From contig NZ_JAUSVF010000001.1 of the NCBI RefSeq assembly GCF_030814475.1, forward strand, positions 3,416,001-3,480,000: 64,000 nucleotides of DNA, given 5' to 3'. The stretch is from Pararhizobium capsulatum DSM 1112 (lineage in GTDB: Bacteria; Pseudomonadota; Alphaproteobacteria; Rhizobiales; Rhizobiaceae). The translations under genes and the position numbers were made by a program. This document shows, one piece after another, positions 1 to 64,000 of this stretch. Under the pieces are notes generated by a model. It was not told where the DNA came from. It made no database searches and was given only the letters and a program-made list of their open reading frames with translations. The number at the start of each line of letters is the position of its first letter. Within the stretch, counting starts at the first letter, position 1.

Positions 1-366
1 CGCGCCCATGGCGACCTTTCGGAAAACGCAGAATATCACGCCGCCAAGGAAGCGCAGAGCCACAACGAGGGCCGTATCGGCGAACTCGAGGACTATGTTG
101 CGCGCGCTGAGGTGATCGACCTGTCGAAGATGTCCGGTACCACCATCAAATTTGGCGCGACCGTCAAGCTGATCGACGAAGACACGGAAGAAAACAAGAC
201 CTACCAGATCGTCGGTGACCAGGAAGCAGACGTGAAGCAGGGCCGCATCTCCATCTCCTCGCCGATCGCCCGTGCGCTCATTGGCAAGGAAGTCGGCGAT
301 TCTATTGAAGTGGTCGCCCCCGGCGGCTCCAAGGCCTACGAAATCCTCGCGATCAACTGGGGCTGA
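1..366 (+). CDS. greA: Transcription elongation factor GreA, C-terminal part
   Basis: GreA rescues backtracked RNA polymerase by stimulating cleavage of the nascent transcript. The frame is open from base 1, so the 5' end lies outside the window. The visible part has the end of the coiled-coil region ([16 protein letters not shown], with the acidic tip residues) followed by the FKBP-like C-terminal domain, including [20 protein letters not shown] and ending in AINWG. An internal ATG at 112 is not the true start, because GreA homology continues upstream of it. A terminator hairpin follows. In Sinorhizobium greA lies beside the lps core genes, as here. Confidence 0.95.
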
Positions 367-391
367 TCCACAGGCAGGCTTTTCACTGAAG

Positions 392-419
392 GCCCGGTGG
401 CTTTTGCCCCGGGCTTTTT
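392..419 (+). terminator. Rho-independent terminator after greA
   Basis: A 6-bp stem GCCCGG/CCGGGC (392-397 with 409-414) is followed by five T residues. It ends 21 bases before the lpsB start, so greA and lpsB are probably separate transcripts or linked only by readthrough. Confidence 0.75.
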
Positions 420-440
420 GCATGCAGAAGGATACGATAC

Positions 441-1475
441 TTGACCGATATCCGTAACGTCGAGATCATCGCGCCAAACTTCAAGAAGCGCCTTTCCGGG
501 GTGACATCGACCATCGTGCAACTCGTGCCCGTGCAGCACAGGCAGGGTCAGAAGATCGCCACGTTAGGCCCCGGCCTTCCCGAGAATATGCCACGCATCC
601 GGTTTTCTGACCTCCTTTCCCTATGGACGCCGCCCAAGGGACGGAAGGATCGTGTGTGGCATGCGCGTCGCAACATAGAGATGCTGCCGGGCATCTTGAT
701 GCGCGATGTCCTGCGCATGCCACTCAAGCTGCTCTTCACGTCGGCAGCTCAGCGAAAACATTCGGCATGGACCCGCTTTCTCATCCGGCGCATGGACGCG
801 GTGGTCGCCACGTCCTCACGCTCCGGCTCGTTTCTCGACGTGCCTCATACGGTGATAAATCACGGTATCGACCTTCAACTCTTTCACCCCGATATGACCG
901 AACTTTGCGGGAATGCCACCGGCACACGTCTGGTCGGCTGCTTTGGTAGGGTGCGTCACCAAAAGGGCACAGACCTCTTCGTGCGGGCCATGGTCGATCT
1001 GCTGCCGCGCTACCCGCAATGGAGCGCGATCGTTTGCGGACGTGTTACGCCCGAACACCAGGCATTCGCAAACGATCTCAAGCGGCTTGTCGAGAAAAAT
1101 GGTTTAACCGATCGCATCAAGTTCATGGGAGAGGTAGACGACATCAAGCCTTGGTATCGGCGCTTGTCCCTTTATGTCGCACCCTCGCGCAACGAGGGGT
1201 TCGGATTGACGCCTCTTGAAGCAATGGCGTCCCAGACAGCCGTCGTTGCTTCCGATGCAGGCGCCTATGCTGAACTCGTCAACCCCGGCAAAACAGGGTT
1301 GATCGTACCGGCGGGTGACTATGAGGCGCTACGTGACGCAATTGAAATTTACCTGAAAGATAGTCGCAAAACGGAGGAAGATGGAAAGGCAGCGCTGGAG
1401 TGGACGCGCGCATTTTTCGACATCTCCCGCGAAGCCTCCGCCCTGGCTGATGTTTATGAACGCCTTCTGACCTAG
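441..1475 (+). CDS. lpsB: LPS core glycosyltransferase, GT4 family (LpsB/LpcC type)
   Basis: This 344-residue protein is a GT-B fold retaining glycosyltransferase. The first half carries the acceptor domain. The second half has the donor-binding hallmarks GCFGRVRHQKGTDLFV, an arginine-lysine rich strand, and the E-x7-E type motif NEGFGLTPLEAMASQ. In Sinorhizobium (LpsB) and R. leguminosarum (LpcC) the gene beside greA adds mannose to the inner lipopolysaccharide core at the cytoplasmic face of the inner membrane; that role is inferred here from family and position. The start is TTG at 441, preceded by AGAAGGA. It ends convergently with the next gene, with a repeat hairpin between them. Confidence 0.85.
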   Translation: MTDIRNVEIIAPNFKKRLSGVTSTIVQLVPVQHRQGQKIATLGPGLPENMPRIRFSDLLSLWTPPKGRKDRVWHARRNIEMLPGILMRDVLRMPLKLLFTSAAQRKHSAWTRFLIRRMDAVVATSSRSGSFLDVPHTVINHGIDLQLFHPDMTELCGNATGTRLVGCFGRVRHQKGTDLFVRAMVDLLPRYPQWSAIVCGRVTPEHQAFANDLKRLVEKNGLTDRIKFMGEVDDIKPWYRRLSLYVAPSRNEGFGLTPLEAMASQTAVVASDAGAYAELVNPGKTGLIVPAGDYEALRDAIEIYLKDSRKTEEDGKAALEWTRAFFDISREASALADVYERLLT

Positions 1476-1577
1476 AGTTTGTCAGAGACAAAATGGAAAC
1501 CGGCTTTCCCGAAAAGACAAACGAAAACAAACGAATCTAGAGGATGTCCGGTTTAATCTGAACCGGACATCCTCTAG
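1475..1577. repeat. Rhizobium-type intergenic repeat element, copy 1 (RIME-like)
   Basis: About 100 bases that recur at 16519-16619 with only scattered differences. The right part is a perfect 17-bp inverted repeat (1537-1553 with 1561-1577) around a 7-base loop. The left part is a conserved A-rich stretch (GACAAACGAAAACAAA). It fills the gap between two convergent genes exactly, from the last base of the lpsB stop codon to the base before the next stop. It resembles the Rhizobium-specific intergenic mosaic elements; it could act as a bidirectional transcript end. Confidence 0.8.
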
Positions 1578-2486
1578 TCAGCTTTTTTCCAATCGGTCGC
1601 TGAAGGGAATTCCACATTTTCCCAATGCCGAAATTCGGGAAAAATTCGTGAAAGCTATACCGCTTCCCCCCGCAATCTCGCTGGCGAAATCAAGGTGTTT
1701 GAGGATACGCTCTTCTGCGCGCGCAATTCCTGAAAACGCTGCGTTTTCCTTACCCTCATAGAAACGGGGCATATCAGCGTTGGAAATATCCACGCCGACA
1801 AATCCAATCATTTCAGGACGACAGGCAACAGCGAATTGCACCGCCGATACCGCGACGGATCCTCCTTGAAACACGCCCTTTTCCGGAGCGACAGAAAAGC
1901 CGGCGCTATGATCGCCGTTGAAACAAACGAACGGCAGCGTCTCCAACTCGTCAATGCTTCGGGCATCACGCCCGTAAGGCTTAGCGATGCTATCAATGAG
2001 CAGAATTTTCCTTTCGGCCAGCCAATCCTGCTTCAGTTCACAGATCGCACGCATGACAGCGACGGAGAGCAGGCAGGGGATGTCACACCTCAATGGTGCC
2101 AGGAATCGCTCAAAATGCCGATAGACAAAGCGTTCGTCCTCCACCGCGATCGCAAGCGGAGCGGGCAACCCCTGATCCATGAGCGCCATGGCGCCATTCA
2201 GAAGAACTGCCGAATGGGGAGGTATCTTGCTGACATCGGTCGATTTGATTGAAGGGCCGGAACCGACGACGAAAATTTCATTTGTCGCCAGTTGCTTCCA
2301 TTCATCGAGCGGGGTCAGCGTCGCAACGCGCTGGCCGCGAAATCGGATCGCATCGAACGCATCGTCGTTTCGCTGTTCCAGACGAAGATGCGGCAACCAG
2401 TCCTGTGCGTGGGCGCGTTTTTTCCCGAGTATCAGCCGACTGCCCAGCTTCCATACCTTGCGAGCAAACGGCCTATCAATCCCCAT
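1578..2486 (-). CDS. Sialyltransferase-like (GT42/DUF115-type fold) protein of the lps locus
   Basis: 302 residues, probably cytoplasmic, with no signal peptide. The centre starts with FVVGSGPSIKSTDVSKIP, which looks like the CMP-nucleotide-binding N-terminus of GT42 sialyltransferases and related DUF115 proteins (GNGPSLK-D-SRLP in Campylobacter Cst-II as I recall it). Further on, GGSVAVSAVQFAVACRPE and IGFVGVDISN resemble the second conserved block (SGVYMCAVAIALG-YKEIYLSGID). I infer a sugar transferase for the LPS core or a Kdo-like donor. Its start overlaps the lrp stop by one base (TGATG), so it is translationally coupled to lrp. In S. meliloti this position is taken by lpsCDE. Confidence 0.55.
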   Translation of the reverse strand: MGIDRPFARKVWKLGSRLILGKKRAHAQDWLPHLRLEQRNDDAFDAIRFRGQRVATLTPLDEWKQLATNEIFVVGSGPSIKSTDVSKIPPHSAVLLNGAMALMDQGLPAPLAIAVEDERFVYRHFERFLAPLRCDIPCLLSVAVMRAICELKQDWLAERKILLIDSIAKPYGRDARSIDELETLPFVCFNGDHSAGFSVAPEKGVFQGGSVAVSAVQFAVACRPEMIGFVGVDISNADMPRFYEGKENAAFSGIARAEERILKHLDFASEIAGGSGIAFTNFSRISALGKCGIPFSDRLEKS

Positions 2487-2953
2487 CAGACTTCAACAAG
2501 ACCGTGCTTCTTCACCTGGCGAATGGTGAGCATGGAGCGAACGGTGTCCACCTGTTCGTTTGCAGTCAGCACCTCGATGACAAAATCCTGAAACGTCGTT
2601 AGATTTTCGGCCACGCAATGGAGCAGAAAATCGCTGTCGCCAGATACCATCCAAGCCTGACGCACCAATGGCCAGTCGGCCGTTGCCAAGGCAAAGGACT
2701 TCAGATTTGCCTCCGACTGATGACGCAGCCCCACCATGCAGAAAGCAACGAGATCCAGGCCGAGAGAAGGGCCATTGAGAATGGCATGATAGCCTTCGAT
2801 GATCCCTTTTTCCTCCAGACGTCGAACACGTCGCAGACAGGGTGGCGCAGATATTCCAACCCTGGAGGCAAGCTCGACATTCGTCATTCGTCCATCGGCC
2901 TGCAGCGCGCGCAGGATACGGATATCAATGCTATCGAGTTCGGCGCGAAACAC
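2486..2953 (-). CDS. lrp: Lrp/AsnC family transcriptional regulator
   Basis: 155 residues: an N-terminal winged helix-turn-helix (about 5-65, LDSIDIRILRALQADGRMTN then VELASRVGISAPPCLRRVRRL) and a C-terminal RAM ligand-binding domain (about 70-150). Such proteins form octamers and sense amino acids. The start is GTG at 2953 with AGGAG upstream. It is divergent from trxB and is the first gene of a two-gene unit with the glycosyltransferase-like gene. In Sinorhizobium the equivalent lrp3 heads the lrp3-lpsCDE operon, reported to be under LsrB control, so the same circuit is likely here. Confidence 0.9.
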   Translation of the reverse strand: MFRAELDSIDIRILRALQADGRMTNVELASRVGISAPPCLRRVRRLEEKGIIEGYHAILNGPSLGLDLVAFCMVGLRHQSEANLKSFALATADWPLVRQAWMVSGDSDFLLHCVAENLTTFQDFVIEVLTANEQVDTVRSMLTIRQVKKHGLVEV

Positions 2954-3167
2954 GGTCTTCTCCTGTTTGAATCGTCGTCTTTCTGAACCAGAACGCCTGC
3001 TCCGCGCAAGAAAATTTCAACGTCGCGCATGTATTGTTGGTAACATCAACGCCGCACTTGTATATGTGGCTTCGGTATCCATAAATAACAGGAACGTTTT
3101 TTGAACTGGTCGATCGGCTGGGCGTGTAAATGCGCCCGCTATCTGCCCAGAGCTTAGGAATTACAAA

Positions 3168-4142
3168 ATGACTGCCCGTCACACCAAAGTTCTCATCATC
3201 GGCTCCGGCCCGGCCGGCTACACAGCTGCGATCTATTCGGCGCGTGCCATGCTCAACCCGGTGCTCATCGCCGGCATGGAACAGGGCGGCCAGCTGATGA
3301 TCACCACGGATGTGGAAAACTATCCCGGTTATGCCGATCCGGTCCAGGGTCCGTGGATGATGGAGCAGATGCTGAAGCAGGCGCAGCATGTTGGCGCCGA
3401 GATCGTCAACGATCTCGTCACCAGCGTCGATTTCTCCGTGCGCCCCTTCAAGCTGACCACCGACAGCGGCACCGACTGGACGGCCGACGTCGTCGTCATC
3501 GCCACCGGCGCCAAGGCGAAGTGGCTGGGCATCGAGACGGAACATACCTTCCAGGGTTTTGGCGTGTCGGCCTGCGCCACCTGTGACGGCTTCTTCTATC
3601 GCAACAAGGACGTGATCGTCGTTGGTGGTGGCAACTCCGCTGTTGAGGAGGCCCTCTATCTCTCCAACCTCGCAAAGACCGTGACCGTCGTTCACCGCCG
3701 CGACAGCTTCCGTTCGGAAAAGATCCTGCAGGAACGCCTGTTCGCCAAGGAAAACGTCAAGGTGCTCTGGGACCACGAGGTCACCGAATATCTGGGCACG
3801 CCACCCAAGCCGCCGATGCCGGCCTCGGTCAACGGCGTCAAACTGCGCAACACCAAGACCGGTGCGACCAGCGACATGCCGATCGATGGCGTCTTCGTGG
3901 CCATCGGCCATGCGCCGGCCGTCGAGCTTTTCAAGGACCAGCTGCGCCTGAAACCGAACGGTTACCTCTGGACCGCACCGGATTCGACCGCGACCAATAT
4001 TCCCGGCGTTTTTGCTGCAGGCGACGTCACCGACGACATCTACCGGCAGGCGATTACCGCCGCCGGCATGGGCTGCATGGCGGCCCTCGAGGCGGAAAAG
4101 TTTCTGGCGGGCCACATGCCTGTCGCAATTGCAGCCGAATAG
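3168..4142 (+). CDS. trxB: Thioredoxin-disulfide reductase
   Basis: 324 residues, the usual size. It reduces thioredoxin with NADPH through FAD in the cytoplasm. Visible features are the FAD-binding GSGPAG near residue 12, the redox-active CATC at 136-139, an NADPH-binding GGGNSAVEEA near 158, and the C-terminal FAD motif GVFAAGDVTDD. ATG at 3168 has AGGA ten bases upstream. A perfect 9-bp hairpin without a T-run lies between it and lsrB. trxB followed by lsrB is conserved in Rhizobiaceae and fits the oxidative-stress role of LsrB. Confidence 0.97.
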   Translation: MTARHTKVLIIGSGPAGYTAAIYSARAMLNPVLIAGMEQGGQLMITTDVENYPGYADPVQGPWMMEQMLKQAQHVGAEIVNDLVTSVDFSVRPFKLTTDSGTDWTADVVVIATGAKAKWLGIETEHTFQGFGVSACATCDGFFYRNKDVIVVGGGNSAVEEALYLSNLAKTVTVVHRRDSFRSEKILQERLFAKENVKVLWDHEVTEYLGTPPKPPMPASVNGVKLRNTKTGATSDMPIDGVFVAIGHAPAVELFKDQLRLKPNGYLWTAPDSTATNIPGVFAAGDVTDDIYRQAITAAGMGCMAALEAEKFLAGHMPVAIAAE

Positions 4143-4155
4143 AAGCTGCGAATAA

Positions 4156-4178
4156 CCGAAGCGGATCAACCGCTTCGG
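4156..4178 (+). other. Perfect hairpin between trxB and lsrB
   Basis: CCGAAGCGG (4156-4164) pairs with CCGCTTCGG (4170-4178) around ATCAA. There is no T-run, so it is not a standard terminator. It may stabilise the trxB 3' end or reduce readthrough into lsrB. Confidence 0.5.
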
Positions 4179-4239
4179 CACGGGAACAGACAATTGAGCT
4201 CCCCGGCGGAACGAGGCACCGTTTCCGCCGAGGGCGTAT

Positions 4240-5148
4240 ATGGGGGAAAGCATGCCGCTAGACTGGGATAAACTGCGTATTTTTCATGCGGCAGCTGAGG
4301 CGGGTTCATTCACCCATGCGGCAGACAAGCTCCATCTTTCCCAATCGGCCATCAGTCGACAGGTCTCCTCGCTCGAGCAGGATGTCGGCCTGAAGCTGTT
4401 TCACCGCCACGCGCGCGGCCTGATCCTCACCGAGCAGGGCGAAATTCTCTATCGCACCGCCCATGAAGTCCTCATGAAACTTGAAAGCGTCAAGGTGCAA
4501 CTCACCGAGACGACCGACAAGCCGAGCGGCAAGCTGCGCATCACCACCACCGTCGGCCTCGGCCAGGGCTGGTTGACGGACAAGGTACAGGAATTCCTGT
4601 CGCTCTATCCCGACATGCAGGTTCAGCTGATCCTCGACAACGAGGAGCTGGACGTGAACATGCGCCATGCCGATTGCGCCATTCGCCTGCGCCAGCCGCA
4701 GCAATCGGACCTCATTCAGCGCAAGCTCTTTACCGTGCACATGCACGTTTACGCCGCGCCGTCCTACATCAACAAATACGGCGAACCGCAGTCGATCGAG
4801 GATCTGGACAACCACCGGATTATCACCTTCGGCGAACCGGCGCCGAACTATCTTCTCGACGTCAACTGGCTGGAAATCGCAGGGCGAGAATCGGACAATC
4901 CCCGCCCCTCGCACCTGCAAATCAACAGCCAGACCTCGATCAAGCGTGCCTGTTTGCTCGGCATCGGTATTGCCATGATGCCCGACTATATTGTCGGCCG
5001 CGATCCGGGCCTGATCCAGCTGCCCATCGGCGCCGACATCCCCTCGTTCGATACCTATTTCTGCTATCCGGACGAGATGAAGAACGCCGCCAAGCTGAAG
5101 GTCTTCCGCGATTTCATCGTCGCCAAGGCCAGAAACTGGAACTTCTGA
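4240..5148 (+). CDS. lsrB: LysR-type regulator LsrB/VtlR
   Basis: 302 residues: LysR helix-turn-helix (WDKLRIFHAAAEAGSFTHAA to about residue 65) and a periplasmic-binding-like effector domain. Two starts are possible: ATG 4240 or ATG 4252, the latter with GGGGGA at ideal spacing. Counting from 4240 puts cysteines at 146, 238 and 275; as I recall, published LsrB numbering uses Cys146 and Cys238 as redox-sensing residues, which favours the longer form. The family (LsrB in Sinorhizobium, VtlR in Brucella/Agrobacterium) controls LPS genes, oxidative-stress response and AbcR small RNAs. The AbcR genes lie immediately downstream on the same strand. Confidence 0.88.
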   Translation: MGESMPLDWDKLRIFHAAAEAGSFTHAADKLHLSQSAISRQVSSLEQDVGLKLFHRHARGLILTEQGEILYRTAHEVLMKLESVKVQLTETTDKPSGKLRITTTVGLGQGWLTDKVQEFLSLYPDMQVQLILDNEELDVNMRHADCAIRLRQPQQSDLIQRKLFTVHMHVYAAPSYINKYGEPQSIEDLDNHRIITFGEPAPNYLLDVNWLEIAGRESDNPRPSHLQINSQTSIKRACLLGIGIAMMPDYIVGRDPGLIQLPIGADIPSFDTYFCYPDEMKNAAKLKVFRDFIVAKARNWNF

Positions 5149-5319
5149 ACCGACGCCTAGAACTGCCGAAAAAATCGGCCGCTTTGGATCAGCGCCCAAC
5201 TCTATGATTATTATGGATTTTCCGGAACGACAAAGTTAACGCATTGTCGCAAAATGGAATTCTGCACATTTTATTCGCAGGAGTGCGCCCAGCACATGGC
5301 TGGCATGCACATTAAATGA

Positions 5320-5348
5320 TTGCTAACAGCCCAAAAAACCAGCATACC
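5320..5348 (+). promoter_or_regulatory. Predicted promoter of the first AbcR-type sRNA
   Basis: TTGCTA (5320-5325), a 17-base spacer and CATACC (5343-5348) lie 7 bases before the proposed start at 5355. The same relative position in the second copy holds TTGAAA and ATATTA. A LsrB/VtlR site would be expected nearby, but I could not define one. Confidence 0.45.
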
Positions 5349-5354
5349 GCACCC

Positions 5355-5476
5355 AGCTGATGCACTTTTGGTGGCTTTTTTCCTCCCAGTGCCACCGCAG
5401 CAGCTGTTCCCCTCTGGAGGTTTAATTACCTTCATAACTATAAAGGCCCCAAGTTTTCTTGTGGGCCTCTTTTTTT
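5355..5476 (+). ncRNA. abcR1: AbcR-type (alpha-r15) small RNA, copy 1
   Basis: A predicted 122-nt trans-acting sRNA. Three stem-loops are visible: GGTGGC/GCCACC at 5370-5396, CCTC-TG-GAGG at 5411-5420, and a terminator AGGCCC/GGGCCT ending in seven T. The core CAGCTGTTCCCCTCTGGAGG (5401-5420) is identical in copy 2 at 6212-6231; its CCCCUC stretch is complementary to ribosome binding sites. Known AbcR RNAs of Agrobacterium, Sinorhizobium and Brucella repress ABC-transporter mRNAs with Hfq and lie between lsrB and an arsR gene, exactly as here. Which copy corresponds to AbcR1 of other species is not known from this sequence. Confidence 0.82.
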
Positions 5477-5538
5477 GTCCTGATTTTGGCGAGAGTGGCG
5501 CGACCGGCGTGGTGTTCGCCGGCCGCGCGACCGGATAA

Positions 5539-5970
5539 TTAAGAGAGCGACGCGTTGAGGCTGATCGGGACCGCCGAGAGCGCCTTCGATACCGGGCACC
5601 CCGCCTTGGCCTTGTCCGCGAGCTCCTTGAAGGTCGCTTCATCCGCGCCCGGGACGCTGCCTGTCAGGTTGAGTTCGATCGCGGTAATCGCAAAACCATC
5701 GGGAACCTGCTCAAGCGTGACGACTGCCTTGGTATCCAGACTGTCGGCGGTAAAGCCGGCCTCGCCCAGGATCATGGAGAGCGCCATGGTGAAGCAGGCG
5801 GCGTGTGCCGCGCCGATCAGCTCTTCCGGATTGGAGCCCACAACCCCTTCAAACCGGGTCTTGAAGCCGTAGGGGTGCGATTTCAATGCGCCGCTTTCGG
5901 TGGAAACCTCGCCTTTTCCATCCTTCAGGCCGCCGGACCAGTGCGCGGATCCATTTTTCTGAATTTTCAT
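5539..5970 (-). CDS. osmC: OsmC/Ohr family peroxiredoxin
   Basis: 143 residues if started at ATG 5970, which has GGGAGA seven bases upstream; the open frame extends further to 6045, but the longer start lacks family similarity. The protein begins MKIQKNGSAHWSGG and has the two redox cysteines of the family, in AAHAACFTMALS and KAGCPVSKAL. OsmC reduces organic hydroperoxides in the cytoplasm. It lies on the minus strand between the two AbcR sRNA genes, which sit in direct tandem in described relatives. A GC-rich hairpin at 5498-5528, without T-run, follows its stop. Confidence 0.92.
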   Translation of the reverse strand: MKIQKNGSAHWSGGLKDGKGEVSTESGALKSHPYGFKTRFEGVVGSNPEELIGAAHAACFTMALSMILGEAGFTADSLDTKAVVTLEQVPDGFAITAIELNLTGSVPGADEATFKELADKAKAGCPVSKALSAVPISLNASLS

Positions 5971-6133
5971 CTCAAGTCTCCCTGTTTCGCTCGCGTTGGG
6001 CGAGCCGCCGTTGGTGGCGACCGCCAAGTTCTCCTTGGTCAACAAACTATGGCAGACGAGTTGAGAGACAACCGGGGCGGCGGAATTTCATGAAATGCTC
6101 TGCCCGGCTCGCAGATTTTTTTAATAGCAAGCA

Positions 6134-6162
6134 TTGAAAATTTACCAACGCGCGCCATATTA
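6134..6162 (+). promoter_or_regulatory. Predicted promoter of the second AbcR-type sRNA
   Basis: TTGAAA (6134-6139), a 17-base spacer and ATATTA (6157-6162) precede the proposed start at 6168 (AGCTGAGGCAC, matching AGCTGATGCAC of copy 1). It is closer to a sigma-70 consensus than the copy 1 promoter. Confidence 0.55.
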
Positions 6163-6167
6163 GAGAT

Positions 6168-6284
6168 AGCTGAGGCACATGGTGGTCTTCTCCTCCCGGT
6201 ATCCACCGCCGCAGCTGTTCCCCTCTGGAGGTTTTAACCTTCACACCTAGATGGCCCCCAACTCCGTTGCGGGGCTCTTTTTTT
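6168..6284 (+). ncRNA. abcR2: AbcR-type (alpha-r15) small RNA, copy 2
   Basis: A predicted 117-nt paralogue of the RNA at 5355-5476, with the same three-hairpin layout: GGTGG/CCACC near 6181-6207, the identical CCTCTGGAGG hairpin, and a terminator (GGCCCC/GGGGCT, then seven T). Outside the shared 24-base core the two copies differ clearly in the loop of hairpin 1 and in the terminator stem, which suggests separate target sets or regulation. The size matches reported AbcR lengths of about 110-120 nt. It lies 98 bases ahead of the arsR-type gene. Confidence 0.82.
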
Positions 6285-6342
6285 GCCTGCATCCCAAAAA
6301 ATCGGAACACGATACCTTTAAAATCGCGATCTTCCGATCTAT

Positions 6343-6370
6343 GTATCGGTATATCGGGATTTAACGATAC
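6343..6370 (+). promoter_or_regulatory. Possible operator of the ArsR-type regulator
   Basis: GTATCG (6343-6348) and CGATAC (6365-6370) form an inverted repeat, and TATCGG is repeated directly inside (6344 and 6352). The site ends 12 bases before the arsR-type start, as expected for autorepression, but the arms are short. Confidence 0.35.
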
Positions 6371-6381
6371 AGAGTTTCGAG

Positions 6382-6675
6382 ATGGACAGAGACGATATTC
6401 TGAAAGCGCTTTCCCACCCCATGCGGATGGAGATTCTTTCCTGGCTGAAGGAGCCGGAAGCGCATTTCAAAAACCAAGAGCATCCGCTCGACATGGGTGT
6501 CTGCGCCAGCCAGTTTGAACGCTGCGGCCTGTCGCAATCCACTGTTTCCGGCCATCTCGCCACCCTGCAGCGCGCCGGTCTGGTAACGACCCGGCGCGTC
6601 GGGCAGTGGATTTTCTACAAAAGGAACGAGGAGACCATCAAGGCGTTCCTGAAAGACATCGGCGAGGCGCTTTAG
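6382..6675 (+). CDS. ArsR/SmtB family transcriptional regulator
   Basis: 97 residues: a single winged helix-turn-helix beginning LKALSHPMRMEILSWLKEPE, recognition helix in GLSQSTVSGHLATLQRAGLV, and the beta-wing TTRRVGQWIFYKR. Two cysteines (MGVCASQFERCG) lie just before the recognition helix and could sense electrophiles or metal; the classical ELCVCDL metal motif is absent. It lies 69 bases before an old yellow enzyme gene, so a redox or electrophile-responsive repressor of that gene is likely. An arsR-type gene flanks the AbcR locus in Sinorhizobium as well. Confidence 0.85.
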   Translation: MDRDDILKALSHPMRMEILSWLKEPEAHFKNQEHPLDMGVCASQFERCGLSQSTVSGHLATLQRAGLVTTRRVGQWIFYKRNEETIKAFLKDIGEAL

Positions 6676-6744
6676 GCCTCGCCCACATCATCCGGCTTGG
6701 ACCGGACCTCCCAAGCATCCTTCCCGCAACGAAAAGGACGACCA

Positions 6745-7866
6745 ATGGCTTCCCTCTTTGACCCCATCCAGATCGGCGATATTGCGCTTGCAAACCGCAT
6801 CGTCATGGCGCCGCTGACCCGTAACCGCTCCCCGGGCGCCGTGCCGAACACGCTGAACGTCACCTACTATGAACAGCGCGCCTCTGCCGGCCTGCTGATC
6901 ACCGAAGCAACCGCCATTACCCATCAAGGTCAGGGCTATGCCGACGTTCCCGGCCTCTACAGCAAGGAAGCGCTGGATGGCTGGAAGAAGGTAACAGACG
7001 CCGTTCACAAGGCGGGCGGAAAGGTCGTCGTGCAGATGTGGCATGTCGGCCGCATCTCCCACACAGACCTGCAGCCCAACAACGGCAAGCCGGTATCCTC
7101 CTCGGCCATCCGGGCAAAGTCCAAGACCTACCTCGTCAATGAGGACGGTACGGGCTCCTTTGCCGAAACCTCCGAGCCCCGCGCCCTGGAACTTTCGGAA
7201 ATCCCCGGCATCATCGAGGATTACCGCAAGGCCGCACGTGCAGCGATCGACGCCGGCTTCGACGGCGTGGAAATCCATGCCGCCAACGGCTATCTGATCG
7301 ACCAGTTCCTGCGCTCCGACATCAACCAACGCACCGACCAGTACGGCGGCTCGATTGAAAACCGCGCCCGCTTCCTGTTCGAGGTGGTCGATGTCATCAC
7401 CAAGGAAATCGGCGCCGGCCGCACCGGCATTCGCATCTCCCCGGTCACCCCGGCCAATGACGCAAGCGATCCGCAGCCGCAGCCGCTGTTCACCTATGTC
7501 GTGGAAGGCCTGGCGAAATATTCGCTCTCTTATATCCACATCATCGAGGGCGCGACCGGCGGCCCCCGTGACTTCCAGCAGGGCGAAAAGCCGTTCGACT
7601 ACAAGGCACTGCGCACAGCTTACGAACAGGCCGGCGGCAAGGCGGCCTGGATGGTCAACAACGGTTACGACCGGCAGGAAGCCATCGACGCTGTCGAGCA
7701 GGGCCGCGCTGATCTCGTCGCCTTTGGCAAGCCGTTCATTGCCAATCCGGATCTCGTCGAGCGGTTGAAGGAAAACGCCCCGCTCAACACCCCGGACCAG
7801 GCCACCTTCTACGGTGGCGGTGCCAAGGGCTACACCGACTATCCGGCGCTCGAACAGGTCGCCTGA
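6745..7866 (+). CDS. nemA: Old yellow enzyme family alkene reductase (NemA-like)
   Basis: 373 residues from ATG 6745 (AAAAGGACG upstream; an ATG at 6697 would add 16 unlike residues). A cytoplasmic FMN TIM-barrel oxidoreductase that reduces activated C=C bonds, N-ethylmaleimide or nitro compounds with NADPH. The substrate-binding pair is H178 and N181 in VEIHAANGYL. Other family marks are MAPLTRNRS, QMWHVGR, the RSDINQRTDQYGGSIENR region, and the FMN phosphate loop VAFGKPFIANPDL. It follows the ArsR-type regulator on the same strand, consistent with inducible detoxification. A strong terminator follows. Confidence 0.92.
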   Translation: MASLFDPIQIGDIALANRIVMAPLTRNRSPGAVPNTLNVTYYEQRASAGLLITEATAITHQGQGYADVPGLYSKEALDGWKKVTDAVHKAGGKVVVQMWHVGRISHTDLQPNNGKPVSSSAIRAKSKTYLVNEDGTGSFAETSEPRALELSEIPGIIEDYRKAARAAIDAGFDGVEIHAANGYLIDQFLRSDINQRTDQYGGSIENRARFLFEVVDVITKEIGAGRTGIRISPVTPANDASDPQPQPLFTYVVEGLAKYSLSYIHIIEGATGGPRDFQQGEKPFDYKALRTAYEQAGGKAAWMVNNGYDRQEAIDAVEQGRADLVAFGKPFIANPDLVERLKENAPLNTPDQATFYGGGAKGYTDYPALEQVA

Positions 7867-7894
7867 TCGTCCCGTTCGAACCTTGGAATATCGA

Positions 7895-7924
7895 AGCCGT
7901 CCGCAATTCGCGGGCGGCTTTTTT
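7895..7924 (+). terminator. Rho-independent terminator after nemA
   Basis: AGCCGTCCGC (7895-7904) pairs with GCGGGCGGCT (7910-7919) with one G-T wobble, followed by a run of T. Confidence 0.85.
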
Positions 7925-8024
7925 GTCGATAATCCGAAGCGAATGACAAACGGCAATCATTTACAGGATGTCCGATGCCGCCGGATCGTATAGAGCCAAG
8001 GCAATCGAGACCGGAGTTGAACCA

Positions 8025-8534
8025 ATGATCATTCGCGATGCGACCCTTGAGGACCTGCCAGCGATCCGAGACATCTATAACGATGCCGTCGCCAACACGA
8101 CGGCGATCTGGAACGAGACGATCGTCGACCTCGAAAACCGCGCCAAATGGTTCGCCGATCGGCAGAAGAGTGGCTATCCGGTCATCGTTGCCGTGGCGGA
8201 AGATGGCACTGTTGCCGGCTATGCCTCCTTCGGCGACTGGCGCGCATTCGATGGCTATCGTCACACGGTCGAACACTCCGTCTATGTCGAGAAAAACCAG
8301 CGCGGCGGCGGCATAGGCAGGGCGCTGATGGTGGCTCTGATCGAGCGCGCCCAGGCACTTGGCAAGCATGTGATGGTCGCCGGTATCGAGGCCGGCAACA
8401 CGGGCTCCATTCGCCTGCACGAAAAACTTGGCTTCGAAATCACCGGCCAGATGAAGGAGGTCGGCACCAAGTTCGGCCGTTGGCTTGACCTCACCTTCAT
8501 GCAGATCATCCTGCCGGGTTCAGACCCGAAGTAA
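8025..8534 (+). CDS. GNAT N-acetyltransferase, phosphinothricin acetyltransferase-like
   Basis: 169 residues from ATG 8025 (GGAG upstream). It has the opening MIIRDATLEDLPAIRDIYND and NTTAIWNE typical of the PAT/Bar branch, the acetyl-CoA loop QRGGGIGRALM near residue 90, and AGIEAGNTGSIRLHEKLGF in the C-terminal half. Members acetylate phosphinothricin, methionine sulfoximine or related amino acids; the native substrate cannot be told from sequence. It converges with the MFS gene, 3 bases between stops, with no terminator visible. Confidence 0.85.
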   Translation: MIIRDATLEDLPAIRDIYNDAVANTTAIWNETIVDLENRAKWFADRQKSGYPVIVAVAEDGTVAGYASFGDWRAFDGYRHTVEHSVYVEKNQRGGGIGRALMVALIERAQALGKHVMVAGIEAGNTGSIRLHEKLGFEITGQMKEVGTKFGRWLDLTFMQIILPGSDPK

Positions 8535-8537
8535 TCC

Positions 8538-9698
8538 CTACGCCGCCAACTCCCTGCCGACCAAACGCCGTGGCGCGAGCGCTTTGACACAGAACAGCGC
8601 GTAGACGATCAGCGGCAGGCAGACGAGATAAGAGATGCGGATGCCCGCATGCTCGGCAACAAAGCCCAGCAGCGGCGGCGCAAGAAAGAAGACAATAAAC
8701 GTCACCTGTCCAAGAGCCGCGACATTGAGATGCGATGCGCGATCGGTGCGCTGCGCCGCCGCGGAGACGGCAAGCGGGTAGACCGCACTGCAACCTGCTC
8801 CCATGGCCGCAAAGCCGAACAGCGCGATGTAGGCATGCGGCGCGAGCCACACGGCGGCAAGGCCGAAGGCTGCCAGAAGAAGAAGCCCCGCGGCAACGTT
8901 TCGGGCACCAAAACGATCGACCACCGGATCGGCAAAAAGCCGCATCATCGCCATGAAGAATGTGAAGAGTGTCAAACCAAGCCCGCCGATGAATGGCTCA
9001 ACCGCGAATACATCGCGCATATAGATTGCAGACCAGTCGATCCCTGCCCCCTCCACCAGGAACGCAGCGACGCCGATGATGCAGAGCGGTAGCAGTCCCA
9101 TTGTCGGCACGGCAAATAGAGGCGCTGCCGCATCCTCCTGCAACTCCCGCGCTGGCGCATTGCGGATGCCGGTGATCACAAATCCACCAATGACGAAGAC
9201 GATGGCGACCGTCACCGCCATGTGCGTCTGCATGGAGATATCGGCCTGTCGGATGCCGGATGCGATCAGCGCGGTAACGAAGAAGCCGAGGCTCCAGAAG
9301 CCATGGGCACGGTTCATCATGCCATGCCCGGCCTGTGCCTCAATGCGGTCGATCTCGACATTGAGGTTGATTTCGAGCGCACCAGCCAGAAGCCCGGCGC
9401 AAAAGAAGGCTGCAAAGACTGCAGGTGCGGCACCCAGCCACGGAATGAGCGCGAGTATGGCGCTGATCCCCAGAACGGTGATAAAGGCTGTCGTTCTTGC
9501 ACCCAACCGCGCAATCAGATGCGAGGAGAAGGTCAGCGAGATCAACGCACCGATTGACATGCCGATCAGCGTCAACCCCAGCTCGGACTTGTTGACGCCA
9601 AGCGCCACCTGCAGGTCGGGCATGCGGGCAAGCAAGGCCCCCAGCGACACGGCAAAGAGAAAAAAGCAGGCATAGATTCGGTGTTGCGGCGCAAGCAT
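8538..9698 (-). CDS. MFS transporter
   Basis: 386 residues from ATG 9698 (GAGGAG upstream); an open frame to 9857 adds a doubtful tail. About twelve hydrophobic segments are visible, with the MFS loop motif between helices 2 and 3 reduced to HLIARLGARTTAF. Opening RIYACFFLFAVSLGALLARMPDLQ resembles the FucP/YbjJ branch, so sugar or metabolite transport across the inner membrane is plausible. A perfect 12-bp palindrome lies just upstream, suggesting TetR-type control, although no TetR gene is adjacent. Confidence 0.85.
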   Translation of the reverse strand: MLAPQHRIYACFFLFAVSLGALLARMPDLQVALGVNKSELGLTLIGMSIGALISLTFSSHLIARLGARTTAFITVLGISAILALIPWLGAAPAVFAAFFCAGLLAGALEINLNVEIDRIEAQAGHGMMNRAHGFWSLGFFVTALIASGIRQADISMQTHMAVTVAIVFVIGGFVITGIRNAPARELQEDAAAPLFAVPTMGLLPLCIIGVAAFLVEGAGIDWSAIYMRDVFAVEPFIGGLGLTLFTFFMAMMRLFADPVVDRFGARNVAAGLLLLAAFGLAAVWLAPHAYIALFGFAAMGAGCSAVYPLAVSAAAQRTDRASHLNVAALGQVTFIVFFLAPPLLGFVAEHAGIRISYLVCLPLIVYALFCVKALAPRRLVGRELAA

Positions 9699-9711
9699 GG
9701 GTGTCTCCTCG

Positions 9712-9723
9712 TAGAACGTTCTA
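9712..9723. promoter_or_regulatory. Palindromic operator in front of the MFS gene
   Basis: TAGAACGTTCTA is a perfect 12-bp palindrome, 13 bases upstream of the MFS start codon and just before its ribosome binding site. The form is typical of TetR-family operators. Confidence 0.45.
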
Positions 9724-9741
9724 TAGAAGGAGTCGCCGCAT

Positions 9742-9776
9742 AAAAAAACTGCCGGGGCGATGCCACCGGCAGTTTT
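9742..9776 (-). terminator. Minus-strand rho-independent terminator downstream of aspC
   Basis: A perfect 11-bp stem (9745-9755 with 9766-9776). Read on the minus strand it is followed by seven T. It isolates the aminotransferase transcript from the MFS gene. Confidence 0.8.
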
Positions 9777-9845
9777 CGCTACAAATTCAGCAGTATGTCG
9801 CGCAAAAGTGCGCAGCGGTTTTGCGACAACGACATGTGCAGCAAA

Positions 9846-9886
9846 AATCTGCAGCACAGCGCAATTGAAAGATTGCGCTGTGCTGC
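9846..9886 (-). terminator. Long hairpin directly after the aminotransferase stop
   Basis: A perfect 15-bp stem (9851-9865 with 9872-9886), six-base loop TGAAAG. Short T-runs flank both sides (five T on each strand), so it may work in either direction. It lies 7 bases past the aspC stop, making two hairpins in series with the one at 9742-9776. Confidence 0.7.
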
Positions 9887-9893
9887 AATCTTT

Positions 9894-11545
<1,652 letters not shown>

Positions 11546-12367
11546 ATGTTTCTTGATGAACAACTGATCCGGACACAGACGAGCCGGCGCGATCTGCGCC
11601 TTGGCGTCGCGCTTGCGGCACTGAGCCTGAGTTTTCTGATGCTCGCCGGGCTCTTCGCCCGCGCTCTCGCCGAAACGCCGCAGCCGCGGGAAGCAGCACC
11701 CGGCCTCGTGCGGCCCAACGACATGGGCACCGGCGCCCTGCTCTTTCCCTCGCCACAGCCCGGCTATTTCGTCGAGGCGCTGCGGCTGGCGACGGACGTC
11801 GAGATTGATGTGTCAGGTCCCATCATGCGCACCCGTGTCACCCAGCGCTTCCAGAACCCGTCGAAGGGCTGGGTGGAAGTCTTTCCGCTTCCCGACGATT
11901 CCGCCGTCGATGTCATGAAGATGCAGATCGGCGACCGCTTCATCGAAGGCGAGATCAAGCCGCGCGAAGAGGCCCGTCAGATTTACGAAGACGCGAAAGC
12001 CGAGGGCAAGAAGACCGCACGGCTGGAGGTGCCGCTCAACCTGCCGGCCGGCTGGCACTTCGACACGGTGTTTGGCGAGGAAGGCTCAGGTGGGGGCACC
12101 GAGCACGCCGCAGCAATGCCCTCCCCTGAAGCGGAGATGGTTGCAGACCTCATAGCCGCTGCCCCGACCGCACGCGCCGCCAGCATGATCGCCCAGGCGG
12201 CCAAGCCTGTAGCCTTGCCGCAGACCACAACCCTTGCCGACCGGCATATCCTGATCGGCCTGATGCTGATCGCCATCGCCGCGATGGCGGCCATCGCCTT
12301 CGGCCTGTGGCGCTGGCAGATGCAGGGTCTTTTCACCGCGAAAGCTGAATCCCGCCATGAGCCTTGA
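11546..12367 (+). CDS. VIT-domain sortase-substrate protein with internal deletion
   Basis: 273 residues. The N-terminus has a membrane signal (about 20-42), then the first part of a VIT domain (GWVEVFPLPDDSAVDVMKMQ, REEARQIYEDAKAEGKK). After that (near base 12015) the sequence jumps to LEVPLNLPAGWHFDTVFGE, which in full-length marine-proteobacterial sortase targets lies near the C-terminus. The rest of VIT and the whole von Willebrand A domain (roughly 400 residues) are missing, in frame. The C-terminus keeps a sorting signal, LPQTTTLA, a hydrophobic helix and a basic tail. It overlaps the sortase gene by 11 bases. It could be a remnant or a working mini-substrate. Confidence 0.75.
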   Translation: MFLDEQLIRTQTSRRDLRLGVALAALSLSFLMLAGLFARALAETPQPREAAPGLVRPNDMGTGALLFPSPQPGYFVEALRLATDVEIDVSGPIMRTRVTQRFQNPSKGWVEVFPLPDDSAVDVMKMQIGDRFIEGEIKPREEARQIYEDAKAEGKKTARLEVPLNLPAGWHFDTVFGEEGSGGGTEHAAAMPSPEAEMVADLIAAAPTARAASMIAQAAKPVALPQTTTLADRHILIGLMLIAIAAMAAIAFGLWRWQMQGLFTAKAESRHEP

Positions 12368-13072
12368 GAGATCGAACGAAAGGCGCGCCGGGTTTCTGGC
12401 GCGCCTCAGTGCCGGCGAAACCGTCGTCCTGGCCATCATCGCCATGATCGCCCTTGCCGGAACGCTTCTGATCGGCAAAGGCCTCTACATGAAGGCCAAG
12501 GCGGAACTCTCGCAGGTTCTGCTGCAACGCAGCTTTGCCGCCGAGCTGCGCGGCGAGACAGGGGCGAAACCCTGGCCCTGGGCCGACTTCACCACCGAAG
12601 CGGAGATCACAGCGCCGCGCCTTGGGAAAAGGCTGTGGTACTCGCCGGGGCCAGCGGCGAAGCCGTTGCCTTTGGTCCCGCCCATCTTTCCAACACGCCG
12701 CAGCCGGGCGACAGCGGCACCGCCGTCATTGCCGCCCATCGTGATACATATTTCCGCTGGCTGAAGGACGTGAAGCCCGGCGACCTGCTCCTCATCACCC
12801 GCAAGGACGGCCGGGAGCTTACTTTCCGCGCAGGGCCGGGCCGGATCGCCCGCTGGGACGAAAGTGGCATCAATGCCAATGCCGCGGGCCATCATCTCGC
12901 ACTCGCGACTTGCTGGCCTTTTGATGCAACAGCGCGAGGCCCGATGCGTTACATCGTGAGCGCTGAGCTGATGGAAGACGCCTCGCTTGCAGCGACCGAT
13001 GCAGGCGGCGCAGGGCAAGAACTCCCGGAAAAGTCGTCTGACAACGCACTTGCCCAAAATTCGGTCAACTGA
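12357..13072 (+). pseudogene. Class-D-like (marine proteobacterial) sortase, frameshifted
   Basis: The first frame (12357 to about 12629) encodes a membrane anchor (residues 24-46) and the start of the sortase barrel, ending in ITAPRLGK. Similarity then continues one frame back from about 12629: AVVLAGASGEAV, catalytic His in AAHRDTYF, catalytic Cys in LATCWPF and Arg in GPMRYIV. The break lies in GGGAAAAGG at 12624-12632; one extra G (giving LGEKAVVLAG) would restore a full reading frame. The sortase would cleave the LPQT signal of the preceding protein at the inner membrane. A sequencing error in the homopolymer is possible. Confidence 0.8.
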
Positions 13073-13113
13073 TACTTGACGGCCTCGATCCGCTACCGTC
13101 AGGACTTCCCATC

Positions 13114-14013
13114 GTGAATCGCATTCAGGCCAACCTGCTTCTGCTTCTGTCGGGCGCCATCTGGGGTGCCGGTTTCGTCGCGCAATCCACTGCGATGGGT
13201 CAGGTCGGCCCTTTTTGGTTCACAGGCATGAAATTCGCACTGGCAGCGCTGGTCGTCGCGCCGCTCGCCTTTTTCGAGACACGCAGGGCAACAACCGCGA
13301 TGCCGAAAAACAGTATCCGCAATTTCACGATCATTGGGCTTGCCCTGTTCTGCGGCGCCATCACGCAACAAATCGGCCTCTTGACGACCAGTGTCACCAA
13401 CTCCGGTTTTCTCACCGGGCTCTATGTCGTGTTCGTGCCGTTGCTGACCGTCATCTTCCTGCGCCGCCAGCCGCACTGGATCATCTGGCCGGCGGCAGCC
13501 ATGGCGATGTTTGGTATTTTCCTGCTCAGCGGCGGCTCGCTCGCGGGCCTCAATAGTGGCGACCTCATGACCATCGTCTGCGCGGTCTTCTGGGCCATTC
13601 AGGTGATGCTGGTCGGGATTTTTGCAGTCAGCACCGGCCGTCCCATGATGTTGTCGCTGGTGCAATTTTCCACCTGCGCCTTCGTCAGCTCCATCCTCGG
13701 CTCCGTCATGGAACCGATCAGTTTCACAGCGATCAACAACGTCCTGCCGGAAATCCTCTATGCCGGTATCCTGTCGAGCGGTGTCGCCTTCACCTGCCAG
13801 GTTGTCGCTCAACGCTACACGACAGCCCCGCAGGCGGCGATCTTCCTGTCCAGCGAAGCGCTCTTCGCCGCGCTCTTTGGAATGCTGCTTCTCGGTGAAA
13901 CGATTACGCCGATCGGCTATGTCGGCTGCGGCATCATCTTCGCCGCCATGATGTTGGTGGAGCTCGTTCCCGAGCTGACGAAGCGCAATGCCGAAATGAA
14001 GGCCTCGACCTAA
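13114..14013 (+). CDS. EamA/DMT family transporter
   Basis: 299 residues from GTG 13114, with AGGA about ten bases upstream. Ten hydrophobic segments form two EamA repeats; typical signatures are LLLLSGAIWGAGFVAQ at the N-terminus and the second repeat ending EALFAALFGMLLLGETITP. Inner-membrane exporter of metabolites, substrate unknown. The gene stands alone; a long AT-rich gap follows. Confidence 0.85.
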   Translation: MNRIQANLLLLLSGAIWGAGFVAQSTAMGQVGPFWFTGMKFALAALVVAPLAFFETRRATTAMPKNSIRNFTIIGLALFCGAITQQIGLLTTSVTNSGFLTGLYVVFVPLLTVIFLRRQPHWIIWPAAAMAMFGIFLLSGGSLAGLNSGDLMTIVCAVFWAIQVMLVGIFAVSTGRPMMLSLVQFSTCAFVSSILGSVMEPISFTAINNVLPEILYAGILSSGVAFTCQVVAQRYTTAPQAAIFLSSEALFAALFGMLLLGETITPIGYVGCGIIFAAMMLVELVPELTKRNAEMKAST

Positions 14014-14553
14014 AACGGCCTGATCCCGGCAGGAACAATAACGTCTCCACCTGCCGAAAACGTGCTGTTCCAAATCGAGACAAGCAGCTCGGCCGTTAAC
14101 GTATCGTTTACGGATTGTCTCGGCGATTCAGGTATCAATATCAGAAACGACTGCGACATTTCCTGACGCAGACGCCTAAATTTTTCTCACAATCAGACAA
14201 AAACAAGCGATTTCAATAGCTTGCAATGCAACCTGAGAAAGTCTTCTTTTTTCAGCAATTGATCTCATTTTGCGCAAAGTGAAAAGGCGCATTTGTTTCG
14301 TCAAACTTTTGCTTGCCAATTCAAAATAAACGCATCAATCTTACTGTGTTCGGGCAATTTACGGACACGGGAAGACCTTGAATAAAGCGCGCCGGAGACG
14401 CCAAATGTTCCGGGCAGTCGGGCAAGATAAGCTTTGTGTTGACTGGCTGCAATTACAGGACCCTTTCCTCCTCGATAACTGCCTGCCCCACGCCCTATGG
14501 GCAAAATCGTAATGCTGCCCGCCGCTTCGGGCAGAGGAAAAAGGACCTGACGC
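14014..14553. other. Long intergenic region upstream of the cold-shock gene
   Basis: 540 bases without a supported gene; open frames on the minus strand (14301-14838) are antisense to the cold-shock gene and not convincing. Bases 14160-14340 are AT-rich with several T-runs. A hairpin CTGCCCG/CGGGCAG (14515-14521 with 14528-14534) sits right before the ribosome binding site of the cold-shock gene, so a long structured 5' leader is likely, as in cspA mRNAs. Confidence 0.5.
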
Positions 14554-14769
14554 ATGGCCGAAACTGGCATTGTTAAATTCTTCAACACCGATAAGGGCTT
14601 TGGTTTCATCAAGCCCGACAATGGTGGGGCTGATATCTTCGTGCATATCTCCGCCGTACAGGCTTCCGGCCTGAACGGACTGTCTGAAAACCAGAAAGTC
14701 AGCTTCGACACGGAACCGGATCGCCGCGGCAAAGGCCCCAAAGCGGTCAATCTGCAGATTTCCGGCTGA
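14554..14769 (+). CDS. Cold-shock protein, CspA family
   Basis: 71 residues, a single OB-fold cold-shock domain that binds single-stranded RNA. RNP1 is KGFGFIK (within [12 protein letters not shown]) and RNP2 is [18 protein letters not shown] lies upstream of ATG 14554. A terminator follows, so it is monocistronic. Rhizobiaceae carry several such paralogues, so no specific name is given. Confidence 0.95.
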
Positions 14770-14800
14770 TCGCAAAATCTGCACACGATTCAAGTTGAGG

Positions 14801-14824
14801 CCCGGCACTGTTGCCGGGTTTTTT
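14801..14824 (+). terminator. Terminator of the cold-shock gene
   Basis: CCCGGCA (14801-14807) pairs with TGCCGGG (14812-14818), followed by six T. Confidence 0.88.
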
Positions 14825-14910
14825 CGTTCAGGCTGCATTCAGCCTCATGGTCTTAACCTCTTGTCATCATGAAGACCGGAAATCCTCCGGTTATCAACGG
14901 GACCACGACC

Positions 14911-15354
14911 ATGAAGAAGATGATCAAAGCTGCTGTGCTCGGCCTTGCAACGTTCGCTACGGTGCTGCCGGCTCTTGCCCCCGCCCATGCTGGCGACTGG
15001 GACCGGCGCTATTATCGTCGTGACTACCACCACGGCCACCACAACGATGGCGACGCCGTTGCTCTGGGCGCACTCGGCCTTGCGACCGGCCTCATTGTAG
15101 GCGGCGCGATCGCCAGCCAGCCGCGCTATCAGGAACGGGTCTACGTCGATCCGGAACCCGAATATTACGAGCCTGCACCGGTCTATCGTCGCCCGCGCCC
15201 CGTCGTCGTCGATAATGGCTATGGATACGGCGCAATCGAGCCTTGGAGCTCCGGCTGGTACGACTATTGCGAACGCCGCTATCGTTCCTTCAACCCGCGC
15301 ACCGGCACTTTCCGCGGCTATGACGGCCGCGACTACTTCTGCCAGGCTGGCTAA
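14911..15354 (+). CDS. BA14K-family secreted protein
   Basis: 147 residues from ATG 14911. A signal peptide (KKMIKAAVLGLATF to ALAPAHA) is cleaved before GDWDRRYYRR. The middle has a His-rich stretch and a hydrophobic Gly-rich segment (LGLATGLIVGGAIA). The C-terminus has the BA14K signature WYDYCERRYRSFNPRTGTF ending in DYFCQAG, with two cysteines likely forming a disulfide. The family is common in Rhizobiales; Brucella BA14K is an immunoreactive protein with lectin-like activity. The exact role here is unknown. A bidirectional terminator follows. Confidence 0.88.
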   Translation: MKKMIKAAVLGLATFATVLPALAPAHAGDWDRRYYRRDYHHGHHNDGDAVALGALGLATGLIVGGAIASQPRYQERVYVDPEPEYYEPAPVYRRPRPVVVDNGYGYGAIEPWSSGWYDYCERRYRSFNPRTGTFRGYDGRDYFCQAG

Positions 15355-15414
15355 GGGATGTCGCGTCAGAACTTAAATCGCCGCACTCTTTGAGAATTTC
15401 CGGTTGAACCCGAC

Positions 15415-15450
15415 AAAAGGCCCGCGTCCAGGAATGGAGCGGGCCTTTTT
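15415..15450. terminator. Bidirectional terminator between convergent genes
   Basis: A perfect 11-bp stem (AAAAGGCCCGC, 15415-15425, with GCGGGCCTTTT, 15439-15449) with A-run before and T-run after. It serves the BA14K gene and the convergent hydrolase gene. Confidence 0.85.
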
Positions 15451-15466
15451 CTGTTTGTACTCTGCC

Positions 15467-16108
15467 TCAAAGACCGCGCAGATAAGGATTGGTGCGGCGT
15501 TCTTCGCCAATCTGCCCGCCAGGGCCATGACCGCAAATGAAGCCCACGCCATCCCCAAGCGGCAGGATCTTGTCACGAATGGAATCGAGAAGCTGCTGAT
15601 GATTGCCGCCGGGCAGATCCGTGCGCCCTATCGAACCATGAAAGAGCACATCTCCGACATGAGCAAAGCCCTGGATGCGATTATAGTAGACAACATGACC
15701 CGGCGCGTGACCCGGGCAATGTAGAACCTCGAATATATGCTCGCCGAAGGAAACAGTATCACCATCTTCCAGCCAGCGATCGGGCAGCACGTTCTCGACT
15801 TTCATTGCCAATCCAAAACGCTCTGCCTGACTTTCCAGCCGCTCAAGCAGTGGCAGATCGTCCTTGTGCGGACCAATGATCTCCAGACCGAGCGTGTCCT
15901 TGAGTTCCTTGGCGCCGCCGGCATGGTCGATGTGGCCGTGCGTCAGCCAGATCGCTTTCAAGGTGATGCCGTTTTCCTTGATCGTCTGCAAAATGACATC
16001 GACATCCCCGCCAGGATCGACAATGACACCTTCCTTCGTGTCGGTGTCGAAAAGCACCGTACAGTTCTGCTGGAAATGGGTAACCGGAATAATGCCCGCC
16101 TGTAACAT
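15467..16108 (-). CDS. Metallo-beta-lactamase fold hydrolase (YcbL/glyoxalase II-like)
   Basis: 213 residues from ATG 16108 (GAGGCAGG upstream). The zinc-binding motif THGHIDHAGG appears near residue 56, further ligands in HCPGHAPGH, HVGDVLF and the final CGHGPGG. It is close to the YcbL branch of glyoxalase II, which hydrolyses S-lactoylglutathione-type thioesters in the cytoplasm; the substrate is not certain. Confidence 0.88.
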   Translation of the reverse strand: MLQAGIIPVTHFQQNCTVLFDTDTKEGVIVDPGGDVDVILQTIKENGITLKAIWLTHGHIDHAGGAKELKDTLGLEIIGPHKDDLPLLERLESQAERFGLAMKVENVLPDRWLEDGDTVSFGEHIFEVLHCPGHAPGHVVYYNRIQGFAHVGDVLFHGSIGRTDLPGGNHQQLLDSIRDKILPLGDGVGFICGHGPGGQIGEERRTNPYLRGL

Positions 16109-16204
16109 GCCTGCCTCGCTGAACAACAATCAGCCTGCATATAGAACGGCAATGACGGGAATGAAACCTGCCTTCAGACCGAGCCCCGCAGCTTCGCGTT
16201 CATA

Positions 16205-16366
16205 TTAACGAAGCTGGGCAAGTTCTACGGGCGGTTGAACCGGCGCAAGGTTCACAGTTGTCATCAGCAGGGCAGCCACGGCCAGCTTGGCGGCAATAAC
16301 CGTAATAACAACGGGTCGCAACTGGCTGGCGGCTGCGGATTCGACGTAGGTGACAGACTGGTTCAT
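16205..16366 (-). CDS. Small single-pass membrane protein
   Basis: 53 residues from ATG 16366, with AAGGACC seven bases upstream. A polar N-terminus (MNQSVTYVESAAASQLR) is followed by one hydrophobic helix (PVVITVIAAKLAVAALLM) and a proline-rich tail. I do not recognise a family. The ribosome binding site and membrane topology support a real gene, but its length leaves doubt. Confidence 0.5.
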   Translation of the reverse strand: MNQSVTYVESAAASQLRPVVITVIAAKLAVAALLMTTVNLAPVQPPVELAQLR

Positions 16367-16518
16367 CGGACGGGTCCTTTTCATTTGGCCTGTTAACACC
16401 GGGAAATCGGAAAGGTTCCTGAAAACGGAACAACTGCAGTATTTTAGATTTCAGCGAAATACGCTGTTCCCTGCGATACAGGCGCCCGCCAAAGGAAGGA
16501 CCGGAGATGCTGCACCTG

Positions 16519-16619
16519 GAGTTTGTCAGGGAAAAGTGAGAACCGGTTTTTCCGAAAAGACAAACGAAAACAAAAGAATCTAGAGGATGTCTGGTTCAAT
16601 CTGAACCAGACATCCTCTA
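16519..16619. repeat. Rhizobium-type intergenic repeat element, copy 2 (RIME-like)
   Basis: Second copy of the element at 1475-1577. It ends in a perfect 17-bp inverted repeat (16581-16597 with 16603-16619) around AATCT. One stem pair changed from C-G (1549/1565) to T-A (16592/16608), a compensatory change. It lies in the 379-base gap 16367-16745, which otherwise holds only promoter-like AT-rich sequence for the two divergent small membrane proteins. Confidence 0.8.
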
Positions 16620-16745
16620 ATACTTTCTCAAAGTTGAAAATTGACTCCCATCCTCATACGCTGCACGTTATGGTGGCCGAATGACCGGCGTAGAGCCCGC
16701 TCACGGGGGGAGCCTGGTAGCGGGACAGAGACGGGAGCACTCATC

Positions 16746-17012
16746 ATGGAAGCACTCTTGCCCATCATTACCCAGTTGATCGCAGGCGCTGCGGGCGGAA
16801 ACGCCGCCGGGGCGGCCCTCAAGCAGCAAGGTCTCAGCGTCATCGCCCGCACGATCGTCGGAGCGATCGGCGGCCTTGGCGGCGGCTTCATCGTGCAGAT
16901 GGTCGGTGGTGAAGCTGCTGCGGCGGGTCTTGTCGCTCAGGCGATCGGCGGCCTTGTCGGTGGCGGCGTGCTGACCGGACTTGCTGGCGCCGTTCTCGGC
17001 CGCAAGGCGTAA
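16746..17012 (+). CDS. Small glycine-zipper membrane protein
   Basis: 88 residues from ATG 16746. Almost the whole chain is hydrophobic and rich in Gly and Ala, with glycine-zipper repeats (AGAAGGNAAGAAL, GAIGGLGGGFIVQMVGG, AIGGLVGGGVLTGLAG), suggesting two or three packed helices in the inner membrane. No enzyme motif. It is a conserved type in Rhizobiales as far as I can recall, function unknown. It converges with ilvE across a shared terminator. Confidence 0.7.
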   Translation: MEALLPIITQLIAGAAGGNAAGAALKQQGLSVIARTIVGAIGGLGGGFIVQMVGGEAAAAGLVAQAIGGLVGGGVLTGLAGAVLGRKA

Positions 17013-17066
17013 ACAACTCGGTCCGTCCTGCGATTTGCAGTGGAGACATAGCTATTGGGACAGGAA

Positions 17067-17095
17067 AAAGGCGGCCTCCATCTTGGGCCGCCTTT
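17067..17095. terminator. Bidirectional terminator before ilvE end
   Basis: A perfect 10-bp stem AAAGGCGGCC/GGCCGCCTTT (17067-17076 with 17086-17095), A-run on the left and T-rich on the right, between convergent genes. Confidence 0.8.
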
Positions 17096-17119
17096 GTCTT
17101 TACTGGCACAAATAAATGC

Positions 17120-18010
17120 TTATTCGGCAACGGCTGCGACCGGATAGACTTCCTTCATGTAGTCGTTCATCAGCGTTTCGCAGATGGTCGACGGCGTGAA
17201 GCGGTGAGGACCGATTTCGGAAACCGGCGTTACTTCCGCGGCCGAGCCCGTCAGGAAGCATTCGGTGAAGCTGTCCAGCTCTTCCGGCATGATCGCCCGC
17301 TCAATGACCTGATAGCCCCGACGCTTGGCGAGCTCGATGACGGTCTGGCGGGTGATGCCATTGAGGAAGCAATCCGGCACCGGCGTATGGATGACGCCAT
17401 CCTTCACGAAGAAGATGTTGGCACCCGTCGCTTCCGCAACCTGCCCACGATAGTCAAGCATCATGGCATCGGCGTAGCCCTTGGCTTCGGCGGCATGCTT
17501 GGAGATGGTGCAGATCATGTAAAGGCCGGCGGCCTTGGAAGCGCAAGGGGCGGTTTTCGGGTCCGGACGGCGATACTCGGCGATGTCCAGGCGAATTCCC
17601 TTCAGCTTTTCGACCGGGTTGAAATAGCTACCCCACTGCCAGATGGCGATAGCGACATTGATGCGATTGCTTTGGGCGGAAACGCCCATCATCTCCGAGC
17701 CGCGCCAGGCGATCGGGCGGACGTAGGCATCCGAGAAGCCCTGACGCTTCAGAAGCTCGATCGTCGCCGCATCCAGCTCTTCAACGCTACAGGGGATGGT
17801 AAAACCAAGAATTTCAGCCGACTTGTGAAGACGCTGATTGTGTTCGGTCAGCTTGAAGATGCGGCCGCCATAGGCGCGCTCGCCTTCGAAAACAGCACTT
17901 GCATAGTGAAGCCCGTGGGTCAGCACATGGATCTTGGCGTCCTTCCAGTCGACAAACTCGCCGTTGAACCAGATCTGTCCATCCATCTGGTCGAAAGGAA
18001 CTCCTGCCAT
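17120..18010 (-). CDS. ilvE: Branched-chain amino acid aminotransferase
   Basis: 296 residues from ATG 18010 (GGAGGAT upstream). A fold-type IV PLP enzyme performing the last step of Leu, Ile and Val synthesis. It shows THGLHYASAVFEGERAYGG, the YVRPIAWRG strand, a lysine in CASKAAGLY that is the likely PLP anchor, and EATGANIFFVKDG with the GITRQTVIELA helix. The longer open frame to 18136 has no support. It is divergent from the MarR gene. Confidence 0.93.
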   Translation of the reverse strand: MAGVPFDQMDGQIWFNGEFVDWKDAKIHVLTHGLHYASAVFEGERAYGGRIFKLTEHNQRLHKSAEILGFTIPCSVEELDAATIELLKRQGFSDAYVRPIAWRGSEMMGVSAQSNRINVAIAIWQWGSYFNPVEKLKGIRLDIAEYRRPDPKTAPCASKAAGLYMICTISKHAAEAKGYADAMMLDYRGQVAEATGANIFFVKDGVIHTPVPDCFLNGITRQTVIELAKRRGYQVIERAIMPEELDSFTECFLTGSAAEVTPVSEIGPHRFTPSTICETLMNDYMKEVYPVAAVAE

Positions 18011-18207
18011 GCTCTTATCCTCCGGCGTATCCGCGCCATTTTCTTTGCGATTTCGATATCTCCACGCGCCGCTCGGACGGCAAATTGTGGAGGGGAATGA
18101 TCCTGAGTGAATTTGGATTGGCGATCGCATCGCCACCGCCTACATTCAACGCAGGACGCTGGCGTCGATTGTCTCGCCTTTCTAGGGTGAAGACTTACCA
18201 ACCGTAG

Positions 18208-18238
18208 AAAATTATGTCAATAAAGCTGACATAATTTT
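18208..18238. promoter_or_regulatory. Perfect 12+12 bp dyad upstream of the MarR gene
   Basis: AAAATTATGTCA (18208-18219) and TGACATAATTTT (18227-18238) are perfect inverted repeats around ATAAAGC. The shape (TTATGTCA-N7-TGACATAA) suits a dimeric MarR-type regulator. It ends 45 bases before the preferred petP start and about 200 bases from the ilvE start, so autoregulation is the likely use. Confidence 0.65.
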
Positions 18239-18283
18239 TCGAAAGTTGCAGCGAAGGCCTTGCAAACGAAAGGAAATGACTGC

Positions 18284-18760
18284 GTGGCAGGACAGCCCAA
18301 TCAGAACTCCGCGATCAAGGCCACCCCTGAAGGCTCCGATTCCGTCGATTATGAGATCATCGAGCTGCTGTTCTTTGCCTATCGTGACTTTACCTCCGAT
18401 CCGGATGTGATCCTGGAGAAGCGTGGTTTTGGACGCGCCCATCACCGTGTCCTGCATTTTGTGGACCGTGAACCCGGCATGACGGTGGCCGACCTGCTCG
18501 ATACGCTGAAAATCACCAAGCAGAGCCTTGCGCGGGTGCTCAAGCAGCTGATCGATTCTGGTTATATCCACCAGATCGCCGGGCCTGAGGATCGGCGCCA
18601 GCGTAAGCTCTATACCACCAAGGAAGGCAAGGCTTTGGCCCGAGCCTTGGCAGAGCCACAGTCACGGCGCATAGCCGATGCGATTGCCGCAAGTGGGCCT
18701 GAAGCAAGAGATATCGTCACGCGCTTCCTGGCCAGCATGAAGAACAAATCGGACGACTGA
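18284..18760 (+). CDS. petP: MarR family regulator (PetP-like)
   Basis: 158 residues from GTG 18284 (AAAGGA upstream); TTG 18260 would add eight. It is a winged-helix dimer: GRAHHRVLHFVDREPGMTVA, recognition helix ITKQSLARVLKQLIDSGYI and wing EDRRQRKLYTTKEG. It stands 67 bases before an OmpR-type response regulator. The same pair, petP-petR, was described in Rhodobacter, where PetR is the CenR orthologue. The perfect dyad upstream is a candidate own operator. Confidence 0.8.
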   Translation: MAGQPNQNSAIKATPEGSDSVDYEIIELLFFAYRDFTSDPDVILEKRGFGRAHHRVLHFVDREPGMTVADLLDTLKITKQSLARVLKQLIDSGYIHQIAGPEDRRQRKLYTTKEGKALARALAEPQSRRIADAIAASGPEARDIVTRFLASMKNKSDD

Positions 18761-18827
18761 GACCATCGCCATCCCCGCCGTCGCAAGGATGGATTTCAAA
18801 TCGAGGGCAGCGCCCGGACATGGAACC

Positions 18828-19529
18828 ATGACCAAGACAGTGAATATTCCCGATGATGCCGCCCATTTGCTGGTGGTGGACGACGACCGGCGCATCCGTG
18901 AACTTTTGAACCGCTACCTGATGGAGCAGGGTTTCCGGGTTACCACGGCAGCGGATGCAGACGAGGCACGGCGCCGTCTGCAGGGCATCGACTTCGACCT
19001 CCTGATCGTGGACGTGATGATGCCGGGCGAAACGGGTATTTCCCTCACCCAGGACCTGCGCAAGATCAAGACTGTGCCGATCATCATGTTGACGGCGCTT
19101 GCCGAATCCAATGCTCGTATCGAGGGCCTGGAGGCCGGCGCCGACGACTATCTGCCGAAACCTTTTGATCCGCGCGAACTCGTGCTGCGCATCAACAACA
19201 TCCTGCGACGCAACGCTCCGGCCCAGCAGCCGAAGGTGGAGCAGGTCATTTTCGGCCCCTTTACCTTCTCAGTCGTGCGCAAGGAACTGCGCCGCGGCGC
19301 GGATCATATTCGGCTGACGGACCGCGAACAGGAAATCATGATGCTGTTTTCCCAGCGTCCCGGCGAAACCATCCCGCGTCACGAACTTGTCAGTGACGAC
19401 GCGGAGGTCGGTGAACGCACCATCGACGTCCAGATCAACCGGTTGCGCCGCAAGATCGAGGACGACCCGTCCAATCCGGTGTTTCTCCAGACAGTGCGCG
19501 GCATCGGCTATCGGCTGAGCGTGGACTGA
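18828..19529 (+). CDS. cenR: OmpR-family response regulator (CenR/PetR/OtpR type)
   Basis: 233 residues from ATG 18828; ATG 18789 is possible but poorly spaced. The receiver domain has acidic residues VVDDD, phosphoacceptor D62 (LIVDVMMPGETG) and K111 (LPKPFDP). The C-terminal winged helix has LTDREQEIMMLFSQRPGE and RTIDVQINRLRRKIEDDP. It lies between petP and a kinase with 13 bases to the latter. This order matches the CenK-CenR system of alphaproteobacteria (OtpR in Brucella), which controls cell-envelope genes and is essential in several species. Assignment rests on order and family type. Confidence 0.75.
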   Translation: MTKTVNIPDDAAHLLVVDDDRRIRELLNRYLMEQGFRVTTAADADEARRRLQGIDFDLLIVDVMMPGETGISLTQDLRKIKTVPIIMLTALAESNARIEGLEAGADDYLPKPFDPRELVLRINNILRRNAPAQQPKVEQVIFGPFTFSVVRKELRRGADHIRLTDREQEIMMLFSQRPGETIPRHELVSDDAEVGERTIDVQINRLRRKIEDDPSNPVFLQTVRGIGYRLSVD

Positions 19530-19542
19530 CGAATGAGGTCTC

Positions 19543-20937
19543 ATGGCAAGCTTTAAGGGAATGTGCCGGGGCCTGAAGGTGAGACGGCGAACCTTGAACC
19601 GCAACAGCGCCTGGGGTCGCTTTACACTCTGGCTGCGCCGCCGGCTGCCGATGGGGCTTTACGCCCGCTCGTTGCTGATTGTCATCATTCCGATGGTTCT
19701 GCTGCAGTCCGTGGTTGCCTTCGTCTTCATGGAACGGCACTGGCAGCTGGTGACGCAACGCCTTTCCTCGGCTGTAACCGCCGATATCGCCGCCATAATC
19801 GACCTGATAAACCATACGCCGGAAAGTGAAGTCAATGACATCATCCGTATCGCCCGCGAGCGTCTGAACCTCAATGTCTCCATCGAGACCGGCGGTGAGC
19901 TACCTCCGCCCCGCCCGAAACCATTCTTTGAAATTCTCGACCAGATTCTGAGCGAGGAAATATCCGACCAGATTCGCCGGCCATTCTGGATTGATACCGT
20001 CGGCGACTCCTCTTTCGTCGAAATCCGCATCAAGATTGATGGCGACCGCATCCTGCGCGTCTATGCCCGGCGCAGCCAGGCCTATGCCTCCAACACTCAT
20101 ATTTTCATTGTCTGGATGGTCGGCACGTCACTGGTGCTGCTCGCCATTGCCATTCTCTTTCTGCGCGGTCAGATCCGGCCGATCCTGGCGCTGGCGCATG
20201 CAGCAGAAAGTTTCGGCAAGGGACAGAAGATCGACGACTTCTCACCGCGCGGCGCCGAAGAAATTCGTCGCGCCGGCCTCGCCTTCATTCAGATGCGCGA
20301 GCGCATCGAGCGGCAGATCGAGCAACGCACCGCCATGCTCACGGGCGTCAGCCACGACCTTCGCACCATCCTCACTCGCTTCAAGTTGCAACTCGCCCTG
20401 GCGCCGGACCACCCGGATTTCGAAAGCCTGAACCAGGATGTCGAGGACATGCAAAGCATGCTCGAAGGCTATCTGGCTTTTGCCCGCGGGGAAGCGGAAG
20501 AAGACGTCGGCGAACTCAAGCTCAGCGACCTGATGATCAGACTGGAAGCTGAGGCCGAACTCCATGGCAAGGCACTTGCCGTGACGCTTGAAGGCAAGGA
20601 CGATATTCGCGTCAGACCGAACGCTTTCACCCGCCTTGTGGCCAACATCGTGTCAAATGCCTACCGCTATGCCAATTCGGTCAATGTGGAGGCCAAACAT
20701 GGCGCCAAGTGGCTGACCATTACCGTCGATGACGACGGTCCCGGCATTCCCGAGCGCTCACGCGATGACGTTTTCAAGCCGTTTTTCCGATTGGACGAAG
20801 CACGGAATCTCGACAATTCCGGCACTGGCCTTGGCCTTGCCATTGCCCTCGACATCGCCCGCAGCCACGGCGGCAACATCACGCTTGCCGACAGTCCCCT
20901 TGGCGGTCTGCGCGCTGTTATCCGTGTCCCGGCTTGA
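19543..20937 (+). CDS. cenK: Sensor histidine kinase (CenK type)
   Basis: 464 residues: basic N-terminus, TM1 about 43-63, a periplasmic domain to about 185 with a Pro-rich stretch (GELPPPRPKP), TM2 about 187-208, HAMP about 209-262, then an EnvZ-like core. The phosphorylated histidine is H271 in GVSHDLRTILTR; the usual proline of the H-box is isoleucine (I276). ATP-binding boxes follow: N (NIVSNAYRYA), D (VDDDGPGIP), F and G2 (DNSGTGLGLAIA). It is the partner of the regulator upstream. The long antisense frames are shadows. Confidence 0.85.
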   Translation: MASFKGMCRGLKVRRRTLNRNSAWGRFTLWLRRRLPMGLYARSLLIVIIPMVLLQSVVAFVFMERHWQLVTQRLSSAVTADIAAIIDLINHTPESEVNDIIRIARERLNLNVSIETGGELPPPRPKPFFEILDQILSEEISDQIRRPFWIDTVGDSSFVEIRIKIDGDRILRVYARRSQAYASNTHIFIVWMVGTSLVLLAIAILFLRGQIRPILALAHAAESFGKGQKIDDFSPRGAEEIRRAGLAFIQMRERIERQIEQRTAMLTGVSHDLRTILTRFKLQLALAPDHPDFESLNQDVEDMQSMLEGYLAFARGEAEEDVGELKLSDLMIRLEAEAELHGKALAVTLEGKDDIRVRPNAFTRLVANIVSNAYRYANSVNVEAKHGAKWLTITVDDDGPGIPERSRDDVFKPFFRLDEARNLDNSGTGLGLAIALDIARSHGGNITLADSPLGGLRAVIRVPA

Positions 20938-21002
20938 TCAGCGGGGATAGATTGCCATCAGCCCGCGACGCTCGTTGAACCGAGCCAGGCCCTGATATTT
21001 TC

Positions 21003-21344
21003 CTAAAGCAGCTTCTTGCCGTTCGGCACCGGTTTATCAGTCGCGGCAAGAACGATCGCATTCGCCTCGTCCTCAAAGCCGAGCGTTAGGACTTCAGAGC
21101 GAAACGGCCCGATCTGACGGGGCGGAAAATTGACGACGCCGAGCACCTGACGGCCGATCAGGCTCTCTGGCGTGTAGTGAACTGTGATCTGGGCAGAAGA
21201 TTTCTTGAGGCCTATCTCGGGTCCGAAATCGATCACCAGCTTGATCGCAGGCTTGCGCGCTTCCGGAAAGGGCGAGGTTTCGACGATCGTGCCGACGCGA
21301 ATATCGACACGCTCGAAATCGGCATAGGTGATGGTATCGGTCAT
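21003..21344 (-). CDS. csaA: tRNA-binding domain protein, CsaA-like
   Basis: 113 residues from ATG 21344, a stand-alone OB-fold of the EMAP/tRNA-binding type. FERVDIRVGTIVET and the closing loop ALGFEDE-like TLGFEDEANAIVLA, plus VLGVVNFPPRQIGPF, match CsaA, a dimeric tRNA-binding protein with reported chaperone or export activity. It lies 13 bases after proC on the same strand. Confidence 0.88.
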   Translation of the reverse strand: MTDTITYADFERVDIRVGTIVETSPFPEARKPAIKLVIDFGPEIGLKKSSAQITVHYTPESLIGRQVLGVVNFPPRQIGPFRSEVLTLGFEDEANAIVLAATDKPVPNGKKLL

Positions 21345-21357
21345 GAGAAATCCAGAG

Positions 21358-22173
21358 TTAACCGGCGAGCTCTTCCGCCCGCTTGCGGGCTGCGGCAATC
21401 GCCCTGTCGAAGAGAGGCTGCATACCGTCATCGGCCATGAGGATGGAAAGCGCTGCCGCCGTCGTGCCGCCAGGAGAGGTAACGTTCTGGCGCAGACGCG
21501 AAGCATCGTCGGGGGACTGGTAGAGAAGTTCACCAGCCCCCGCGACGGTTTCTCGAGCGAGCCGCATGGCGAGGTCCGCCTGAAGACCGGCCTTGCGACC
21601 GGCCTCCGCCATGCACTCCACGAGATAGAACACATAAGCAGGACCACTGCCGGATACCGCCGTTACCGCGTCGATATCGGCCTCCGTCTCGACCCATTCG
21701 ACCGGACCGCTGACTTTCAGAAGATCATGCACCGCTGCCCGCTTTTCGGGAGAAACGGCACTGTTGGCAAAGGCGCCGGTGACGCCGCGGCCGATCATTG
21801 CGGGCGTGTTGGGCATGGCACGAACCATGGCCGCTTCGCCGAGATGGGACGCCATGAAGGCAAGAGTGGTACCAGCCGCGACCGAAACGACGACCGTCTC
21901 AGGGCCGACAAGAAACTTCAACGGCGGCAGCACCGCTCCCATCAGCTGCGGCTTCACCGCCAGGAACAGGACCCCCGCCTTCAGGCCTTCGGGTGCTGTC
22001 GTCACATGGGTTGCACCATTGTCGGCGATGAGCTTGGCCATGGCCGGCGACGGGCCGGGATCTATGACGAGGACGTCGCTGCCCTTGATGCCGTTTTTCA
22101 GCCAGCCAGACAGCATCGCGCCACCCATGTTGCCAGCACCAATGAGAACGATTGGTCCCACCGCCTTGGTCAC
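21358..22173 (-). CDS. proC: Pyrroline-5-carboxylate reductase
   Basis: 271 residues, GTG start at 22173. It makes proline from pyrroline-5-carboxylate with NAD(P)H. The Rossmann motif VLIGAGNMGGAML is at the N-terminus and the family signature around VTAVSGSGPAYVFYLVE and SPGGTTAAAL at the C-terminal half. Its start is one base past the ybjN stop, so the two are translationally coupled. Confidence 0.95.
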   Translation of the reverse strand: MTKAVGPIVLIGAGNMGGAMLSGWLKNGIKGSDVLVIDPGPSPAMAKLIADNGATHVTTAPEGLKAGVLFLAVKPQLMGAVLPPLKFLVGPETVVVSVAAGTTLAFMASHLGEAAMVRAMPNTPAMIGRGVTGAFANSAVSPEKRAAVHDLLKVSGPVEWVETEADIDAVTAVSGSGPAYVFYLVECMAEAGRKAGLQADLAMRLARETVAGAGELLYQSPDDASRLRQNVTSPGGTTAAALSILMADDGMQPLFDRAIAAARKRAEELAG

Positions 22174-22174
22174 C

Positions 22175-22675
22175 TCAAGCCTCGCCGACAGTTTCGAACA
22201 TCACGGCCTCGACGGCCTTGTGCGCTTCGACACCGGACCAGACGACGAACTGGAAGGCCTGGAAGTAGGATTCACAAGCATCGAGCGCGCTGGACAACAG
22301 GACTTCCACCTGCTGGTTGGTCGGCTCCGCGCCGCCTGAAAGCAGAAGCGACTGGCGGAAGATCACGACATCCTCCTGCCGCCACAGGTCGAAATGCCCC
22401 ATCAGCACCTGCCCGTTGATATGGGAAAGCAACCTGATGACTTCGTTGACGCGGCTCTCGGGAACCTTGATGTCGAACGCGCAGGCGAGATGCAGCGCTT
22501 CAAACTCTTCCATCCAGGAAAAGGAGACATGATAGTCGGTCCACTTGCCCTCGACCGTCATGGCGATTTCATCTTCGCCGGAGCGCTCGAAGCACCAGTC
22601 ATTGTTGGCTGCGACAAACTCGATCATGTCGACCGGGTTTGATTGACGCTCAAGGTCCAATTCCATCAGGCTCAT
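22175..22675 (-). CDS. YbjN domain-containing protein
   Basis: 166 residues, cytoplasmic, a type III secretion chaperone-like fold. It has NPVDMIEFVAANNDWCFERSG near the start and the ALHLACAFDIKVPESR and LLSHINGQVLMGHFDLW strands typical of alphaproteobacterial YbjN proteins. The biochemical role is unknown; family members affect stress and motility when over-expressed. First gene of the ybjN-proC-csaA unit. Confidence 0.88.
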   Translation of the reverse strand: MSLMELDLERQSNPVDMIEFVAANNDWCFERSGEDEIAMTVEGKWTDYHVSFSWMEEFEALHLACAFDIKVPESRVNEVIRLLSHINGQVLMGHFDLWRQEDVVIFRQSLLLSGGAEPTNQQVEVLLSSALDACESYFQAFQFVVWSGVEAHKAVEAVMFETVGEA

Positions 22676-23109
22676 ATGTCACCTTAAAAGTCCCGATACA
22701 GACATGCGTCGTCGTGCTCACACACGACAGCGGCAAACTCAAACACCGGAAACAAACACTATGATTGCTGGACACACGGCTATCCTGGCTTACTTACCCT
22801 GCCCGGAGCTTGCGTGACCCGTTTCGAATCATCATTTAAAATCAGTGTATAACGGCGGAGTCTGCATGCCAGCCCCTCCACTCGAAAATACGTCTACGAG
22901 GTTGTGGAAAGAACTTTGAAACAGATTCAGCGGGAGTTCTTAAACGACTCTGCCGTAAGCATTTTTTGGCAGTGTCCACAGGGGTAAAAAATTTATGAAA
23001 AAAGCTGCCGGAAACACTCCCCGGCAGCGGATGAAATGCCCGGATGTTACAAAACGAAACAGGTCGCACGCGACATCGCGATCAAGGCCTGCCGAATCCC
23101 TCCGAAAGC
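22676..23109. other. Intergenic region with clustered GANTC sites and hairpin
   Basis: 434 bases between ybjN (start) and ubiK (end), both minus strand. Four CcrM-type GANTC sites occur in 125 bases (22826, 22858, 22924, 22946), together with two degenerate DnaA-box-like sequences (22903-22911 reverse, 22972-22980 forward). An open frame of 75 codons (22842-23069) shows no protein character. The ubiK terminator fills the right end. Confidence 0.4.
22998..23028 (-). terminator. Terminator of ubiK
   Basis: GCTGCCGG (23004-23011) pairs with CCGGCAGC (23021-23028). On the minus strand it is followed by a T-run. Confidence 0.8.
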
Positions 23110-23370
23110 CTACTTGCCGGCTGCGTCGAGGCGAGCTTCAAGGGCAGCGATCCGGGCCAGCAGCGCGTCGTTTTCGTCGCGCGCCCTGAGCGCCATTTCG
23201 CGCACGGCCTCGAACTCTTCACGCTTGACGATATCCATCGAGTTCATGAGCTTTTCGCCCTGCGCCCGAAAGACCGTTTCCATTTCCCGCCTGACACCCT
23301 GCGCAGCACCGGCCGCATCGGTCATCAGCTTGGCGAATTCGTCCAGAATACGGTTGGTGCCCGTCGTCAT
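23110..23370 (-). CDS. ubiK: Ubiquinone biosynthesis accessory factor UbiK (BMFP protein)
   Basis: 86 residues: a short helix, then a C-terminal coiled coil (REEFEAVREMALRARDENDA and LLARIAALEARLDAAGK). It matches the BMFP/YqiC family, trimeric proteins that assist aerobic ubiquinone synthesis and bind membranes. Divergent from lgt. Confidence 0.85.
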   Translation of the reverse strand: MTTGTNRILDEFAKLMTDAAGAAQGVRREMETVFRAQGEKLMNSMDIVKREEFEAVREMALRARDENDALLARIAALEARLDAAGK

Positions 23371-23562
23371 CGTCTCGATCTCCGATCTTCCCTGCCGCTG
23401 GTCATTGCTGCCGCAGTCTCATGAATGAGGTAGGAGCGGCGGCGGCGCGATGCAAGGAAAAATACAAGTGAATGATTTCCTTTAGCGCCCGGCGCGTGCC
23501 TTGACCCTGCCGGGTTGGAGAGCCATGTTCCGGCAAACGACAGGCTGGAGAAAAGCAAGACC

Positions 23563-24408
23563 TTGGAAACAACCGCGACTTTTCTCGCCATCATGCCCTT
23601 CCCCCAGATCGATCCTGTCCTTGTGACCATCGGTCCCTTGCAGATTCACTGGTACGGTCTCGCCTATGTCGCGGGTATTCTCATCGGCTGGCAATATGCA
23701 CGCAGACTGGTGCGCAACATCACGCTTTGGCGCAACGGCCAACCGGCCATGACGGAACCACAGCTGGACGACTTCCTGCTCTGGGTTGCGGCCGGCATCG
23801 TCGGTGGCGGACGGATCGGTTACATTCTCTTCTACGATCTTGCGACCGTCATCGAAAACCCGATACGGGCGATTGAAATCTGGAACGGCGGCATGTCTTT
23901 TCATGGCGGTCTGATCGGCACGATGATTGCCATGATGATCTTTGCACGACGCAGAGGCATCGCGATGTGGAGCCTCTTCGACATCGTCTCCGCCGTCGTC
24001 CCCATCGGCCTGTTTTTCGGCCGCATCGCCAATTTCATCAATGGTGAACTCTGGGGTCGCTTGTCTTCCCTCCCGTGGGCAGTCGAATTCCCGCCGGGAA
24101 GCGGCCTTGCCTACCATCCGAGCCAGCTCTACGAGGCGAGCCTTGAAGGCATCGTGCTGTTGCTAGTGTTGACCTACGTTATCTATCGGCGCCACGCACT
24201 GAAGACGCCGGGTCTCGTCTGTGGCATCTTCGTGCTTGGCTATGCGATCTCGCGTATCCTGGTTGAATTCTTCCGCCAGCCGGATGCCCAGATCGGTTAT
24301 CTCGCCGGCGGTTGGCTGACGATGGGCATGGTGCTGTCGACACCGATGGCGCTGGCCGGACTTTGGGCGATCCTCCGTGCCCGTCGTACAGCCGCAACCG
24401 TCACCTGA
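23563..24408 (+). CDS. lgt: Prolipoprotein diacylglyceryl transferase
   Basis: 281 residues from TTG 23563; ATG 23593 ([10 protein letters not shown]) is an alternative. It moves diacylglycerol from phosphatidylglycerol to the cysteine of lipoprotein precursors in the inner membrane. The Lgt signature [14 protein letters not shown] is near residue 150. Other marks are [26 protein letters not shown] with the catalytic His, and seven membrane segments. It is 11 bases before the methyltransferase gene. Confidence 0.93.
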
Positions 24409-24419
24409 GGAGGAGCGCG

Positions 24420-25514
24420 ATGAGCACGCCCCTGGGAGAAAAGATCAAGGCCCTGATCACCGCAAGCGGTCCGATCAGCGTCACCGACTATTTCTCGCTC
24501 TGCCTCGCCGACCCGCAGCACGGATACTACAAAACGCGCGAGCCGTTCGGCGCAGCCGGCGATTTCACCACTGCGCCCGAGATCAGCCAACTCTTTGGCG
24601 AAATGATCGGTATCTTCCTCGTCCAGGCCTGGCAGCGTCATGGCGAGCCGGATCCGGTGCATATCGCCGAGATCGGCCCGGGGCGTGGAACGATGATGGC
24701 CGACATCATGCGCGTCATCTCCAAGCTTGCTCCGTCGCTTTATGAGGCAGCCCAGTTCCACCTCATCGAGACCAGCGAACGACTGCAGAAGATCCAGAGC
24801 CAGACGCTCGTCGCCCACAAGTTCAAAATCACCTGGCACGAGAGCTTCGACACGCTGCCGGAAGGCTTTCTCCTTCTGGCCGCCAATGAACTCTTCGACG
24901 CCATCCCCATCCGGCAGTTCGTGAAGACGCCGCAAGGTTTCCGCGAGCGCATGGTCGGCCTGGATGCCGAAGGCGAGCTGACATTCGCGGCCGGTGTAGC
25001 CGGTCTCGACCCTGCCTTGCTACCACAGTCGCCGACCGAAGTGCCGGCGGGCACGATCTTCGAGATTTCTCCCGCGCGTGACGCGGTCATGGCAACGCTT
25101 GCCTTGCGTATCCGCACCGGCGGCGGCACTGCCGTCATCATCGACTACGGCCACCTGTCGACCGGCTATGGAGATACGCTGCAGGCAGTGCGCGAGCATC
25201 AGTTCGACCCGCCGTTGAAGCAACCCGGTCAAGCCGACATCACAAGTCATGTCGATTTCGAGCAACTGGCTCGCAGGGCTGTGACGGAAGAGCTTCAGAT
25301 CAACGGCCTGACCTATCAGGGTGATTTTCTCGTTGGGCTCGGGCTCATCGAGCGAGCTTCCTCCCTTGGCAGCGGCAAGGATACACTGACACAGGAAGGC
25401 ATCAGTCTTGACGTCGAAAGGCTGGCTGGCAGCGGGGAAGGCAAGATGGGAGAACTTTTCAAGGTTCTTGTCGTCAGCAGCCCTGCCGTTGCGCTCACGC
25501 CATTTCAACGCTGA
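24420..25514 (+). CDS. SAM-dependent methyltransferase, MidA/NDUFAF7 family
   Basis: 364 residues from ATG 24420 with GAGGAGG upstream. The class I methyltransferase core includes HIAEIGPGRGTMMADIMR and the family-specific DPQHGYYKTREPFGAAGDF and AANELFDAIPIRQFV. The human and Dictyostelium orthologue methylates an arginine of NDUFS2 during respiratory complex I assembly; a similar role is only an inference here. Stable linkage with lgt and pgeF is common in Rhizobiales. Confidence 0.88.
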   Translation: MSTPLGEKIKALITASGPISVTDYFSLCLADPQHGYYKTREPFGAAGDFTTAPEISQLFGEMIGIFLVQAWQRHGEPDPVHIAEIGPGRGTMMADIMRVISKLAPSLYEAAQFHLIETSERLQKIQSQTLVAHKFKITWHESFDTLPEGFLLLAANELFDAIPIRQFVKTPQGFRERMVGLDAEGELTFAAGVAGLDPALLPQSPTEVPAGTIFEISPARDAVMATLALRIRTGGGTAVIIDYGHLSTGYGDTLQAVREHQFDPPLKQPGQADITSHVDFEQLARRAVTEELQINGLTYQGDFLVGLGLIERASSLGSGKDTLTQEGISLDVERLAGSGEGKMGELFKVLVVSSPAVALTPFQR

Positions 25515-25666
25515 ACGGCTGCCCGTTGCCCGCCTTGTCTCGATCCCGTGAAATGCGATTATTGACACGGCGACAGGCGGAGGCCAACATCGCGCCAAAT
25601 CGAACAGGCCCTCCGCACGGGGTCCGAAATCCCAGATATCACAGACATGAAAGGGCAAAAACACCG

Positions 25667-26461
25667 ATGAAGGATGACGCCCTGCCCTCGCCTGTTTTCA
25701 GTCCGATTCTCTCTGACCTCGCAAAAAACGGCATCTCTCACGGTTATTTCACCCGCGAGGGCGGCGTGTCCGAGGGCATTTATCGTGGTCTCAATGTCGG
25801 CCTTGGCTCAAACGACGAGCGCTCGCATGTCGTGGAAAACCGCCAGCGGGTCGCAGCGTTTTTCGATGCTGCGCCGGAGAAGCTCGCCACCGTGCATCAG
25901 GTTCATTCGCCAACGGCAATCGTCGTTGATGAAACCTATAACGGCGCCCGGGCGGAAGCCGATGCGCTGGTGACGATGACCCCCGGCCTCGTCATCGGCG
26001 TGCTGTCAGCCGATTGCGGCCCGGTCCTCTTCGCCGACCCATCCGCGGGCGTCATCGGTGCCGCCCATGCCGGCTGGAAGGGCGCGCTCGGTGGCGTGCT
26101 TGAAAGCACGATAGACGCCATGGTGTCGCTCGGCGCAGGGCGCGAAAACATCATTGCCAGCCTCGGTCCCTCAATCAGCCGCCGCAGTTACGAGGTGGGT
26201 GCAGAGTTCGTCGAGCGTTTCCTCGAACGCGATGCGAGCTACACGTCGTTCTTCACCCCATCTGCGCGCGATGGCCACGCGATGTTCGATCTGCCGGCGC
26301 TGACGATCAAGCGGCTGACCGACGCGGGCGTAACCGCGGAGAACCTCGATCTCTGCACCTATGCGGACGAAGCCCGATTCTTTTCCTATCGCCGGACGAC
26401 CCACCGCAACGAGCCGGACTACGGCCGACAGATTTCGGCAATTTCCATTCGGGAGGCATGA
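25667..26461 (+). CDS. pgeF: Laccase-domain purine nucleoside phosphorylase/peptidoglycan editing factor
   Basis: 264 residues from ATG 25667. The zinc ligands and catalytic residues of the YfiH family are visible: VHQVHSPTA, SADCGPVLFAD and HAGWKGALGG, plus FFSYRRTTHRN at the C-terminus. Members act on adenosine/inosine and in E. coli help keep peptidoglycan precursors correct. Its stop is directly followed by the next start (1 base). Confidence 0.9.
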   Translation: MKDDALPSPVFSPILSDLAKNGISHGYFTREGGVSEGIYRGLNVGLGSNDERSHVVENRQRVAAFFDAAPEKLATVHQVHSPTAIVVDETYNGARAEADALVTMTPGLVIGVLSADCGPVLFADPSAGVIGAAHAGWKGALGGVLESTIDAMVSLGAGRENIIASLGPSISRRSYEVGAEFVERFLERDASYTSFFTPSARDGHAMFDLPALTIKRLTDAGVTAENLDLCTYADEARFFSYRRTTHRNEPDYGRQISAISIREA

Positions 26462-26462
26462 C

Positions 26463-27614
26463 ATGGCACTGCACTTTGGCCAGGACGAATTTACCGCGCG
26501 ATTGGAACGGCTGAAAGCCTCCATGAAGGAGGAGAAGCTCGACGCGCTTCTGCTCTTCGCCCAGGAAAGCATGTACTGGCTCACCGGCTATGACACCTTC
26601 GGCTATTGCTTCTTCCAGACGCTGGTGGTCAAGGCCGATGGCTCAATGGTGCTGCTGACCCGTTCCGCCGACCTTCGGCAAGCGCGGCATACCTCGAACA
26701 TCGAGCGCATCGAGATCTGGGTGGATAGGGTAAATGCCGATCCGACGATGGATCTCAAGAACCTGCTGAGCGATCTCGATCTCCTCGGCATGCGCATCGG
26801 CGTTGAATATGACACCCATGGCATGACCGGCCGCGTTGCACGGTTGCTCGACCAGCAGCTTACCAGCTTCGGTCAGCTCATCGGCGCATCTGGCATGGTC
26901 GGCAAGCTTCGGCTGATAAAGAGCCAGGCCGAAATTGCCTATGTCGAGAAGGCAGCAAGCCTTGCCGACGATGCCCTCGACGCTGCCCTGCCCCTGATCC
27001 GTCCCGGCGGCAGCGAGGCCGATATTCTGGCCGCTATGCAGGGCGCCATCTTTGCCGGCGGCGGCGACTATCCGGCCAACGAGTTCGTCATCGGCTCGGG
27101 TGCCGACGCGCTTCTCTGCCGCTACAAGGCCGGCCGGCGCACGCTCGATGCCCAGGACCAGTTGACTCTGGAGTGGGCGGGCGTCAGCGCCCACTATCAT
27201 GCAGCCATGATGCGCACCGTTGTCATCGGAGAAACGACGAACCGGCACCGCGAACTCTACAGCGCCTGCCGGGAAACCATCCAGGCTGTGGAAATGGTGC
27301 TGCGGCCGGGCAATACCTTCGGCACGGTCTTCGAGATCCATGCCAAGATTATGGATGAGCGCGGGCTGGCCCGCCATCGTCTCAATGCCTGCGGTTATTC
27401 GCTGGGTGCCCGCTTCTCGCCCTCATGGATGGAACAGCAGATGTTCCACATCGGCAACCCGCAGGAAATCCTGCCCGACATGTCGCTCTTCCTGCACATG
27501 ATCATCATGGACAGCGAGAGTGGAACGGCCATGACACTCGGGCAGACCTACATCACCACCGACGGCGCGCCGAGACCGCTGTCACGGTACGGACTGGACT
27601 TCATCACTGCTTAG
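26463..27614 (+). CDS. Creatinase/ectoine hydrolase-like M24 family protein without metal ligands
   Basis: 383 residues with the two-domain pita-bread layout: an N-terminal creatinase domain (SMYWLTGYDTFGYCFFQ) and a C-terminal M24 domain. The family's five metal ligands are not conserved: the first Asp is Glu (TLEWAG), the second is Ala/Met (HYHAAMMRTV), and the expected C-terminal Glu region reads DMSLFLHMIIMD. GGDYPANEFVIGSGADA and CGYSLGARFSPSW resemble ectoine hydrolase DoeA and creatinase, which also work without metal. A C-N hydrolase of small amidines or cyclic compounds is the best guess. Confidence 0.75.
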   Translation: MALHFGQDEFTARLERLKASMKEEKLDALLLFAQESMYWLTGYDTFGYCFFQTLVVKADGSMVLLTRSADLRQARHTSNIERIEIWVDRVNADPTMDLKNLLSDLDLLGMRIGVEYDTHGMTGRVARLLDQQLTSFGQLIGASGMVGKLRLIKSQAEIAYVEKAASLADDALDAALPLIRPGGSEADILAAMQGAIFAGGGDYPANEFVIGSGADALLCRYKAGRRTLDAQDQLTLEWAGVSAHYHAAMMRTVVIGETTNRHRELYSACRETIQAVEMVLRPGNTFGTVFEIHAKIMDERGLARHRLNACGYSLGARFSPSWMEQQMFHIGNPQEILPDMSLFLHMIIMDSESGTAMTLGQTYITTDGAPRPLSRYGLDFITA

Positions 27615-27696
27615 GAAAATTGCCGTATCGTTTTGGCGAGCAAGGTGAAGGTGGGGGCCTTCGCGCTCCTCCTCGCGACGAATGAACGGTGGAACG

Positions 27697-28563
27697 ATGC
27701 ACAAGCTGATCATTGCCATTACCGGCCTTGCCCTGCTCGCCGGCTGCAACTCGACCGATGCCCTGATCCCCCAGGTCGATGTCGGCGAAGGAACGTTTCG
27801 TTCCCCGCCGGTCAACCAGGCCGACCTCGACACCATGTCCTCGCAACCGGCCTATGTGCCGCCCCAGGAAACGGCATCCGTGCAGAGCGCGCCGCTTGAT
27901 GCGCAGCCGGACTACCGGCAGCCGCAGCCCGACACGAGTTTTGCACAGGGCGACGTCGACTACACTGATCCCGCCGGATCCCTGGAAGCACAGGCAAGCC
28001 GGCTTTCCCAGGGAGATGTTCCCGCGCAGGAACGCCAGATCGCCCGTAGCACGCCTCAGCTGACGCAGACGGCAGACAACGCGCCTGCCGAAAACGAACA
28101 GCCCGCTGAACAACAAGTGCCTCCCTTGCAGGCCGCCGCCGAGCAGCCGCGGCTGGAAAAGCCGCAACAATCCGCAGCCATCGCTCCCAAGGGCGAGGCC
28201 AACAGCATTCGCTTCCTTCCGATCATCGGCGCGCCGGTCGCCGCCGTGACCTCGCTTTCCAAACAGCTCGGTGCCGATGCGCGTGCACACGGCTTGACGA
28301 TCAAGAGTTCGTCGGACGCCAGCAGCCAGCACATCCTCAAGGGCTATTTCTCGGCCCTGAAGGACGGCGGCAAGACGACCGTGGTCTATATCTGGGATGT
28401 TCTTGATGGCAGCGGTAACCGGCTGCACCGCATTCAGGGGCAGGACACGGTCGATGCCACGGCGGCGGACCCTTGGGCGGCAGTGCCACCGGAGACGATG
28501 CAGGCCATTGCCAGCAAGTCGATCGAGACCTACCTCGCCTGGGCCCGCGCCAACGCGGGTTAG
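27697..28563 (+). CDS. Lipoprotein of unknown function
   Basis: 288 residues from ATG 27697 (GGTGGA upstream). A lipoprotein signal, KLIIAITGLALLAGC, is followed by a long Pro/Gln-rich low-complexity region (about 30-155) that would span the periplasm. A folded C-terminal domain contains RFLPIIGAPVAAVTSLSKQL, HILKGYFSALKDGG and VYIWDVLDGSGNRLHRIQG, giving a beta-sheet core. No family is assigned with confidence. It may be an outer-membrane-facing tether; the neighbouring lgt may act on it. Confidence 0.8.
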   Translation: MHKLIIAITGLALLAGCNSTDALIPQVDVGEGTFRSPPVNQADLDTMSSQPAYVPPQETASVQSAPLDAQPDYRQPQPDTSFAQGDVDYTDPAGSLEAQASRLSQGDVPAQERQIARSTPQLTQTADNAPAENEQPAEQQVPPLQAAAEQPRLEKPQQSAAIAPKGEANSIRFLPIIGAPVAAVTSLSKQLGADARAHGLTIKSSSDASSQHILKGYFSALKDGGKTTVVYIWDVLDGSGNRLHRIQGQDTVDATAADPWAAVPPETMQAIASKSIETYLAWARANAG

Positions 28564-28673
28564 AGTTGTCGCAAAACGATGCAGAATGGCAACGCCGGGC
28601 GTCCGATTCGAGCCAACGGGCAACGCCGCTTAAAACTTTTTCGGATAAACCGCACGAGAAGGCGGCATTCCCC

Positions 28674-28701
28674 TTGCATTCAGGGTCAGGGACGTTATGA
28701 A
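28674..28701 (+). promoter_or_regulatory. Possible sigma-70-type promoter of prs
   Basis: TTGCAT (28674-28679), a 16-base spacer and TATGAA (28696-28701). It gives a leader of about 130 bases before the prs start. Confidence 0.4.
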
Positions 28702-28836
28702 GCGCCCAAGCGGCTCTGTTTCAAAGCCCCTCGGGCTGACAGCGCACACCGAACACTGCTTACGGAATTCGCGCGACACGACCCGGACTGGAACCAACGG
28801 TCTGGAACCACTCGCGCCAGCACAGGCGGACCATCG

Positions 28837-29769
28837 ATGAAGGTTTTCGCAGGCAATTCGAACCGGCTGCTTGCCGAAGCGATCTGCAACTATCTTAACC
28901 TGCCGCTCGGCAAAGCAACTGTCAGACGATTTGCCGACCAGGAAATCTTCGTAGAAATTCAGGAAAATGTACGCGGCGAGGACGTTTTCGTCATCCAGTC
29001 CACGTCGTTTCCGACCAATGATCACCTGATGGAATTGCTGATCATGATCGATGCCATGCGCCGCTCGTCGGCGCGGCGCATTACGGCTGTAATCCCCTAT
29101 TTCGGTTATGCCCGTCAGGACCGCAAACCCGGGCCGCGCACGCCGATCTCGGCCAAGCTCGTCGCCAACCTGATCACCGAAGCCGGCGCAGACCGCGTGC
29201 TGACGCTAGATCTTCATGCAGGCCAGATCCAGGGCTTCTTCGACATCCCGACCGATAACCTCTATGCCGTGCCGATCCTGTCGCGCGACGTCAAGGAAAA
29301 CTACGACCTCAAGAACGTCATGGTCGTTTCGCCTGATGTCGGCGGCGTCGTGCGCGCCCGCGCCCTTGCAAAGCGTCTCGATTGCCAGCTGGCCATCGTC
29401 GACAAACGCCGCGAACGCGCTGGCGAATCGGAGGTCATGAACGTTATCGGCGACGTGACCGGCAAGGACTGTCTGCTGATCGACGACATCGTCGATTCCG
29501 GCGGCACGCTCTGCAATGCGGCCGAAGCCCTCCTGAAGAACGGCGCGACCAGCGTCACCGCCTATATCACCCACGGCGTGCTATCGGGCGGCGCGGTTGC
29601 CCGCGTCACGTCTTCGAAGCTCAAGGAACTGGTGATCACCGACTCGATCCAGCCGACCACGGCTGTCCAGTCCGCCCACAATATCCGCGTCATCACGACC
29701 TCGACGCTGATCGGCGAAGCCATCAACCGCACCAGCCAGGAAGAATCGGTTTCCAGCCTGTTCGATTGA
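28837..29769 (+). CDS. prs: Ribose-phosphate pyrophosphokinase
   Basis: 310 residues from ATG 28837, the exact family length. It makes PRPP from ribose 5-phosphate and ATP for nucleotide, His and Trp synthesis. Visible signatures are [11 protein letters not shown], the [12 protein letters not shown] loop, the PRPP synthase signature [18 protein letters not shown], the catalytic loop VDKRRE and the PRPP-binding loop DDIVDSGGT. The upstream extension to 28579 is not coding. Confidence 0.96.
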
Positions 29770-29814
29770 CCCGCGCAAGCGGCCCGGTCAGACAATTGGC
29801 ATTCGAGCGAGCCT

Positions 29815-30204
29815 TCAGCCCCGTTTGACCAACGGAATGGCGCAGGCTTCACCGCCATCGAACATTCGCGAGCGCGTCAGGAAACGCCGTTCGCGGCCGT
29901 TGTCCAGCGAGAACATCCCGCCCCGGCCCGGCACGACATCAATGATCAGCTGGGTGTGGCGCCAGACTTCGAACTGGCTGGCGCTGATATAGACCGGCAC
30001 GCCGCCGATCTCACCGAGCTTCACATCACGATCGCCGACAATGTAGTCGTCCGCCGGATAGCACATCGGCGACGAGCCATCGCAACAGCCGCCCGACTGG
30101 TGGAACAGGATGTCAGGGTAGTCTTTGCGAATTTCGTCGATAAAGGCCAAGGCCGCATCGGTTGCAACGACACGAGGTTGTCCGTCGATTGTATCGGTAT
30201 CCAT
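29815..30204 (-). CDS. DUF779 family protein
   Basis: 129 residues from ATG 30204, TTGGAGC upstream. It has the DUF779 core with a cysteine cluster (FHQSGGCCDGSSPMCYP) and a C-terminal MFSLDNGRERRFLTRSRMF. The cysteines suggest metal or redox activity. DUF779 genes sit next to AldB/ExaC aldehyde dehydrogenases in many proteobacteria, as here, 134 bases downstream of the dehydrogenase stop. Function unknown. Confidence 0.85.
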   Translation of the reverse strand: MDTDTIDGQPRVVATDAALAFIDEIRKDYPDILFHQSGGCCDGSSPMCYPADDYIVGDRDVKLGEIGGVPVYISASQFEVWRHTQLIIDVVPGRGGMFSLDNGRERRFLTRSRMFDGGEACAIPLVKRG

Positions 30205-30220
30205 TTTTTTTTGCTCCAAG

Positions 30221-30265
30221 CATAAAGCGCCCTCCCCCCGCAGGGCACGGGGAGAGGGTCGGGCT
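30221..30265. repeat. GC-rich palindromic intergenic repeat
   Basis: Sequence GCGCCCTCCCCCCGCAGGGC, continuing with a G-rich right arm (CACGGGGAGAGGG), forms an imperfect hairpin, followed by GTCGGGCTGAGGGG. It lies between aldB and DUF779 and resembles in style the larger repeat at 41577-41713. Confidence 0.45.
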
Positions 30266-30338
30266 GAGGGGCTTGAGAGGAGATGCCAGCAGCGCTCCTC
30301 GGCCAATATTCGAACACCCTTGGCGGGGAACGACGTCC

Positions 30339-31847
30339 TCAGAAGAAACCGAGCGCCTTCGGGCTGTAGCTCACCAGCATGTTCTTCGTCTGCTGATAGT
30401 GGTCGAGCATCATCTTGTGGGTTTCGCGACCGATACCCGACTGCTTGTATCCGCCGAAGGCGGCATGAGCAGGATAGGCATGGTAGCAATTGGTCCACAC
30501 GCGACCGGCCTGGATGTTGCGACCGAACTGATAGCAACGGTTGGCTTCGCGGCTCCACACGCCGGCACCGAGGCCGTAGAGCGTGTCGTTGGCGATTTCG
30601 AGCGCTTCGGCATCGTCCTTGAAGGTCGTGACGGACACGACCGGCCCGAAGATTTCCTCCTGGAAGACGCGCATCTTGTTATGGCCGCGGAACACCGTCG
30701 GCTTGACATAGTAGCCGCCGGCCAGATCGCCTTCGAGCGTGTTGCGCTCGCCGCCGATCAGAACTTCTGCTCCCTCCTGGCGTCCGATATCCATATAAGA
30801 CAGGATTTTCTCAAGCTGCTCGGAAGAGGCCTGCGCACCGATCATTGTTGCCGTGTCGAGCGGATTGCCCTGCTTGATCGCGGCCACGCGGGCAATCGCC
30901 TTTTCCATGAAGCGGTCGTAGATCTTCTCATGCACCAGCGCGCGGCTCGGGCATGTGCAGACTTCACCCTGGTTGAGCGCGAACATGGCAAAGCCTTCGA
31001 GCGCCTTGTCGAGATAGTCGTCGTCCTCGTTCATCACGTCGGCAAAGAAGATGTTCGGCGACTTGCCGCCCAGTTCCAGCGTGACGGGGATGAGGTTCTG
31101 GCTGGCGTACTGCATGATCAGCCGGCCGGTCGTCGTTTCGCCGGTGAAGGCGATCTTGGCGATGCGCGGGTTGGAGGCCAGCGGCTTGCCGGCTTCAAGA
31201 CCGAAGCCATTGACGATGTTGAGCACGCCACCCGGCAGGAGATCGCCGATCAGTTCGGCCCAGACGAGGATCGAGGCCGGTGTCTGTTCGGCAGGCTTCA
31301 AGACGACGCAGTTGCCGGCAGCAAGCGCCGGTGCAAGCTTCCACGCGGCCATCAGGATCGGGAAATTCCAGGGAATGATCTGGCCGACGACACCGAGCGG
31401 CTCATGGAAATGGTAGGCAATCGTATCGTGATCGATCTCGCCGATCGAACCTTCCTGGGCACGGACGCAAGATGCGAAATAGCGGAAATGGTCGATGGCG
31501 AGCGGAATGTCGGCCGCCATGGTTTCACGCAGTGGCTTGCCGTTGTCCCAGGTTTCGGCGCGCGCCAGAAGGTCGAGATTGTCTTCCATGCGCTGGGCGA
31601 TTTTCATCAGGATGTTGGCGCGTTCGGTGGCCGAAGTGCGGCCCCACTTGTCCTTGACCGCATGCGCGGCATCGAGCGCCAGCTCGATATCGGCCGCCTC
31701 TGAGCGCGCAATCTGGCAGATCACGCCGCCGGTGACGGGGGTTATGTTGTCGAAATAGCGGCCGCTGACCGGCTCGCGCCATTCTCCGCCGATGAAGTTT
31801 CCGTACTTCTGCTTGAACGGGCTTTCGACGATCTTCTGGTGCAACAT
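30339..31847 (-). CDS. aldB: NAD(P)-dependent aldehyde dehydrogenase, AldB/ExaC type
   Basis: 502 residues from ATG 31847 (GAGGAG upstream). It oxidises acetaldehyde and other short aldehydes to acids. The catalytic cysteine is in [16 protein letters not shown], the pattern of AldB and ExaC; the general base glutamate is in [16 protein letters not shown] and the NAD-binding [11 protein letters not shown]. The C-terminus has [16 protein letters not shown] regulator gene lies just upstream on the same strand, with a candidate operator in between. Confidence 0.93.
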
Positions 31848-31948
31848 CTGTTTTCTCCTCCAATACAGATATTCATCATCTGTACGAGAGAGACTGCGCC
31901 TGAAGAACAAATTGCGATAGCCGTAAACAAGAAGCGAACGGCAGCTTC

Positions 31949-31966
31949 TGTTTCAGAATTGAGACA
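31949..31966. promoter_or_regulatory. Candidate operator upstream of aldB
   Basis: Minus strand reads TGTCTCAATTCTGAAACA, an 18-bp near-palindrome (TGTCTC against GAAACA, one mismatch), about 100 bases ahead of aldB. No -24/-12 sigma-54 promoter (TGGC-N7-TTGC) was found by eye on the minus strand. Confidence 0.35.
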
Positions 31967-32035
31967 TGGGAATTACAGCATCCATGCTGCAGCGCCGCAA
32001 ACACAGGTGCAATCGCAGCAAATTCCGTCAGAGCT

Positions 32036-32983
32036 CTACTCTACGGAAAGCTTTTTCATCTTTCTGTAGAGCGTTGCACGGCTGATGCCGAGAATGTCCG
32101 CGGCCTGGGAAACATTGCCCCGCGCGCGCGACAGAACCCGGCGCAATGCCGCCCGTTCGGCATCCAGAAGATCCCCACCGTTAGAACTGCGATCCTCGTG
32201 CAGCAGATCTGCGGCGGGGACGCCGGCAGCAATCCTGCGATCGTCGAGACCCAGCGTCTGGCGCGCCGCGCGGGTGGCGCCAAGCACCAGATCGTCGCGG
32301 TCGATCGCAAGCAACGCAGGCGTGCTCTTTCCCTCCGAGGACACAAGCAAAATGCGCGCGCCGTTAAAGGCACGGCGGAAGAGATTGGCTTCGATGCGGC
32401 TGGCAGCATCCCGCACCGCCTGTGAGAGAATGAGAACCGCCATGTCGTTGACATCGTCGCGGCAGGTCGAGATATCGATCGCCGCTGTGATCCGCCCGAG
32501 ATGATCGCGGATCGGTGCGGTGGCGCAGCTTAAGCCGGTATTGGCGCTCAAAAAATGCTGGTCGCGGTGGATGACGACGGCACGTTCATCGGCAATCGCC
32601 GTTCCGATACCGTTCGTACCGACACTCGCCTCGCTCCAGACGGTGCCGGACCAGAGACCGAGCCCCCGAAAATCCTTGTCGTCGCCGACCGCACCGCGCC
32701 GCTCCAGGGCAACGCCGCGCTCATCGGTCAAAAGAAGGCAGCATCCAGCCTTGCCAACCGTCAGGAAAAGACGGTCAAGCTCGTCCCGGGACTCTTCGAT
32801 GATGTGGCCCGAACGCTCCCTTGCCTGCAGAAACTCAGCTTCCGTCAGGCGCCAGGGCGTACGCTGCTCTTCCGGAGAAAGGCCATGAATGGTCATGCAG
32901 CGGCGCCACGAGGCAGCGACCGGCGAGCTGGCTGCAGCTGACAGCTGCTGTGCAACGGCATTGACGTGATCGGAATGGTTCAT
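32036..32983 (-). CDS. AcoR-like GAF regulator lacking the AAA+ domain
   Basis: 315 residues from ATG 32983 (GGGAGGAGAG upstream). The N-terminal half matches the sensory part of AcoR-type activators (SWRRCMTIHGLSPEEQRTPW; GAF domain with GTVWSEASVGTNGIGTAIAD and SCATAPIRDHLGRITAAIDIST). A Fis-type helix-turn-helix closes the protein (ALRRVLSRARGNVSQAADIL and GISRATLYRKMKKL). The sigma-54-interacting AAA+ module, with GAFTGA loop, is absent. So it probably works as a sigma-70 activator or repressor of the adjacent aldehyde dehydrogenase genes, sensing an aldehyde or alcohol. Confidence 0.85.
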   Translation of the reverse strand: MNHSDHVNAVAQQLSAAASSPVAASWRRCMTIHGLSPEEQRTPWRLTEAEFLQARERSGHIIEESRDELDRLFLTVGKAGCCLLLTDERGVALERRGAVGDDKDFRGLGLWSGTVWSEASVGTNGIGTAIADERAVVIHRDQHFLSANTGLSCATAPIRDHLGRITAAIDISTCRDDVNDMAVLILSQAVRDAASRIEANLFRRAFNGARILLVSSEGKSTPALLAIDRDDLVLGATRAARQTLGLDDRRIAAGVPAADLLHEDRSSNGGDLLDAERAALRRVLSRARGNVSQAADILGISRATLYRKMKKLSVE

Positions 32984-33212
32984 CCGCTCTCCTCCCTGAG
33001 GGCTGACGCAGGCCGTCAGTATAGGCGTATTCTTGATGGAACGTCCACCAGCACGAAAGTCGATGGTTACGCTTGCAGCAAAAGATTCTGTAGTCGCATG
33101 CACCGACAAGGCGAAATTCGCGCAACGGCGCTTGTGCAGGCATTATTCCAGCGCGCGGGGTTTTGCAGTAGGCAATGTGTCACACTCCTCAACCGGTGAT
33201 TCCTTGAAGCCC

Positions 33213-34394
33213 ATGATCCGCGACTTTTCCCTTCAAGCCCTGTTCATGGGCCTGCTCACAGCCTTCGTCGGGTTTGCCAGTTCTTTTGCGGTGGTTCTGC
33301 ACGGGTTGACGGGTGTCGGCGCCACGGAGGCGCAGGCAGCGTCCGGGGTGATGGCGCTGTCGATCGCCATGGGCGTCTGTGCCATCGTCCTTTCGGTCGC
33401 CACGAGGCTGCCGGTATCGATCGCCTGGTCGACACCGGGTGCGGCGCTGCTGGCGAGCTCCGGTATCCTGCCGGGCGGCTTCAACGTCGCTGTCGGCGGC
33501 TTTGTTGTCTGCGGCGTTCTGATCGTGGCCGCAGGCTTGTGGAAGCCGCTGGGGCGCATGGTCGCCGCCATTCCCGCAGCCCTTGCAAACGCCATGCTCG
33601 CCGGCGTGCTGATCGGACTTTGTTTTGCCCCGGTGAAAGCAGTCGCCTTCAATCCCCTGCTCGGCTTACCGATCGTCCTGGCCTGGGTGATCGTCGGTGC
33701 AATCAACAGGCTCTTTGCCGTGCCGGCAGCCCTCCTCGCCTTCGCGCTTGTGCTTGCCTTCGGCATCGACATGCCCACCGACGCGCTGGCCCGCGTTTTC
33801 GGAACACTTGTTCCCCACGCCGAGTGGATAGTACCGTCCTTCACGCTTGCGGGTCTTGTCAGCATCGCCCTGCCGCTCTTTGTCGTGACCATGGCATCGC
33901 AGAATATTCCCGGCATCGCCGTCCTGAAAGTCAACGGCTATGAGCCGCAGCCAGGACCGTTGTTTGCCACGACGGGTATCTTTTCGATCCTGAGTGCCCC
34001 CTTCGGCGGTCATGCGGTCAATCTCGCCGCCATCACCGCCGCCATGTGCGCCGGCGAAGACGCCCATCGCGATCCCGCGCGCCGCTATTGGGCCGCCATC
34101 GTTGCCGGTGCCGGCTATATCGCCTTCGGATTGCTCGCAGCAACGGTCACGGCCTTCGTGAGCCTCGCCCCGAAAATCCTGATCGAAGCGGTAGCGGGTC
34201 TCGCCTTGGTAGGTGCCTTTTCGGGATCGGCCATGGCCGCTTTCAAGGAGCCGGAAAGCCGGGAAGCGGCGGCCGTCACATTTCTGGTGACAGCATCCGG
34301 CGTCAGCTTTGCAGGAATATCCGGTGCGTTCTGGGGACTGTTGTCAGGCGGGCTGATGCTGGTGCTTGCCCGCTTCACCTCGCGCAAGAAATAG
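33213..34394 (+). CDS. benE: BenE family benzoate/H+ symporter
   Basis: 393 residues from ATG 33213 (or TTG 33204). About twelve membrane segments. It matches BenE (FVGFASSFAVVLHGL near the start, RLPVSIAWSTPGAALLA, FGGHAVNLAAITAAMCAGED). In soil bacteria BenE imports benzoate; here there are no benzoate genes nearby, so the substrate is uncertain. It is divergent from the AcoR-like regulator, 229 bases apart, and could share control. Confidence 0.85.
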   Translation: MIRDFSLQALFMGLLTAFVGFASSFAVVLHGLTGVGATEAQAASGVMALSIAMGVCAIVLSVATRLPVSIAWSTPGAALLASSGILPGGFNVAVGGFVVCGVLIVAAGLWKPLGRMVAAIPAALANAMLAGVLIGLCFAPVKAVAFNPLLGLPIVLAWVIVGAINRLFAVPAALLAFALVLAFGIDMPTDALARVFGTLVPHAEWIVPSFTLAGLVSIALPLFVVTMASQNIPGIAVLKVNGYEPQPGPLFATTGIFSILSAPFGGHAVNLAAITAAMCAGEDAHRDPARRYWAAIVAGAGYIAFGLLAATVTAFVSLAPKILIEAVAGLALVGAFSGSAMAAFKEPESREAAAVTFLVTASGVSFAGISGAFWGLLSGGLMLVLARFTSRKK

Positions 34395-34414
34395 ATTGGC
34401 CTAGCTCCTCACAC

Positions 34415-36487
34415 TCAAGCAGCTGCGCTGCTGGGTTTGGCGTTCCGATCTTCGTCTTCCCCGGCGTCTCCGTTCACCACATGATCGAGGTCGCTGAGCG
34501 GCATTGGCTTGCCGAACAGATAACCCTGCACCTCCATGCAGCCTTCCTTCCGCAGGAAGTCCATATGGGCTTCGTTTTCAACGCCTTCGGCCAGCACGGG
34601 GATATCCAGACTCTGGGCGAGGATGATCGTCGAGCGTACTATTGCCGCGGAATGCCGGTTGCGCGTGACGCCGCCGATGAAGGCCCGATCGATCTTGATC
34701 TTGTCGAAGGGGAAGTTCTGCAGCGTGGAAAGCGAGGAATAGCCCGTTCCATAGTCATCCATGGCGATGCGTACACCGAGCGCCTTCAGCTGCCGGATGA
34801 TCTGCAAGGCATGCTGCTGGTCGGCAATGATGCCCGACTCGGTGATTTCCAGCTCGAGGCGGGATGCGTCGAGACCGCTTTCGCGCAGGATTTCCTTCAC
34901 CCGTGCTGGAAGATTGACATCGGCAAGCTGCGCCGGCGCGACGTTGACGGCGATCTTGAGCGGCCGTTTCCAGGACGCTGCCTCGATGCAGGCGGTACGC
35001 AGGACCCAGTCACCGAGTTCATGGATGAACCCGTTCTTTTCCGCGATCGGAATGAACTCCACGGGCGACACCATGCCGCGTACGGGATGCTTCCAGCGCA
35101 ACAGAACCTCAAGGCCAACGACATCGCCGGTCATCGAATTGTTCTGCCTTTGGTAGTAGAGTTCAAACTCGTTGCGTTCGATGCCGTTTCGCATATCCAT
35201 GGCCAGCAGCGCACGATCACGCGCAGCAACGTCCATTGAGGGTTCATAGAAGCAGACCATGCGATTACCGGCAGCCTTGGAGCGATACATCGCGAGATCG
35301 GCCTGGGCCAGCAGCTCCTCCGGTGTTCTGGCATCTTCCGGGTAAAGTGCGATGCCGACACTCGTGCCGACAAGAAGCGTATTGCCATCCCACTCGACCG
35401 GTTTGACGATTTCATGGGTCAATCTGTCGGCAAAAGCCCGGATATCGCTTTTGAGAAAGCAGTTTCGGGTCAGCGCGACAAACTCGTCGCCGCCGATACG
35501 GGCCAGAAACTCGCCCTCATCGAGAATAGCAGTCATACGTTCTGATACCGTCCGCAAAACGGCGTCTCCGGCCGCATGGCCGTGGACATCATTCACGTCC
35601 TTGAACCTGTCGAGATCGAAGGACAGCACCGCAAACTTGGCATTGTCGGCTTTCTGTCGGCGAACACGCTCACCCAGGTAGTCATTCAGGGCGGCTCTGT
35701 TCGGCAACCCTGTCAATGGATCGTGCAGCGAAAGATAACGAAAGCGCTCTGCGGCAATCTGGGAAGAGTGCATGTCGATCACATAGGTCGAGGCACCGAG
35801 ACCGAGCATGACCCCCATCAGCGCGAGCACGATAATGATCAGCACATTGTCGGGTATCATGGCGGTGGGAATGGTGACCAGATCCGCCGGAAGGATCGTG
35901 ATCGCGCTCATGCCGGTGAAATGCATGCCGGTGATGGCCAGGATCAGCGCCACGACGGCACCATGCTTGCAGAACCGCGTCACCGGACGGGCGATGCGGT
36001 TTGCCGACACGGCGCCGAAGACAACACCGATCACAATCGACGCAGCGTAGGTGCTGTAATCCCACTGCAGCACGCCCATGATCTGGTAAGCGGCCATGCC
36101 CATATAGTGCATCAAGGCAATACCGCCGCCGACAATGGCACCCCCGAGCTCTATCGTCGGCCCGGTCTTGCGCATGGCGGTCACCAGGAACCCGAGCGTC
36201 GTCATACCGATGGCGGCAGCGAGTGACAGCATGGTCAGCGTCGGCTCATAGGCATGCGGCAAGGATGACTTGTAGCTCAGCATCGCAATGAAATGCGTCG
36301 TCCAGATCGTCGATCCGCCGATAATGCCGCTCATGAACAACCAGTTTATCTTCTGCAAGCCCTCCGTGCGCCGCACGCGGGCATAGAGCCTCATTGTGAG
36401 AACCGACCCCAGGACACAAACAAGAGCGGCCAGCGCAACCAGGCCGTAATCGTGATCCATAGCGATGCAGGAGAGTACCGTGAGCAT
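34415..36487 (-). CDS. MHYT-GGDEF-EAL cyclic-di-GMP enzyme
   Basis: 690 residues from ATG 36487 (a start at 36523 is possible). Seven membrane segments hold MHYT motifs THFIAM, MHYMGM and MHFTGM, thought to bind copper and sense redox gases. GGDEF follows (DPLTGLPNR, RIGGDEF intact), then EAL with EVLLRW, ELEITES, DDYGTGYSSL and AEGVE, so both synthase and phosphodiesterase residues are present; which activity dominates is open. Monocistronic; no terminator visible between it and benE. Confidence 0.92.
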   Translation of the reverse strand: MLTVLSCIAMDHDYGLVALAALVCVLGSVLTMRLYARVRRTEGLQKINWLFMSGIIGGSTIWTTHFIAMLSYKSSLPHAYEPTLTMLSLAAAIGMTTLGFLVTAMRKTGPTIELGGAIVGGGIALMHYMGMAAYQIMGVLQWDYSTYAASIVIGVVFGAVSANRIARPVTRFCKHGAVVALILAITGMHFTGMSAITILPADLVTIPTAMIPDNVLIIIVLALMGVMLGLGASTYVIDMHSSQIAAERFRYLSLHDPLTGLPNRAALNDYLGERVRRQKADNAKFAVLSFDLDRFKDVNDVHGHAAGDAVLRTVSERMTAILDEGEFLARIGGDEFVALTRNCFLKSDIRAFADRLTHEIVKPVEWDGNTLLVGTSVGIALYPEDARTPEELLAQADLAMYRSKAAGNRMVCFYEPSMDVAARDRALLAMDMRNGIERNEFELYYQRQNNSMTGDVVGLEVLLRWKHPVRGMVSPVEFIPIAEKNGFIHELGDWVLRTACIEAASWKRPLKIAVNVAPAQLADVNLPARVKEILRESGLDASRLELEITESGIIADQQHALQIIRQLKALGVRIAMDDYGTGYSSLSTLQNFPFDKIKIDRAFIGGVTRNRHSAAIVRSTIILAQSLDIPVLAEGVENEAHMDFLRKEGCMEVQGYLFGKPMPLSDLDHVVNGDAGEDEDRNAKPSSAAA

Positions 36488-36814
36488 AAAACACCCATAT
36501 TGAAGACGGCGGCACCATCCCATGTGGGCTTTAAGATACTTTAATGATGGGAAATTTGTCGGTTGCGAAGGTTAGTAACTGATAAAATATCACGCATGAC
36601 GTGCACACCATTAAAAGAGATCACGCATTCCGGGATTTTCGGGCATTTTCTTGCGCCGGCCGGGTTGCTTGCATTTCCAGGCATTCTCGGTTAAAGACGC
36701 GCGTCCGCGCAGACACCCTTGGAGGCAAACGCGGATGGGACCTCACGGTCTCAGGTCCATCCGGCACATATCATATGTGGATGGGCTCTCCAAAAACACC
36801 AGAAAGGTAATGCC
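36488..36814. other. Intergenic region and rplY leader
   Basis: 327 bases between divergent genes. A possible promoter TTGCAT (36669-36674) - 17 - TAAAGA (36692-36697) would give a leader of about 110 bases. Within it TCCGCG and CGCGGA arms surround a G-rich segment, a possible site of autogenous control. No ORF of interest. Confidence 0.35.
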
Positions 36815-37414
36815 ATGAGCCACGCATCATACGAGCTCAAGGCCGAAACGCGCGAACGGGTTGGTAAGGGGTCCTCCCGTGAACTTCGCCGCAACGGCCT
36901 TATTCCTGCTGTCATCTATGGCGACAAGCAGACTCCGATTTCCATCGCCCTCTCCACGAAGGAAGTCACCCAGAAGATCCATGCCGGCGGTTTCATGACC
37001 ACCGTTGCAACGATCGACGTCAACGGCGAAAAGATCCGTGTCCTTCCGAAGGACTACCAGCTGGATCCGGTCCGCGACTTCACCATGCACGTCGACTTCC
37101 TGCGCGTTTCTGCGGATTCCCAGGTCACCGTCGAAGTTCCGGTTCACTTCATCAACGAAGAGAAGTCCCCGGGCATCAAGACCGGCGGCGTTCTCAACAT
37201 CGTTCGTCACGAAGTTGAACTGCATGTATCGGCAGACGACATTCCGGAATTCATCACTGTCGACCTGACCGGTCTGAAGGTTGGCGACGGCGTTCACATT
37301 TCGCATGTCAAGCTGCCGAAGGGCGCGACCCCGGTCATCGCTGACCGTGACTTCACGATCGCCACCATCGTTGCTCCGGCAGCCGGCCTTTCGGCGGAAG
37401 CTACCGAAGAATAA
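36815..37414 (+). CDS. rplY: 50S ribosomal protein L25, general stress type (Ctc)
   Basis: 199 residues from ATG 36815 (AGAAAGG upstream). The N-terminal L25 domain binds 5S rRNA loop E ([20 protein letters not shown] and [10 protein letters not shown]); the C-terminal beta-rich TL5/Ctc domain follows ([20 protein letters not shown]). A 17-bp terminator follows. In most relatives rplY is next to pth; here two signalling genes intervene. Confidence 0.95.
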
Positions 37415-37434
37415 TCGGACCCCAATTCGATATG

Positions 37435-37490
37435 AAAACCCGCCATGCTCGAAAGTTGCCCCGGCAATTCGCGAGCATGGCGGGTTTTTT
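37435..37490 (+). terminator. Strong terminator after rplY
   Basis: A perfect 17-bp stem (37435-37451 with 37472-37488) with the T-run starting in the stem end. Confidence 0.9.
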
Positions 37491-37644
37491 ATTGCCTGCA
37501 GGCGACAAAGCCTCTGATTACAAAGTTTGATCTGCGAATTTTAGCAACATTTAAGATTTCTGTGATGTGTTGTCCGTGGGGGATTGAACCGGCCTAGCGC
37601 GTACGAGAATCCTATATGACATGTGACACCCGAAACACGATCGG

Positions 37645-40032
37645 ATGCATACGATGATGCATTCTGTCGAGAACCGCTTCATTGCGATCGTCTGCGGCGC
37701 CGTCCTGGTTTTTGTCGCGCCCCTCATCGTTCTGTTTCTCACACTGTCATCGGAACGTGTCGCACGCGAACGTCTCACCAACACGCAGGTGCTGATGAAG
37801 ACCGGTGCGGAGGCACTGGGAAAACCGCTTTGGGATTTCGATACCGACGGCGTCAAGCAGATTGCCCGCGCGCTGATCGCCGGTGAAAACGTGCTGGCGG
37901 TCCATGTCCGCGACAGTTCCGGAACGATTTCCGTTCGCATTCCCGACGGGCCGCTCAATGTTTCCGAAACCGACTACACGGTCCTTTCAAGCGATATTCA
38001 GTACAGCTCGCAGGACGGAGAACGCCGCGTCGGCTCTGTCGAGATCTGGGTCGAAGAACCGGGGCTGATTTCCCGTTTCAGCCGAGACGAAATCAGCGTC
38101 TTCCTCATTCTGGTTGTTGCCGTCACCATCGTCTTCGCAGCTGCGATCTTCAGCAATCGCATCACCGTCATCAAGCCGCTGATGCGTTTGACGGCCGCCA
38201 TCGAGGCGACCCGCCGCCTGGGCTCCCGTCATCAGGTAGACTGGAACTCGGACGACGAGATGGGCACGCTCGCCCAGAACTTCAATGAAATGCAGACGCG
38301 CCTTGAGCAGGAACAATCCGAGCTGAAGCTGGCACATGGTCGTGCATCGAATATCTACAACAAGACGCCGGCTATGCTCTTTTCGCTGGATACCGCCAAC
38401 GACATTACTGCCGTCAGCGATTACTGGCTGGTCGCCACGGGATACCGCCGCGAAGAGGTCATCGGCCGCGCCTTTACCGATTTCGTCGATGAACATTGGC
38501 ATGAAACCTACAAGGCTCGCCGCGTCAGCCCGGGAAATAGCGGCATCTGCGAAGTGACCGTGCCGTTTCGCAAGTCGAACGGCGAGATGATGATCGTGCT
38601 GATCCTGGAAATGCGCAACTTCGTCAGCGACGATGTCGGTGGCGTTTCGCTTTCGGTGATGACCGATGTTACTGCGCTCAAGCAGGCAGAGAGCCGCAAC
38701 CATGCGCAGGCGATCACCGACCACCTGACCGGGCTGCTCAATCGCCAGGGTTTTGAAGCCGCACTTGACGAGGGCATCAAGGATGTCGATGCAAAAGCCA
38801 TGCAGCTCGCCTGCATCTTCATCGACCTCGACCGCTTCAAGTGGATCAACGACAATTTCGGCCACGCGGCCGGTGACGAAGTGCTGCGTCAGGTCGTTGC
38901 CCGCATCAAGACGACGCTGAGACCCGGCGACGCCATGGCCCGCCTTGGCGGCGACGAGTTCGCGATCCTGGTCAGCGCCGAAAGCGTGTCGGATCTTGCG
39001 AGCGAAATCGGCGAGCGGATTTGCGATTGCCTGAATGAGCAGATCATCGTCGAGGGTGCGGACCTTTCCGTCACCGCCAGCATCGGTATCGCTCTTTATC
39101 CCGACCATGCGGCCAATGCCGCCGATCTGCTGCTGAAGTCGGACATGGCCATGTATACGCGCAAGCGCGATGGCAAGAACGGCATGCTGGTGTTCGACAA
39201 TTCCATGCTCGACACGGCGCGCGAGCGTCACGAGATCGAGCAGTATATCGAAGCCGGCCTCAAGGAAGACTGGTTCGAAGCCTATCTGCAGCCGATCGTC
39301 AGCCTTGGCGATGGGCGCATTGCCGGCTTCGAAGCCCTGATGCGGCTCAATCACCCTGAAAAGGGCATTCTGGCGCCAGGCAAGATCATCGGTATCGCCG
39401 AAGAAACCGGGACCATCGGCCGGATCGGCGATCGTGTGCTGGAAAAGGCGATCTCGCACCTCGCCCGCATCAGCAAGCTCGAGGGAACGGAAGCCACCTA
39501 TCTTGCCGTCAACTTCTCCCCACTGCAGTTCGAACTCACCCTGCCCCACAAGCTGGCAGCCCTGCTGCTCAAGCACCATATCGCCCCAAGCCGGATCGTC
39601 GTGGAAATCACCGAGGCGGTGCTGATGCTCGACAACCCGGATGTCCACGCCGTCCTGAAACAGCTCAGCGAATTCGGCTGCCGCATTGCGCTCGATGATT
39701 TCGGCACCGGCTACTCGTCCCTGAGCTATCTCAACCGTTTCCCTGTCAATATCGTCAAGGTCGACCAGTCCTTCACCCGGTCACTCAGCACAGGCACCAA
39801 TGACGTTCGCCGCAAGAGCCGCATGCTGATCAAGGGCATTCGCACCATCTCGCATCAGATGGGATGCTCCGTGGTTGCCGAAGGCATCGAGACGACGGAA
39901 CAATGGGAATTCCTGCGCAAGCTTGGCGTCGATTACGGCCAGGGGTTTCTGTTCAGCAAACCCATGCCGATCGACAACATGCTGACGATGCTTGAAATGA
40001 ATTCCGAAGCGAAGAGCAACACGATCGCCTGA
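37645..40032 (+). CDS. Membrane GGDEF-EAL protein with HAMP and PAS domains
   Basis: 795 residues: TM1 about 13-35, periplasmic sensor about 36-150, TM2 about 152-172, HAMP about 175-225, PAS about 240-350 (YNKTPAMLFSLDTANDITAV), GGDEF about 365-520 with intact RLGGDEF, EAL about 535-780 with FEALMRL, NFSPLQF, DDFGTGYSSL and AEGIETTEQW. Both enzyme domains look active. The next gene, 16 bases on, encodes a periplasmic binding protein that could feed signal to the sensor domain. The pair interrupts rplY-pth. Confidence 0.92.
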   Translation: MHTMMHSVENRFIAIVCGAVLVFVAPLIVLFLTLSSERVARERLTNTQVLMKTGAEALGKPLWDFDTDGVKQIARALIAGENVLAVHVRDSSGTISVRIPDGPLNVSETDYTVLSSDIQYSSQDGERRVGSVEIWVEEPGLISRFSRDEISVFLILVVAVTIVFAAAIFSNRITVIKPLMRLTAAIEATRRLGSRHQVDWNSDDEMGTLAQNFNEMQTRLEQEQSELKLAHGRASNIYNKTPAMLFSLDTANDITAVSDYWLVATGYRREEVIGRAFTDFVDEHWHETYKARRVSPGNSGICEVTVPFRKSNGEMMIVLILEMRNFVSDDVGGVSLSVMTDVTALKQAESRNHAQAITDHLTGLLNRQGFEAALDEGIKDVDAKAMQLACIFIDLDRFKWINDNFGHAAGDEVLRQVVARIKTTLRPGDAMARLGGDEFAILVSAESVSDLASEIGERICDCLNEQIIVEGADLSVTASIGIALYPDHAANAADLLLKSDMAMYTRKRDGKNGMLVFDNSMLDTARERHEIEQYIEAGLKEDWFEAYLQPIVSLGDGRIAGFEALMRLNHPEKGILAPGKIIGIAEETGTIGRIGDRVLEKAISHLARISKLEGTEATYLAVNFSPLQFELTLPHKLAALLLKHHIAPSRIVVEITEAVLMLDNPDVHAVLKQLSEFGCRIALDDFGTGYSSLSYLNRFPVNIVKVDQSFTRSLSTGTNDVRRKSRMLIKGIRTISHQMGCSVVAEGIETTEQWEFLRKLGVDYGQGFLFSKPMPIDNMLTMLEMNSEAKSNTIA

Positions 40033-40048
40033 CGGGCGGAGGGCATGC

Positions 40049-40765
40049 ATGAAACGCATATTTTTCGCGCTCGCATTGAGCTTTCCGGCTATCGCGCAGG
40101 CAGAACCACTGAAACTGCTTACAGAAGAATATCCGCCCTACAATTTCACCAGCAACGGCGCCATCACCGGCGCCTCGGTGGAACAGGTGCGATTGATGAT
40201 GAAGGCGATCGACGCGCCCTTCGAGCTTGAAATACTGCCCTGGGCTCGTGCTTTTGCCCGCGCCAAAAACGAAGACAGCACCTGCGTCTTCACGACGGGT
40301 CATGACGACGAGCGCGACAAGCGGTTCAAGTGGATCGAGCCGCTGCTCATCGACAAGATGGTGATGGTTCGCAAGGCCGGCTCCGGCATTGATCCTCTCA
40401 CCATCGAAGCTGCCAAGCGCTTTACCATCGGCACCCAGCGCGACGATTTTTCCTATAGCTTCCTGACTGCCAATGAGTTTCCAAAGATCGATCTCGCTGC
40501 CGATATGGAAGCAACGCTGAAGAAGCTGCTCAACAACCGCATCGACCTGATGATGACATCGGAAAAGACATTCGAAGCCATGAAGGCTCAAGGCAAGGGC
40601 GTGGAGCCGGCCCTCGTGCTCGGCGGCAAGCGTTATGGCCTCGCCTGCAATCTCTCGGTTCCGGACGCGCTCATCGGCAAGATGCAGAAAGCCCTCGAGG
40701 ATCTGATCGCAGATGGCACACAGGACCGGATCTCCGCCGACTACGGTCTACGTCCCAACCGGTGA
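40049..40765 (+). CDS. Periplasmic solute-binding protein (SBP_bac_3 type)
   Basis: 238 residues: signal peptide (KRIFFALALSFPAIAQA), then an amino-acid-binding-type fold (LKLLTEEYPPYNFTSNGAIT, WARAFARAKNE, and the hinge NRIDLMMTSEKTFEAM). No ABC permease is nearby. Such stand-alone binding proteins next to a c-di-GMP enzyme often act as ligand receptors of the sensor domain. 16 bases after the GGDEF-EAL gene, so co-transcribed. Confidence 0.85.
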   Translation: MKRIFFALALSFPAIAQAEPLKLLTEEYPPYNFTSNGAITGASVEQVRLMMKAIDAPFELEILPWARAFARAKNEDSTCVFTTGHDDERDKRFKWIEPLLIDKMVMVRKAGSGIDPLTIEAAKRFTIGTQRDDFSYSFLTANEFPKIDLAADMEATLKKLLNNRIDLMMTSEKTFEAMKAQGKGVEPALVLGGKRYGLACNLSVPDALIGKMQKALEDLIADGTQDRISADYGLRPNR

Positions 40766-40858
40766 GCCGCACGGGCAAAAATCTGAAAAACGCCTCTTCC
40801 GGCGTTGACTTGCGCATCTGCCCGCCGCATCTGAGGTCAAACATCTTGGAGAGTGTCC

Positions 40859-41572
40859 GTGCAGATTTTTGCAGGCCTTGGCAATCCCGGTAGTAAATAC
40901 GCCGGCAACCGTCACAACATCGGCTTCATGGGCGTCGATGCCATCCAGCGTCGGCACAGTTTTTCGCCGTGGTCGAAGAAGTTCAAGGCCGAGATTTCCG
41001 AAGGTGAGCTCGGTGGCGAGCGGGTGCTTCTGATGAAGCCGCAAACCTTCATGAACCTTTCCGGCGAAGCAGTCGGAGAAGCCATGCGCTTCTACAAGCT
41101 GGAGCCAAAGGATATCGTCGCGATTTACGACGAACTCGACCTCCTGCCGGGCAAGGCGCGCATCAAGACCGGCGGTGGCCATGGCGGCCACAACGGCATC
41201 AAGTCACTGGATGCCCATTGCGGCAGGGACTATCGCCGCCTGCGCCTCGGGATCGGACATCCCGGCTCCAAAGAGCAGGTGCACAATCATGTGCTGGGGG
41301 ATTTTGCCAAATCCGACCAGGTCTGGCTTTCTCCCCTGCTCGATGCACTGGCTGATAACGCCGAGATGCTCGCAAAGGCCGAGGATTCACGGCTGATGAA
41401 CAAACTGGCCCTTGCCATCGGCGGCAAGCCGGAAGCCGAGGCTCCGGCGCCCAAGCCGGCGGGAAAGTCGCATATCCATCAGGCGAGAAATCACCAGCAG
41501 CCGAAGATATTGCCGACGACCGGACCAATGGCCGAGATGCTGAAGAAGATGTTCGGCAACAAGGGTGAATGA
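40859..41572 (+). CDS. pth: Peptidyl-tRNA hydrolase
   Basis: 237 residues from GTG 40859 with GGAGAG five bases upstream (GTG 40853 is possible). It recycles peptidyl-tRNA. Conserved parts are [20 protein letters not shown] (catalytic His in RHN), [21 protein letters not shown] and [19 protein letters not shown] disordered, Pro/Lys-rich C-terminal extension of about 45 residues goes beyond the E. coli enzyme, common in Rhizobiaceae. Confidence 0.95.
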
Positions 41573-41576
41573 TGGC

Positions 41577-41713
41577 CTCCCTCTTCTCCCCAGCGGGGAG
41601 AAGTGCCGAGCGCGTGCGAGGCGATGAGGGGGGCTTCGCCACGAATTCAGAGCCCATCGGCCCCCTCATCCGGCGCTTCGGGCCACCTTCTACCCGCTGG
41701 GGAGAAGAGGGAG
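41577..41713. repeat. Large palindromic intergenic repeat
   Basis: 21-bp perfect inverted arms (41577-41597 with 41693-41713) enclose a second pair of arms (ATGAGGGGG near 41624 with CCCCCTCAT near 41661). The whole 137-base unit folds into a long hairpin between pth and clpS. It resembles repetitive palindromes scattered in Rhizobium genomes. The open frame 41569-41751 across it is not a gene. Confidence 0.75.
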
Positions 41714-41771
41714 AAAGCCGCTCAACTCCAGATTCCCTTAGAGCGGAATAGACCCTGAAAGCTCGTGAATC

Positions 41772-42083
41772 CTACTCCTCCGGCTCTGTCGTAAACATCA
41801 GCGGGAAACCCGCCTCCTTGCCGAGATCGGTCGCTTCCTTCGCCTTGGTCTCGGCAATATCCTGGGCGCAGATGACAATCACGCACGAGCCGAGCTTGTG
41901 AGCGGTCATCATGATGCGATAACCGGCTTCCTCGCTCATGTGGAAGACAGCCTTCAATACCAGCGTCACGAATTCGCGTGGCGTGTAATCGTCATTGAGC
42001 AAGATCACCTTGTGAAGCTTGGGCCGCTCCAGCTTGGGCTTGATCTTCAATTTCGGTTTGAGATCGGTTTCGTTGTCGCTCAT
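41772..42083 (-). CDS. clpS2: ClpS adaptor (ClpS2 type)
   Basis: 103 residues from ATG 42083. ClpS passes N-degron substrates to ClpAP. The core has LHKVILLNDDYTPREFVTLV with the substrate-pocket DD and the ClpA-binding tail of helix 1. The C-terminus ending AKEATDLGKEAGFPLMFTTE matches the ClpS2 paralogue of Agrobacterium as I recall it; there is no clpA next door, which also fits ClpS2. Acidic tail EPEE. Confidence 0.88.
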   Translation of the reverse strand: MSDNETDLKPKLKIKPKLERPKLHKVILLNDDYTPREFVTLVLKAVFHMSEEAGYRIMMTAHKLGSCVIVICAQDIAETKAKEATDLGKEAGFPLMFTTEPEE

Positions 42084-42286
42084 CGTGGAGGCACCCATGG
42101 ATGAAGAACTGGCGGACGAACACGCGAAAGTCTGCCCCGATCTCACTCTGATCGCAAGAGTGGGCCCATCACAAGGTGCGTGAAATGCCCATTCGTCCAA
42201 ACTTTCCGGCCACCACCCTTGACCTTGCCATGTCCTATCCCCCATAGGCAGGTCAAAGATTTTCCAGAATAGACGGACGACAGGCC

Positions 42287-43390
42287 ATGGGCTTCAAATG
42301 CGGTATCGTCGGACTGCCGAATGTCGGCAAGTCCACTCTCTTCAACGCACTGACCAAAACGGCGCAGGCGCAAGCGGCAAACTACCCGTTCTGTACGATC
42401 GAGCCGAACACCGGCGAAGTCGCCGTGCCGGATCCGCGCATGCGTGCGCTGGCCGACATAGCCAAGTCCAAGGAAATCATCCCGACCCGCATTTCCTTCG
42501 TCGATATCGCCGGCCTCGTGCGCGGCGCCTCGAAGGGTGAAGGTCTCGGCAACAAGTTCCTTGCCAATATCCGCGAAGTCGATGCGACGGTGCATGTGCT
42601 GCGCTGTTTCGAAGACGACGATATCACCCACGTCGAAGGCCGCATCAACCCGGTCGGCGATGCAGAAACCATCGAAACCGAGCTGATGCTCGCCGATCTG
42701 GAGAGCCTGGAGCGCCGCACCGAGCAGACGCGCAAGCGCGCTGCTTCCAAGGACAAGGAATCACTGACACTGCTGCCCGTCATGGACGCTTCCTTGAAGC
42801 TGCTGAACGAAGGCAAGCCGGTTCGCACCCTGCTGCCGACGCTCGACGCCGAGGAGCGCGATATACTCAAGAGCCTCAACCTTCTGACCGCGCATCCGGT
42901 GCTCTACGTCTGCAATGTCGCGGAAGCCGACGCCGCAACCGGCAACGCCCACACGAAGGCCGTTGAAGAGATGGCTAAGGCGCAGGGAGCCGAAACCGTT
43001 ATCATTTCGGCAGCGATCGAATCCGAGGTTGCCCAGTTGCCTGAAGAGGAAGCCAAGGAATTCCTGGAAGCTCTAGGTCTTCACGAAGCCGGCCTCGACC
43101 AGTTGATCCGCGCTGGCTACAAGCTGCTCGACCTGATCACCTATTTTACCGTCGGCCCCAAAGAGACGCGGGCCTGGACGATTTCGCGCGGGACCAAGGC
43201 ACCCGCTGCTGCCGGGGTCATCCATACGGATTTCGAACGCGGCTTCATCCGCGCTTTCACCATCGCCTATGACGACTATATCGCCTTCAAGGGTGAAACT
43301 GGTGCCAAGGAAGCTGGTAAGGCCCGCGACGAAGGCAAGGAATACGTCGTCCAGGACGGCGACGTGATCCACTTCCGTTTCAACACCTGA
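42287..43390 (+). CDS. ychF: Redox-regulated ATPase/GTPase YchF (OLA1)
   Basis: 367 residues, the family size. Obg-like P-loop: [15 protein letters not shown], switch region [27 protein letters not shown], then a coiled-coil insert and a C-terminal TGS domain ([13 protein letters not shown]). It binds ribosomes and prefers ATP. It follows pth in most bacteria; here clpS on the other strand lies between. Confidence 0.95.
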
Positions 43391-43424
43391 TCGATATCCG
43401 ATAGCGAAATCGATATCCGATAGC
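43390..43424. repeat. Short tandem duplication after ychF
   Basis: A 16-base unit ATCGATATCCGATAGC occurs twice (43390-43405, 43409-43424) with a 3-base spacer, starting at the ychF stop. It is likely a recent slippage event. Confidence 0.7.
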
Positions 43425-43513
43425 AAAAAAAAGCTTTTGCGGCCCGTGGCGCTTGCCGTGCCGGGCGGTTTTCATATCTTCCGTCAAACAGAATCTGATG
43501 GAGAACACGTTTC

Positions 43514-44962
43514 ATGCGATCACTGGCCGCTGCCCTCGTTTTACTCGCCGTCCCCCTTCAGCCGGCGATCGCAGCGGATATCAGCTATGAGGGCGCAACT
43601 GCTCTCGAAAAGAAACTGACCACCTACATTCCCGAAAACTTCGTCAAGGACGGCCTGATCAAGGTGCGTCCCGGCACCACCGATTACGAAGTGATCTTCG
43701 ATCCGAATGTCCTGCTGAAGGACATTAATCCGGTTGACGTTACCGTTACCGGGCTGAAGCCGCTGCTCTCGCTGGTGCGCCCGCTGGAAGACGGGCTGTG
43801 GAGCTTCGCCCAGGACGCCGACCTGGACGTCAAGGGCACGTTTACCGTCGGCCCGGAGAAAACCGACTTCACCTACCGCATCGACAAGATGCACAGCGAC
43901 GGCGTGGTCGATCCCGACCTCCTCTACTTCAAGTCCCTTGCCATGAAGGCCGATGGCCTTGCCTTCACGTCGAAATCGCCGAAGCAGACGATTGAGGCCT
44001 ACTTCGCGAATATGACCGGCACCCTGAATGCCACGCGCGAAGGAGCGGACACAGTCGATGTACGTTCCAATTCGACGCTCGGCGCCTTTACCGAGGCAGT
44101 CACGGACGACAAGAACACTCGCGTCGACATTGCGGCTCAGAGCATTATCGCGGATGCCGCCGTCAATGGTCTCCGTTATAAACCGCTTCAGGAAATTGTC
44201 TTCTTCGTCCTCGACCGGGCGCGTCAGCAGAAACTGACGAGCGAAGAAGAAATGCGACTCAAGAAACTCGTTCGCTCCAATCTGCCCTTGTTCGATCAAT
44301 TGCTGGAAACGATCGAGTTTGCGGGCCTCAGGGTTGCCACGCCGCAGGGCGAGTTCGGCGCCGAAAGTGCCCGCTACAACATTTCCGCCGACGGACTGCG
44401 TGATGGTGCCTCCTTCAGCTTCGGTTTCGGTGTCGAGAAACCAACCACGCCGCCGAACCTCGTTCCCATAGTCTACCGGCAGGCGATCCCGGAAAGCCTC
44501 GATTTCGAGATCGGCGTGAAGGATGTCAATGTCGCGAGCGGTCTCAACTACTTCCTGGACAACGCCAGTTTCACCGCCGAAAAGCCGCTGACCGACGCCC
44601 AATCCGCTGAACTGGGCAGGGTTATCCTCCCGGATGGCGCATTGCATCTGACCTACAAGAACGTCTCCGCACGCTCCTCGATCTACGACGTCACATTGAC
44701 CGGCGAAACCACTGTTTATCCGGAACTCAAGGGTCGCCAGAAGACGGATGTAACGATCGTCGCCCACGATTTCGACAAGACCGTCTCCTATCTGCAGGAC
44801 AACGCGAAGGCTGTTCCCCAATACGGTCAGGCCGCGTTCGTCCTACTGATGATCAAGGGCTTTGCGAAGGAGACCGCAGACGGCGGCCAGAGCTGGCGGC
44901 TGGAGATCGATGAAAATAACCGGATGAAGGTCAACGGCCGCGACATGGCTATTCCTCACTGA
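43514..44962 (+). CDS. Secreted protein of unknown function
   Basis: 482 residues with a clear signal peptide (RSLAAALVLLAVPLQPAIA, cut near ADISYEG). The rest is beta-rich without enzymatic motifs or membrane spans, with several repeats of the style TVTG/DVKGTFTVG and EIGVKDVNVASGLNYFL. It resembles the YdgA/DUF945-type periplasmic proteins in style, but I cannot assign it. Possibly a monocistronic periplasmic envelope protein. No cysteine in the mature part was seen. Confidence 0.8.
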   Translation: MRSLAAALVLLAVPLQPAIAADISYEGATALEKKLTTYIPENFVKDGLIKVRPGTTDYEVIFDPNVLLKDINPVDVTVTGLKPLLSLVRPLEDGLWSFAQDADLDVKGTFTVGPEKTDFTYRIDKMHSDGVVDPDLLYFKSLAMKADGLAFTSKSPKQTIEAYFANMTGTLNATREGADTVDVRSNSTLGAFTEAVTDDKNTRVDIAAQSIIADAAVNGLRYKPLQEIVFFVLDRARQQKLTSEEEMRLKKLVRSNLPLFDQLLETIEFAGLRVATPQGEFGAESARYNISADGLRDGASFSFGFGVEKPTTPPNLVPIVYRQAIPESLDFEIGVKDVNVASGLNYFLDNASFTAEKPLTDAQSAELGRVILPDGALHLTYKNVSARSSIYDVTLTGETTVYPELKGRQKTDVTIVAHDFDKTVSYLQDNAKAVPQYGQAAFVLLMIKGFAKETADGGQSWRLEIDENNRMKVNGRDMAIPH

Positions 44963-45051
44963 AAAACCGTCCATCCCGCCTTGCGGCTTCCGGGTTGCAA
45001 CCAGCTCCTATCGGCTTTATCCGGTTGGAACGGAACGGGTGGGAGAAACGC

Positions 45052-45501
45052 ATGCTTCATTTCGAGGACTTTTCACCGGGCCGCCGGTTTGACTATCTTC
45101 CACGACCGGTGCAAACGGCCGAAATCGTCGCCTTTGCACGTGAATTCGACCCGCAGCCCATGCATCTCGACGAGGAAGCAGGCAAGAAAAGTATTCTCGG
45201 CGGCCTTGCTGCTTCCGGCTGGCATACCAGTTCCATCGGCATGCGCATGATGATCGACGCCTTTCTCGGCGATTCCACCTCGCAAGGTTCGCCCGGCATC
45301 GAGTTCATGGACTGGAAGCGCCCCGTGATCACCGGTGACATATTGTCCGGCTACAGCATTGTGCTCGACGCCCGCCCCCTCCGCTCGAAACCCGGACTTG
45401 GCGTCGTGCGGTTCCGCAACGAGATCGTCAACCAGCGCGGCGAGACGGTTGCCGTTTCCGAATGCCCGATCATGTTTCGGATGCGGGAGGCCGGCCAATG
45501 A
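45052..45501 (+). CDS. MaoC-like hotdog hydratase, first copy
   Basis: 149 residues from ATG 45052 (GGGAGAAAC upstream). MaoC/R-hydratase hotdog fold: EIVAFAREFDPQPMHLDEEAG carries the catalytic Asp and His, GLAASGWHTSSIGMRM is the following helix, and the C-terminal strands include SEFMDWKRPVITGD-like EFMDWKRPVITGDILSG. Hydrates 2-enoyl thioesters. Overlaps the next gene by 4 bases (ATGA). Confidence 0.88.
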   Translation: MLHFEDFSPGRRFDYLPRPVQTAEIVAFAREFDPQPMHLDEEAGKKSILGGLAASGWHTSSIGMRMMIDAFLGDSTSQGSPGIEFMDWKRPVITGDILSGYSIVLDARPLRSKPGLGVVRFRNEIVNQRGETVAVSECPIMFRMREAGQ

Positions 45502-45965
45502 CCATGGAGACGCTTTATCGCGACAAGGGCAAAACCCTGATCGGCGAGGTCACATTCAAGGCTGACGATATCATCCGCTTTGCCCGCGATTACGATCCGC
45601 AACCCTTTCATCTCGACGCCGAAGCCGCGAAATCGTCGCTGCTTGGCGGGCTCTGCGCTTCCGGCTGGCATACGGTCGCCGGCTGGATGAAGTGCTTCGT
45701 GCCCTATTGGATAAGGGAAATGAAGCGGCTGGGACGCGAAGGCGTTGATGCCCCGAAACTTGGTCCGTCTCCCGGATTTCGCAACTTGCACTGGCTGAAG
45801 CCGGTCTATGCCGGCGATACCATCCGCTATTACACGACATTCCTGGAAAGCAAGGAACTCGCTTCCCGTCCCGGTTGGCGGATCAACACCATCCTGAACG
45901 AGGGCGAAAACCAGAAGGGCGAAGCCGTTATCCGTTTTGAGAGCAAGGTGATCGAGTTTCCCTGA
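45498..45965 (+). CDS. MaoC-like hotdog hydratase, second copy
   Basis: 155 residues, translation coupled to the previous gene by ATGA. The same hydratase signature appears: DIIRFARDYDPQPFHLDAEA with Asp/His, then GGLCASGWHTVAGWMKCF, NLHWLKPVYAGDTIRYYTTF. The two proteins are paralogues and could form a heterodimer. Substrate unknown. Converges with the next membrane gene. Confidence 0.88.
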   Translation: MTMETLYRDKGKTLIGEVTFKADDIIRFARDYDPQPFHLDAEAAKSSLLGGLCASGWHTVAGWMKCFVPYWIREMKRLGREGVDAPKLGPSPGFRNLHWLKPVYAGDTIRYYTTFLESKELASRPGWRINTILNEGENQKGEAVIRFESKVIEFP

Positions 45966-45983
45966 AGCCCAAAGCATCCTGCA

Positions 45984-47072
45984 TCACAAAGCGGGATGCA
46001 GGTAGGCCTTGATCATGTCGGGCAAGGGGCGGATCGTCAGGCGGCGAAGCGACTGCCAGAAGACGCCGATGGACAGAACCACAATTCCGACGAGGAGCAC
46101 TGTAACGGAAGCGTAGTCGCTGAGCACGGCCTGACCACGCGACAGGATCGTCCAGATCGCCAGCCCCAGCGAAACAAGTCCAGAGGTGACGAAGGCGCGG
46201 CGATCGATCACCAGCCCGATGGCCATGAAGACAGCCACAATCAGGACCACCGTGATCGCATGAAAGAGCGTGCTATCGTTCCACCAGTCGCCCGACAGTT
46301 TTTTCAGAAAGACGAACGAAAGCATTGCGTAAAGCAGCATCGGCGCGGCCGCGAGATGCATCCAGAAGGCCACGTCCGACAGCCGCGTCCGGCGATGCGG
46401 GTCCGACACGTCGTAAGCCATTGCCACCCCGAAGACGGCAAGCGCAAACACCAGGAAAACGCCGGCTGAAAGTGTGCTGTAGTCGATCAGAAGATTGGCC
46501 GACCCCGTCACCTTCTCGAGCACGGTGAAGACGAGGCACATGGCAAACGCCGCCAACGACAGGAAGAGCAGCGACAGGGCCAGCGGCACGCGGTAGCGCC
46601 AATAGAAAACACCCAGTGCCACGGCTATGACGGGTAGCACCTTCAGGCCTTCTGTAAAGACGGGACCGGCGCCCTCGTCGATCAGGAGCGCCGCCGCGAT
46701 CGCCGTCGCCTGAACCAGCGCCAACGTCAGGACGACCGCAGGCAAAGCCAAGCGCTGCCGCCGAACCAGGATTTCCGCGAGAAGCAGGACAGCCGGGAAA
46801 ACGGCGAAAGCGCTTCCCAGGCCCCAGACACCGACAAGCGCCACGACGACGCCGATCGTGATGAGGATGTCGTGAAAACCCCTGACGAACCGCGGCTGTT
46901 CGCTATCCTCGGCAAGGCGCGCATCCGTCAGGACATCATGCTCGTCGGCCTCGACCGGCGATACACTCGAGATCCCTCTCTCATTGAGATAGGGCTCCAA
47001 TGCCAACGCCTGATCGGCCGTGATGATACCGTCTCCGGCTGCGGCGGTGAGTGCCGATTTCAGCGATGTCAT
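45984..47072 (-). CDS. Integral membrane protein (DUF2157-like)
   Basis: 362 residues: a cytoplasmic N-terminal helix-turn region of about 65 residues (ITADQALALEPYLNERGI resembles DUF2157 N-termini), then about nine to ten hydrophobic helices. No transport or catalytic motif seen. Lies 12 bases after apt and probably shares its transcript. Confidence 0.7.
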   Translation of the reverse strand: MTSLKSALTAAAGDGIITADQALALEPYLNERGISSVSPVEADEHDVLTDARLAEDSEQPRFVRGFHDILITIGVVVALVGVWGLGSAFAVFPAVLLLAEILVRRQRLALPAVVLTLALVQATAIAAALLIDEGAGPVFTEGLKVLPVIAVALGVFYWRYRVPLALSLLFLSLAAFAMCLVFTVLEKVTGSANLLIDYSTLSAGVFLVFALAVFGVAMAYDVSDPHRRTRLSDVAFWMHLAAAPMLLYAMLSFVFLKKLSGDWWNDSTLFHAITVVLIVAVFMAIGLVIDRRAFVTSGLVSLGLAIWTILSRGQAVLSDYASVTVLLVGIVVLSIGVFWQSLRRLTIRPLPDMIKAYLHPAL

Positions 47073-47084
47073 TGCTGTCTCGCC

Positions 47085-47630
47085 TCAATGACCGTCGAAT
47101 TCGACGAGGGTGAGGACTTCGACGCCGAGCGCTTCGAGTTTCTTGCGGCCACCGAGTTCCGGCAGATCGATGACAAAGCAGGCGGCGATGATCTCGGCAC
47201 CCATTTGCTGGAGAAGTTTGGTGGCGGCCTCGGCCGTGCCGCCGGTGGCGATGAGGTCATCGACGAGGATCACCTTTTCACCAGGCTTGATCGCGTCGCG
47301 ATGCATCTCCATCTCATCGACGCCGTATTCGAGGCTGTAGGCGATGCGCACCGTGTCGTGCGGCAGCTTGCCCTTTTTGCGGATCGGAACAAAGCCGGAC
47401 GACATCTGGTGGGCCATGGCGCCGCCGAGGATGAAGCCGCGTGCTTCGACACCGGCGATCTTGTCGATCTTCTGGCCGGCAAAGGGATGAACCAGTTCAT
47501 CGATCGCCCGGCGGAAGCTGCGGGCATTGCCAAGCATGGTGGTGATATCGCGGAACATCACGCCCGGTTTCGGATAATCCGGGATGTTGCGGATGGAAGC
47601 GATCAGATCCTGCTTAATCGAAGAGCTCAT
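47085..47630 (-). CDS. apt: Adenine phosphoribosyltransferase
   Basis: 181-codon gene, 180 residues, with AAGAG near the start. It salvages adenine with PRPP to AMP. PRPP-binding motif [14 protein letters not shown] at about residue 120, FRDITTMLG near the N-terminus, [14 protein letters not shown] in the centre. Followed closely by the membrane-protein gene. Confidence 0.95.
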
Positions 47631-47791
47631 GGTATGCCTTTGCGCGACGTCTCTTTTAGGAAGCGCCAGCCATAGCACCAAACGGCTCGAATTTTATAGC
47701 CCTTTCTCCGATCCCGCCCGTGCAATACAGCCTTCGCCACGCAGCGTCGCAGATAAACGGGACAGGGCACAAGGCCCCGTCCCGCCCGTGT

Positions 47792-48208
47792 TTACTTGGC
47801 AGGCGACGTCTTCAGTTTCTCCTGCACCTTGCGTGCCACTTCCGGGTTGGTCTGCGCAGTGCTGACGATCGTCTTGTATTCTTCGACGGACATGCCCGGC
47901 GAATTCTGGACGGCATCGATCATCTGCTTGTTCGCTTCGTTCTGCAGTTTCTGGCGCGAGGTCGCATTCTTCTCGGCACCGATCTTGGCCGCATAGGTCT
48001 GCCGAACGCTATCGACTTTCAGATAGGCCACGGCAAAGGCTTCAAGCTTCTGATCGCTGATGGCGGCAGGCGCGCCGGTTTGTATCTGCGGTGTCGTTTG
48101 AGGTGATGTCGCCTGGGGTTCTGCTGCCCCTTGCGCGAAGGCGGGTGTGCTGACGACGATCAGGCTCCAGGCTGCGGCGGTGAGTGCCGCGATGGGCATG
48201 TGGGCCAT
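47792..48208 (-). CDS. DUF4168 family secreted protein
   Basis: 138 residues from ATG 48208 (AAGGAAAG upstream). Signal peptide ending in STPAFAQG, a Gln/Thr/Pro-rich linker, and a helical DUF4168 domain (ISDQKLEAFAVAYLKVDSV, VEEYKTIVSTAQTNPEV). Periplasmic, function unknown. A GC-rich hairpin (about 47760-47790) follows the stop. Confidence 0.85.
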   Translation of the reverse strand: MAHMPIAALTAAAWSLIVVSTPAFAQGAAEPQATSPQTTPQIQTGAPAAISDQKLEAFAVAYLKVDSVRQTYAAKIGAEKNATSRQKLQNEANKQMIDAVQNSPGMSVEEYKTIVSTAQTNPEVARKVQEKLKTSPAK

Positions 48209-48441
48209 AGGCTTTCCTTCCTTTTGGTCATTTCCAGCCCCGGCGCAAAACTTGGCGACCGATCGGGCGAGAATGTGACCCCGAAAAGGGCATTACAGGG
48301 CCATTGAAGGGCCATCCTCGGGCAGCGCGGTCGAGACCGATGAGAAAGAAGGAACCAATTCGGCGGTTTTCAGGTTATGATGACAAGCGCCCCGCGGCCT
48401 TTCGGCTCTGGGGCGGGACGCCCCATGGAAGGAGGAAAATC

Positions 48442-48627
48442 ATGAGATTGTTTGAATGCGGTTCTCTGGTTCCCGGCTGCGACTGGCATACCCGGGCAGA
48501 TAGCGACGCCGAAGTGGTGCGCCGCGCGGTCGAACACATGCGCCAGGCTCACGGAGAAACCCTCATCCGCGAAAACATGGTCGACAACATCAAGATGCGG
48601 ATCGTCGAGGAAACCAAAGCAGCCTGA
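48442..48627 (+). CDS. DUF1059 family small protein
   Basis: 61 residues from ATG 48442, with GGAGG seven bases upstream; an upstream frame to 48304 is not coding. The fold has cysteines in FECGSLVPGCDWHTRA and a following helix EVVRRAVEHMRQAHGE. DUF1059 proteins are short, soluble and may bind metal; function unknown. Confidence 0.88.
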   Translation: MRLFECGSLVPGCDWHTRADSDAEVVRRAVEHMRQAHGETLIRENMVDNIKMRIVEETKAA

Positions 48628-48644
48628 GGCCGCCTCTTTCAGCC

Positions 48645-49895
48645 TCAGATCATGGCTTTCAACCGGGCGACAAGCGTTGCCCGGTCAGCATTGAAATTGC
48701 CATCGACCCAGCCGTCTTCCAGCCTCTGCAAAAGCTCCCCCACACGCGGCCCGGCCGGGACGCCTGCCTCCAGCACATCGGCACCGCTCACCGGCAAAAC
48801 CGGCTTCTCCCAAGCCTCAGCCCGCGCAAGCAACCGCTTCAGGCGCGCGGTTTCAGCAAGAAGCGAAAGATCGCCTTCTGTCTTCTGACGAGTAACGGCG
48901 GCGGCGAGCTTAAGACGGGTGACAAGACCTGCAGCACCGTTACGGTAAAGCATGCGATCGAACGCGGTATCGGCAATCGCAGCTGGGATCGTCGGCGACG
49001 CGGCCCAAGCCGCAAAGAATGCCGTCTCTGCCTTCGACACACGCAATCTCTTTGCCATCTCGGCAAGTCGTTCCGCATTCGGTGGAACGATGGACGCCAG
49101 CCGCAGAAGCGGATCGGGCTTCCAGCCGAAAGCGCGCTCGGCCGCGATCAGGCCAGGAATGGCATCAATGCCCCATTTTTCGCTTTCCGGCACAACCTCC
49201 GTCAGCACACCGGCCTGCCGCATCCAGAGCAGCGCCCGGCCGGGGTCCTCGGCCGAAAGCAGCTTTTTCATCTCGGCCCAGACCCGCTCGGCCGAAAGAC
49301 CGGAAAGTTTCGAGCGTGCACGGGCGCAGGCTCTCAAACCATCCGCATCAGGTCGACCAGACCCGTACCAGGCGAAGAAACGGAAGAAGCGGAGCACGCG
49401 CAGATAATCTTCCGCCACCCGTTTTTCGGCCTCGCCGATAAAGCGCACGGTGCGGCTTTCGATATCGGCAAGGCCACCCACCAGGTCGATCACTTCACCT
49501 GCAGCATCAGCATAAAGAGCATTGATCGTCAGGTCGCGCCGCTCCGCATCCACCTTCCAGTCGGTGCCGAAGGCAACTTCGGCGTGACGGCCATCGGTTT
49601 CGACATCGCGGCGCAAGGTGGTGACCTCAAAGGGCTTGCCGTCGATGATCAGCGTGACCGTGCCATGCTCGATGCCGGTCGCAACCGCCTTGATACCGGC
49701 CGTGCTCGCCCGCGCCATCACCTCCTGCGGCAGCAGCGTCGTCGCCATGTCGATATCGCTGGCCTGAAGGCCCATCAGGCTGTTGCGCACCGCGCCACCG
49801 ACCACCCTGACCTCACCGCCATCGGCATTCAGAAGATCGAAGACGCGCCTGAGCGCGGGCGCCGAAAACCAGGCCTCGGCGGCAACGGATGTCAT
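48645..49895 (-). CDS. cca: CCA tRNA nucleotidyltransferase / poly(A) polymerase family protein
   Basis: 416 residues from ATG 49895. The nucleotidyltransferase core shows VRVVGGAVRNSLMGLQASDIDM with the DxD pair, RRDLTINALYAD and the RNA-binding region EDYLRVLRFFRFFAWYG. The C-terminal half is the tRNA-binding body/tail domain. It adds or repairs the CCA end of tRNAs. Start overlaps the NUDIX stop (ATGA), so translationally coupled. Confidence 0.92.
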   Translation of the reverse strand: MTSVAAEAWFSAPALRRVFDLLNADGGEVRVVGGAVRNSLMGLQASDIDMATTLLPQEVMARASTAGIKAVATGIEHGTVTLIIDGKPFEVTTLRRDVETDGRHAEVAFGTDWKVDAERRDLTINALYADAAGEVIDLVGGLADIESRTVRFIGEAEKRVAEDYLRVLRFFRFFAWYGSGRPDADGLRACARARSKLSGLSAERVWAEMKKLLSAEDPGRALLWMRQAGVLTEVVPESEKWGIDAIPGLIAAERAFGWKPDPLLRLASIVPPNAERLAEMAKRLRVSKAETAFFAAWAASPTIPAAIADTAFDRMLYRNGAAGLVTRLKLAAAVTRQKTEGDLSLLAETARLKRLLARAEAWEKPVLPVSGADVLEAGVPAGPRVGELLQRLEDGWVDGNFNADRATLVARLKAMI

Positions 49896-50539
49896 GCGTA
49901 AAGCCTTTCGTAGAGCATGCGGATAATGCCGGCGGTGATACCCCAAATGTTCCGTTCGCCATAGGGCATGCGATAGAATTGGCGTTCGCTGCCCTGCCAC
50001 GTCGCCCGGCCGCGACCGTGGTTGCGCGGGTTCATCAGGAAGGAGAGCGGCACTTCGAAGGCGGCATCGACCTCCGTGGGATTGAGCGTCAGGTCAAAAC
50101 CCGGCTCCACCACCGCCAAAATGGGAGTGATGCGAAACCCTGACATCGCCATATAGGACGGCAGACGCCCCACCGTCTCGACAAAACGGCGATCAAGGCC
50201 GATCTCCTCCTCCGTCTCGCGCAAAGCTGCACGCTCAGGCGTATCGTCGCCGGGATCGATGGCGCCGCCGGGAAAAGCCACCTGCCCCGAATGCTTGCGC
50301 AACGTCGAGGTGCGCTGGGTAAGGATGACCCGCGCATCGTCGCCATCGTCTATGACCGGGATCAGGACCGCCGCATCCCTGAGTTTCAGGGCTTCGACCA
50401 AGGGCACGAAATCAGGATTGAGCAGGAAATCGCCGTGTTCGCGCCAGGCATCCTCTGCCTGACTGCCCTGCTGGTTTAGCGCACGGCGGCGAAAATCAGT
50501 CGCGGAAAAATCAGCAGGCGACACAAGCGGCTCGCTCAC
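49892..50539 (-). CDS. NUDIX hydrolase, coenzyme A pyrophosphatase-like
   Basis: 215 residues from GTG 50539. The NUDIX box GGAIDPGDDTPERAALRETE continues EEIGL, matching the CoA diphosphatase (NudL/YeaB) type, preceded by LTQRTSTLRKHSGQVAFPGG. Overlaps DUF1285 by 4 bases and cca by 4 bases, a tight operon. Confidence 0.9.
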   Translation of the reverse strand: MSEPLVSPADFSATDFRRRALNQQGSQAEDAWREHGDFLLNPDFVPLVEALKLRDAAVLIPVIDDGDDARVILTQRTSTLRKHSGQVAFPGGAIDPGDDTPERAALRETEEEIGLDRRFVETVGRLPSYMAMSGFRITPILAVVEPGFDLTLNPTEVDAAFEVPLSFLMNPRNHGRGRATWQGSERQFYRMPYGERNIWGITAGIIRMLYERLYA

Positions 50540-51171
50540 GCCGAAAGCGCCTCAAGTTCGGCCGCCGGCATGATTGGGAACAACACGCCCCCCGACCGCA
50601 CGCAAAACATCACGACGCCATCGACCTCGGCCTTCTCGCCAAGCTCCACCATCTCATACATCACGGCCCGCGAAACCAGCGCTTCCAGCCGCCCACGCAC
50701 GTGCAGATAGGGCTTCAACTCGCGGTTTTCGCCATGGATGACGAACCGCAATGCATGATGGGCACCGGCCTCCACGACATCGCCGGCATTGGTGCGGAAA
50801 GTAAGCAGCTGCTCGCCATCCTTTTCCGTCACGCTCATTTCGACGGCGATGAACGGCGCATCGGCGATACGGATGCCGAGTTTTTCCACAGGTGTCACGA
50901 GATAGGTCTTGCCGTCCTCGTCCTTGCGCAACACGGTCGAGAACAGTCGCACCAGCGGCTGCCGGCCGATCGGCGTTCCCATGTAGAACCAGGTACCGTC
51001 AGAACGGATTTCCATGTCGATATCGCCGCAAAACGGCGGGTTCCAGCGGTCTACGGGCGGAAGCCCCTTGGCTCCGCTGTTGACCTGACCCGCCGCTCTC
51101 GCGATCATCTCGGCCAGTCCGGCCGCGTCGCCAGCTCTGGCGTTTGTGTGATTTGCTTCTATTTCTGCCAT
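50536..51171 (-). CDS. DUF1285 family protein
   Basis: 211 residues. DUF1285 two-lobe fold: RWNPPFCGDIDMEIRSDGTW, TPIGRQPLVRLFSTVLRKDE and YLVTPVEKLGIRIADAPFIA. Cytoplasmic, function unknown. First gene of the three-gene operon with NUDIX and cca, and divergent from the MoxR operon. Confidence 0.9.
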   Translation of the reverse strand: MAEIEANHTNARAGDAAGLAEMIARAAGQVNSGAKGLPPVDRWNPPFCGDIDMEIRSDGTWFYMGTPIGRQPLVRLFSTVLRKDEDGKTYLVTPVEKLGIRIADAPFIAVEMSVTEKDGEQLLTFRTNAGDVVEAGAHHALRFVIHGENRELKPYLHVRGRLEALVSRAVMYEMVELGEKAEVDGVVMFCVRSGGVLFPIMPAAELEALSA

Positions 51172-51330
51172 CGTTCGGTCCCGATTGGCCCTATTCTTGC
51201 CTGTTCAAAGTCTCGCTCACGAGATAGTGCGCCTAGGGCGTCTTGTCAGCCGCTGACCGGAGCATAGATTGAAAATTGAAGACGGAAAGATCGTATTCGT
51301 CGATTCGACCGACCGGCAGGGAGACAATAG

Positions 51331-52344
51331 ATGGGTGTAATGAAGACCTCGGACAAGCTGGTCGATGAAAAGATGATCGTCGCGTCCGCTGAAAAGGCCC
51401 TCGCCGACATCGCGATCATCCACAAGGAAGTCGGCAAGGTGATCTTCGGCCAGGAAAGCGTCATCGAGCAGACGCTACTGGCCGTCTTGTCCGGAGGCCA
51501 CGCGCTGCTGGTCGGCGTTCCCGGCCTCGCCAAGACAAAGCTGGTGACGACGCTGGCAACCGTGCTGGGGCTCAATTCCAGCCGCATCCAGTTCACGCCC
51601 GACCTGATGCCATCCGATATTCTCGGCTCCGAGGTCATGGACCAGGACGAGAACGGGCGACGCTCCTTTCGCTTCGTGGCGGGACCGATCTTCACCCAGC
51701 TGCTGATGGCCGACGAAATCAACCGCGCCAGCCCGCGCACGCAATCGGCCCTGCTGCAGGCGATGCAGGAATATCACGTCACCGTCGCTGGCCAGCGCAA
51801 TGACCTGCCGCAGCCGTTCCACGTTCTGGCCACCCAGAACCCGCTGGAGCAGGAAGGCACCTATCCTCTTCCAGAAGCCCAACTCGACCGTTTCCTCATG
51901 CAGGTCGATGTCGGCTATCCGGAACTTGCGGCCGAACGGCAGATCCTGCTTGAGACGACCGGCCTTGACGAAGCGGAGGCAAATCCAGTTCTCGATGCCG
52001 CCAGACTTCTGGATATCCAGCACCTGATCCGCCAGATGCCCGTCAGCGAGAAGGTGGTGGATGCCATTCTGTCGCTGGTGCGCTCCGCAAGACCGGGCAA
52101 TGGCAACGCCGCCACCGACAAGAACGTCGCCTGGGGCCCAGGCCCGCGCGCTGGCCAGTCGCTGATGCTCTGCGCCCGTGCCCGCGCACTCTATGACGGC
52201 CGGCTTGCACCTTCTATCGACGATATCGTCGCCCTTGCCGAGCCTGTCCTGCAGCATCGCATGGCGTTGACGTTTGCAGCCCGCGCCGAAGGCATGTCGG
52301 TGCGCGATGTGATCTCCAGCCTCGTCAATCAGATCAAGGGATAA
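51331..52344 (+). CDS. MoxR family AAA+ ATPase
   Basis: 337 residues. Walker A GVPGLAKTKL, Walker B LLMADEINRASPRTQSALLQ, sensor and Arg region QNPLEQEGTYPLPEAQLDRFL. MoxR proteins act as chaperones or activators with von Willebrand partners in the same operon. Here it starts a four-gene run with DUF58 (3 bases later) and two large membrane proteins. Start ATG 51331 preceded by AGGGAG. Confidence 0.95.
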   Translation: MGVMKTSDKLVDEKMIVASAEKALADIAIIHKEVGKVIFGQESVIEQTLLAVLSGGHALLVGVPGLAKTKLVTTLATVLGLNSSRIQFTPDLMPSDILGSEVMDQDENGRRSFRFVAGPIFTQLLMADEINRASPRTQSALLQAMQEYHVTVAGQRNDLPQPFHVLATQNPLEQEGTYPLPEAQLDRFLMQVDVGYPELAAERQILLETTGLDEAEANPVLDAARLLDIQHLIRQMPVSEKVVDAILSLVRSARPGNGNAATDKNVAWGPGPRAGQSLMLCARARALYDGRLAPSIDDIVALAEPVLQHRMALTFAARAEGMSVRDVISSLVNQIKG

Positions 52345-52347
52345 TGA

Positions 52348-53268
52348 ATGGCCTCGATCGGGCAGATCGTCGAGCGTACCCCTTCGGGCGAGGTGCTGTC
52401 GCGAGCGCAGATGCGCGCACGGCTCATTCCCGATTGCATGGTCGAGGCAAAGCGCATCGCCAATACCGTCATCTCCGGCTGGCATGGTCGGCGCAAGCGC
52501 GGCATCGGCGAAAATTTCTGGCAGTTCCGGCCCTATAGCGACGGCGAAAGCCTGACGCGCATCGACTGGCGCCGCTCCGCACGCGACGACCATACCTATG
52601 TGCGCGACCGGGAATGGGAAGCGGCCCACACGATCTGGCTCTGGGCTGATCTCTCGCCCTCGATGATGTACAAATCCCGCTTCGGCACCGTTTCCAAGGA
52701 GAGCCGCGCGCTGGTCGTCATGCTGGCGCTGGCGGAAATTCTGGCGCGCTCGGGTGAACGGATCGGATGTCCCGGCGTCATGGAACCGCTGTCCGCCCGC
52801 AACGCCGCGGAACGGCTCGCCACCGCGTTGATGCACACGCCGCTCTCCGGTGGCCTGCCAGACACCGGCATGATCCGCGGCTGGAGCGATCTGGTGCTGA
52901 TCGGCGACTTCCTCGACCCCGCCGATGAGATCATGGCGCGGCTCGGGCCGCTTGCTCGGCGCGGCATGCGCGGCCATGTCGTTGAGATCGCCGATCCCGC
53001 GGAAGAGACATTCCCTTATGCAGGCCGCACGGAATTCACCGATCCCGAGACCGGCGACAAGCTGACCGCCGGCCGTGCCGAAATCCTGGCCGAAGACTAC
53101 CGCCGTGCCTATCTCGCGCGCCGCGATACGATGGGCACGGATCTCCGCCACATGGGCTGGACCTTCACGCCCCACCGCACCGATCATCTCGCCTCCGAGG
53201 CGCTGGTCGCGGTGCATATGTACCTTTCCGGCATGCCGGCGCGAGCGACACATGGGGGGCAGCTATGA
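52348..53268 (+). CDS. DUF58 protein (von Willebrand type)
   Basis: 306 residues. DUF58 region with SDGESLTRIDWRRSARDDHT and a C-terminal von Willebrand-like part whose MIDAS-like motif is DLSPS in WLWADLSPSMMYKS. Typical MoxR partner. Overlaps the next gene by 4 bases (ATGA). Confidence 0.93.
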   Translation: MASIGQIVERTPSGEVLSRAQMRARLIPDCMVEAKRIANTVISGWHGRRKRGIGENFWQFRPYSDGESLTRIDWRRSARDDHTYVRDREWEAAHTIWLWADLSPSMMYKSRFGTVSKESRALVVMLALAEILARSGERIGCPGVMEPLSARNAAERLATALMHTPLSGGLPDTGMIRGWSDLVLIGDFLDPADEIMARLGPLARRGMRGHVVEIADPAEETFPYAGRTEFTDPETGDKLTAGRAEILAEDYRRAYLARRDTMGTDLRHMGWTFTPHRTDHLASEALVAVHMYLSGMPARATHGGQL

Positions 53269-56072
53269 GCTTCCTGTCGCTCTTTTTCGCCAATCCGATG
53301 ATGCTTGCGGCGCTTGTCGCGCTACCCGCAATCTGGTGGCTCCTGCGCCTGACGCCGCCGAAGCCGGTGACCGAGGCCTTCCCGCCGCTGCGCATTCTTG
53401 CAAGCGTGCTGAAGCGCGAGGAAACGCCGTCGAAAAGCCCGTGGTGGCTGACGTTGCTGCGTATGCTGATGGCCGCCGCCGTCATCCTCGCCATCGCCGA
53501 TCCGGTTCTCAATCCCCGCGCGAATACGCTGTCCGGTAGTGGCCCTCTCGTTCTCTTCATCGACAATGGTTGGGCGACTGCTCCGGACTGGGAGCGTCGG
53601 GTCAACACGATCGATGCCCTGCTGTCCGATGCCGAAAGCCGCGATGTTCCCGTCTCCGTGGTCTTCACCGCTGACCGTGAACAGAACGCCGTACCAATAT
53701 CCCCGGCCGAGGCCCGCAACCGCCTTGCCGCCGCCGCACCCCAACCGCTGACGCCTGACAGGAAAGCCGCCTTCGCAGCACTTTCGGCAGCATTAAAGGG
53801 CTCCGCGCCCGGAACTGTCGCCTTCCTTTCGGATGGCGTCGCGTCCGGCGAAAACGACGTGATGGCTGATCTCGCCTCGCTCGCGCCTGCCGAGTTGCGG
53901 CTCATTGGCGGCAATCCCGAAGCCGTCGCCATCACCGCGTCCACCAACGAAGCGGATGCCATGTCCATATCCGTCAGTCGCCTTGATACGGCGGGCGCAC
54001 GCGTTTTGCCGTTGACGGCCTATGATATCAGAGGACGCGCCATTTCCAGCGGAACCGTGTCCTTCAATGGTGGCGAGGCGACAGCGAAGGGCTCCATCGC
54101 TGCCCCGTTCGAACTGCGCAACGATTTCTCCCGCATTGGTATCGACGGTCAGGCAACGGCGGGCGGAACGTTCCTGCTTGACGACGGCTTCCGCCGCAGG
54201 CGCGTGGCGCTGCTGAGCGGTGAAGCCCGCGACCAGTCGCAGCCACTGCTCTCGCCGCTCTATTATATAAACCGGGCGCTGGCGCCCTATGCCGATCTCG
54301 TTCAGCCCAACGAAGCCGATCTGGCCGTGGCCATTCCCGAGCTTCTGTCGCAAAAACCGTCCATGCTGATCATGGCCGACATCGGCCGCCTGCCGGAAGA
54401 AACATACGCACCGCTTGGCAAGTGGATCGACAACGGTGGCACGCTGATCCGCTTTGCCGGCCCGCGCCTTGCCGCAGCCCCGGCAGATGATCCGCTGGTG
54501 CCGGTGACGCTGCGCCAGGGCGAGCGCGCGCTTGGCGGCGCGCTGTCCTGGTCCGAGCCGCAACCGCTTGCCGACTACCCCGCCCTCAGCCCGTTCGCCG
54601 GCATGCCCAAGCCGGAAGGCATCCTCGTCAAGCGTCAGGTTCTCGCCGAACCGACGGCGGATCTCTCCTCGCGCACCTGGGCAAGCCTTGCCGATGGGAC
54701 GCCGTTGGTGACCACCAAGACCCAGGGCACGGGCCGCATCATCCTGTTCCATGTCAGCGCCGAAGCGACATGGTCGAACCTGCCGATCTCCGGCGCCTTC
54801 GTGGAAATGCTGCGACGAAGCGTGCAACTGTCTCGCAGCGGCGGTGTCGCAAGTGAAGGCGCGCCGAGCGGCCAGACACTGGCGCCCTACCGCTTGCTCA
54901 ATGCCAATGGCGTTCTTGTCGGCGAGACGGCGCGTGCCCGTCCACTTGAGCCGAAGGCAGGTGCCGTTCCCGTCTCCGACGCGGAACATCCGCCGGGGCT
55001 CTATGGCTCCGAAGAAGGCTTCACGGCCGTCAACCTGCTTCCCGCCGGTGCAGAGCTGAAACCGATCAACACGGAAGGCTTGACTGTCGCCTATACCAGC
55101 GAGCCTTTACTCGGCGCGGAAACCGTCTCGTTCAAGCCAGCGCTGTTCACGATAGCGCTCGTGCTTGCGTTTATCGATACGCTCGTCGTGCTGTTCATGG
55201 CCGGGACCTTTGCCCGCATCCGCCTGTCGCGCGCCGCGACCGCAGCGGTTTTCTTAGCTGCCGCAACGGTGGCCACAATGTTGCCGGACGCCTCTCGCGC
55301 CGATGATAGCAAGCCGGGCGACGACGTGATCCTTCAACGGCTGGACAAGACGCATCTCGCCTATGTCGTCACCGGTGAAGCCGAGGTCGATCGCATTTCC
55401 GAGCGTGGCCTGGCCGGCCTCACGGATTTCCTCACCTATCGCACGACGCTGGAGCCCGGCCCGCCGGTCGGCCTCGACATATCCAACGACGAGCTTTCCT
55501 TCTATTCGCTCATTTACTGGCCGATATCAGCCAATGCCCCGATGCCGAGTACGCAGGCGATCAGCCGGGTGGATGCCTATATGCGCGCTGGTGGCACGGT
55601 GCTCTTCGATACACGCGACCAGTTCAATTCATTGAGCGGCGGCGCGGCAGCCAGTCCCAACGGCGAGCGGCTGCAGGCGATCCTCGCTGACCTTGACATT
55701 CCACCGCTCGAACCCGTGCCGACCGACAATGTGCTGACGAAATCCTTCTACCTGCTGTCAAGCTTCCCCGGCCGCTACGCCGGAAGCCCGCTCTGGATCG
55801 AAGCCCATCCGGACAGCACCGCTGCAGATGCAGGCCGCCCGGCCCGCACAGGCGATGGCGTTTCGCCAATCATGATCACGGGCAACGACCTCGCCGGGGC
55901 ATGGGCCATCGACGGCAACGGCGCGCCGCTGCTGCCGACCGTTCCGCCTGACGAAATGCAGCGCGAATATGCCTATCGCGCCGGGGTCAACATCATGATG
56001 TACATGCTCACCGGCAACTACAAGGCAGACCAGGTTCACATCCCGGCGCTGCTCGAACGGCTTGGGCAATAG
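53265..56072 (+). CDS. BatA-N and DUF4159 membrane protein
   Basis: 935 residues. The N-terminal BatA/aerotolerance-regulator region has two membrane helices (about 8-25, 61-80). A von Willebrand-like domain follows, but its MIDAS position reads DNGWAT, lacking the DxSxS metal motif. The middle has a signal-like stretch and a helix at about residue 625-645, then a membrane segment and a C-terminal DUF4159 domain (LTDFLTYRTTLEPGPPVGLD; SRVDAYMRAGGTVLFDTRDQ). Likely a membrane partner of the MoxR-DUF58 pair; cellular role unknown. Confidence 0.88.
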   Translation: MSFLSLFFANPMMLAALVALPAIWWLLRLTPPKPVTEAFPPLRILASVLKREETPSKSPWWLTLLRMLMAAAVILAIADPVLNPRANTLSGSGPLVLFIDNGWATAPDWERRVNTIDALLSDAESRDVPVSVVFTADREQNAVPISPAEARNRLAAAAPQPLTPDRKAAFAALSAALKGSAPGTVAFLSDGVASGENDVMADLASLAPAELRLIGGNPEAVAITASTNEADAMSISVSRLDTAGARVLPLTAYDIRGRAISSGTVSFNGGEATAKGSIAAPFELRNDFSRIGIDGQATAGGTFLLDDGFRRRRVALLSGEARDQSQPLLSPLYYINRALAPYADLVQPNEADLAVAIPELLSQKPSMLIMADIGRLPEETYAPLGKWIDNGGTLIRFAGPRLAAAPADDPLVPVTLRQGERALGGALSWSEPQPLADYPALSPFAGMPKPEGILVKRQVLAEPTADLSSRTWASLADGTPLVTTKTQGTGRIILFHVSAEATWSNLPISGAFVEMLRRSVQLSRSGGVASEGAPSGQTLAPYRLLNANGVLVGETARARPLEPKAGAVPVSDAEHPPGLYGSEEGFTAVNLLPAGAELKPINTEGLTVAYTSEPLLGAETVSFKPALFTIALVLAFIDTLVVLFMAGTFARIRLSRAATAAVFLAAATVATMLPDASRADDSKPGDDVILQRLDKTHLAYVVTGEAEVDRISERGLAGLTDFLTYRTTLEPGPPVGLDISNDELSFYSLIYWPISANAPMPSTQAISRVDAYMRAGGTVLFDTRDQFNSLSGGAAASPNGERLQAILADLDIPPLEPVPTDNVLTKSFYLLSSFPGRYAGSPLWIEAHPDSTAADAGRPARTGDGVSPIMITGNDLAGAWAIDGNGAPLLPTVPPDEMQREYAYRAGVNIMMYMLTGNYKADQVHIPALLERLGQ

Positions 56073-56081
56073 GAGACGACC

Positions 56082-58151
56082 ATGACGATCTCCTTCTCCC
56101 CCCTCCTGCCCTGGATCGTGATCGGCGCATTTGCTGTCCTGGCGCTGCTGCTATCCGGGGTCAGCCTGTGGCGCGGCATTCGTGGCGCGGTACTGCGCAG
56201 CTTTGCGCTCGCAGCCCTGGTGCTTGCAATTGCCAATCCGGTGTTCTTCCAGGAAGAGCGCGAGCCGCTCTCCACGGTCGTCGCCGTCGTCGTCGATCGC
56301 AGTCAGAGCCAGGATTATGCCGGGCGACGCGAGACGACCGATGCAGCGCTCGCCGAACTCAAGGCGCGACTTGCCAAATTCCCGCAGATAGAACCGCGCA
56401 TCGTCGAGGCCGCCGATGACGCCGACACCGAGGCCCCGGCCACCAGACTCTTTGGCGCGCTTTCGACCGCGCTTGCCGATGTGCCGCCCGCCCGCGTTGG
56501 CGGTGCCATCTTCATCACCGACGGCCAGATTCACGACATCCCCGATGTCAACCAGCCGCTTGGTTTCGATGCCCCCGTGCACGGGTTGATCACCGGCAAG
56601 GCCGACGAGTTCGATCGTCGCATCGAGATCCGCAGCGGCCCGCGTTTCGGCATTGTCGGCGAAGAACAGACCGTGACGTTCCGGGTTATTGACGACGGCG
56701 CGGCACCCGGCGGCACCGCCGAGGTATCGATCAGCCTCAACGGAAACCCGCTGGCGACAGAACGGGCGGAGCCGGGAATGGACATTCCCTTCTCCTTCAA
56801 GGTTCCACGCGGTGGCAGCAATATCCTAGAGTTCGCGGTTGCGTCCGTTGCCGGCGAGGTCACGGACACGAACAACCGCGCCGTCCATGTGCTGGATGGC
56901 ATCCGGGAAAATCTGCGCGTCCTGCTTGTCTCCGGCGAGCCCCATGCCGGCGAGCGCGCCTGGCGCAACCTGCTGAAGTCAGACGCCGCCGTCGATCTCG
57001 TGCACTTCACCATTTTGCGGCCACCGGAAAAACAGGACGGAACCCCGATCAACGAGCTGTCGCTGATCGCCTTCCCGACTCGCGAACTGTTCGTCGACAA
57101 GATCAACGAATTCGACCTAATCATCTTCGACCGCTACCAGCATCGCGGCGTGCTGCCGATCCTCTATTACGACAATATCGCGCAATATGTCGAAAACGGC
57201 GGTGCGCTGCTGATCGCGGCAGGCCCCGAGCATGCGGGCGACGACTCGATCGCGACGACGCCACTTTCTGCCGTGCTGCCTGCGTCACCCACAGGCTACA
57301 TGAATGAAAAGGCCTTTTATCCGCGCCTGTCGGAAGAAGGCCGCAAGCATCCGGTCACGCGCGGCCTGGAAGGCGCCGATTCCGAGCCGCCGCATTGGGG
57401 TCGGTGGTTCCGTACAGTCGATGTCAATCGCCCGCTCGGCCAGACGGTGATGGAGGCCGCGGATGGCAAGCCGCTGCTCGTGCTGAACCGCGTCGGCAAG
57501 GGGCGCGTCGCCATGCTGCTCTCGGATCAGGGCTGGCTCTGGTCGCGCGGCTTCGAGGGTGGCGGCCCAAGCGTGTCGCTTTATCGCCGCACCGCCCATT
57601 GGCTGATGCAGGAGCCGGCGCTGGAAGAAGAGGCGCTCACGGCGCGTGCCAGCGGCCGCTCGCTGGAAATCTCGCGCCAGACAATCAAGGGCGATCCCGG
57701 CCCGGCAAAGCTTGCCTATCCCTCTGGCCGACAAGAAGATTTGGCCCTGACCGAAGCCGGTCCCGGCCTCTACAAGGCAACCGTCCAGACGTCCGAGACC
57801 GGCTTGTTCGAAGTGACCAACGGCGATCTCTCGACCCTCGTCCATGTCGGCGCCGTCGATGCACCGGAATTCAAGGCGACGATCTCGACAGAGGAAACGC
57901 TGAAACCGTGGGCGGAAAAGACCAAGGGCCTCGTGCGCCGGGTGGCCGACGCGAGCGGCGCCCTCGACATGCCGCCGCTTCTGCCTGTGCGCGGCGCGGT
58001 CCGTGTCGCCGACGACAATCGCCTGTCGCTGCGCATGACGGATGAAACGGTGCTGAAAGGCATCAACTCGCTGCCGCTCTTTGCCGGCTTCCTCGGCCTT
58101 GGCCTGCTGCTTCTGGCGCTTTCGGCGACCTGGCACCGCGAAGGGCGTTGA
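56082..58151 (+). CDS. Membrane protein with von Willebrand and amidotransferase-like domains
   Basis: 689 residues: two N-terminal helices (about 8-27 and 36-56), a von Willebrand domain with intact MIDAS-like DRSQS (VAVVVDRSQSQDYAG), an Ig-like part, and a class I glutamine-amidotransferase-like domain (LLIAAGPEHAGDDSIATTPL) without an obvious catalytic Cys. A final helix near 660-680 ends the protein. GGAGAC lies before ATG 56082. Fourth gene of the MoxR operon. Confidence 0.88.
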   Translation: MTISFSPLLPWIVIGAFAVLALLLSGVSLWRGIRGAVLRSFALAALVLAIANPVFFQEEREPLSTVVAVVVDRSQSQDYAGRRETTDAALAELKARLAKFPQIEPRIVEAADDADTEAPATRLFGALSTALADVPPARVGGAIFITDGQIHDIPDVNQPLGFDAPVHGLITGKADEFDRRIEIRSGPRFGIVGEEQTVTFRVIDDGAAPGGTAEVSISLNGNPLATERAEPGMDIPFSFKVPRGGSNILEFAVASVAGEVTDTNNRAVHVLDGIRENLRVLLVSGEPHAGERAWRNLLKSDAAVDLVHFTILRPPEKQDGTPINELSLIAFPTRELFVDKINEFDLIIFDRYQHRGVLPILYYDNIAQYVENGGALLIAAGPEHAGDDSIATTPLSAVLPASPTGYMNEKAFYPRLSEEGRKHPVTRGLEGADSEPPHWGRWFRTVDVNRPLGQTVMEAADGKPLLVLNRVGKGRVAMLLSDQGWLWSRGFEGGGPSVSLYRRTAHWLMQEPALEEEALTARASGRSLEISRQTIKGDPGPAKLAYPSGRQEDLALTEAGPGLYKATVQTSETGLFEVTNGDLSTLVHVGAVDAPEFKATISTEETLKPWAEKTKGLVRRVADASGALDMPPLLPVRGAVRVADDNRLSLRMTDETVLKGINSLPLFAGFLGLGLLLLALSATWHREGR

Positions 58152-58172
58152 TGCGTCATCGGGCAGCGGCGA

Positions 58173-58679
58173 TCATCTCCGCCAGCCGATAACACCCTTC
58201 AGCCGAGCATGGACATCCCCCACCATGGGGACGACGAGGACACGCGCGGGATCAACCGGGCCTGGGAATTCCAGTGCCGCGTATGCGACCCTCTCGAAAC
58301 CGAGAGGCTGGTAATACGGCGGATCGCCAACGAGGATCACGCCCTCAGAGCCCTTCCGCCGCGCAGCTTCCACAGCGATCCGCACGAGTTCGCGGCCGAT
58401 GCCCCGGTTCTTGTGGGAGGGTCGAACGGCAAGCGGGCCGAGCAGATGGCCGTTGACCGAACCGGCCAGAACCGGCGTCATCCGCACCGAGGCGATTGTC
58501 TCGCCATCATCGGCGCAGACAAAGGAAAGCGAAAGGTCGTGCGGCCCCTGCTCGCGGATACGGGCAGCAGCCCTGACGAACCGGCCGGGGCCGAATGCTT
58601 CTTCGTTGATGATTTCGATGGCAGCGTCGTGCGACGCATCTTCCGTCAGATAGACGAGATCGTGCTTTTTCATGAACAT
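58173..58679 (-). CDS. GNAT family N-acetyltransferase (YhbS-like)
   Basis: 168 residues (ATG 58679 or 58673; no clear ribosome binding site). Acetyl-CoA loop HKNRGIGRELVRIAVE at residue 90 onward, LLGPLAVRPS before it, and PPYYQPLGFERV in the C-terminal part, typical of YhbS-like enzymes. Convergent with the MoxR operon end. Substrate unknown. Confidence 0.85.
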   Translation of the reverse strand: MFMKKHDLVYLTEDASHDAAIEIINEEAFGPGRFVRAAARIREQGPHDLSLSFVCADDGETIASVRMTPVLAGSVNGHLLGPLAVRPSHKNRGIGRELVRIAVEAARRKGSEGVILVGDPPYYQPLGFERVAYAALEFPGPVDPARVLVVPMVGDVHARLKGVIGWRR

Positions 58680-58947
58680 GAGGAAACCGGATATGCGAGA
58701 CGTGTAAGGGTGATAGCGCGCCTGTCGGCGTTGAGCATCAGCGTCGTCGCGGGTTTCCTGGGAAGTACATCGACGAGAATTCCGAGTTGTTCAAAAAGAC
58801 TGATTGGCCCGATAGCAGAAAAATTCCCGCCGTCAAAGCCAAAAACGCACTGTTCATCATCCAGCGGCTAGCGGATGCGATTTTGTCCGCTATCTATTGC
58901 CTCAAGAGCACGGGACAAAAGCTGCCCGAGGCCAAGGAGATGAGAAC

Positions 58948-59931
58948 ATGGGCATGCTGGTCGATGGCATATGGAAGGACGTCTGGTACGATACCAAGGA
59001 AACCAAGGGACATTTCAAGCGCGCGCAATCGCAGTTTCGCAACTGGGTGACATCAGATGGTTCCGCCGGTTCGAGCGGCGAAGGCGGTTTCAAGGCGGAA
59101 GCGGACCGCTACCATCTCTATGTGTCGCTCGCCTGCCCCTGGGCGCATCGCACCCTGATCTTCCGCAAGCTGAAGAAACTTGAAGGCCTGATCTCGGTTT
59201 CCATCGTCGATCCGCTGATGCTGTCGAATGGCTGGGAGTTCAAGAACGAAATCGGCGGCACCGTGGATCACCTCTTCGGTTCAGAAGCGCTGTGGCAGGT
59301 CTATGTGAAGGCCGACCCGACCTATTCCGGGCGCGTTACCGTGCCGGTGCTGTGGGACAAGAAGAGCAACCGGATGGTTTCCAACGAAAGCTCCGAAATC
59401 ATTCGCATGTTCAACACAGCCTTCGACGGGTTGACCGGCTCTAACCTCGACGTCTACCCCGAAGATCTGCGCGAAGAGATCGATACCCTGAACAGCCGCA
59501 TCTATGACGCCGTCAACAACGGCGTCTACAAGGCAGGGTTTGCAACGACCCAGGAAGCCTATGAGGAAAACGTCACGGTGCTCTTCGAGGCGCTGAACGA
59601 ATTGGAAGACCGGCTTTCGACCCGCCGCTACCTGACCGGCGACCGGGTCACCGAAGCTGACTGGCGGCTTTTCACGACGCTTGTGCGCTTCGATCCCGTC
59701 TATGTCGGACACTTCAAGTGCAACATCCGCCGCGTTGCCGATTACCCGAACCTGCAGAATTATCTGCGCGACCTCTATCAGGTCGACGGCGTTGCCGAGA
59801 CGGTCAATATGCGCCACATCAAGCAGCACTATTACCGCAGCCACACGACGATCAACCCCACCGGTGTCGTCCCCGTCGGCCCACTGCTCGATCTCGACGC
59901 GCCACATGGTCGCGAAAAGATCGGCGGCTGA
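58948..59931 (+). CDS. yqjG: Glutathionyl-hydroquinone reductase (YqjG/ECM4 type)
   Basis: 327 residues from ATG 58948 (AAGGAG nine bases upstream). Xi-class glutathione transferase: catalytic Cys in VSLACPWAHRTLIFRKLKKL, C-terminal helical domain from about residue 165. It reduces glutathionyl-hydroquinones, in the catabolism of chlorinated or plant quinones. Stands alone; stops next to the convergent NUDIX gene with zero gap. Confidence 0.93.
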   Translation: MGMLVDGIWKDVWYDTKETKGHFKRAQSQFRNWVTSDGSAGSSGEGGFKAEADRYHLYVSLACPWAHRTLIFRKLKKLEGLISVSIVDPLMLSNGWEFKNEIGGTVDHLFGSEALWQVYVKADPTYSGRVTVPVLWDKKSNRMVSNESSEIIRMFNTAFDGLTGSNLDVYPEDLREEIDTLNSRIYDAVNNGVYKAGFATTQEAYEENVTVLFEALNELEDRLSTRRYLTGDRVTEADWRLFTTLVRFDPVYVGHFKCNIRRVADYPNLQNYLRDLYQVDGVAETVNMRHIKQHYYRSHTTINPTGVVPVGPLLDLDAPHGREKIGG

Positions 59932-60420
59932 TCACCAGACGTCGGCGAAAGGCGCCTTGCCGGAAAGCTCGGCAAGGCGGCGAAGCGTGGCAGGTGTGGT
60001 CTCGGCAGGCAGATCATTCAGCGCGAAAAATCCCGCCTCCCGGATTTCGTAGTCGGCGCGCTTCGGTTCGGCCTGCACGACGTTGAGACAACGATAGAAG
60101 ATGACGTGGTCTCGGCGGCTGGTCAGGCGGTTGTGATAGACGTGGACGAGTTCAGGAGGATCGCCAAGAACGAGGTTCCCCTCCTCCCGCAATTCCTTCG
60201 CCAGCGCCTCCCCTGCTGTCTCGTCCCGTTCGATGCCGCCGCCCGGCATAAGCCAGCCAGGGACATAGGACTGACGCACAAGGAAAACGCGCCCTTCCGC
60301 ATCAAAGCAGGCCGCGCGAACCCCCATCGTCATGCCCCGAGCGCAGGCGAAATAACTATGAATCGCGCGGGTAAAGAGCCTTGCTCTCCAATTTCGCATC
60401 TCCGGCGGAATTTCGCTCAT
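59932..60420 (-). CDS. NUDIX hydrolase
   Basis: 162 residues. NUDIX box GGGIERDETAGEALAKELRE, then EGN: the pattern G-x5-E-x7-R-E-x2-E-E-G is intact. N-terminus with SYFACARGMTMGVRAACFD, a type often seen in Rhizobiaceae NUDIX proteins. Substrate unknown. Confidence 0.9.
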   Translation of the reverse strand: MSEIPPEMRNWRARLFTRAIHSYFACARGMTMGVRAACFDAEGRVFLVRQSYVPGWLMPGGGIERDETAGEALAKELREEGNLVLGDPPELVHVYHNRLTSRRDHVIFYRCLNVVQAEPKRADYEIREAGFFALNDLPAETTPATLRRLAELSGKAPFADVW

Positions 60421-60510
60421 CGCGGCCGGTCTCCTTACTGTGAACAGGCAAATGCCGAATATCCCTGGCGAATGATTCCCCTTTCCCGGAATATGCGCTA
60501 GTTACCCAAT

Positions 60511-61413
60511 ATGTTTAAATTCGCGCATATTTCAGACATTCATTTGGGCCCTCTGCCTGATCTCTCGTTTCGCGAACTCGCCTCCAAGCGGATCACCGGC
60601 TTCGTCAACTGGCACCGCAATCGCCGCAATCATCTCGTCGGCAACACACTGAACCTGCTGATGGACGAGATCGAGCGCATCGATCCCGATCACCTCGCCA
60701 TTACCGGCGATCTGGTCAACCTCGCATCATCTCGCGAAATCGAAATCATGACCGCGTGGCTGCACGAAGCCGGTGAGCCTGAAAACATCTCCGTGATACC
60801 AGGCAACCATGATGCCTATGTTCCAGGGGCTTATGAGAAAACGACCAAAGCCTGGTACCCCTATATGCGCGCCGACAAGGGGCCGCAGGAATGGGATGAC
60901 GATTTCCACTGCTATCCTTACATGCGCGTACGAGGGCCCATTGCAATCATTGGCTGCTCAACGGCGGTTGCTACGCCCCCCTTTGCCGCCTCCGGCTACT
61001 TCGGCCAGCGACAGGCCCGCGAAACGGTCAACCTCCTGAAAGCAGCCGGCGACGCCGGGCTTTTCCGAGTGGTGATGATCCATCATCCGCCGATCCGCGG
61101 TGCAACCCCAATGCACAAGCGCATGCTCGGCATCCGTCGCTTTGCCGCGACGATTTCATCCGGCGGCGCCGAACTCGTGCTCCATGGCCACACGCATCTT
61201 AACACGGTTCATTGGCTGAAGGGGCAAACCAATCCTGTCCCGGTTGTCAGCATCGCATCGGCCTCGCAAGGACAAGGCGGAAAGAAACCACCGGCTGCAT
61301 TCAATCTGTTTTCGATCACCGGCGAGCCAGGAAGCTGGAACCTGCTGAGGGAACGCTTCGAGCTTACCCTGGATGGCCGCTCCGTTACCCTTGCGGAGAC
61401 GACACGTTTCTGA
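60511..61413 (+). CDS. Calcineurin-like metallophosphoesterase
   Basis: 300 residues. All five blocks of the metallophosphoesterase fold: FAHISDIHLG, ITGDLVNLA, IPGNHDAYV, MIHHPPIRG and HGHTHLNT. The CpdA/ phosphodiesterase-like type acts on cyclic or other phosphodiesters; substrate unknown. Monocistronic as far as seen. Confidence 0.92.
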   Translation: MFKFAHISDIHLGPLPDLSFRELASKRITGFVNWHRNRRNHLVGNTLNLLMDEIERIDPDHLAITGDLVNLASSREIEIMTAWLHEAGEPENISVIPGNHDAYVPGAYEKTTKAWYPYMRADKGPQEWDDDFHCYPYMRVRGPIAIIGCSTAVATPPFAASGYFGQRQARETVNLLKAAGDAGLFRVVMIHHPPIRGATPMHKRMLGIRRFAATISSGGAELVLHGHTHLNTVHWLKGQTNPVPVVSIASASQGQGGKKPPAAFNLFSITGEPGSWNLLRERFELTLDGRSVTLAETTRF

Positions 61414-61551
61414 AAACCGCTCTCGCCAAAAAAGCAAAAGACGCTATCCTGTGAAATAAATGGAGCGGCTTGACCGTCCCTGCATAACCGGACAACGGCG
61501 CTTGGCGTTGCCTCGCCTCGAACCGGCAGATGTTCAAAATGGAGATGCACA

Positions 61552-62100
61552 ATGTTTGCCCGTAATTTTGCACTGATAAGCCTGTTCCTCGCAAGCTCCG
61601 CCCTCGGTCTTTCCAGCGTTTACGCGGCGGGAGAGGACACCACGGCGCCGCCGGAAAAAACCAAGACCACGAGCCAATGCAAGGACGGCAAGGTCTGGAA
61701 TGAAGCCAAAAAGGAATGCGCCAACGCCAAGAAGAGCGGCCTGGACGACGACACCCTGTTCAAGGCGGCCCGCGAACTTGCCTATGACGGCCAGTACGAG
61801 AACTCATTGAAAGTGCTTGATGCGGTGAGCGACCAAAACAGCGCCCGCATCCTGAACTATCGCGGCTACTCGAACCGCAAGGCCGGACGCATGGAACTCG
61901 GCATGCAGTATTACCGCAAGGCGATCCAGGCGGACGAAAACTACATCCTCGCGCGCTCTTATATGGGGCAGGCCTTGGTTCAGCAGGGCAAGATCGAGGA
62001 AGCCAAGGTACAGCTGATCGAGATCCGCGACCGCGGCGGCGAAAAGACATGGGCCTACCAGGCGCTGCTTGAGACGCTCGGCGGCGTGCGCCAGTACTAA
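61552..62100 (+). CDS. Periplasmic TPR protein
   Basis: 182 residues. Signal peptide (FALISLFLASSALGLSSVYA), a short Cys-containing linker (SQCKDGKVWNEAKKECANAK) and about three TPR repeats (NYRGYSNRKAGRMELGMQYY, ILARSYMGQALVQQGKIEEA). A scaffold for protein contacts in the periplasm; role unknown. Confidence 0.88.
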   Translation: MFARNFALISLFLASSALGLSSVYAAGEDTTAPPEKTKTTSQCKDGKVWNEAKKECANAKKSGLDDDTLFKAARELAYDGQYENSLKVLDAVSDQNSARILNYRGYSNRKAGRMELGMQYYRKAIQADENYILARSYMGQALVQQGKIEEAKVQLIEIRDRGGEKTWAYQALLETLGGVRQY

Positions 62101-62329
62101 GGTTTCGCGGCCCGCAATCGGCCGCATGTCATTTCAATATCGGGATTTTCGCGGCGATGCCCTGTCCAACGGACACGTGGCCATGTCGCGGGATCCCGAT
62201 AGCAGTAAAATTATGGGGTCTCAGGCATTGGGCGGCTTGCGGATCATCGACCAAGTGTTTCATATCAACGAACGTAAAATCGATCGGGGCGAATAAGAAC
62301 CCGACAGGAAACGTTTCATTGGAAGTGCA

Positions 62330-62848
62330 ATGCGCCCAGCGCCGGATTCAAGCGAATTTCGACGGGACTTGGTCAGCCTGCTGCCCAAGTTGCGCCGCTT
62401 TGCGCTGACATTGACGCGCAATGCCGCCGACGCAGACGATCTGGTTCAGGAAGTCTGCGAAAGAGCGATCTCTCGCAACCATCTCTGGAACGGTGAAGGA
62501 CGGCTTGAAAGCTGGATCTATGCAATGACGCGCAACCTCTGGGTCGATGAAATCAGAAAATGCAAGGTTCGCGCCGGTAGCGGTACGGTCAACGCCCAGG
62601 ACCAGAACGAACTTTCGATCGACGCTGCCGGTGAAAAGGCCGTCTATGTCAACCAGCTACACAAGCTCATCCTCTCTATGCCGGAAGGTCTTGCCAGCGT
62701 CTTCGTCCTCGTCAACGTCGAGGGCCATAGCTACAAGGACGCCGCCGAGATTCTGAAAATTCCGATCGGCACCGTGATGAGCCGGCTCTCGACGGCACGG
62801 CTGCGGCTTGCAGCCATGATCACGGAAACATCCGAAAGGAGGGCTTGA
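62330..62848 (+). CDS. ECF-type RNA polymerase sigma factor
   Basis: 172 residues. Region 2 (RFALTLTRNAADADDLVQEV and SWIYAMTRNLWVDEIRK) and region 4 (SVFVLVNVEGHSYKDAAEIL and PIGTVMSRLSTARLRLA). Stands 3 bases before the anti-sigma-like gene. No clear consensus promoter was found upstream, although a GAAACGTTTC palindrome lies at 62307-62316. Confidence 0.93.
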   Translation: MRPAPDSSEFRRDLVSLLPKLRRFALTLTRNAADADDLVQEVCERAISRNHLWNGEGRLESWIYAMTRNLWVDEIRKCKVRAGSGTVNAQDQNELSIDAAGEKAVYVNQLHKLILSMPEGLASVFVLVNVEGHSYKDAAEILKIPIGTVMSRLSTARLRLAAMITETSERRA

Positions 62849-62851
62849 AGG

Positions 62852-63685
62852 TTGCAAAACACAAAGGGTTTGGCCCTCGAAGTCCGGTTATCGGCTTATA
62901 TTGACGGCGAAGTGAGCGAAGTTGAGCGGCGTGAGCTGGAGCATCTTGTCCATTACGATGATGAGGCGCGGTTGCTCCTGGAAATGTTGAAGGCCGGCAA
63001 CAATTTCGGCAACAGCGCCTTCGAAGAGTTCCTGCATGATCCCGTGCCGCTGTCGCTGGTACGCCATATCAAGCAGGGCTCCGGCGCCATGCCGCGCAAC
63101 GAACGCGCGCCCGTGGCGCCACAGCGCAAGAACCGTGTGAAAATCTGGCCCCGTGCTTTGGTCGCGTCCCTGGCGTTGTTCCTCGTCGGCGGTTCGACAG
63201 GTTTCATTATCGGAAAGGCGAGCAATGACACAGCCCTTCCCACAACCGCTGTCGCCGCAAGAACCTGGCTCGATGACATTGCCGACTATCATCGCATCTA
63301 TGCGCGGCAGGCCAAACATCTCGTCGAAGTGCCCGCCTCCCAGGAAGAGACAATCAAATCCTGGCTGTCCCAAAGCGTCGGCATCCCCTTCCGCCTGCCC
63401 GACCTTGAAGCTCAAGGCTTGACGTTTCAAGGCGCGCGCCTTTTGGTTGCCGCCGGAAAACCCGTTGCGCAGCTGATGTACAAGTCGAGCGACGGCGACG
63501 TCGTCGCAATCTGTTTCCTGAAAAGCAAGCCCGGCAGCACAGATTCTCCCGCCACGGAAAGCATCCGCGACGACCTGGCCATGATTTCCTGGCAAAAATC
63601 AGGTGCATCCTATGTCGTGGTAGGTTCATCTGCGAAGGCAAACCTGCAGGAACTGGCAGACAGGGTCTCGGCTCAGATCATCTGA
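62852..63685 (+). CDS. Membrane anti-sigma factor, zinc-less
   Basis: 277 residues from TTG 62852 (AGGAGG upstream). N-terminal anti-sigma helical domain (LSAYIDGEVSEVERRELEHL) without the HxxxCxxC zinc motif, one transmembrane helix about 105-122 (ALVASLALFLVGGSTGFIIG), and a periplasmic domain with no recognised family. Membrane-bound partner of the sigma factor, likely released by regulated proteolysis or direct signal. Confidence 0.85.
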   Translation: MQNTKGLALEVRLSAYIDGEVSEVERRELEHLVHYDDEARLLLEMLKAGNNFGNSAFEEFLHDPVPLSLVRHIKQGSGAMPRNERAPVAPQRKNRVKIWPRALVASLALFLVGGSTGFIIGKASNDTALPTTAVAARTWLDDIADYHRIYARQAKHLVEVPASQEETIKSWLSQSVGIPFRLPDLEAQGLTFQGARLLVAAGKPVAQLMYKSSDGDVVAICFLKSKPGSTDSPATESIRDDLAMISWQKSGASYVVVGSSAKANLQELADRVSAQII

Positions 63686-63805
63686 TCTCGACATCTCAGC
63701 CCTATGCCGAGGATCTACCGGCATATCGTAATATCAAACACTTGCAGATGCTCGGGACAGGTCCGGGCATGGCGGAAGAGAGTTTTGAACTTTATCGGCA
63801 GTCTG

Positions 63806-63835
63806 AGCCGGCTCCTGCAAGCGGAACCGGCTTTT
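63806..63835 (+). terminator. Terminator of the sigma/anti-sigma pair
   Basis: AGCCGG (63806-63811) pairs with CCGGCT (63827-63832), followed by three further T; 121 bases past the anti-sigma stop. Weak but well placed between convergent genes. Confidence 0.5.
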
Positions 63836-63853
63836 GTCATTCGACGACGGTGT

Positions 63854-64000
63854 TCAGAATTCCTGCCAGTCGCCGCCGGCATCCCCGCCGCCTTTTCCGC
63901 CGAAAGCGGAAGCGACCTTGCGGATCATGCCGGCTGCCGGCGATGATCGCGGGGTGGAGGACGGAACGGCTGCCTGAACCGTCCGTATAGAACCACCCTC
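63854..64000 (-). CDS. Methyl-accepting chemotaxis protein, C-terminus
   Basis: The minus-strand frame is open from the window end to TGA at 63856-63854. The 48 visible residues form a Pro/Ser-rich linker, then MIRKVASAFGGKGGG and end in DWQEF, which fits the xWxxF pentapeptide that tethers the methyltransferase CheR to chemoreceptors. The receptor body lies outside the window. Short plus-strand frames over it (63704-63990) are shadows. Confidence 0.7.
   Translation of the reverse strand, partial: EGGSIRTVQAAVPSSTPRSSPAAGMIRKVASAFGGKGGGDAGGDWQEF

Follow-up and report, generated by a model that had tools for sequence, protein, structure and literature searches.

A frame-split sortase and a shortened substrate in Pararhizobium capsulatum as a probable early step towards a membrane-anchor pair that recurs in Rhizobiaceae

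A class GN sortase and its single VIT/VWA-type substrate, encoded side by side in the 64,000-nucleotide stretch of Pararhizobium capsulatum DSM 1112 DNA analysed here (the window), are probably at an early step towards a conserved pair of membrane anchors, a change that recurs in Rhizobiaceae. Most of the ectodomain of the window substrate has been excised in frame, and, if the base calls are right, the catalytic domain of the sortase has been lost from the reading frame. The substrate retains its N-terminal segment and its C-terminal anchor, the sortase retains its N-terminal anchor, and the two genes still overlap in the usual order downstream of a putative regulatory element. Elsewhere in the family the same two genes have become a mini-substrate and a micro-sortase, with membrane parts under purifying selection. 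This wider pattern, in which sortase pairs have repeatedly shrunk to membrane anchors under selection, most deserves to be pursued. The features of the locus are as follows.

9894..11096, minus strand: aspC, an aspartate aminotransferase-like gene (name sequence-derived), the landmark adjoining the operon site in 26 loci of the genus and 26 further loci
11436..11496, plus strand: 61-nt conserved upstream element, with a ChvI-like GCC-N8-GTC-N8-GCC at 11463-11487 (consensus match)
11546..12367, plus strand: miniature sortase substrate, 273 aa, an in-frame deletion form of TIGR03788 (ORF, profile, alignment)
11546..11671, plus strand: N-terminal segment of the substrate, signal/hydrophobic stretch, codons 1-42 (hydrophobic window, residues 19-37)
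11792..12028, plus strand: truncated VIT domain (PF08487 positions 4-85 of 111), lacking GTY (Pfam, alignment)
12011..12037, plus strand: deletion junction region KTARLE/VPL, about 1494 nt absent relative to G010 (local alignments; break placed approximately)
12215..12229, plus strand: LPQTT sorting motif, retained (sequence)
12236..12367, plus strand: C-terminal membrane anchor and tail of the substrate, ADRHILIG...LWRWQ... (hydrophobic window, residues 235-253)
12357..12764, plus strand: shortened sortase ORF of 135 aa, with the N-terminal membrane anchor and part of the domain (hydrophobic residues 22-40; profile)
12624..12632, plus strand: GGGAAAAGG, site of the sortase reading-frame shift (sequence, alignment)
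12635..13072, plus strand: out-of-frame rest of the sortase catalytic domain, with AAHRD, TCWP and RGPMRY (profile, motifs)

The two genes sit between aspC and a DMT-type transporter gene (names sequence-derived); aspC, CspA and MBL flank the operon site in all 26 genus loci and in the 26 further loci compared. The sortase starts 11 nt before the end of the substrate and is encoded beside its only target, since the whole genome holds one TIGR03788 match and a search at E 0.001 returned no further match to TIGR03784 or TIGR03788. An RNA element at the operon was rejected, as an Rfam search of positions 9000-15500 (E up to 0.1) returned only two matches, which lay outside the operon and scored less than their gathering thresholds. 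One, at 9780-9914, was a weak match to the Brucella sRNA CI27 (RF02600; 35 bits, gathering score 59.8); the other, at 14513-14826 over a cold-shock-type gene, was a weak match to the cspA thermoregulator (RF01766; 27.2 bits, gathering score 78).

The substrate matched only positions 1-83 of the 629 in the NCBIfam profile TIGR03788, with 118 bits against a cut-off of 551.65, and only positions 4-85 of the Pfam VIT model (82 of 111), so the deletion has taken the VWA region together with part of the VIT domain. It consequently lacks the score and the VIT-plus-VWA content of a TIGR03788 member, and it has the LPxT-type motif, membrane segment and tail that such a member carries at its C-terminus. 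Aligned with the intact 776-aa substrate of G010, residues 1-161 correspond to 1-166 and residues 150-273 to 653-776 (77% identity), leaving a single in-frame gap of about 498 residues. The coordinates of the junction come from these local alignments, as the DNA alignment misplaced part of the substrate near the large gap. Two smaller in-frame gaps relative to G010 remove 2 residues from the signal segment and 3 (GTY) from the VIT motif WVEGTYVFPLP, which is complete in G010 and G002. The sequence-only reading of this DNA had described an in-frame, VWA-removing loss of roughly 400 residues; its nature was as described, but its size was underestimated. The same reading credited the substrate with a signal, the LPQT sorting signal and a basic tail; the signal segment and LPQTT are indeed kept, as is a C-terminal anchor, which ends in LWRWQ at 12305-12319, followed by a tail. 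Codons 1-42 are homologous to the segment that is constrained in reduced Sinorhizobium relatives (dN/dS 0.07-0.09 in classes A, B and F, see below).

A database search with the 273-aa form, covering proteins of similar length, yielded no second copy, the sole identical protein being the window's own; a full-length substrate in a sister strain would have fallen outside this length range. A different internal-deletion form of the substrate (P0002, 258 aa) was found on six contigs, and the right-hand end of its deletion (VPLNLPAGW) lies at nearly the same point as that of the window, a possible hot spot. A 133-aa reduced substrate on a 1152-bp contig (P0022) resembles forms from the window's genus and reads LPQAAT at the sorting site.

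The sortase is split between two frames. The first covers positions 2-74 of TIGR03784 and the second positions 64-174, with 63.7 and 118.4 bits, respectively, and neither reaches the cut-off of 158.25. The motifs with the catalytic His, Cys and Arg (AAHRD at 12731-12745, TCWP at 12908-12919, RGPMRY at 12935-12952) all lie in the second frame, separated from the N-terminal anchor with which they share a frame in an intact TIGR03784 sortase. Residues 1-108 of the first frame are 78% identical to the intact sortase of G010. The break is a shift of one base in a short G/A run at GGGAAAAGG, as had been reported from the sequence, and this run differs in the intact sortases of G010 and G002. The assembly is rated 100% complete in 7 contigs. 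Alignment with full-length homologues (TIGR03788 and TIGR03784, G010 and G002) bore out both the deletion and the split, and the full-length substrate genes of the relatives do not contain the window's junction, which, in the part of this question that was testable, speaks against a normal variant.

The pattern goes beyond chance. Among 26 genomes of the genus, 21 had a substrate and a sortase above the cut-offs (the same 21 for each), no sortase match was obtained in G001, G012, G016 and G021, and the window's genome alone had a split sortase. In one of the 21, G014, the substrate frame is broken. Across 394 genomes sampled from the family the sortase was matched in 60, above the cut-off in 58, and only in the window was the match divided over two frames. 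We also took ORFs of 150 codons or more from the corresponding stretches of G002 and G010 and aligned them to the window. Of the 52 ORFs placed from G002 and the 54 from G010, four each aligned in more than one frame, and the sortase was the only one common to both. The two-frame alignments seen with one relative only (window 26990-28560, 41772-43387, 14324-14849, 3779-5145, 6116-6614 and 39804-40762) are possible frameshifts, joined neighbours or non-coding frames.

The remaining coding sequence of the window pair resembles that of its nearest relatives with both genes whole, G010 and G002, to which the aligned pieces of the locus are 79-86% identical at the DNA level. When the two parts of the substrate and the sortase before and after the shift were compared with G002 or G010, dN/dS was 0.09-0.19, similar to 0.11-0.23 for the same four pieces between G002 and G010. 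Beyond the shift the value was 0.10 against G002 and 0.09 against G010, as under normal constraint. Residues changed at positions where all other sequences agree were counted for the same pieces (substrate parts, then sortase before and after the shift): 2/93, 4/57, 0/51 and 2/78 in the window, 2/93, 2/55, 4/55 and 4/80 in G002, and 1/92, 0/53, 0/51 and 2/78 in G010. The window was thus the most changed of the three only in the C-terminal part of the substrate. Since constraint in these pieces is like that in the intact relatives, both lesions look recent, and the sortase shift would be either very recent or a read error. The assemblies of G014 and G016 (completeness 78 and 87) have flanking genes in several frames, so read errors do occur in such data. 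The lesions of the window are too recent for selection on its own anchors to show.

In other Rhizobiaceae a mini-substrate of 65-160 aa and a micro-sortase of 59-95 aa (133 aa in one species), which is little beyond the sortase membrane anchor, adjoin aspC. Within the window's genus, G001, G016 and G021 have at the operon site an ORF of 143-150 aa that joins the substrate N-terminal segment to the C-terminal anchor without VIT, VWA or LPxT (dN/dS 0.39 overall and 0.18 in the anchor), directly followed by an ORF of 61-64 aa that holds the sortase N-terminal anchor and little more. A profile built from these three small substrates matched 38 of the 394 family genomes, many of them through full-length substrates. 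Reduced pairs were read next to aspC in 15 genomes outside the genus (leaving out G036, G082 and G383) in addition to these three. Weak profile matches in G036, G082, G117 and G383, which belong to other genera, may likewise be reduced substrates or sortase anchors. A second profile, built from 14 micro-sortases, matched 41 short database proteins (50-133 aa), including hypothetical proteins of Sinorhizobium fredii (one cluster, 100 contigs), S. americanum and S. sojae and the NGR234 protein NGR_c22780. The spacing between mini-substrate and micro-sortase was -11 to +5 nt at the 18 loci measured; as the genes overlap or nearly abut, the pair is probably co-translated. Hydropathy gave one span for the micro-sortase, with a short start that we place in the cytoplasm on the inferred orientation, and one or two spans for the mini-substrate.

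Different reduced forms have different junctions, and most have lost the sorting motif. Among 37 reduced substrates (35 genomes plus P0002 and P0022, leaving out the window and G429), LPxT was absent from the sorting site in 35, nine of which had lost the whole site, and 34 had no LPxT[AGT] in the last 90 residues. The remaining three were G070, with LPDTG off the sorting site, and G434 and P0002, which retain LPQT; the site reads LPQM in G426 and LPQA in P0022. The window pair shares with these loci the position beside aspC, the upstream element and, if the frameshift is real, a sortase anchor whose open frame contains no catalytic motifs, but it still has part of the VIT domain and LPQTT. 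A motif that is present in the window and mostly gone elsewhere is the order expected if sorting is lost first and the motif erodes later. In G012 both substrate and sortase have been lost outright while aspC and the DMT transporter remain, indicating that the anchor pair is not essential. A PQQ-dependent sugar dehydrogenase-like gene (name sequence-derived) takes the place of the pair there (contig C20, about 348000-349200).

Sinorhizobium (genus group g46) provided the largest set of reduced loci. The anchor profile matched all 33 genomes searched, nine of which had HRD and TCWP in the same ORF and 24 of which did not; in 24 of 24 reduced loci both the mini-substrate and the micro-sortase ORF were open. 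The sortases of G426, G434, G422 and G427 retain both ends, the anchor and the tail LTTGS(I/V)xR, which indicates that the catalytic domain was excised in frame. In G416 (S. chiapasense) a 133-aa sortase with an internal deletion keeps the Cys motif and has lost the His motif, and the signal segment and C-terminal anchor of its 70-aa substrate are fused into a single hydrophobic span. The substrate was cut to the N-terminal segment alone at 8 of the 24 loci, so that, with the G416 fusion, retention of its C-terminal anchor is not universal. A tree built on five flanking genes (3517 columns, with some genes missing in some genomes) placed the reduced Sinorhizobium in three positions: a large clade with support 96, the G426/G434 pair, and G416, which grouped with two full species in a clade of support 100. 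These three reductions, together with the window, the G001/G016/G021 clade and genus group g10 with g95, make six if reduction is irreversible. On the same premise the minimum is five, because the G001/G016/G021 clade and g10/g95 might share an origin, as is suggested by a linker motif (TG[AGS]I) present in both; the full-length G028 is placed between them by nodes supported at only 72 and 82. P0002 and P0022, further forms with no place in the tree, were left out of the count.

Selection on the anchors was estimated as pairwise NG86 dN/dS with bootstrapping over codons rather than with a codon-model test. Four of the eight sets comprise only two or three sequences, sequences within a set share history, and the genus-group sets of g46 overlap Sinorhizobium classes A, B and F. 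For the micro-sortase anchor core, dN/dS was 0.05 [0.01-0.14] in the genus of the window, 0.03 [0.00-0.08] in g95, 0.02 [0.00-0.05] in g10 and 0.15 [0.04-0.39] in four g46 genomes; a close g46 pair gave 0.00 with no usable interval. The Sinorhizobium classes gave 0.11 [0.04-0.25] (A), 0.22 [0.07-0.53] (B) and 0.09 [0.02-0.20] (F). Outside the core the micro-sortases drift more, with values of 0.12-1.37 and wide intervals, the highest in g10. In the mini-substrate the N-terminal segment was at 0.07, 0.09 and 0.07 in classes A, B and F, and the C-terminal anchor at 0.18, 0.04, 0.48 and 0.18 in four genus groups, 0.48 [0.21-0.82] being that of the four-genome g46 set. Intact Sinorhizobium sortases gave 0.09 for the core and 0.10 for the catalytic part. 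The sortase anchor therefore stays under purifying selection in the reduced lineages (0.02-0.22, compared with 0.09-0.29 in intact forms). Against this stands the intact Ensifer sortase (g72): constraint on its anchor core (0.29) is weaker than on its catalytic part (0.07) and weaker than in the reduced forms, which is unexpected if the anchor is the main selected part. Some of the low dN/dS may predate reduction if the reductions occurred separately after the species split; the architecture common to each class makes such separate events less likely.

The upstream element also persists at reduced loci. The window matches its consensus at 52 of 61 positions (27 in a reversed-sequence control), and scores were 36-58 at 35 full loci and 38-51 at 15 reduced ones, compared with 27, the control level, in G012, where the operon is lost, aspC is kept and the element is absent. 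Because the consensus was drawn from these same loci, the match scores alone are not independent evidence, while the contrast with G012 is. Three GYC repeats 11 nt apart (a GYC-N8 box) are present at all but two of the 52 loci, G003 and G012, whereas shuffling gave an expectation of 0.7. A passage of PMC9731502 gives N-GCC-N8-GCC as the ChvI consensus for S. meliloti and a different motif for Caulobacter. The window box, of the GCC-N8-GCC type, is one letter off this S. meliloti consensus, in the middle repeat, and we regard it as a ChvI-like candidate.

SMc01580 of S. meliloti appears to be the mini-substrate of this locus type, a link made via a published table rather than through its own sequence. 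SMc01578 is presumably the aspC homologue. The table (PMC6637203) pairs SMc01580, at 80% identity, with a protein of Ensifer adhaerens named "marine proteobacterial sortase target protein". ChvI binding was detected at three of 19 upstream regions tested, that of SMc01580 included, according to a summary of Chen et al. in PMC3687685. Passages in two papers report that SMc01580 is induced by acid at low pH (PMC10659215, PMC2651895), one of them also using it as a reporter of ExoS/ChvI signalling (PMC10659215), and a section of another lists it among genes changed without phosphatidylcholine (PMC8343143). For the adjacent-numbered smc01581, a preprint states direct control by ChvI and a response to the plant peptide NCR247 (PMC12486126). 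In the literature searched we found no paper linking SMc01580 to sortase loss.

The explanation that competes most directly with an early reduction is that the frameshift is a read or assembly error and that an active sortase still sorts a real miniature substrate; the sequence-only reading had given a read error with a miniature substrate as one of two alternatives. This would fit a shift of a single base in a short G/A run, the lack of relaxation beyond it (dN/dS 0.09-0.10), conserved residues changed there at a rate (2 of 78) no higher than in G002 (4 of 80) or G010 (2 of 78), the retained LPQTT, and the flanking genes in several frames in the less complete genus genomes G014 and G016. We nevertheless consider it somewhat unlikely, because the sortase alone was split against both relatives among 52 and 54 ORFs in a 100% complete assembly of 7 contigs, the substrate has lost its whole VWA region, and the sortase is also reduced at every other reduced locus read (leaving out the neighbours of P0002 and P0022). 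Plain pseudogenisation, in which the need for sorting has ended, both genes are breaking down and the small ORFs of other lineages are remnants yet to disappear, would account for two recent lesions in the window, for the joint disappearance of the catalytic domain and the substrate ectodomain, and for the absence of both genes in G012. It does not readily explain why the reduced ORFs stay open across species at mean dS of about 0.2-0.9 (0.09-0.17 in one close pair), including both ORFs at 24 of 24 reduced Sinorhizobium loci, why the sortase anchors have low dN/dS and mostly looser tails, or why the upstream element persists, and in our judgement it is quite improbable.

The other two explanations fare worse. 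If the small pair were ancestral and the long forms had arisen by insertion of the catalytic and VIT/VWA domains, small forms in several genera would be expected and are indeed seen, but the window form stands beside full-length relatives with a junction inside the VIT domain, junctions differ among reduced forms, G416 lies in a clade with full species, and the full-length members fit TIGR03784 and TIGR03788, families that are defined far outside this group; such an origin is extremely improbable. Some full-length sortase might be made by programmed frameshifting or transcriptional slippage on the short A run at GGGAAAAGG. The zero-frame codons there are GGG AAA AGG, which we take to be no canonical slippery heptamer, and the run differs in the intact G010 and G002; we judged this mechanism very unlikely on both grounds.

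An early step towards the anchor pair thus remains our preferred reading, and the original observation is real, with its framing as decay half right. Loss of the system fits as far as the transpeptidase function is concerned, but the usual endpoint is a small membrane pair rather than the loss of both genes. The substrate is miniature, as suggested, in a form that recurs in relatives, and the frameshift, which had been tied to that idea as an error, need not be one, although it may be. Given that relatives are reduced to a small membrane pair, the miniature substrate and the truncated sortase belong together as parts of a single change that recurs. Under this reading covalent sorting would be dispensable, and the anchors, with expression governed by the ExoS/ChvI envelope-stress system, would serve an additional inner-membrane function that needs no catalysis; in the window sorting would have been lost with both anchors still made. 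Repeated removal of catalysis, with the sortase anchor kept under selection, suggests that part of the value of the system may not lie in transpeptidation. By analogy with MgrB, the role could be modulation of an envelope sensor such as ExoS. That the sortase and substrate anchors form an enzyme-free functional unit of two small ChvI-controlled inner-membrane proteins, for example modulating the ExoS kinase or another envelope sensor, is a tentative proposal to which we give only a small chance. If it were true, full-length systems would carry that function too, and their catalytic half would have been discarded at least five times. It would bear on enzymes whose role a passage of PMC10581121 calls unknown in Gram-negative bacteria, class GN being poorly described. 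The anchor pair also offers a possible origin for SMc01580, and with it a laboratory strain in which the question could be tested.

A passage of Haft et al. (2011, PMC3237569) describes TIGR03784 as a class GN sortase in a dedicated Gram-negative system. The window resembles the TIGR03784/TIGR03788 system in gene order, N-terminal sortase anchor, catalytic motifs (out of frame), VIT start, LPQTT and C-terminal anchor, and differs from it in a substrate shorter by about 498 residues, a sortase in two frames, and scores below the cut-off for both. With SMc01580 it shares the sortase-target pairing seen in the excerpt of PMC6637203 and, across 50 of 52 loci, the upstream GYC-N8 repeats; unlike the window substrate, SMc01580 is called only a hypothetical (transmembrane) protein in the passages cited. 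The window substrate is far less reduced than the Sinorhizobium substrates read, SMc01580 being compared by description. The micro-sortase, as a single-span protein of 59-95 aa that may be ChvI-induced, recalls MgrB and other single-span proteins that feed back on kinases, as these are described in part of the literature, a likeness of possible working and not of sequence. A close parallel is the truncated "sortase family protein" of S. chiapasense (P0047, the G416 sequence), which likewise keeps its anchor beside a reduced substrate and has lost the catalytic His region in frame; unlike the window sortase it retains TCWP in the same frame, and its substrate is only 70 aa long.
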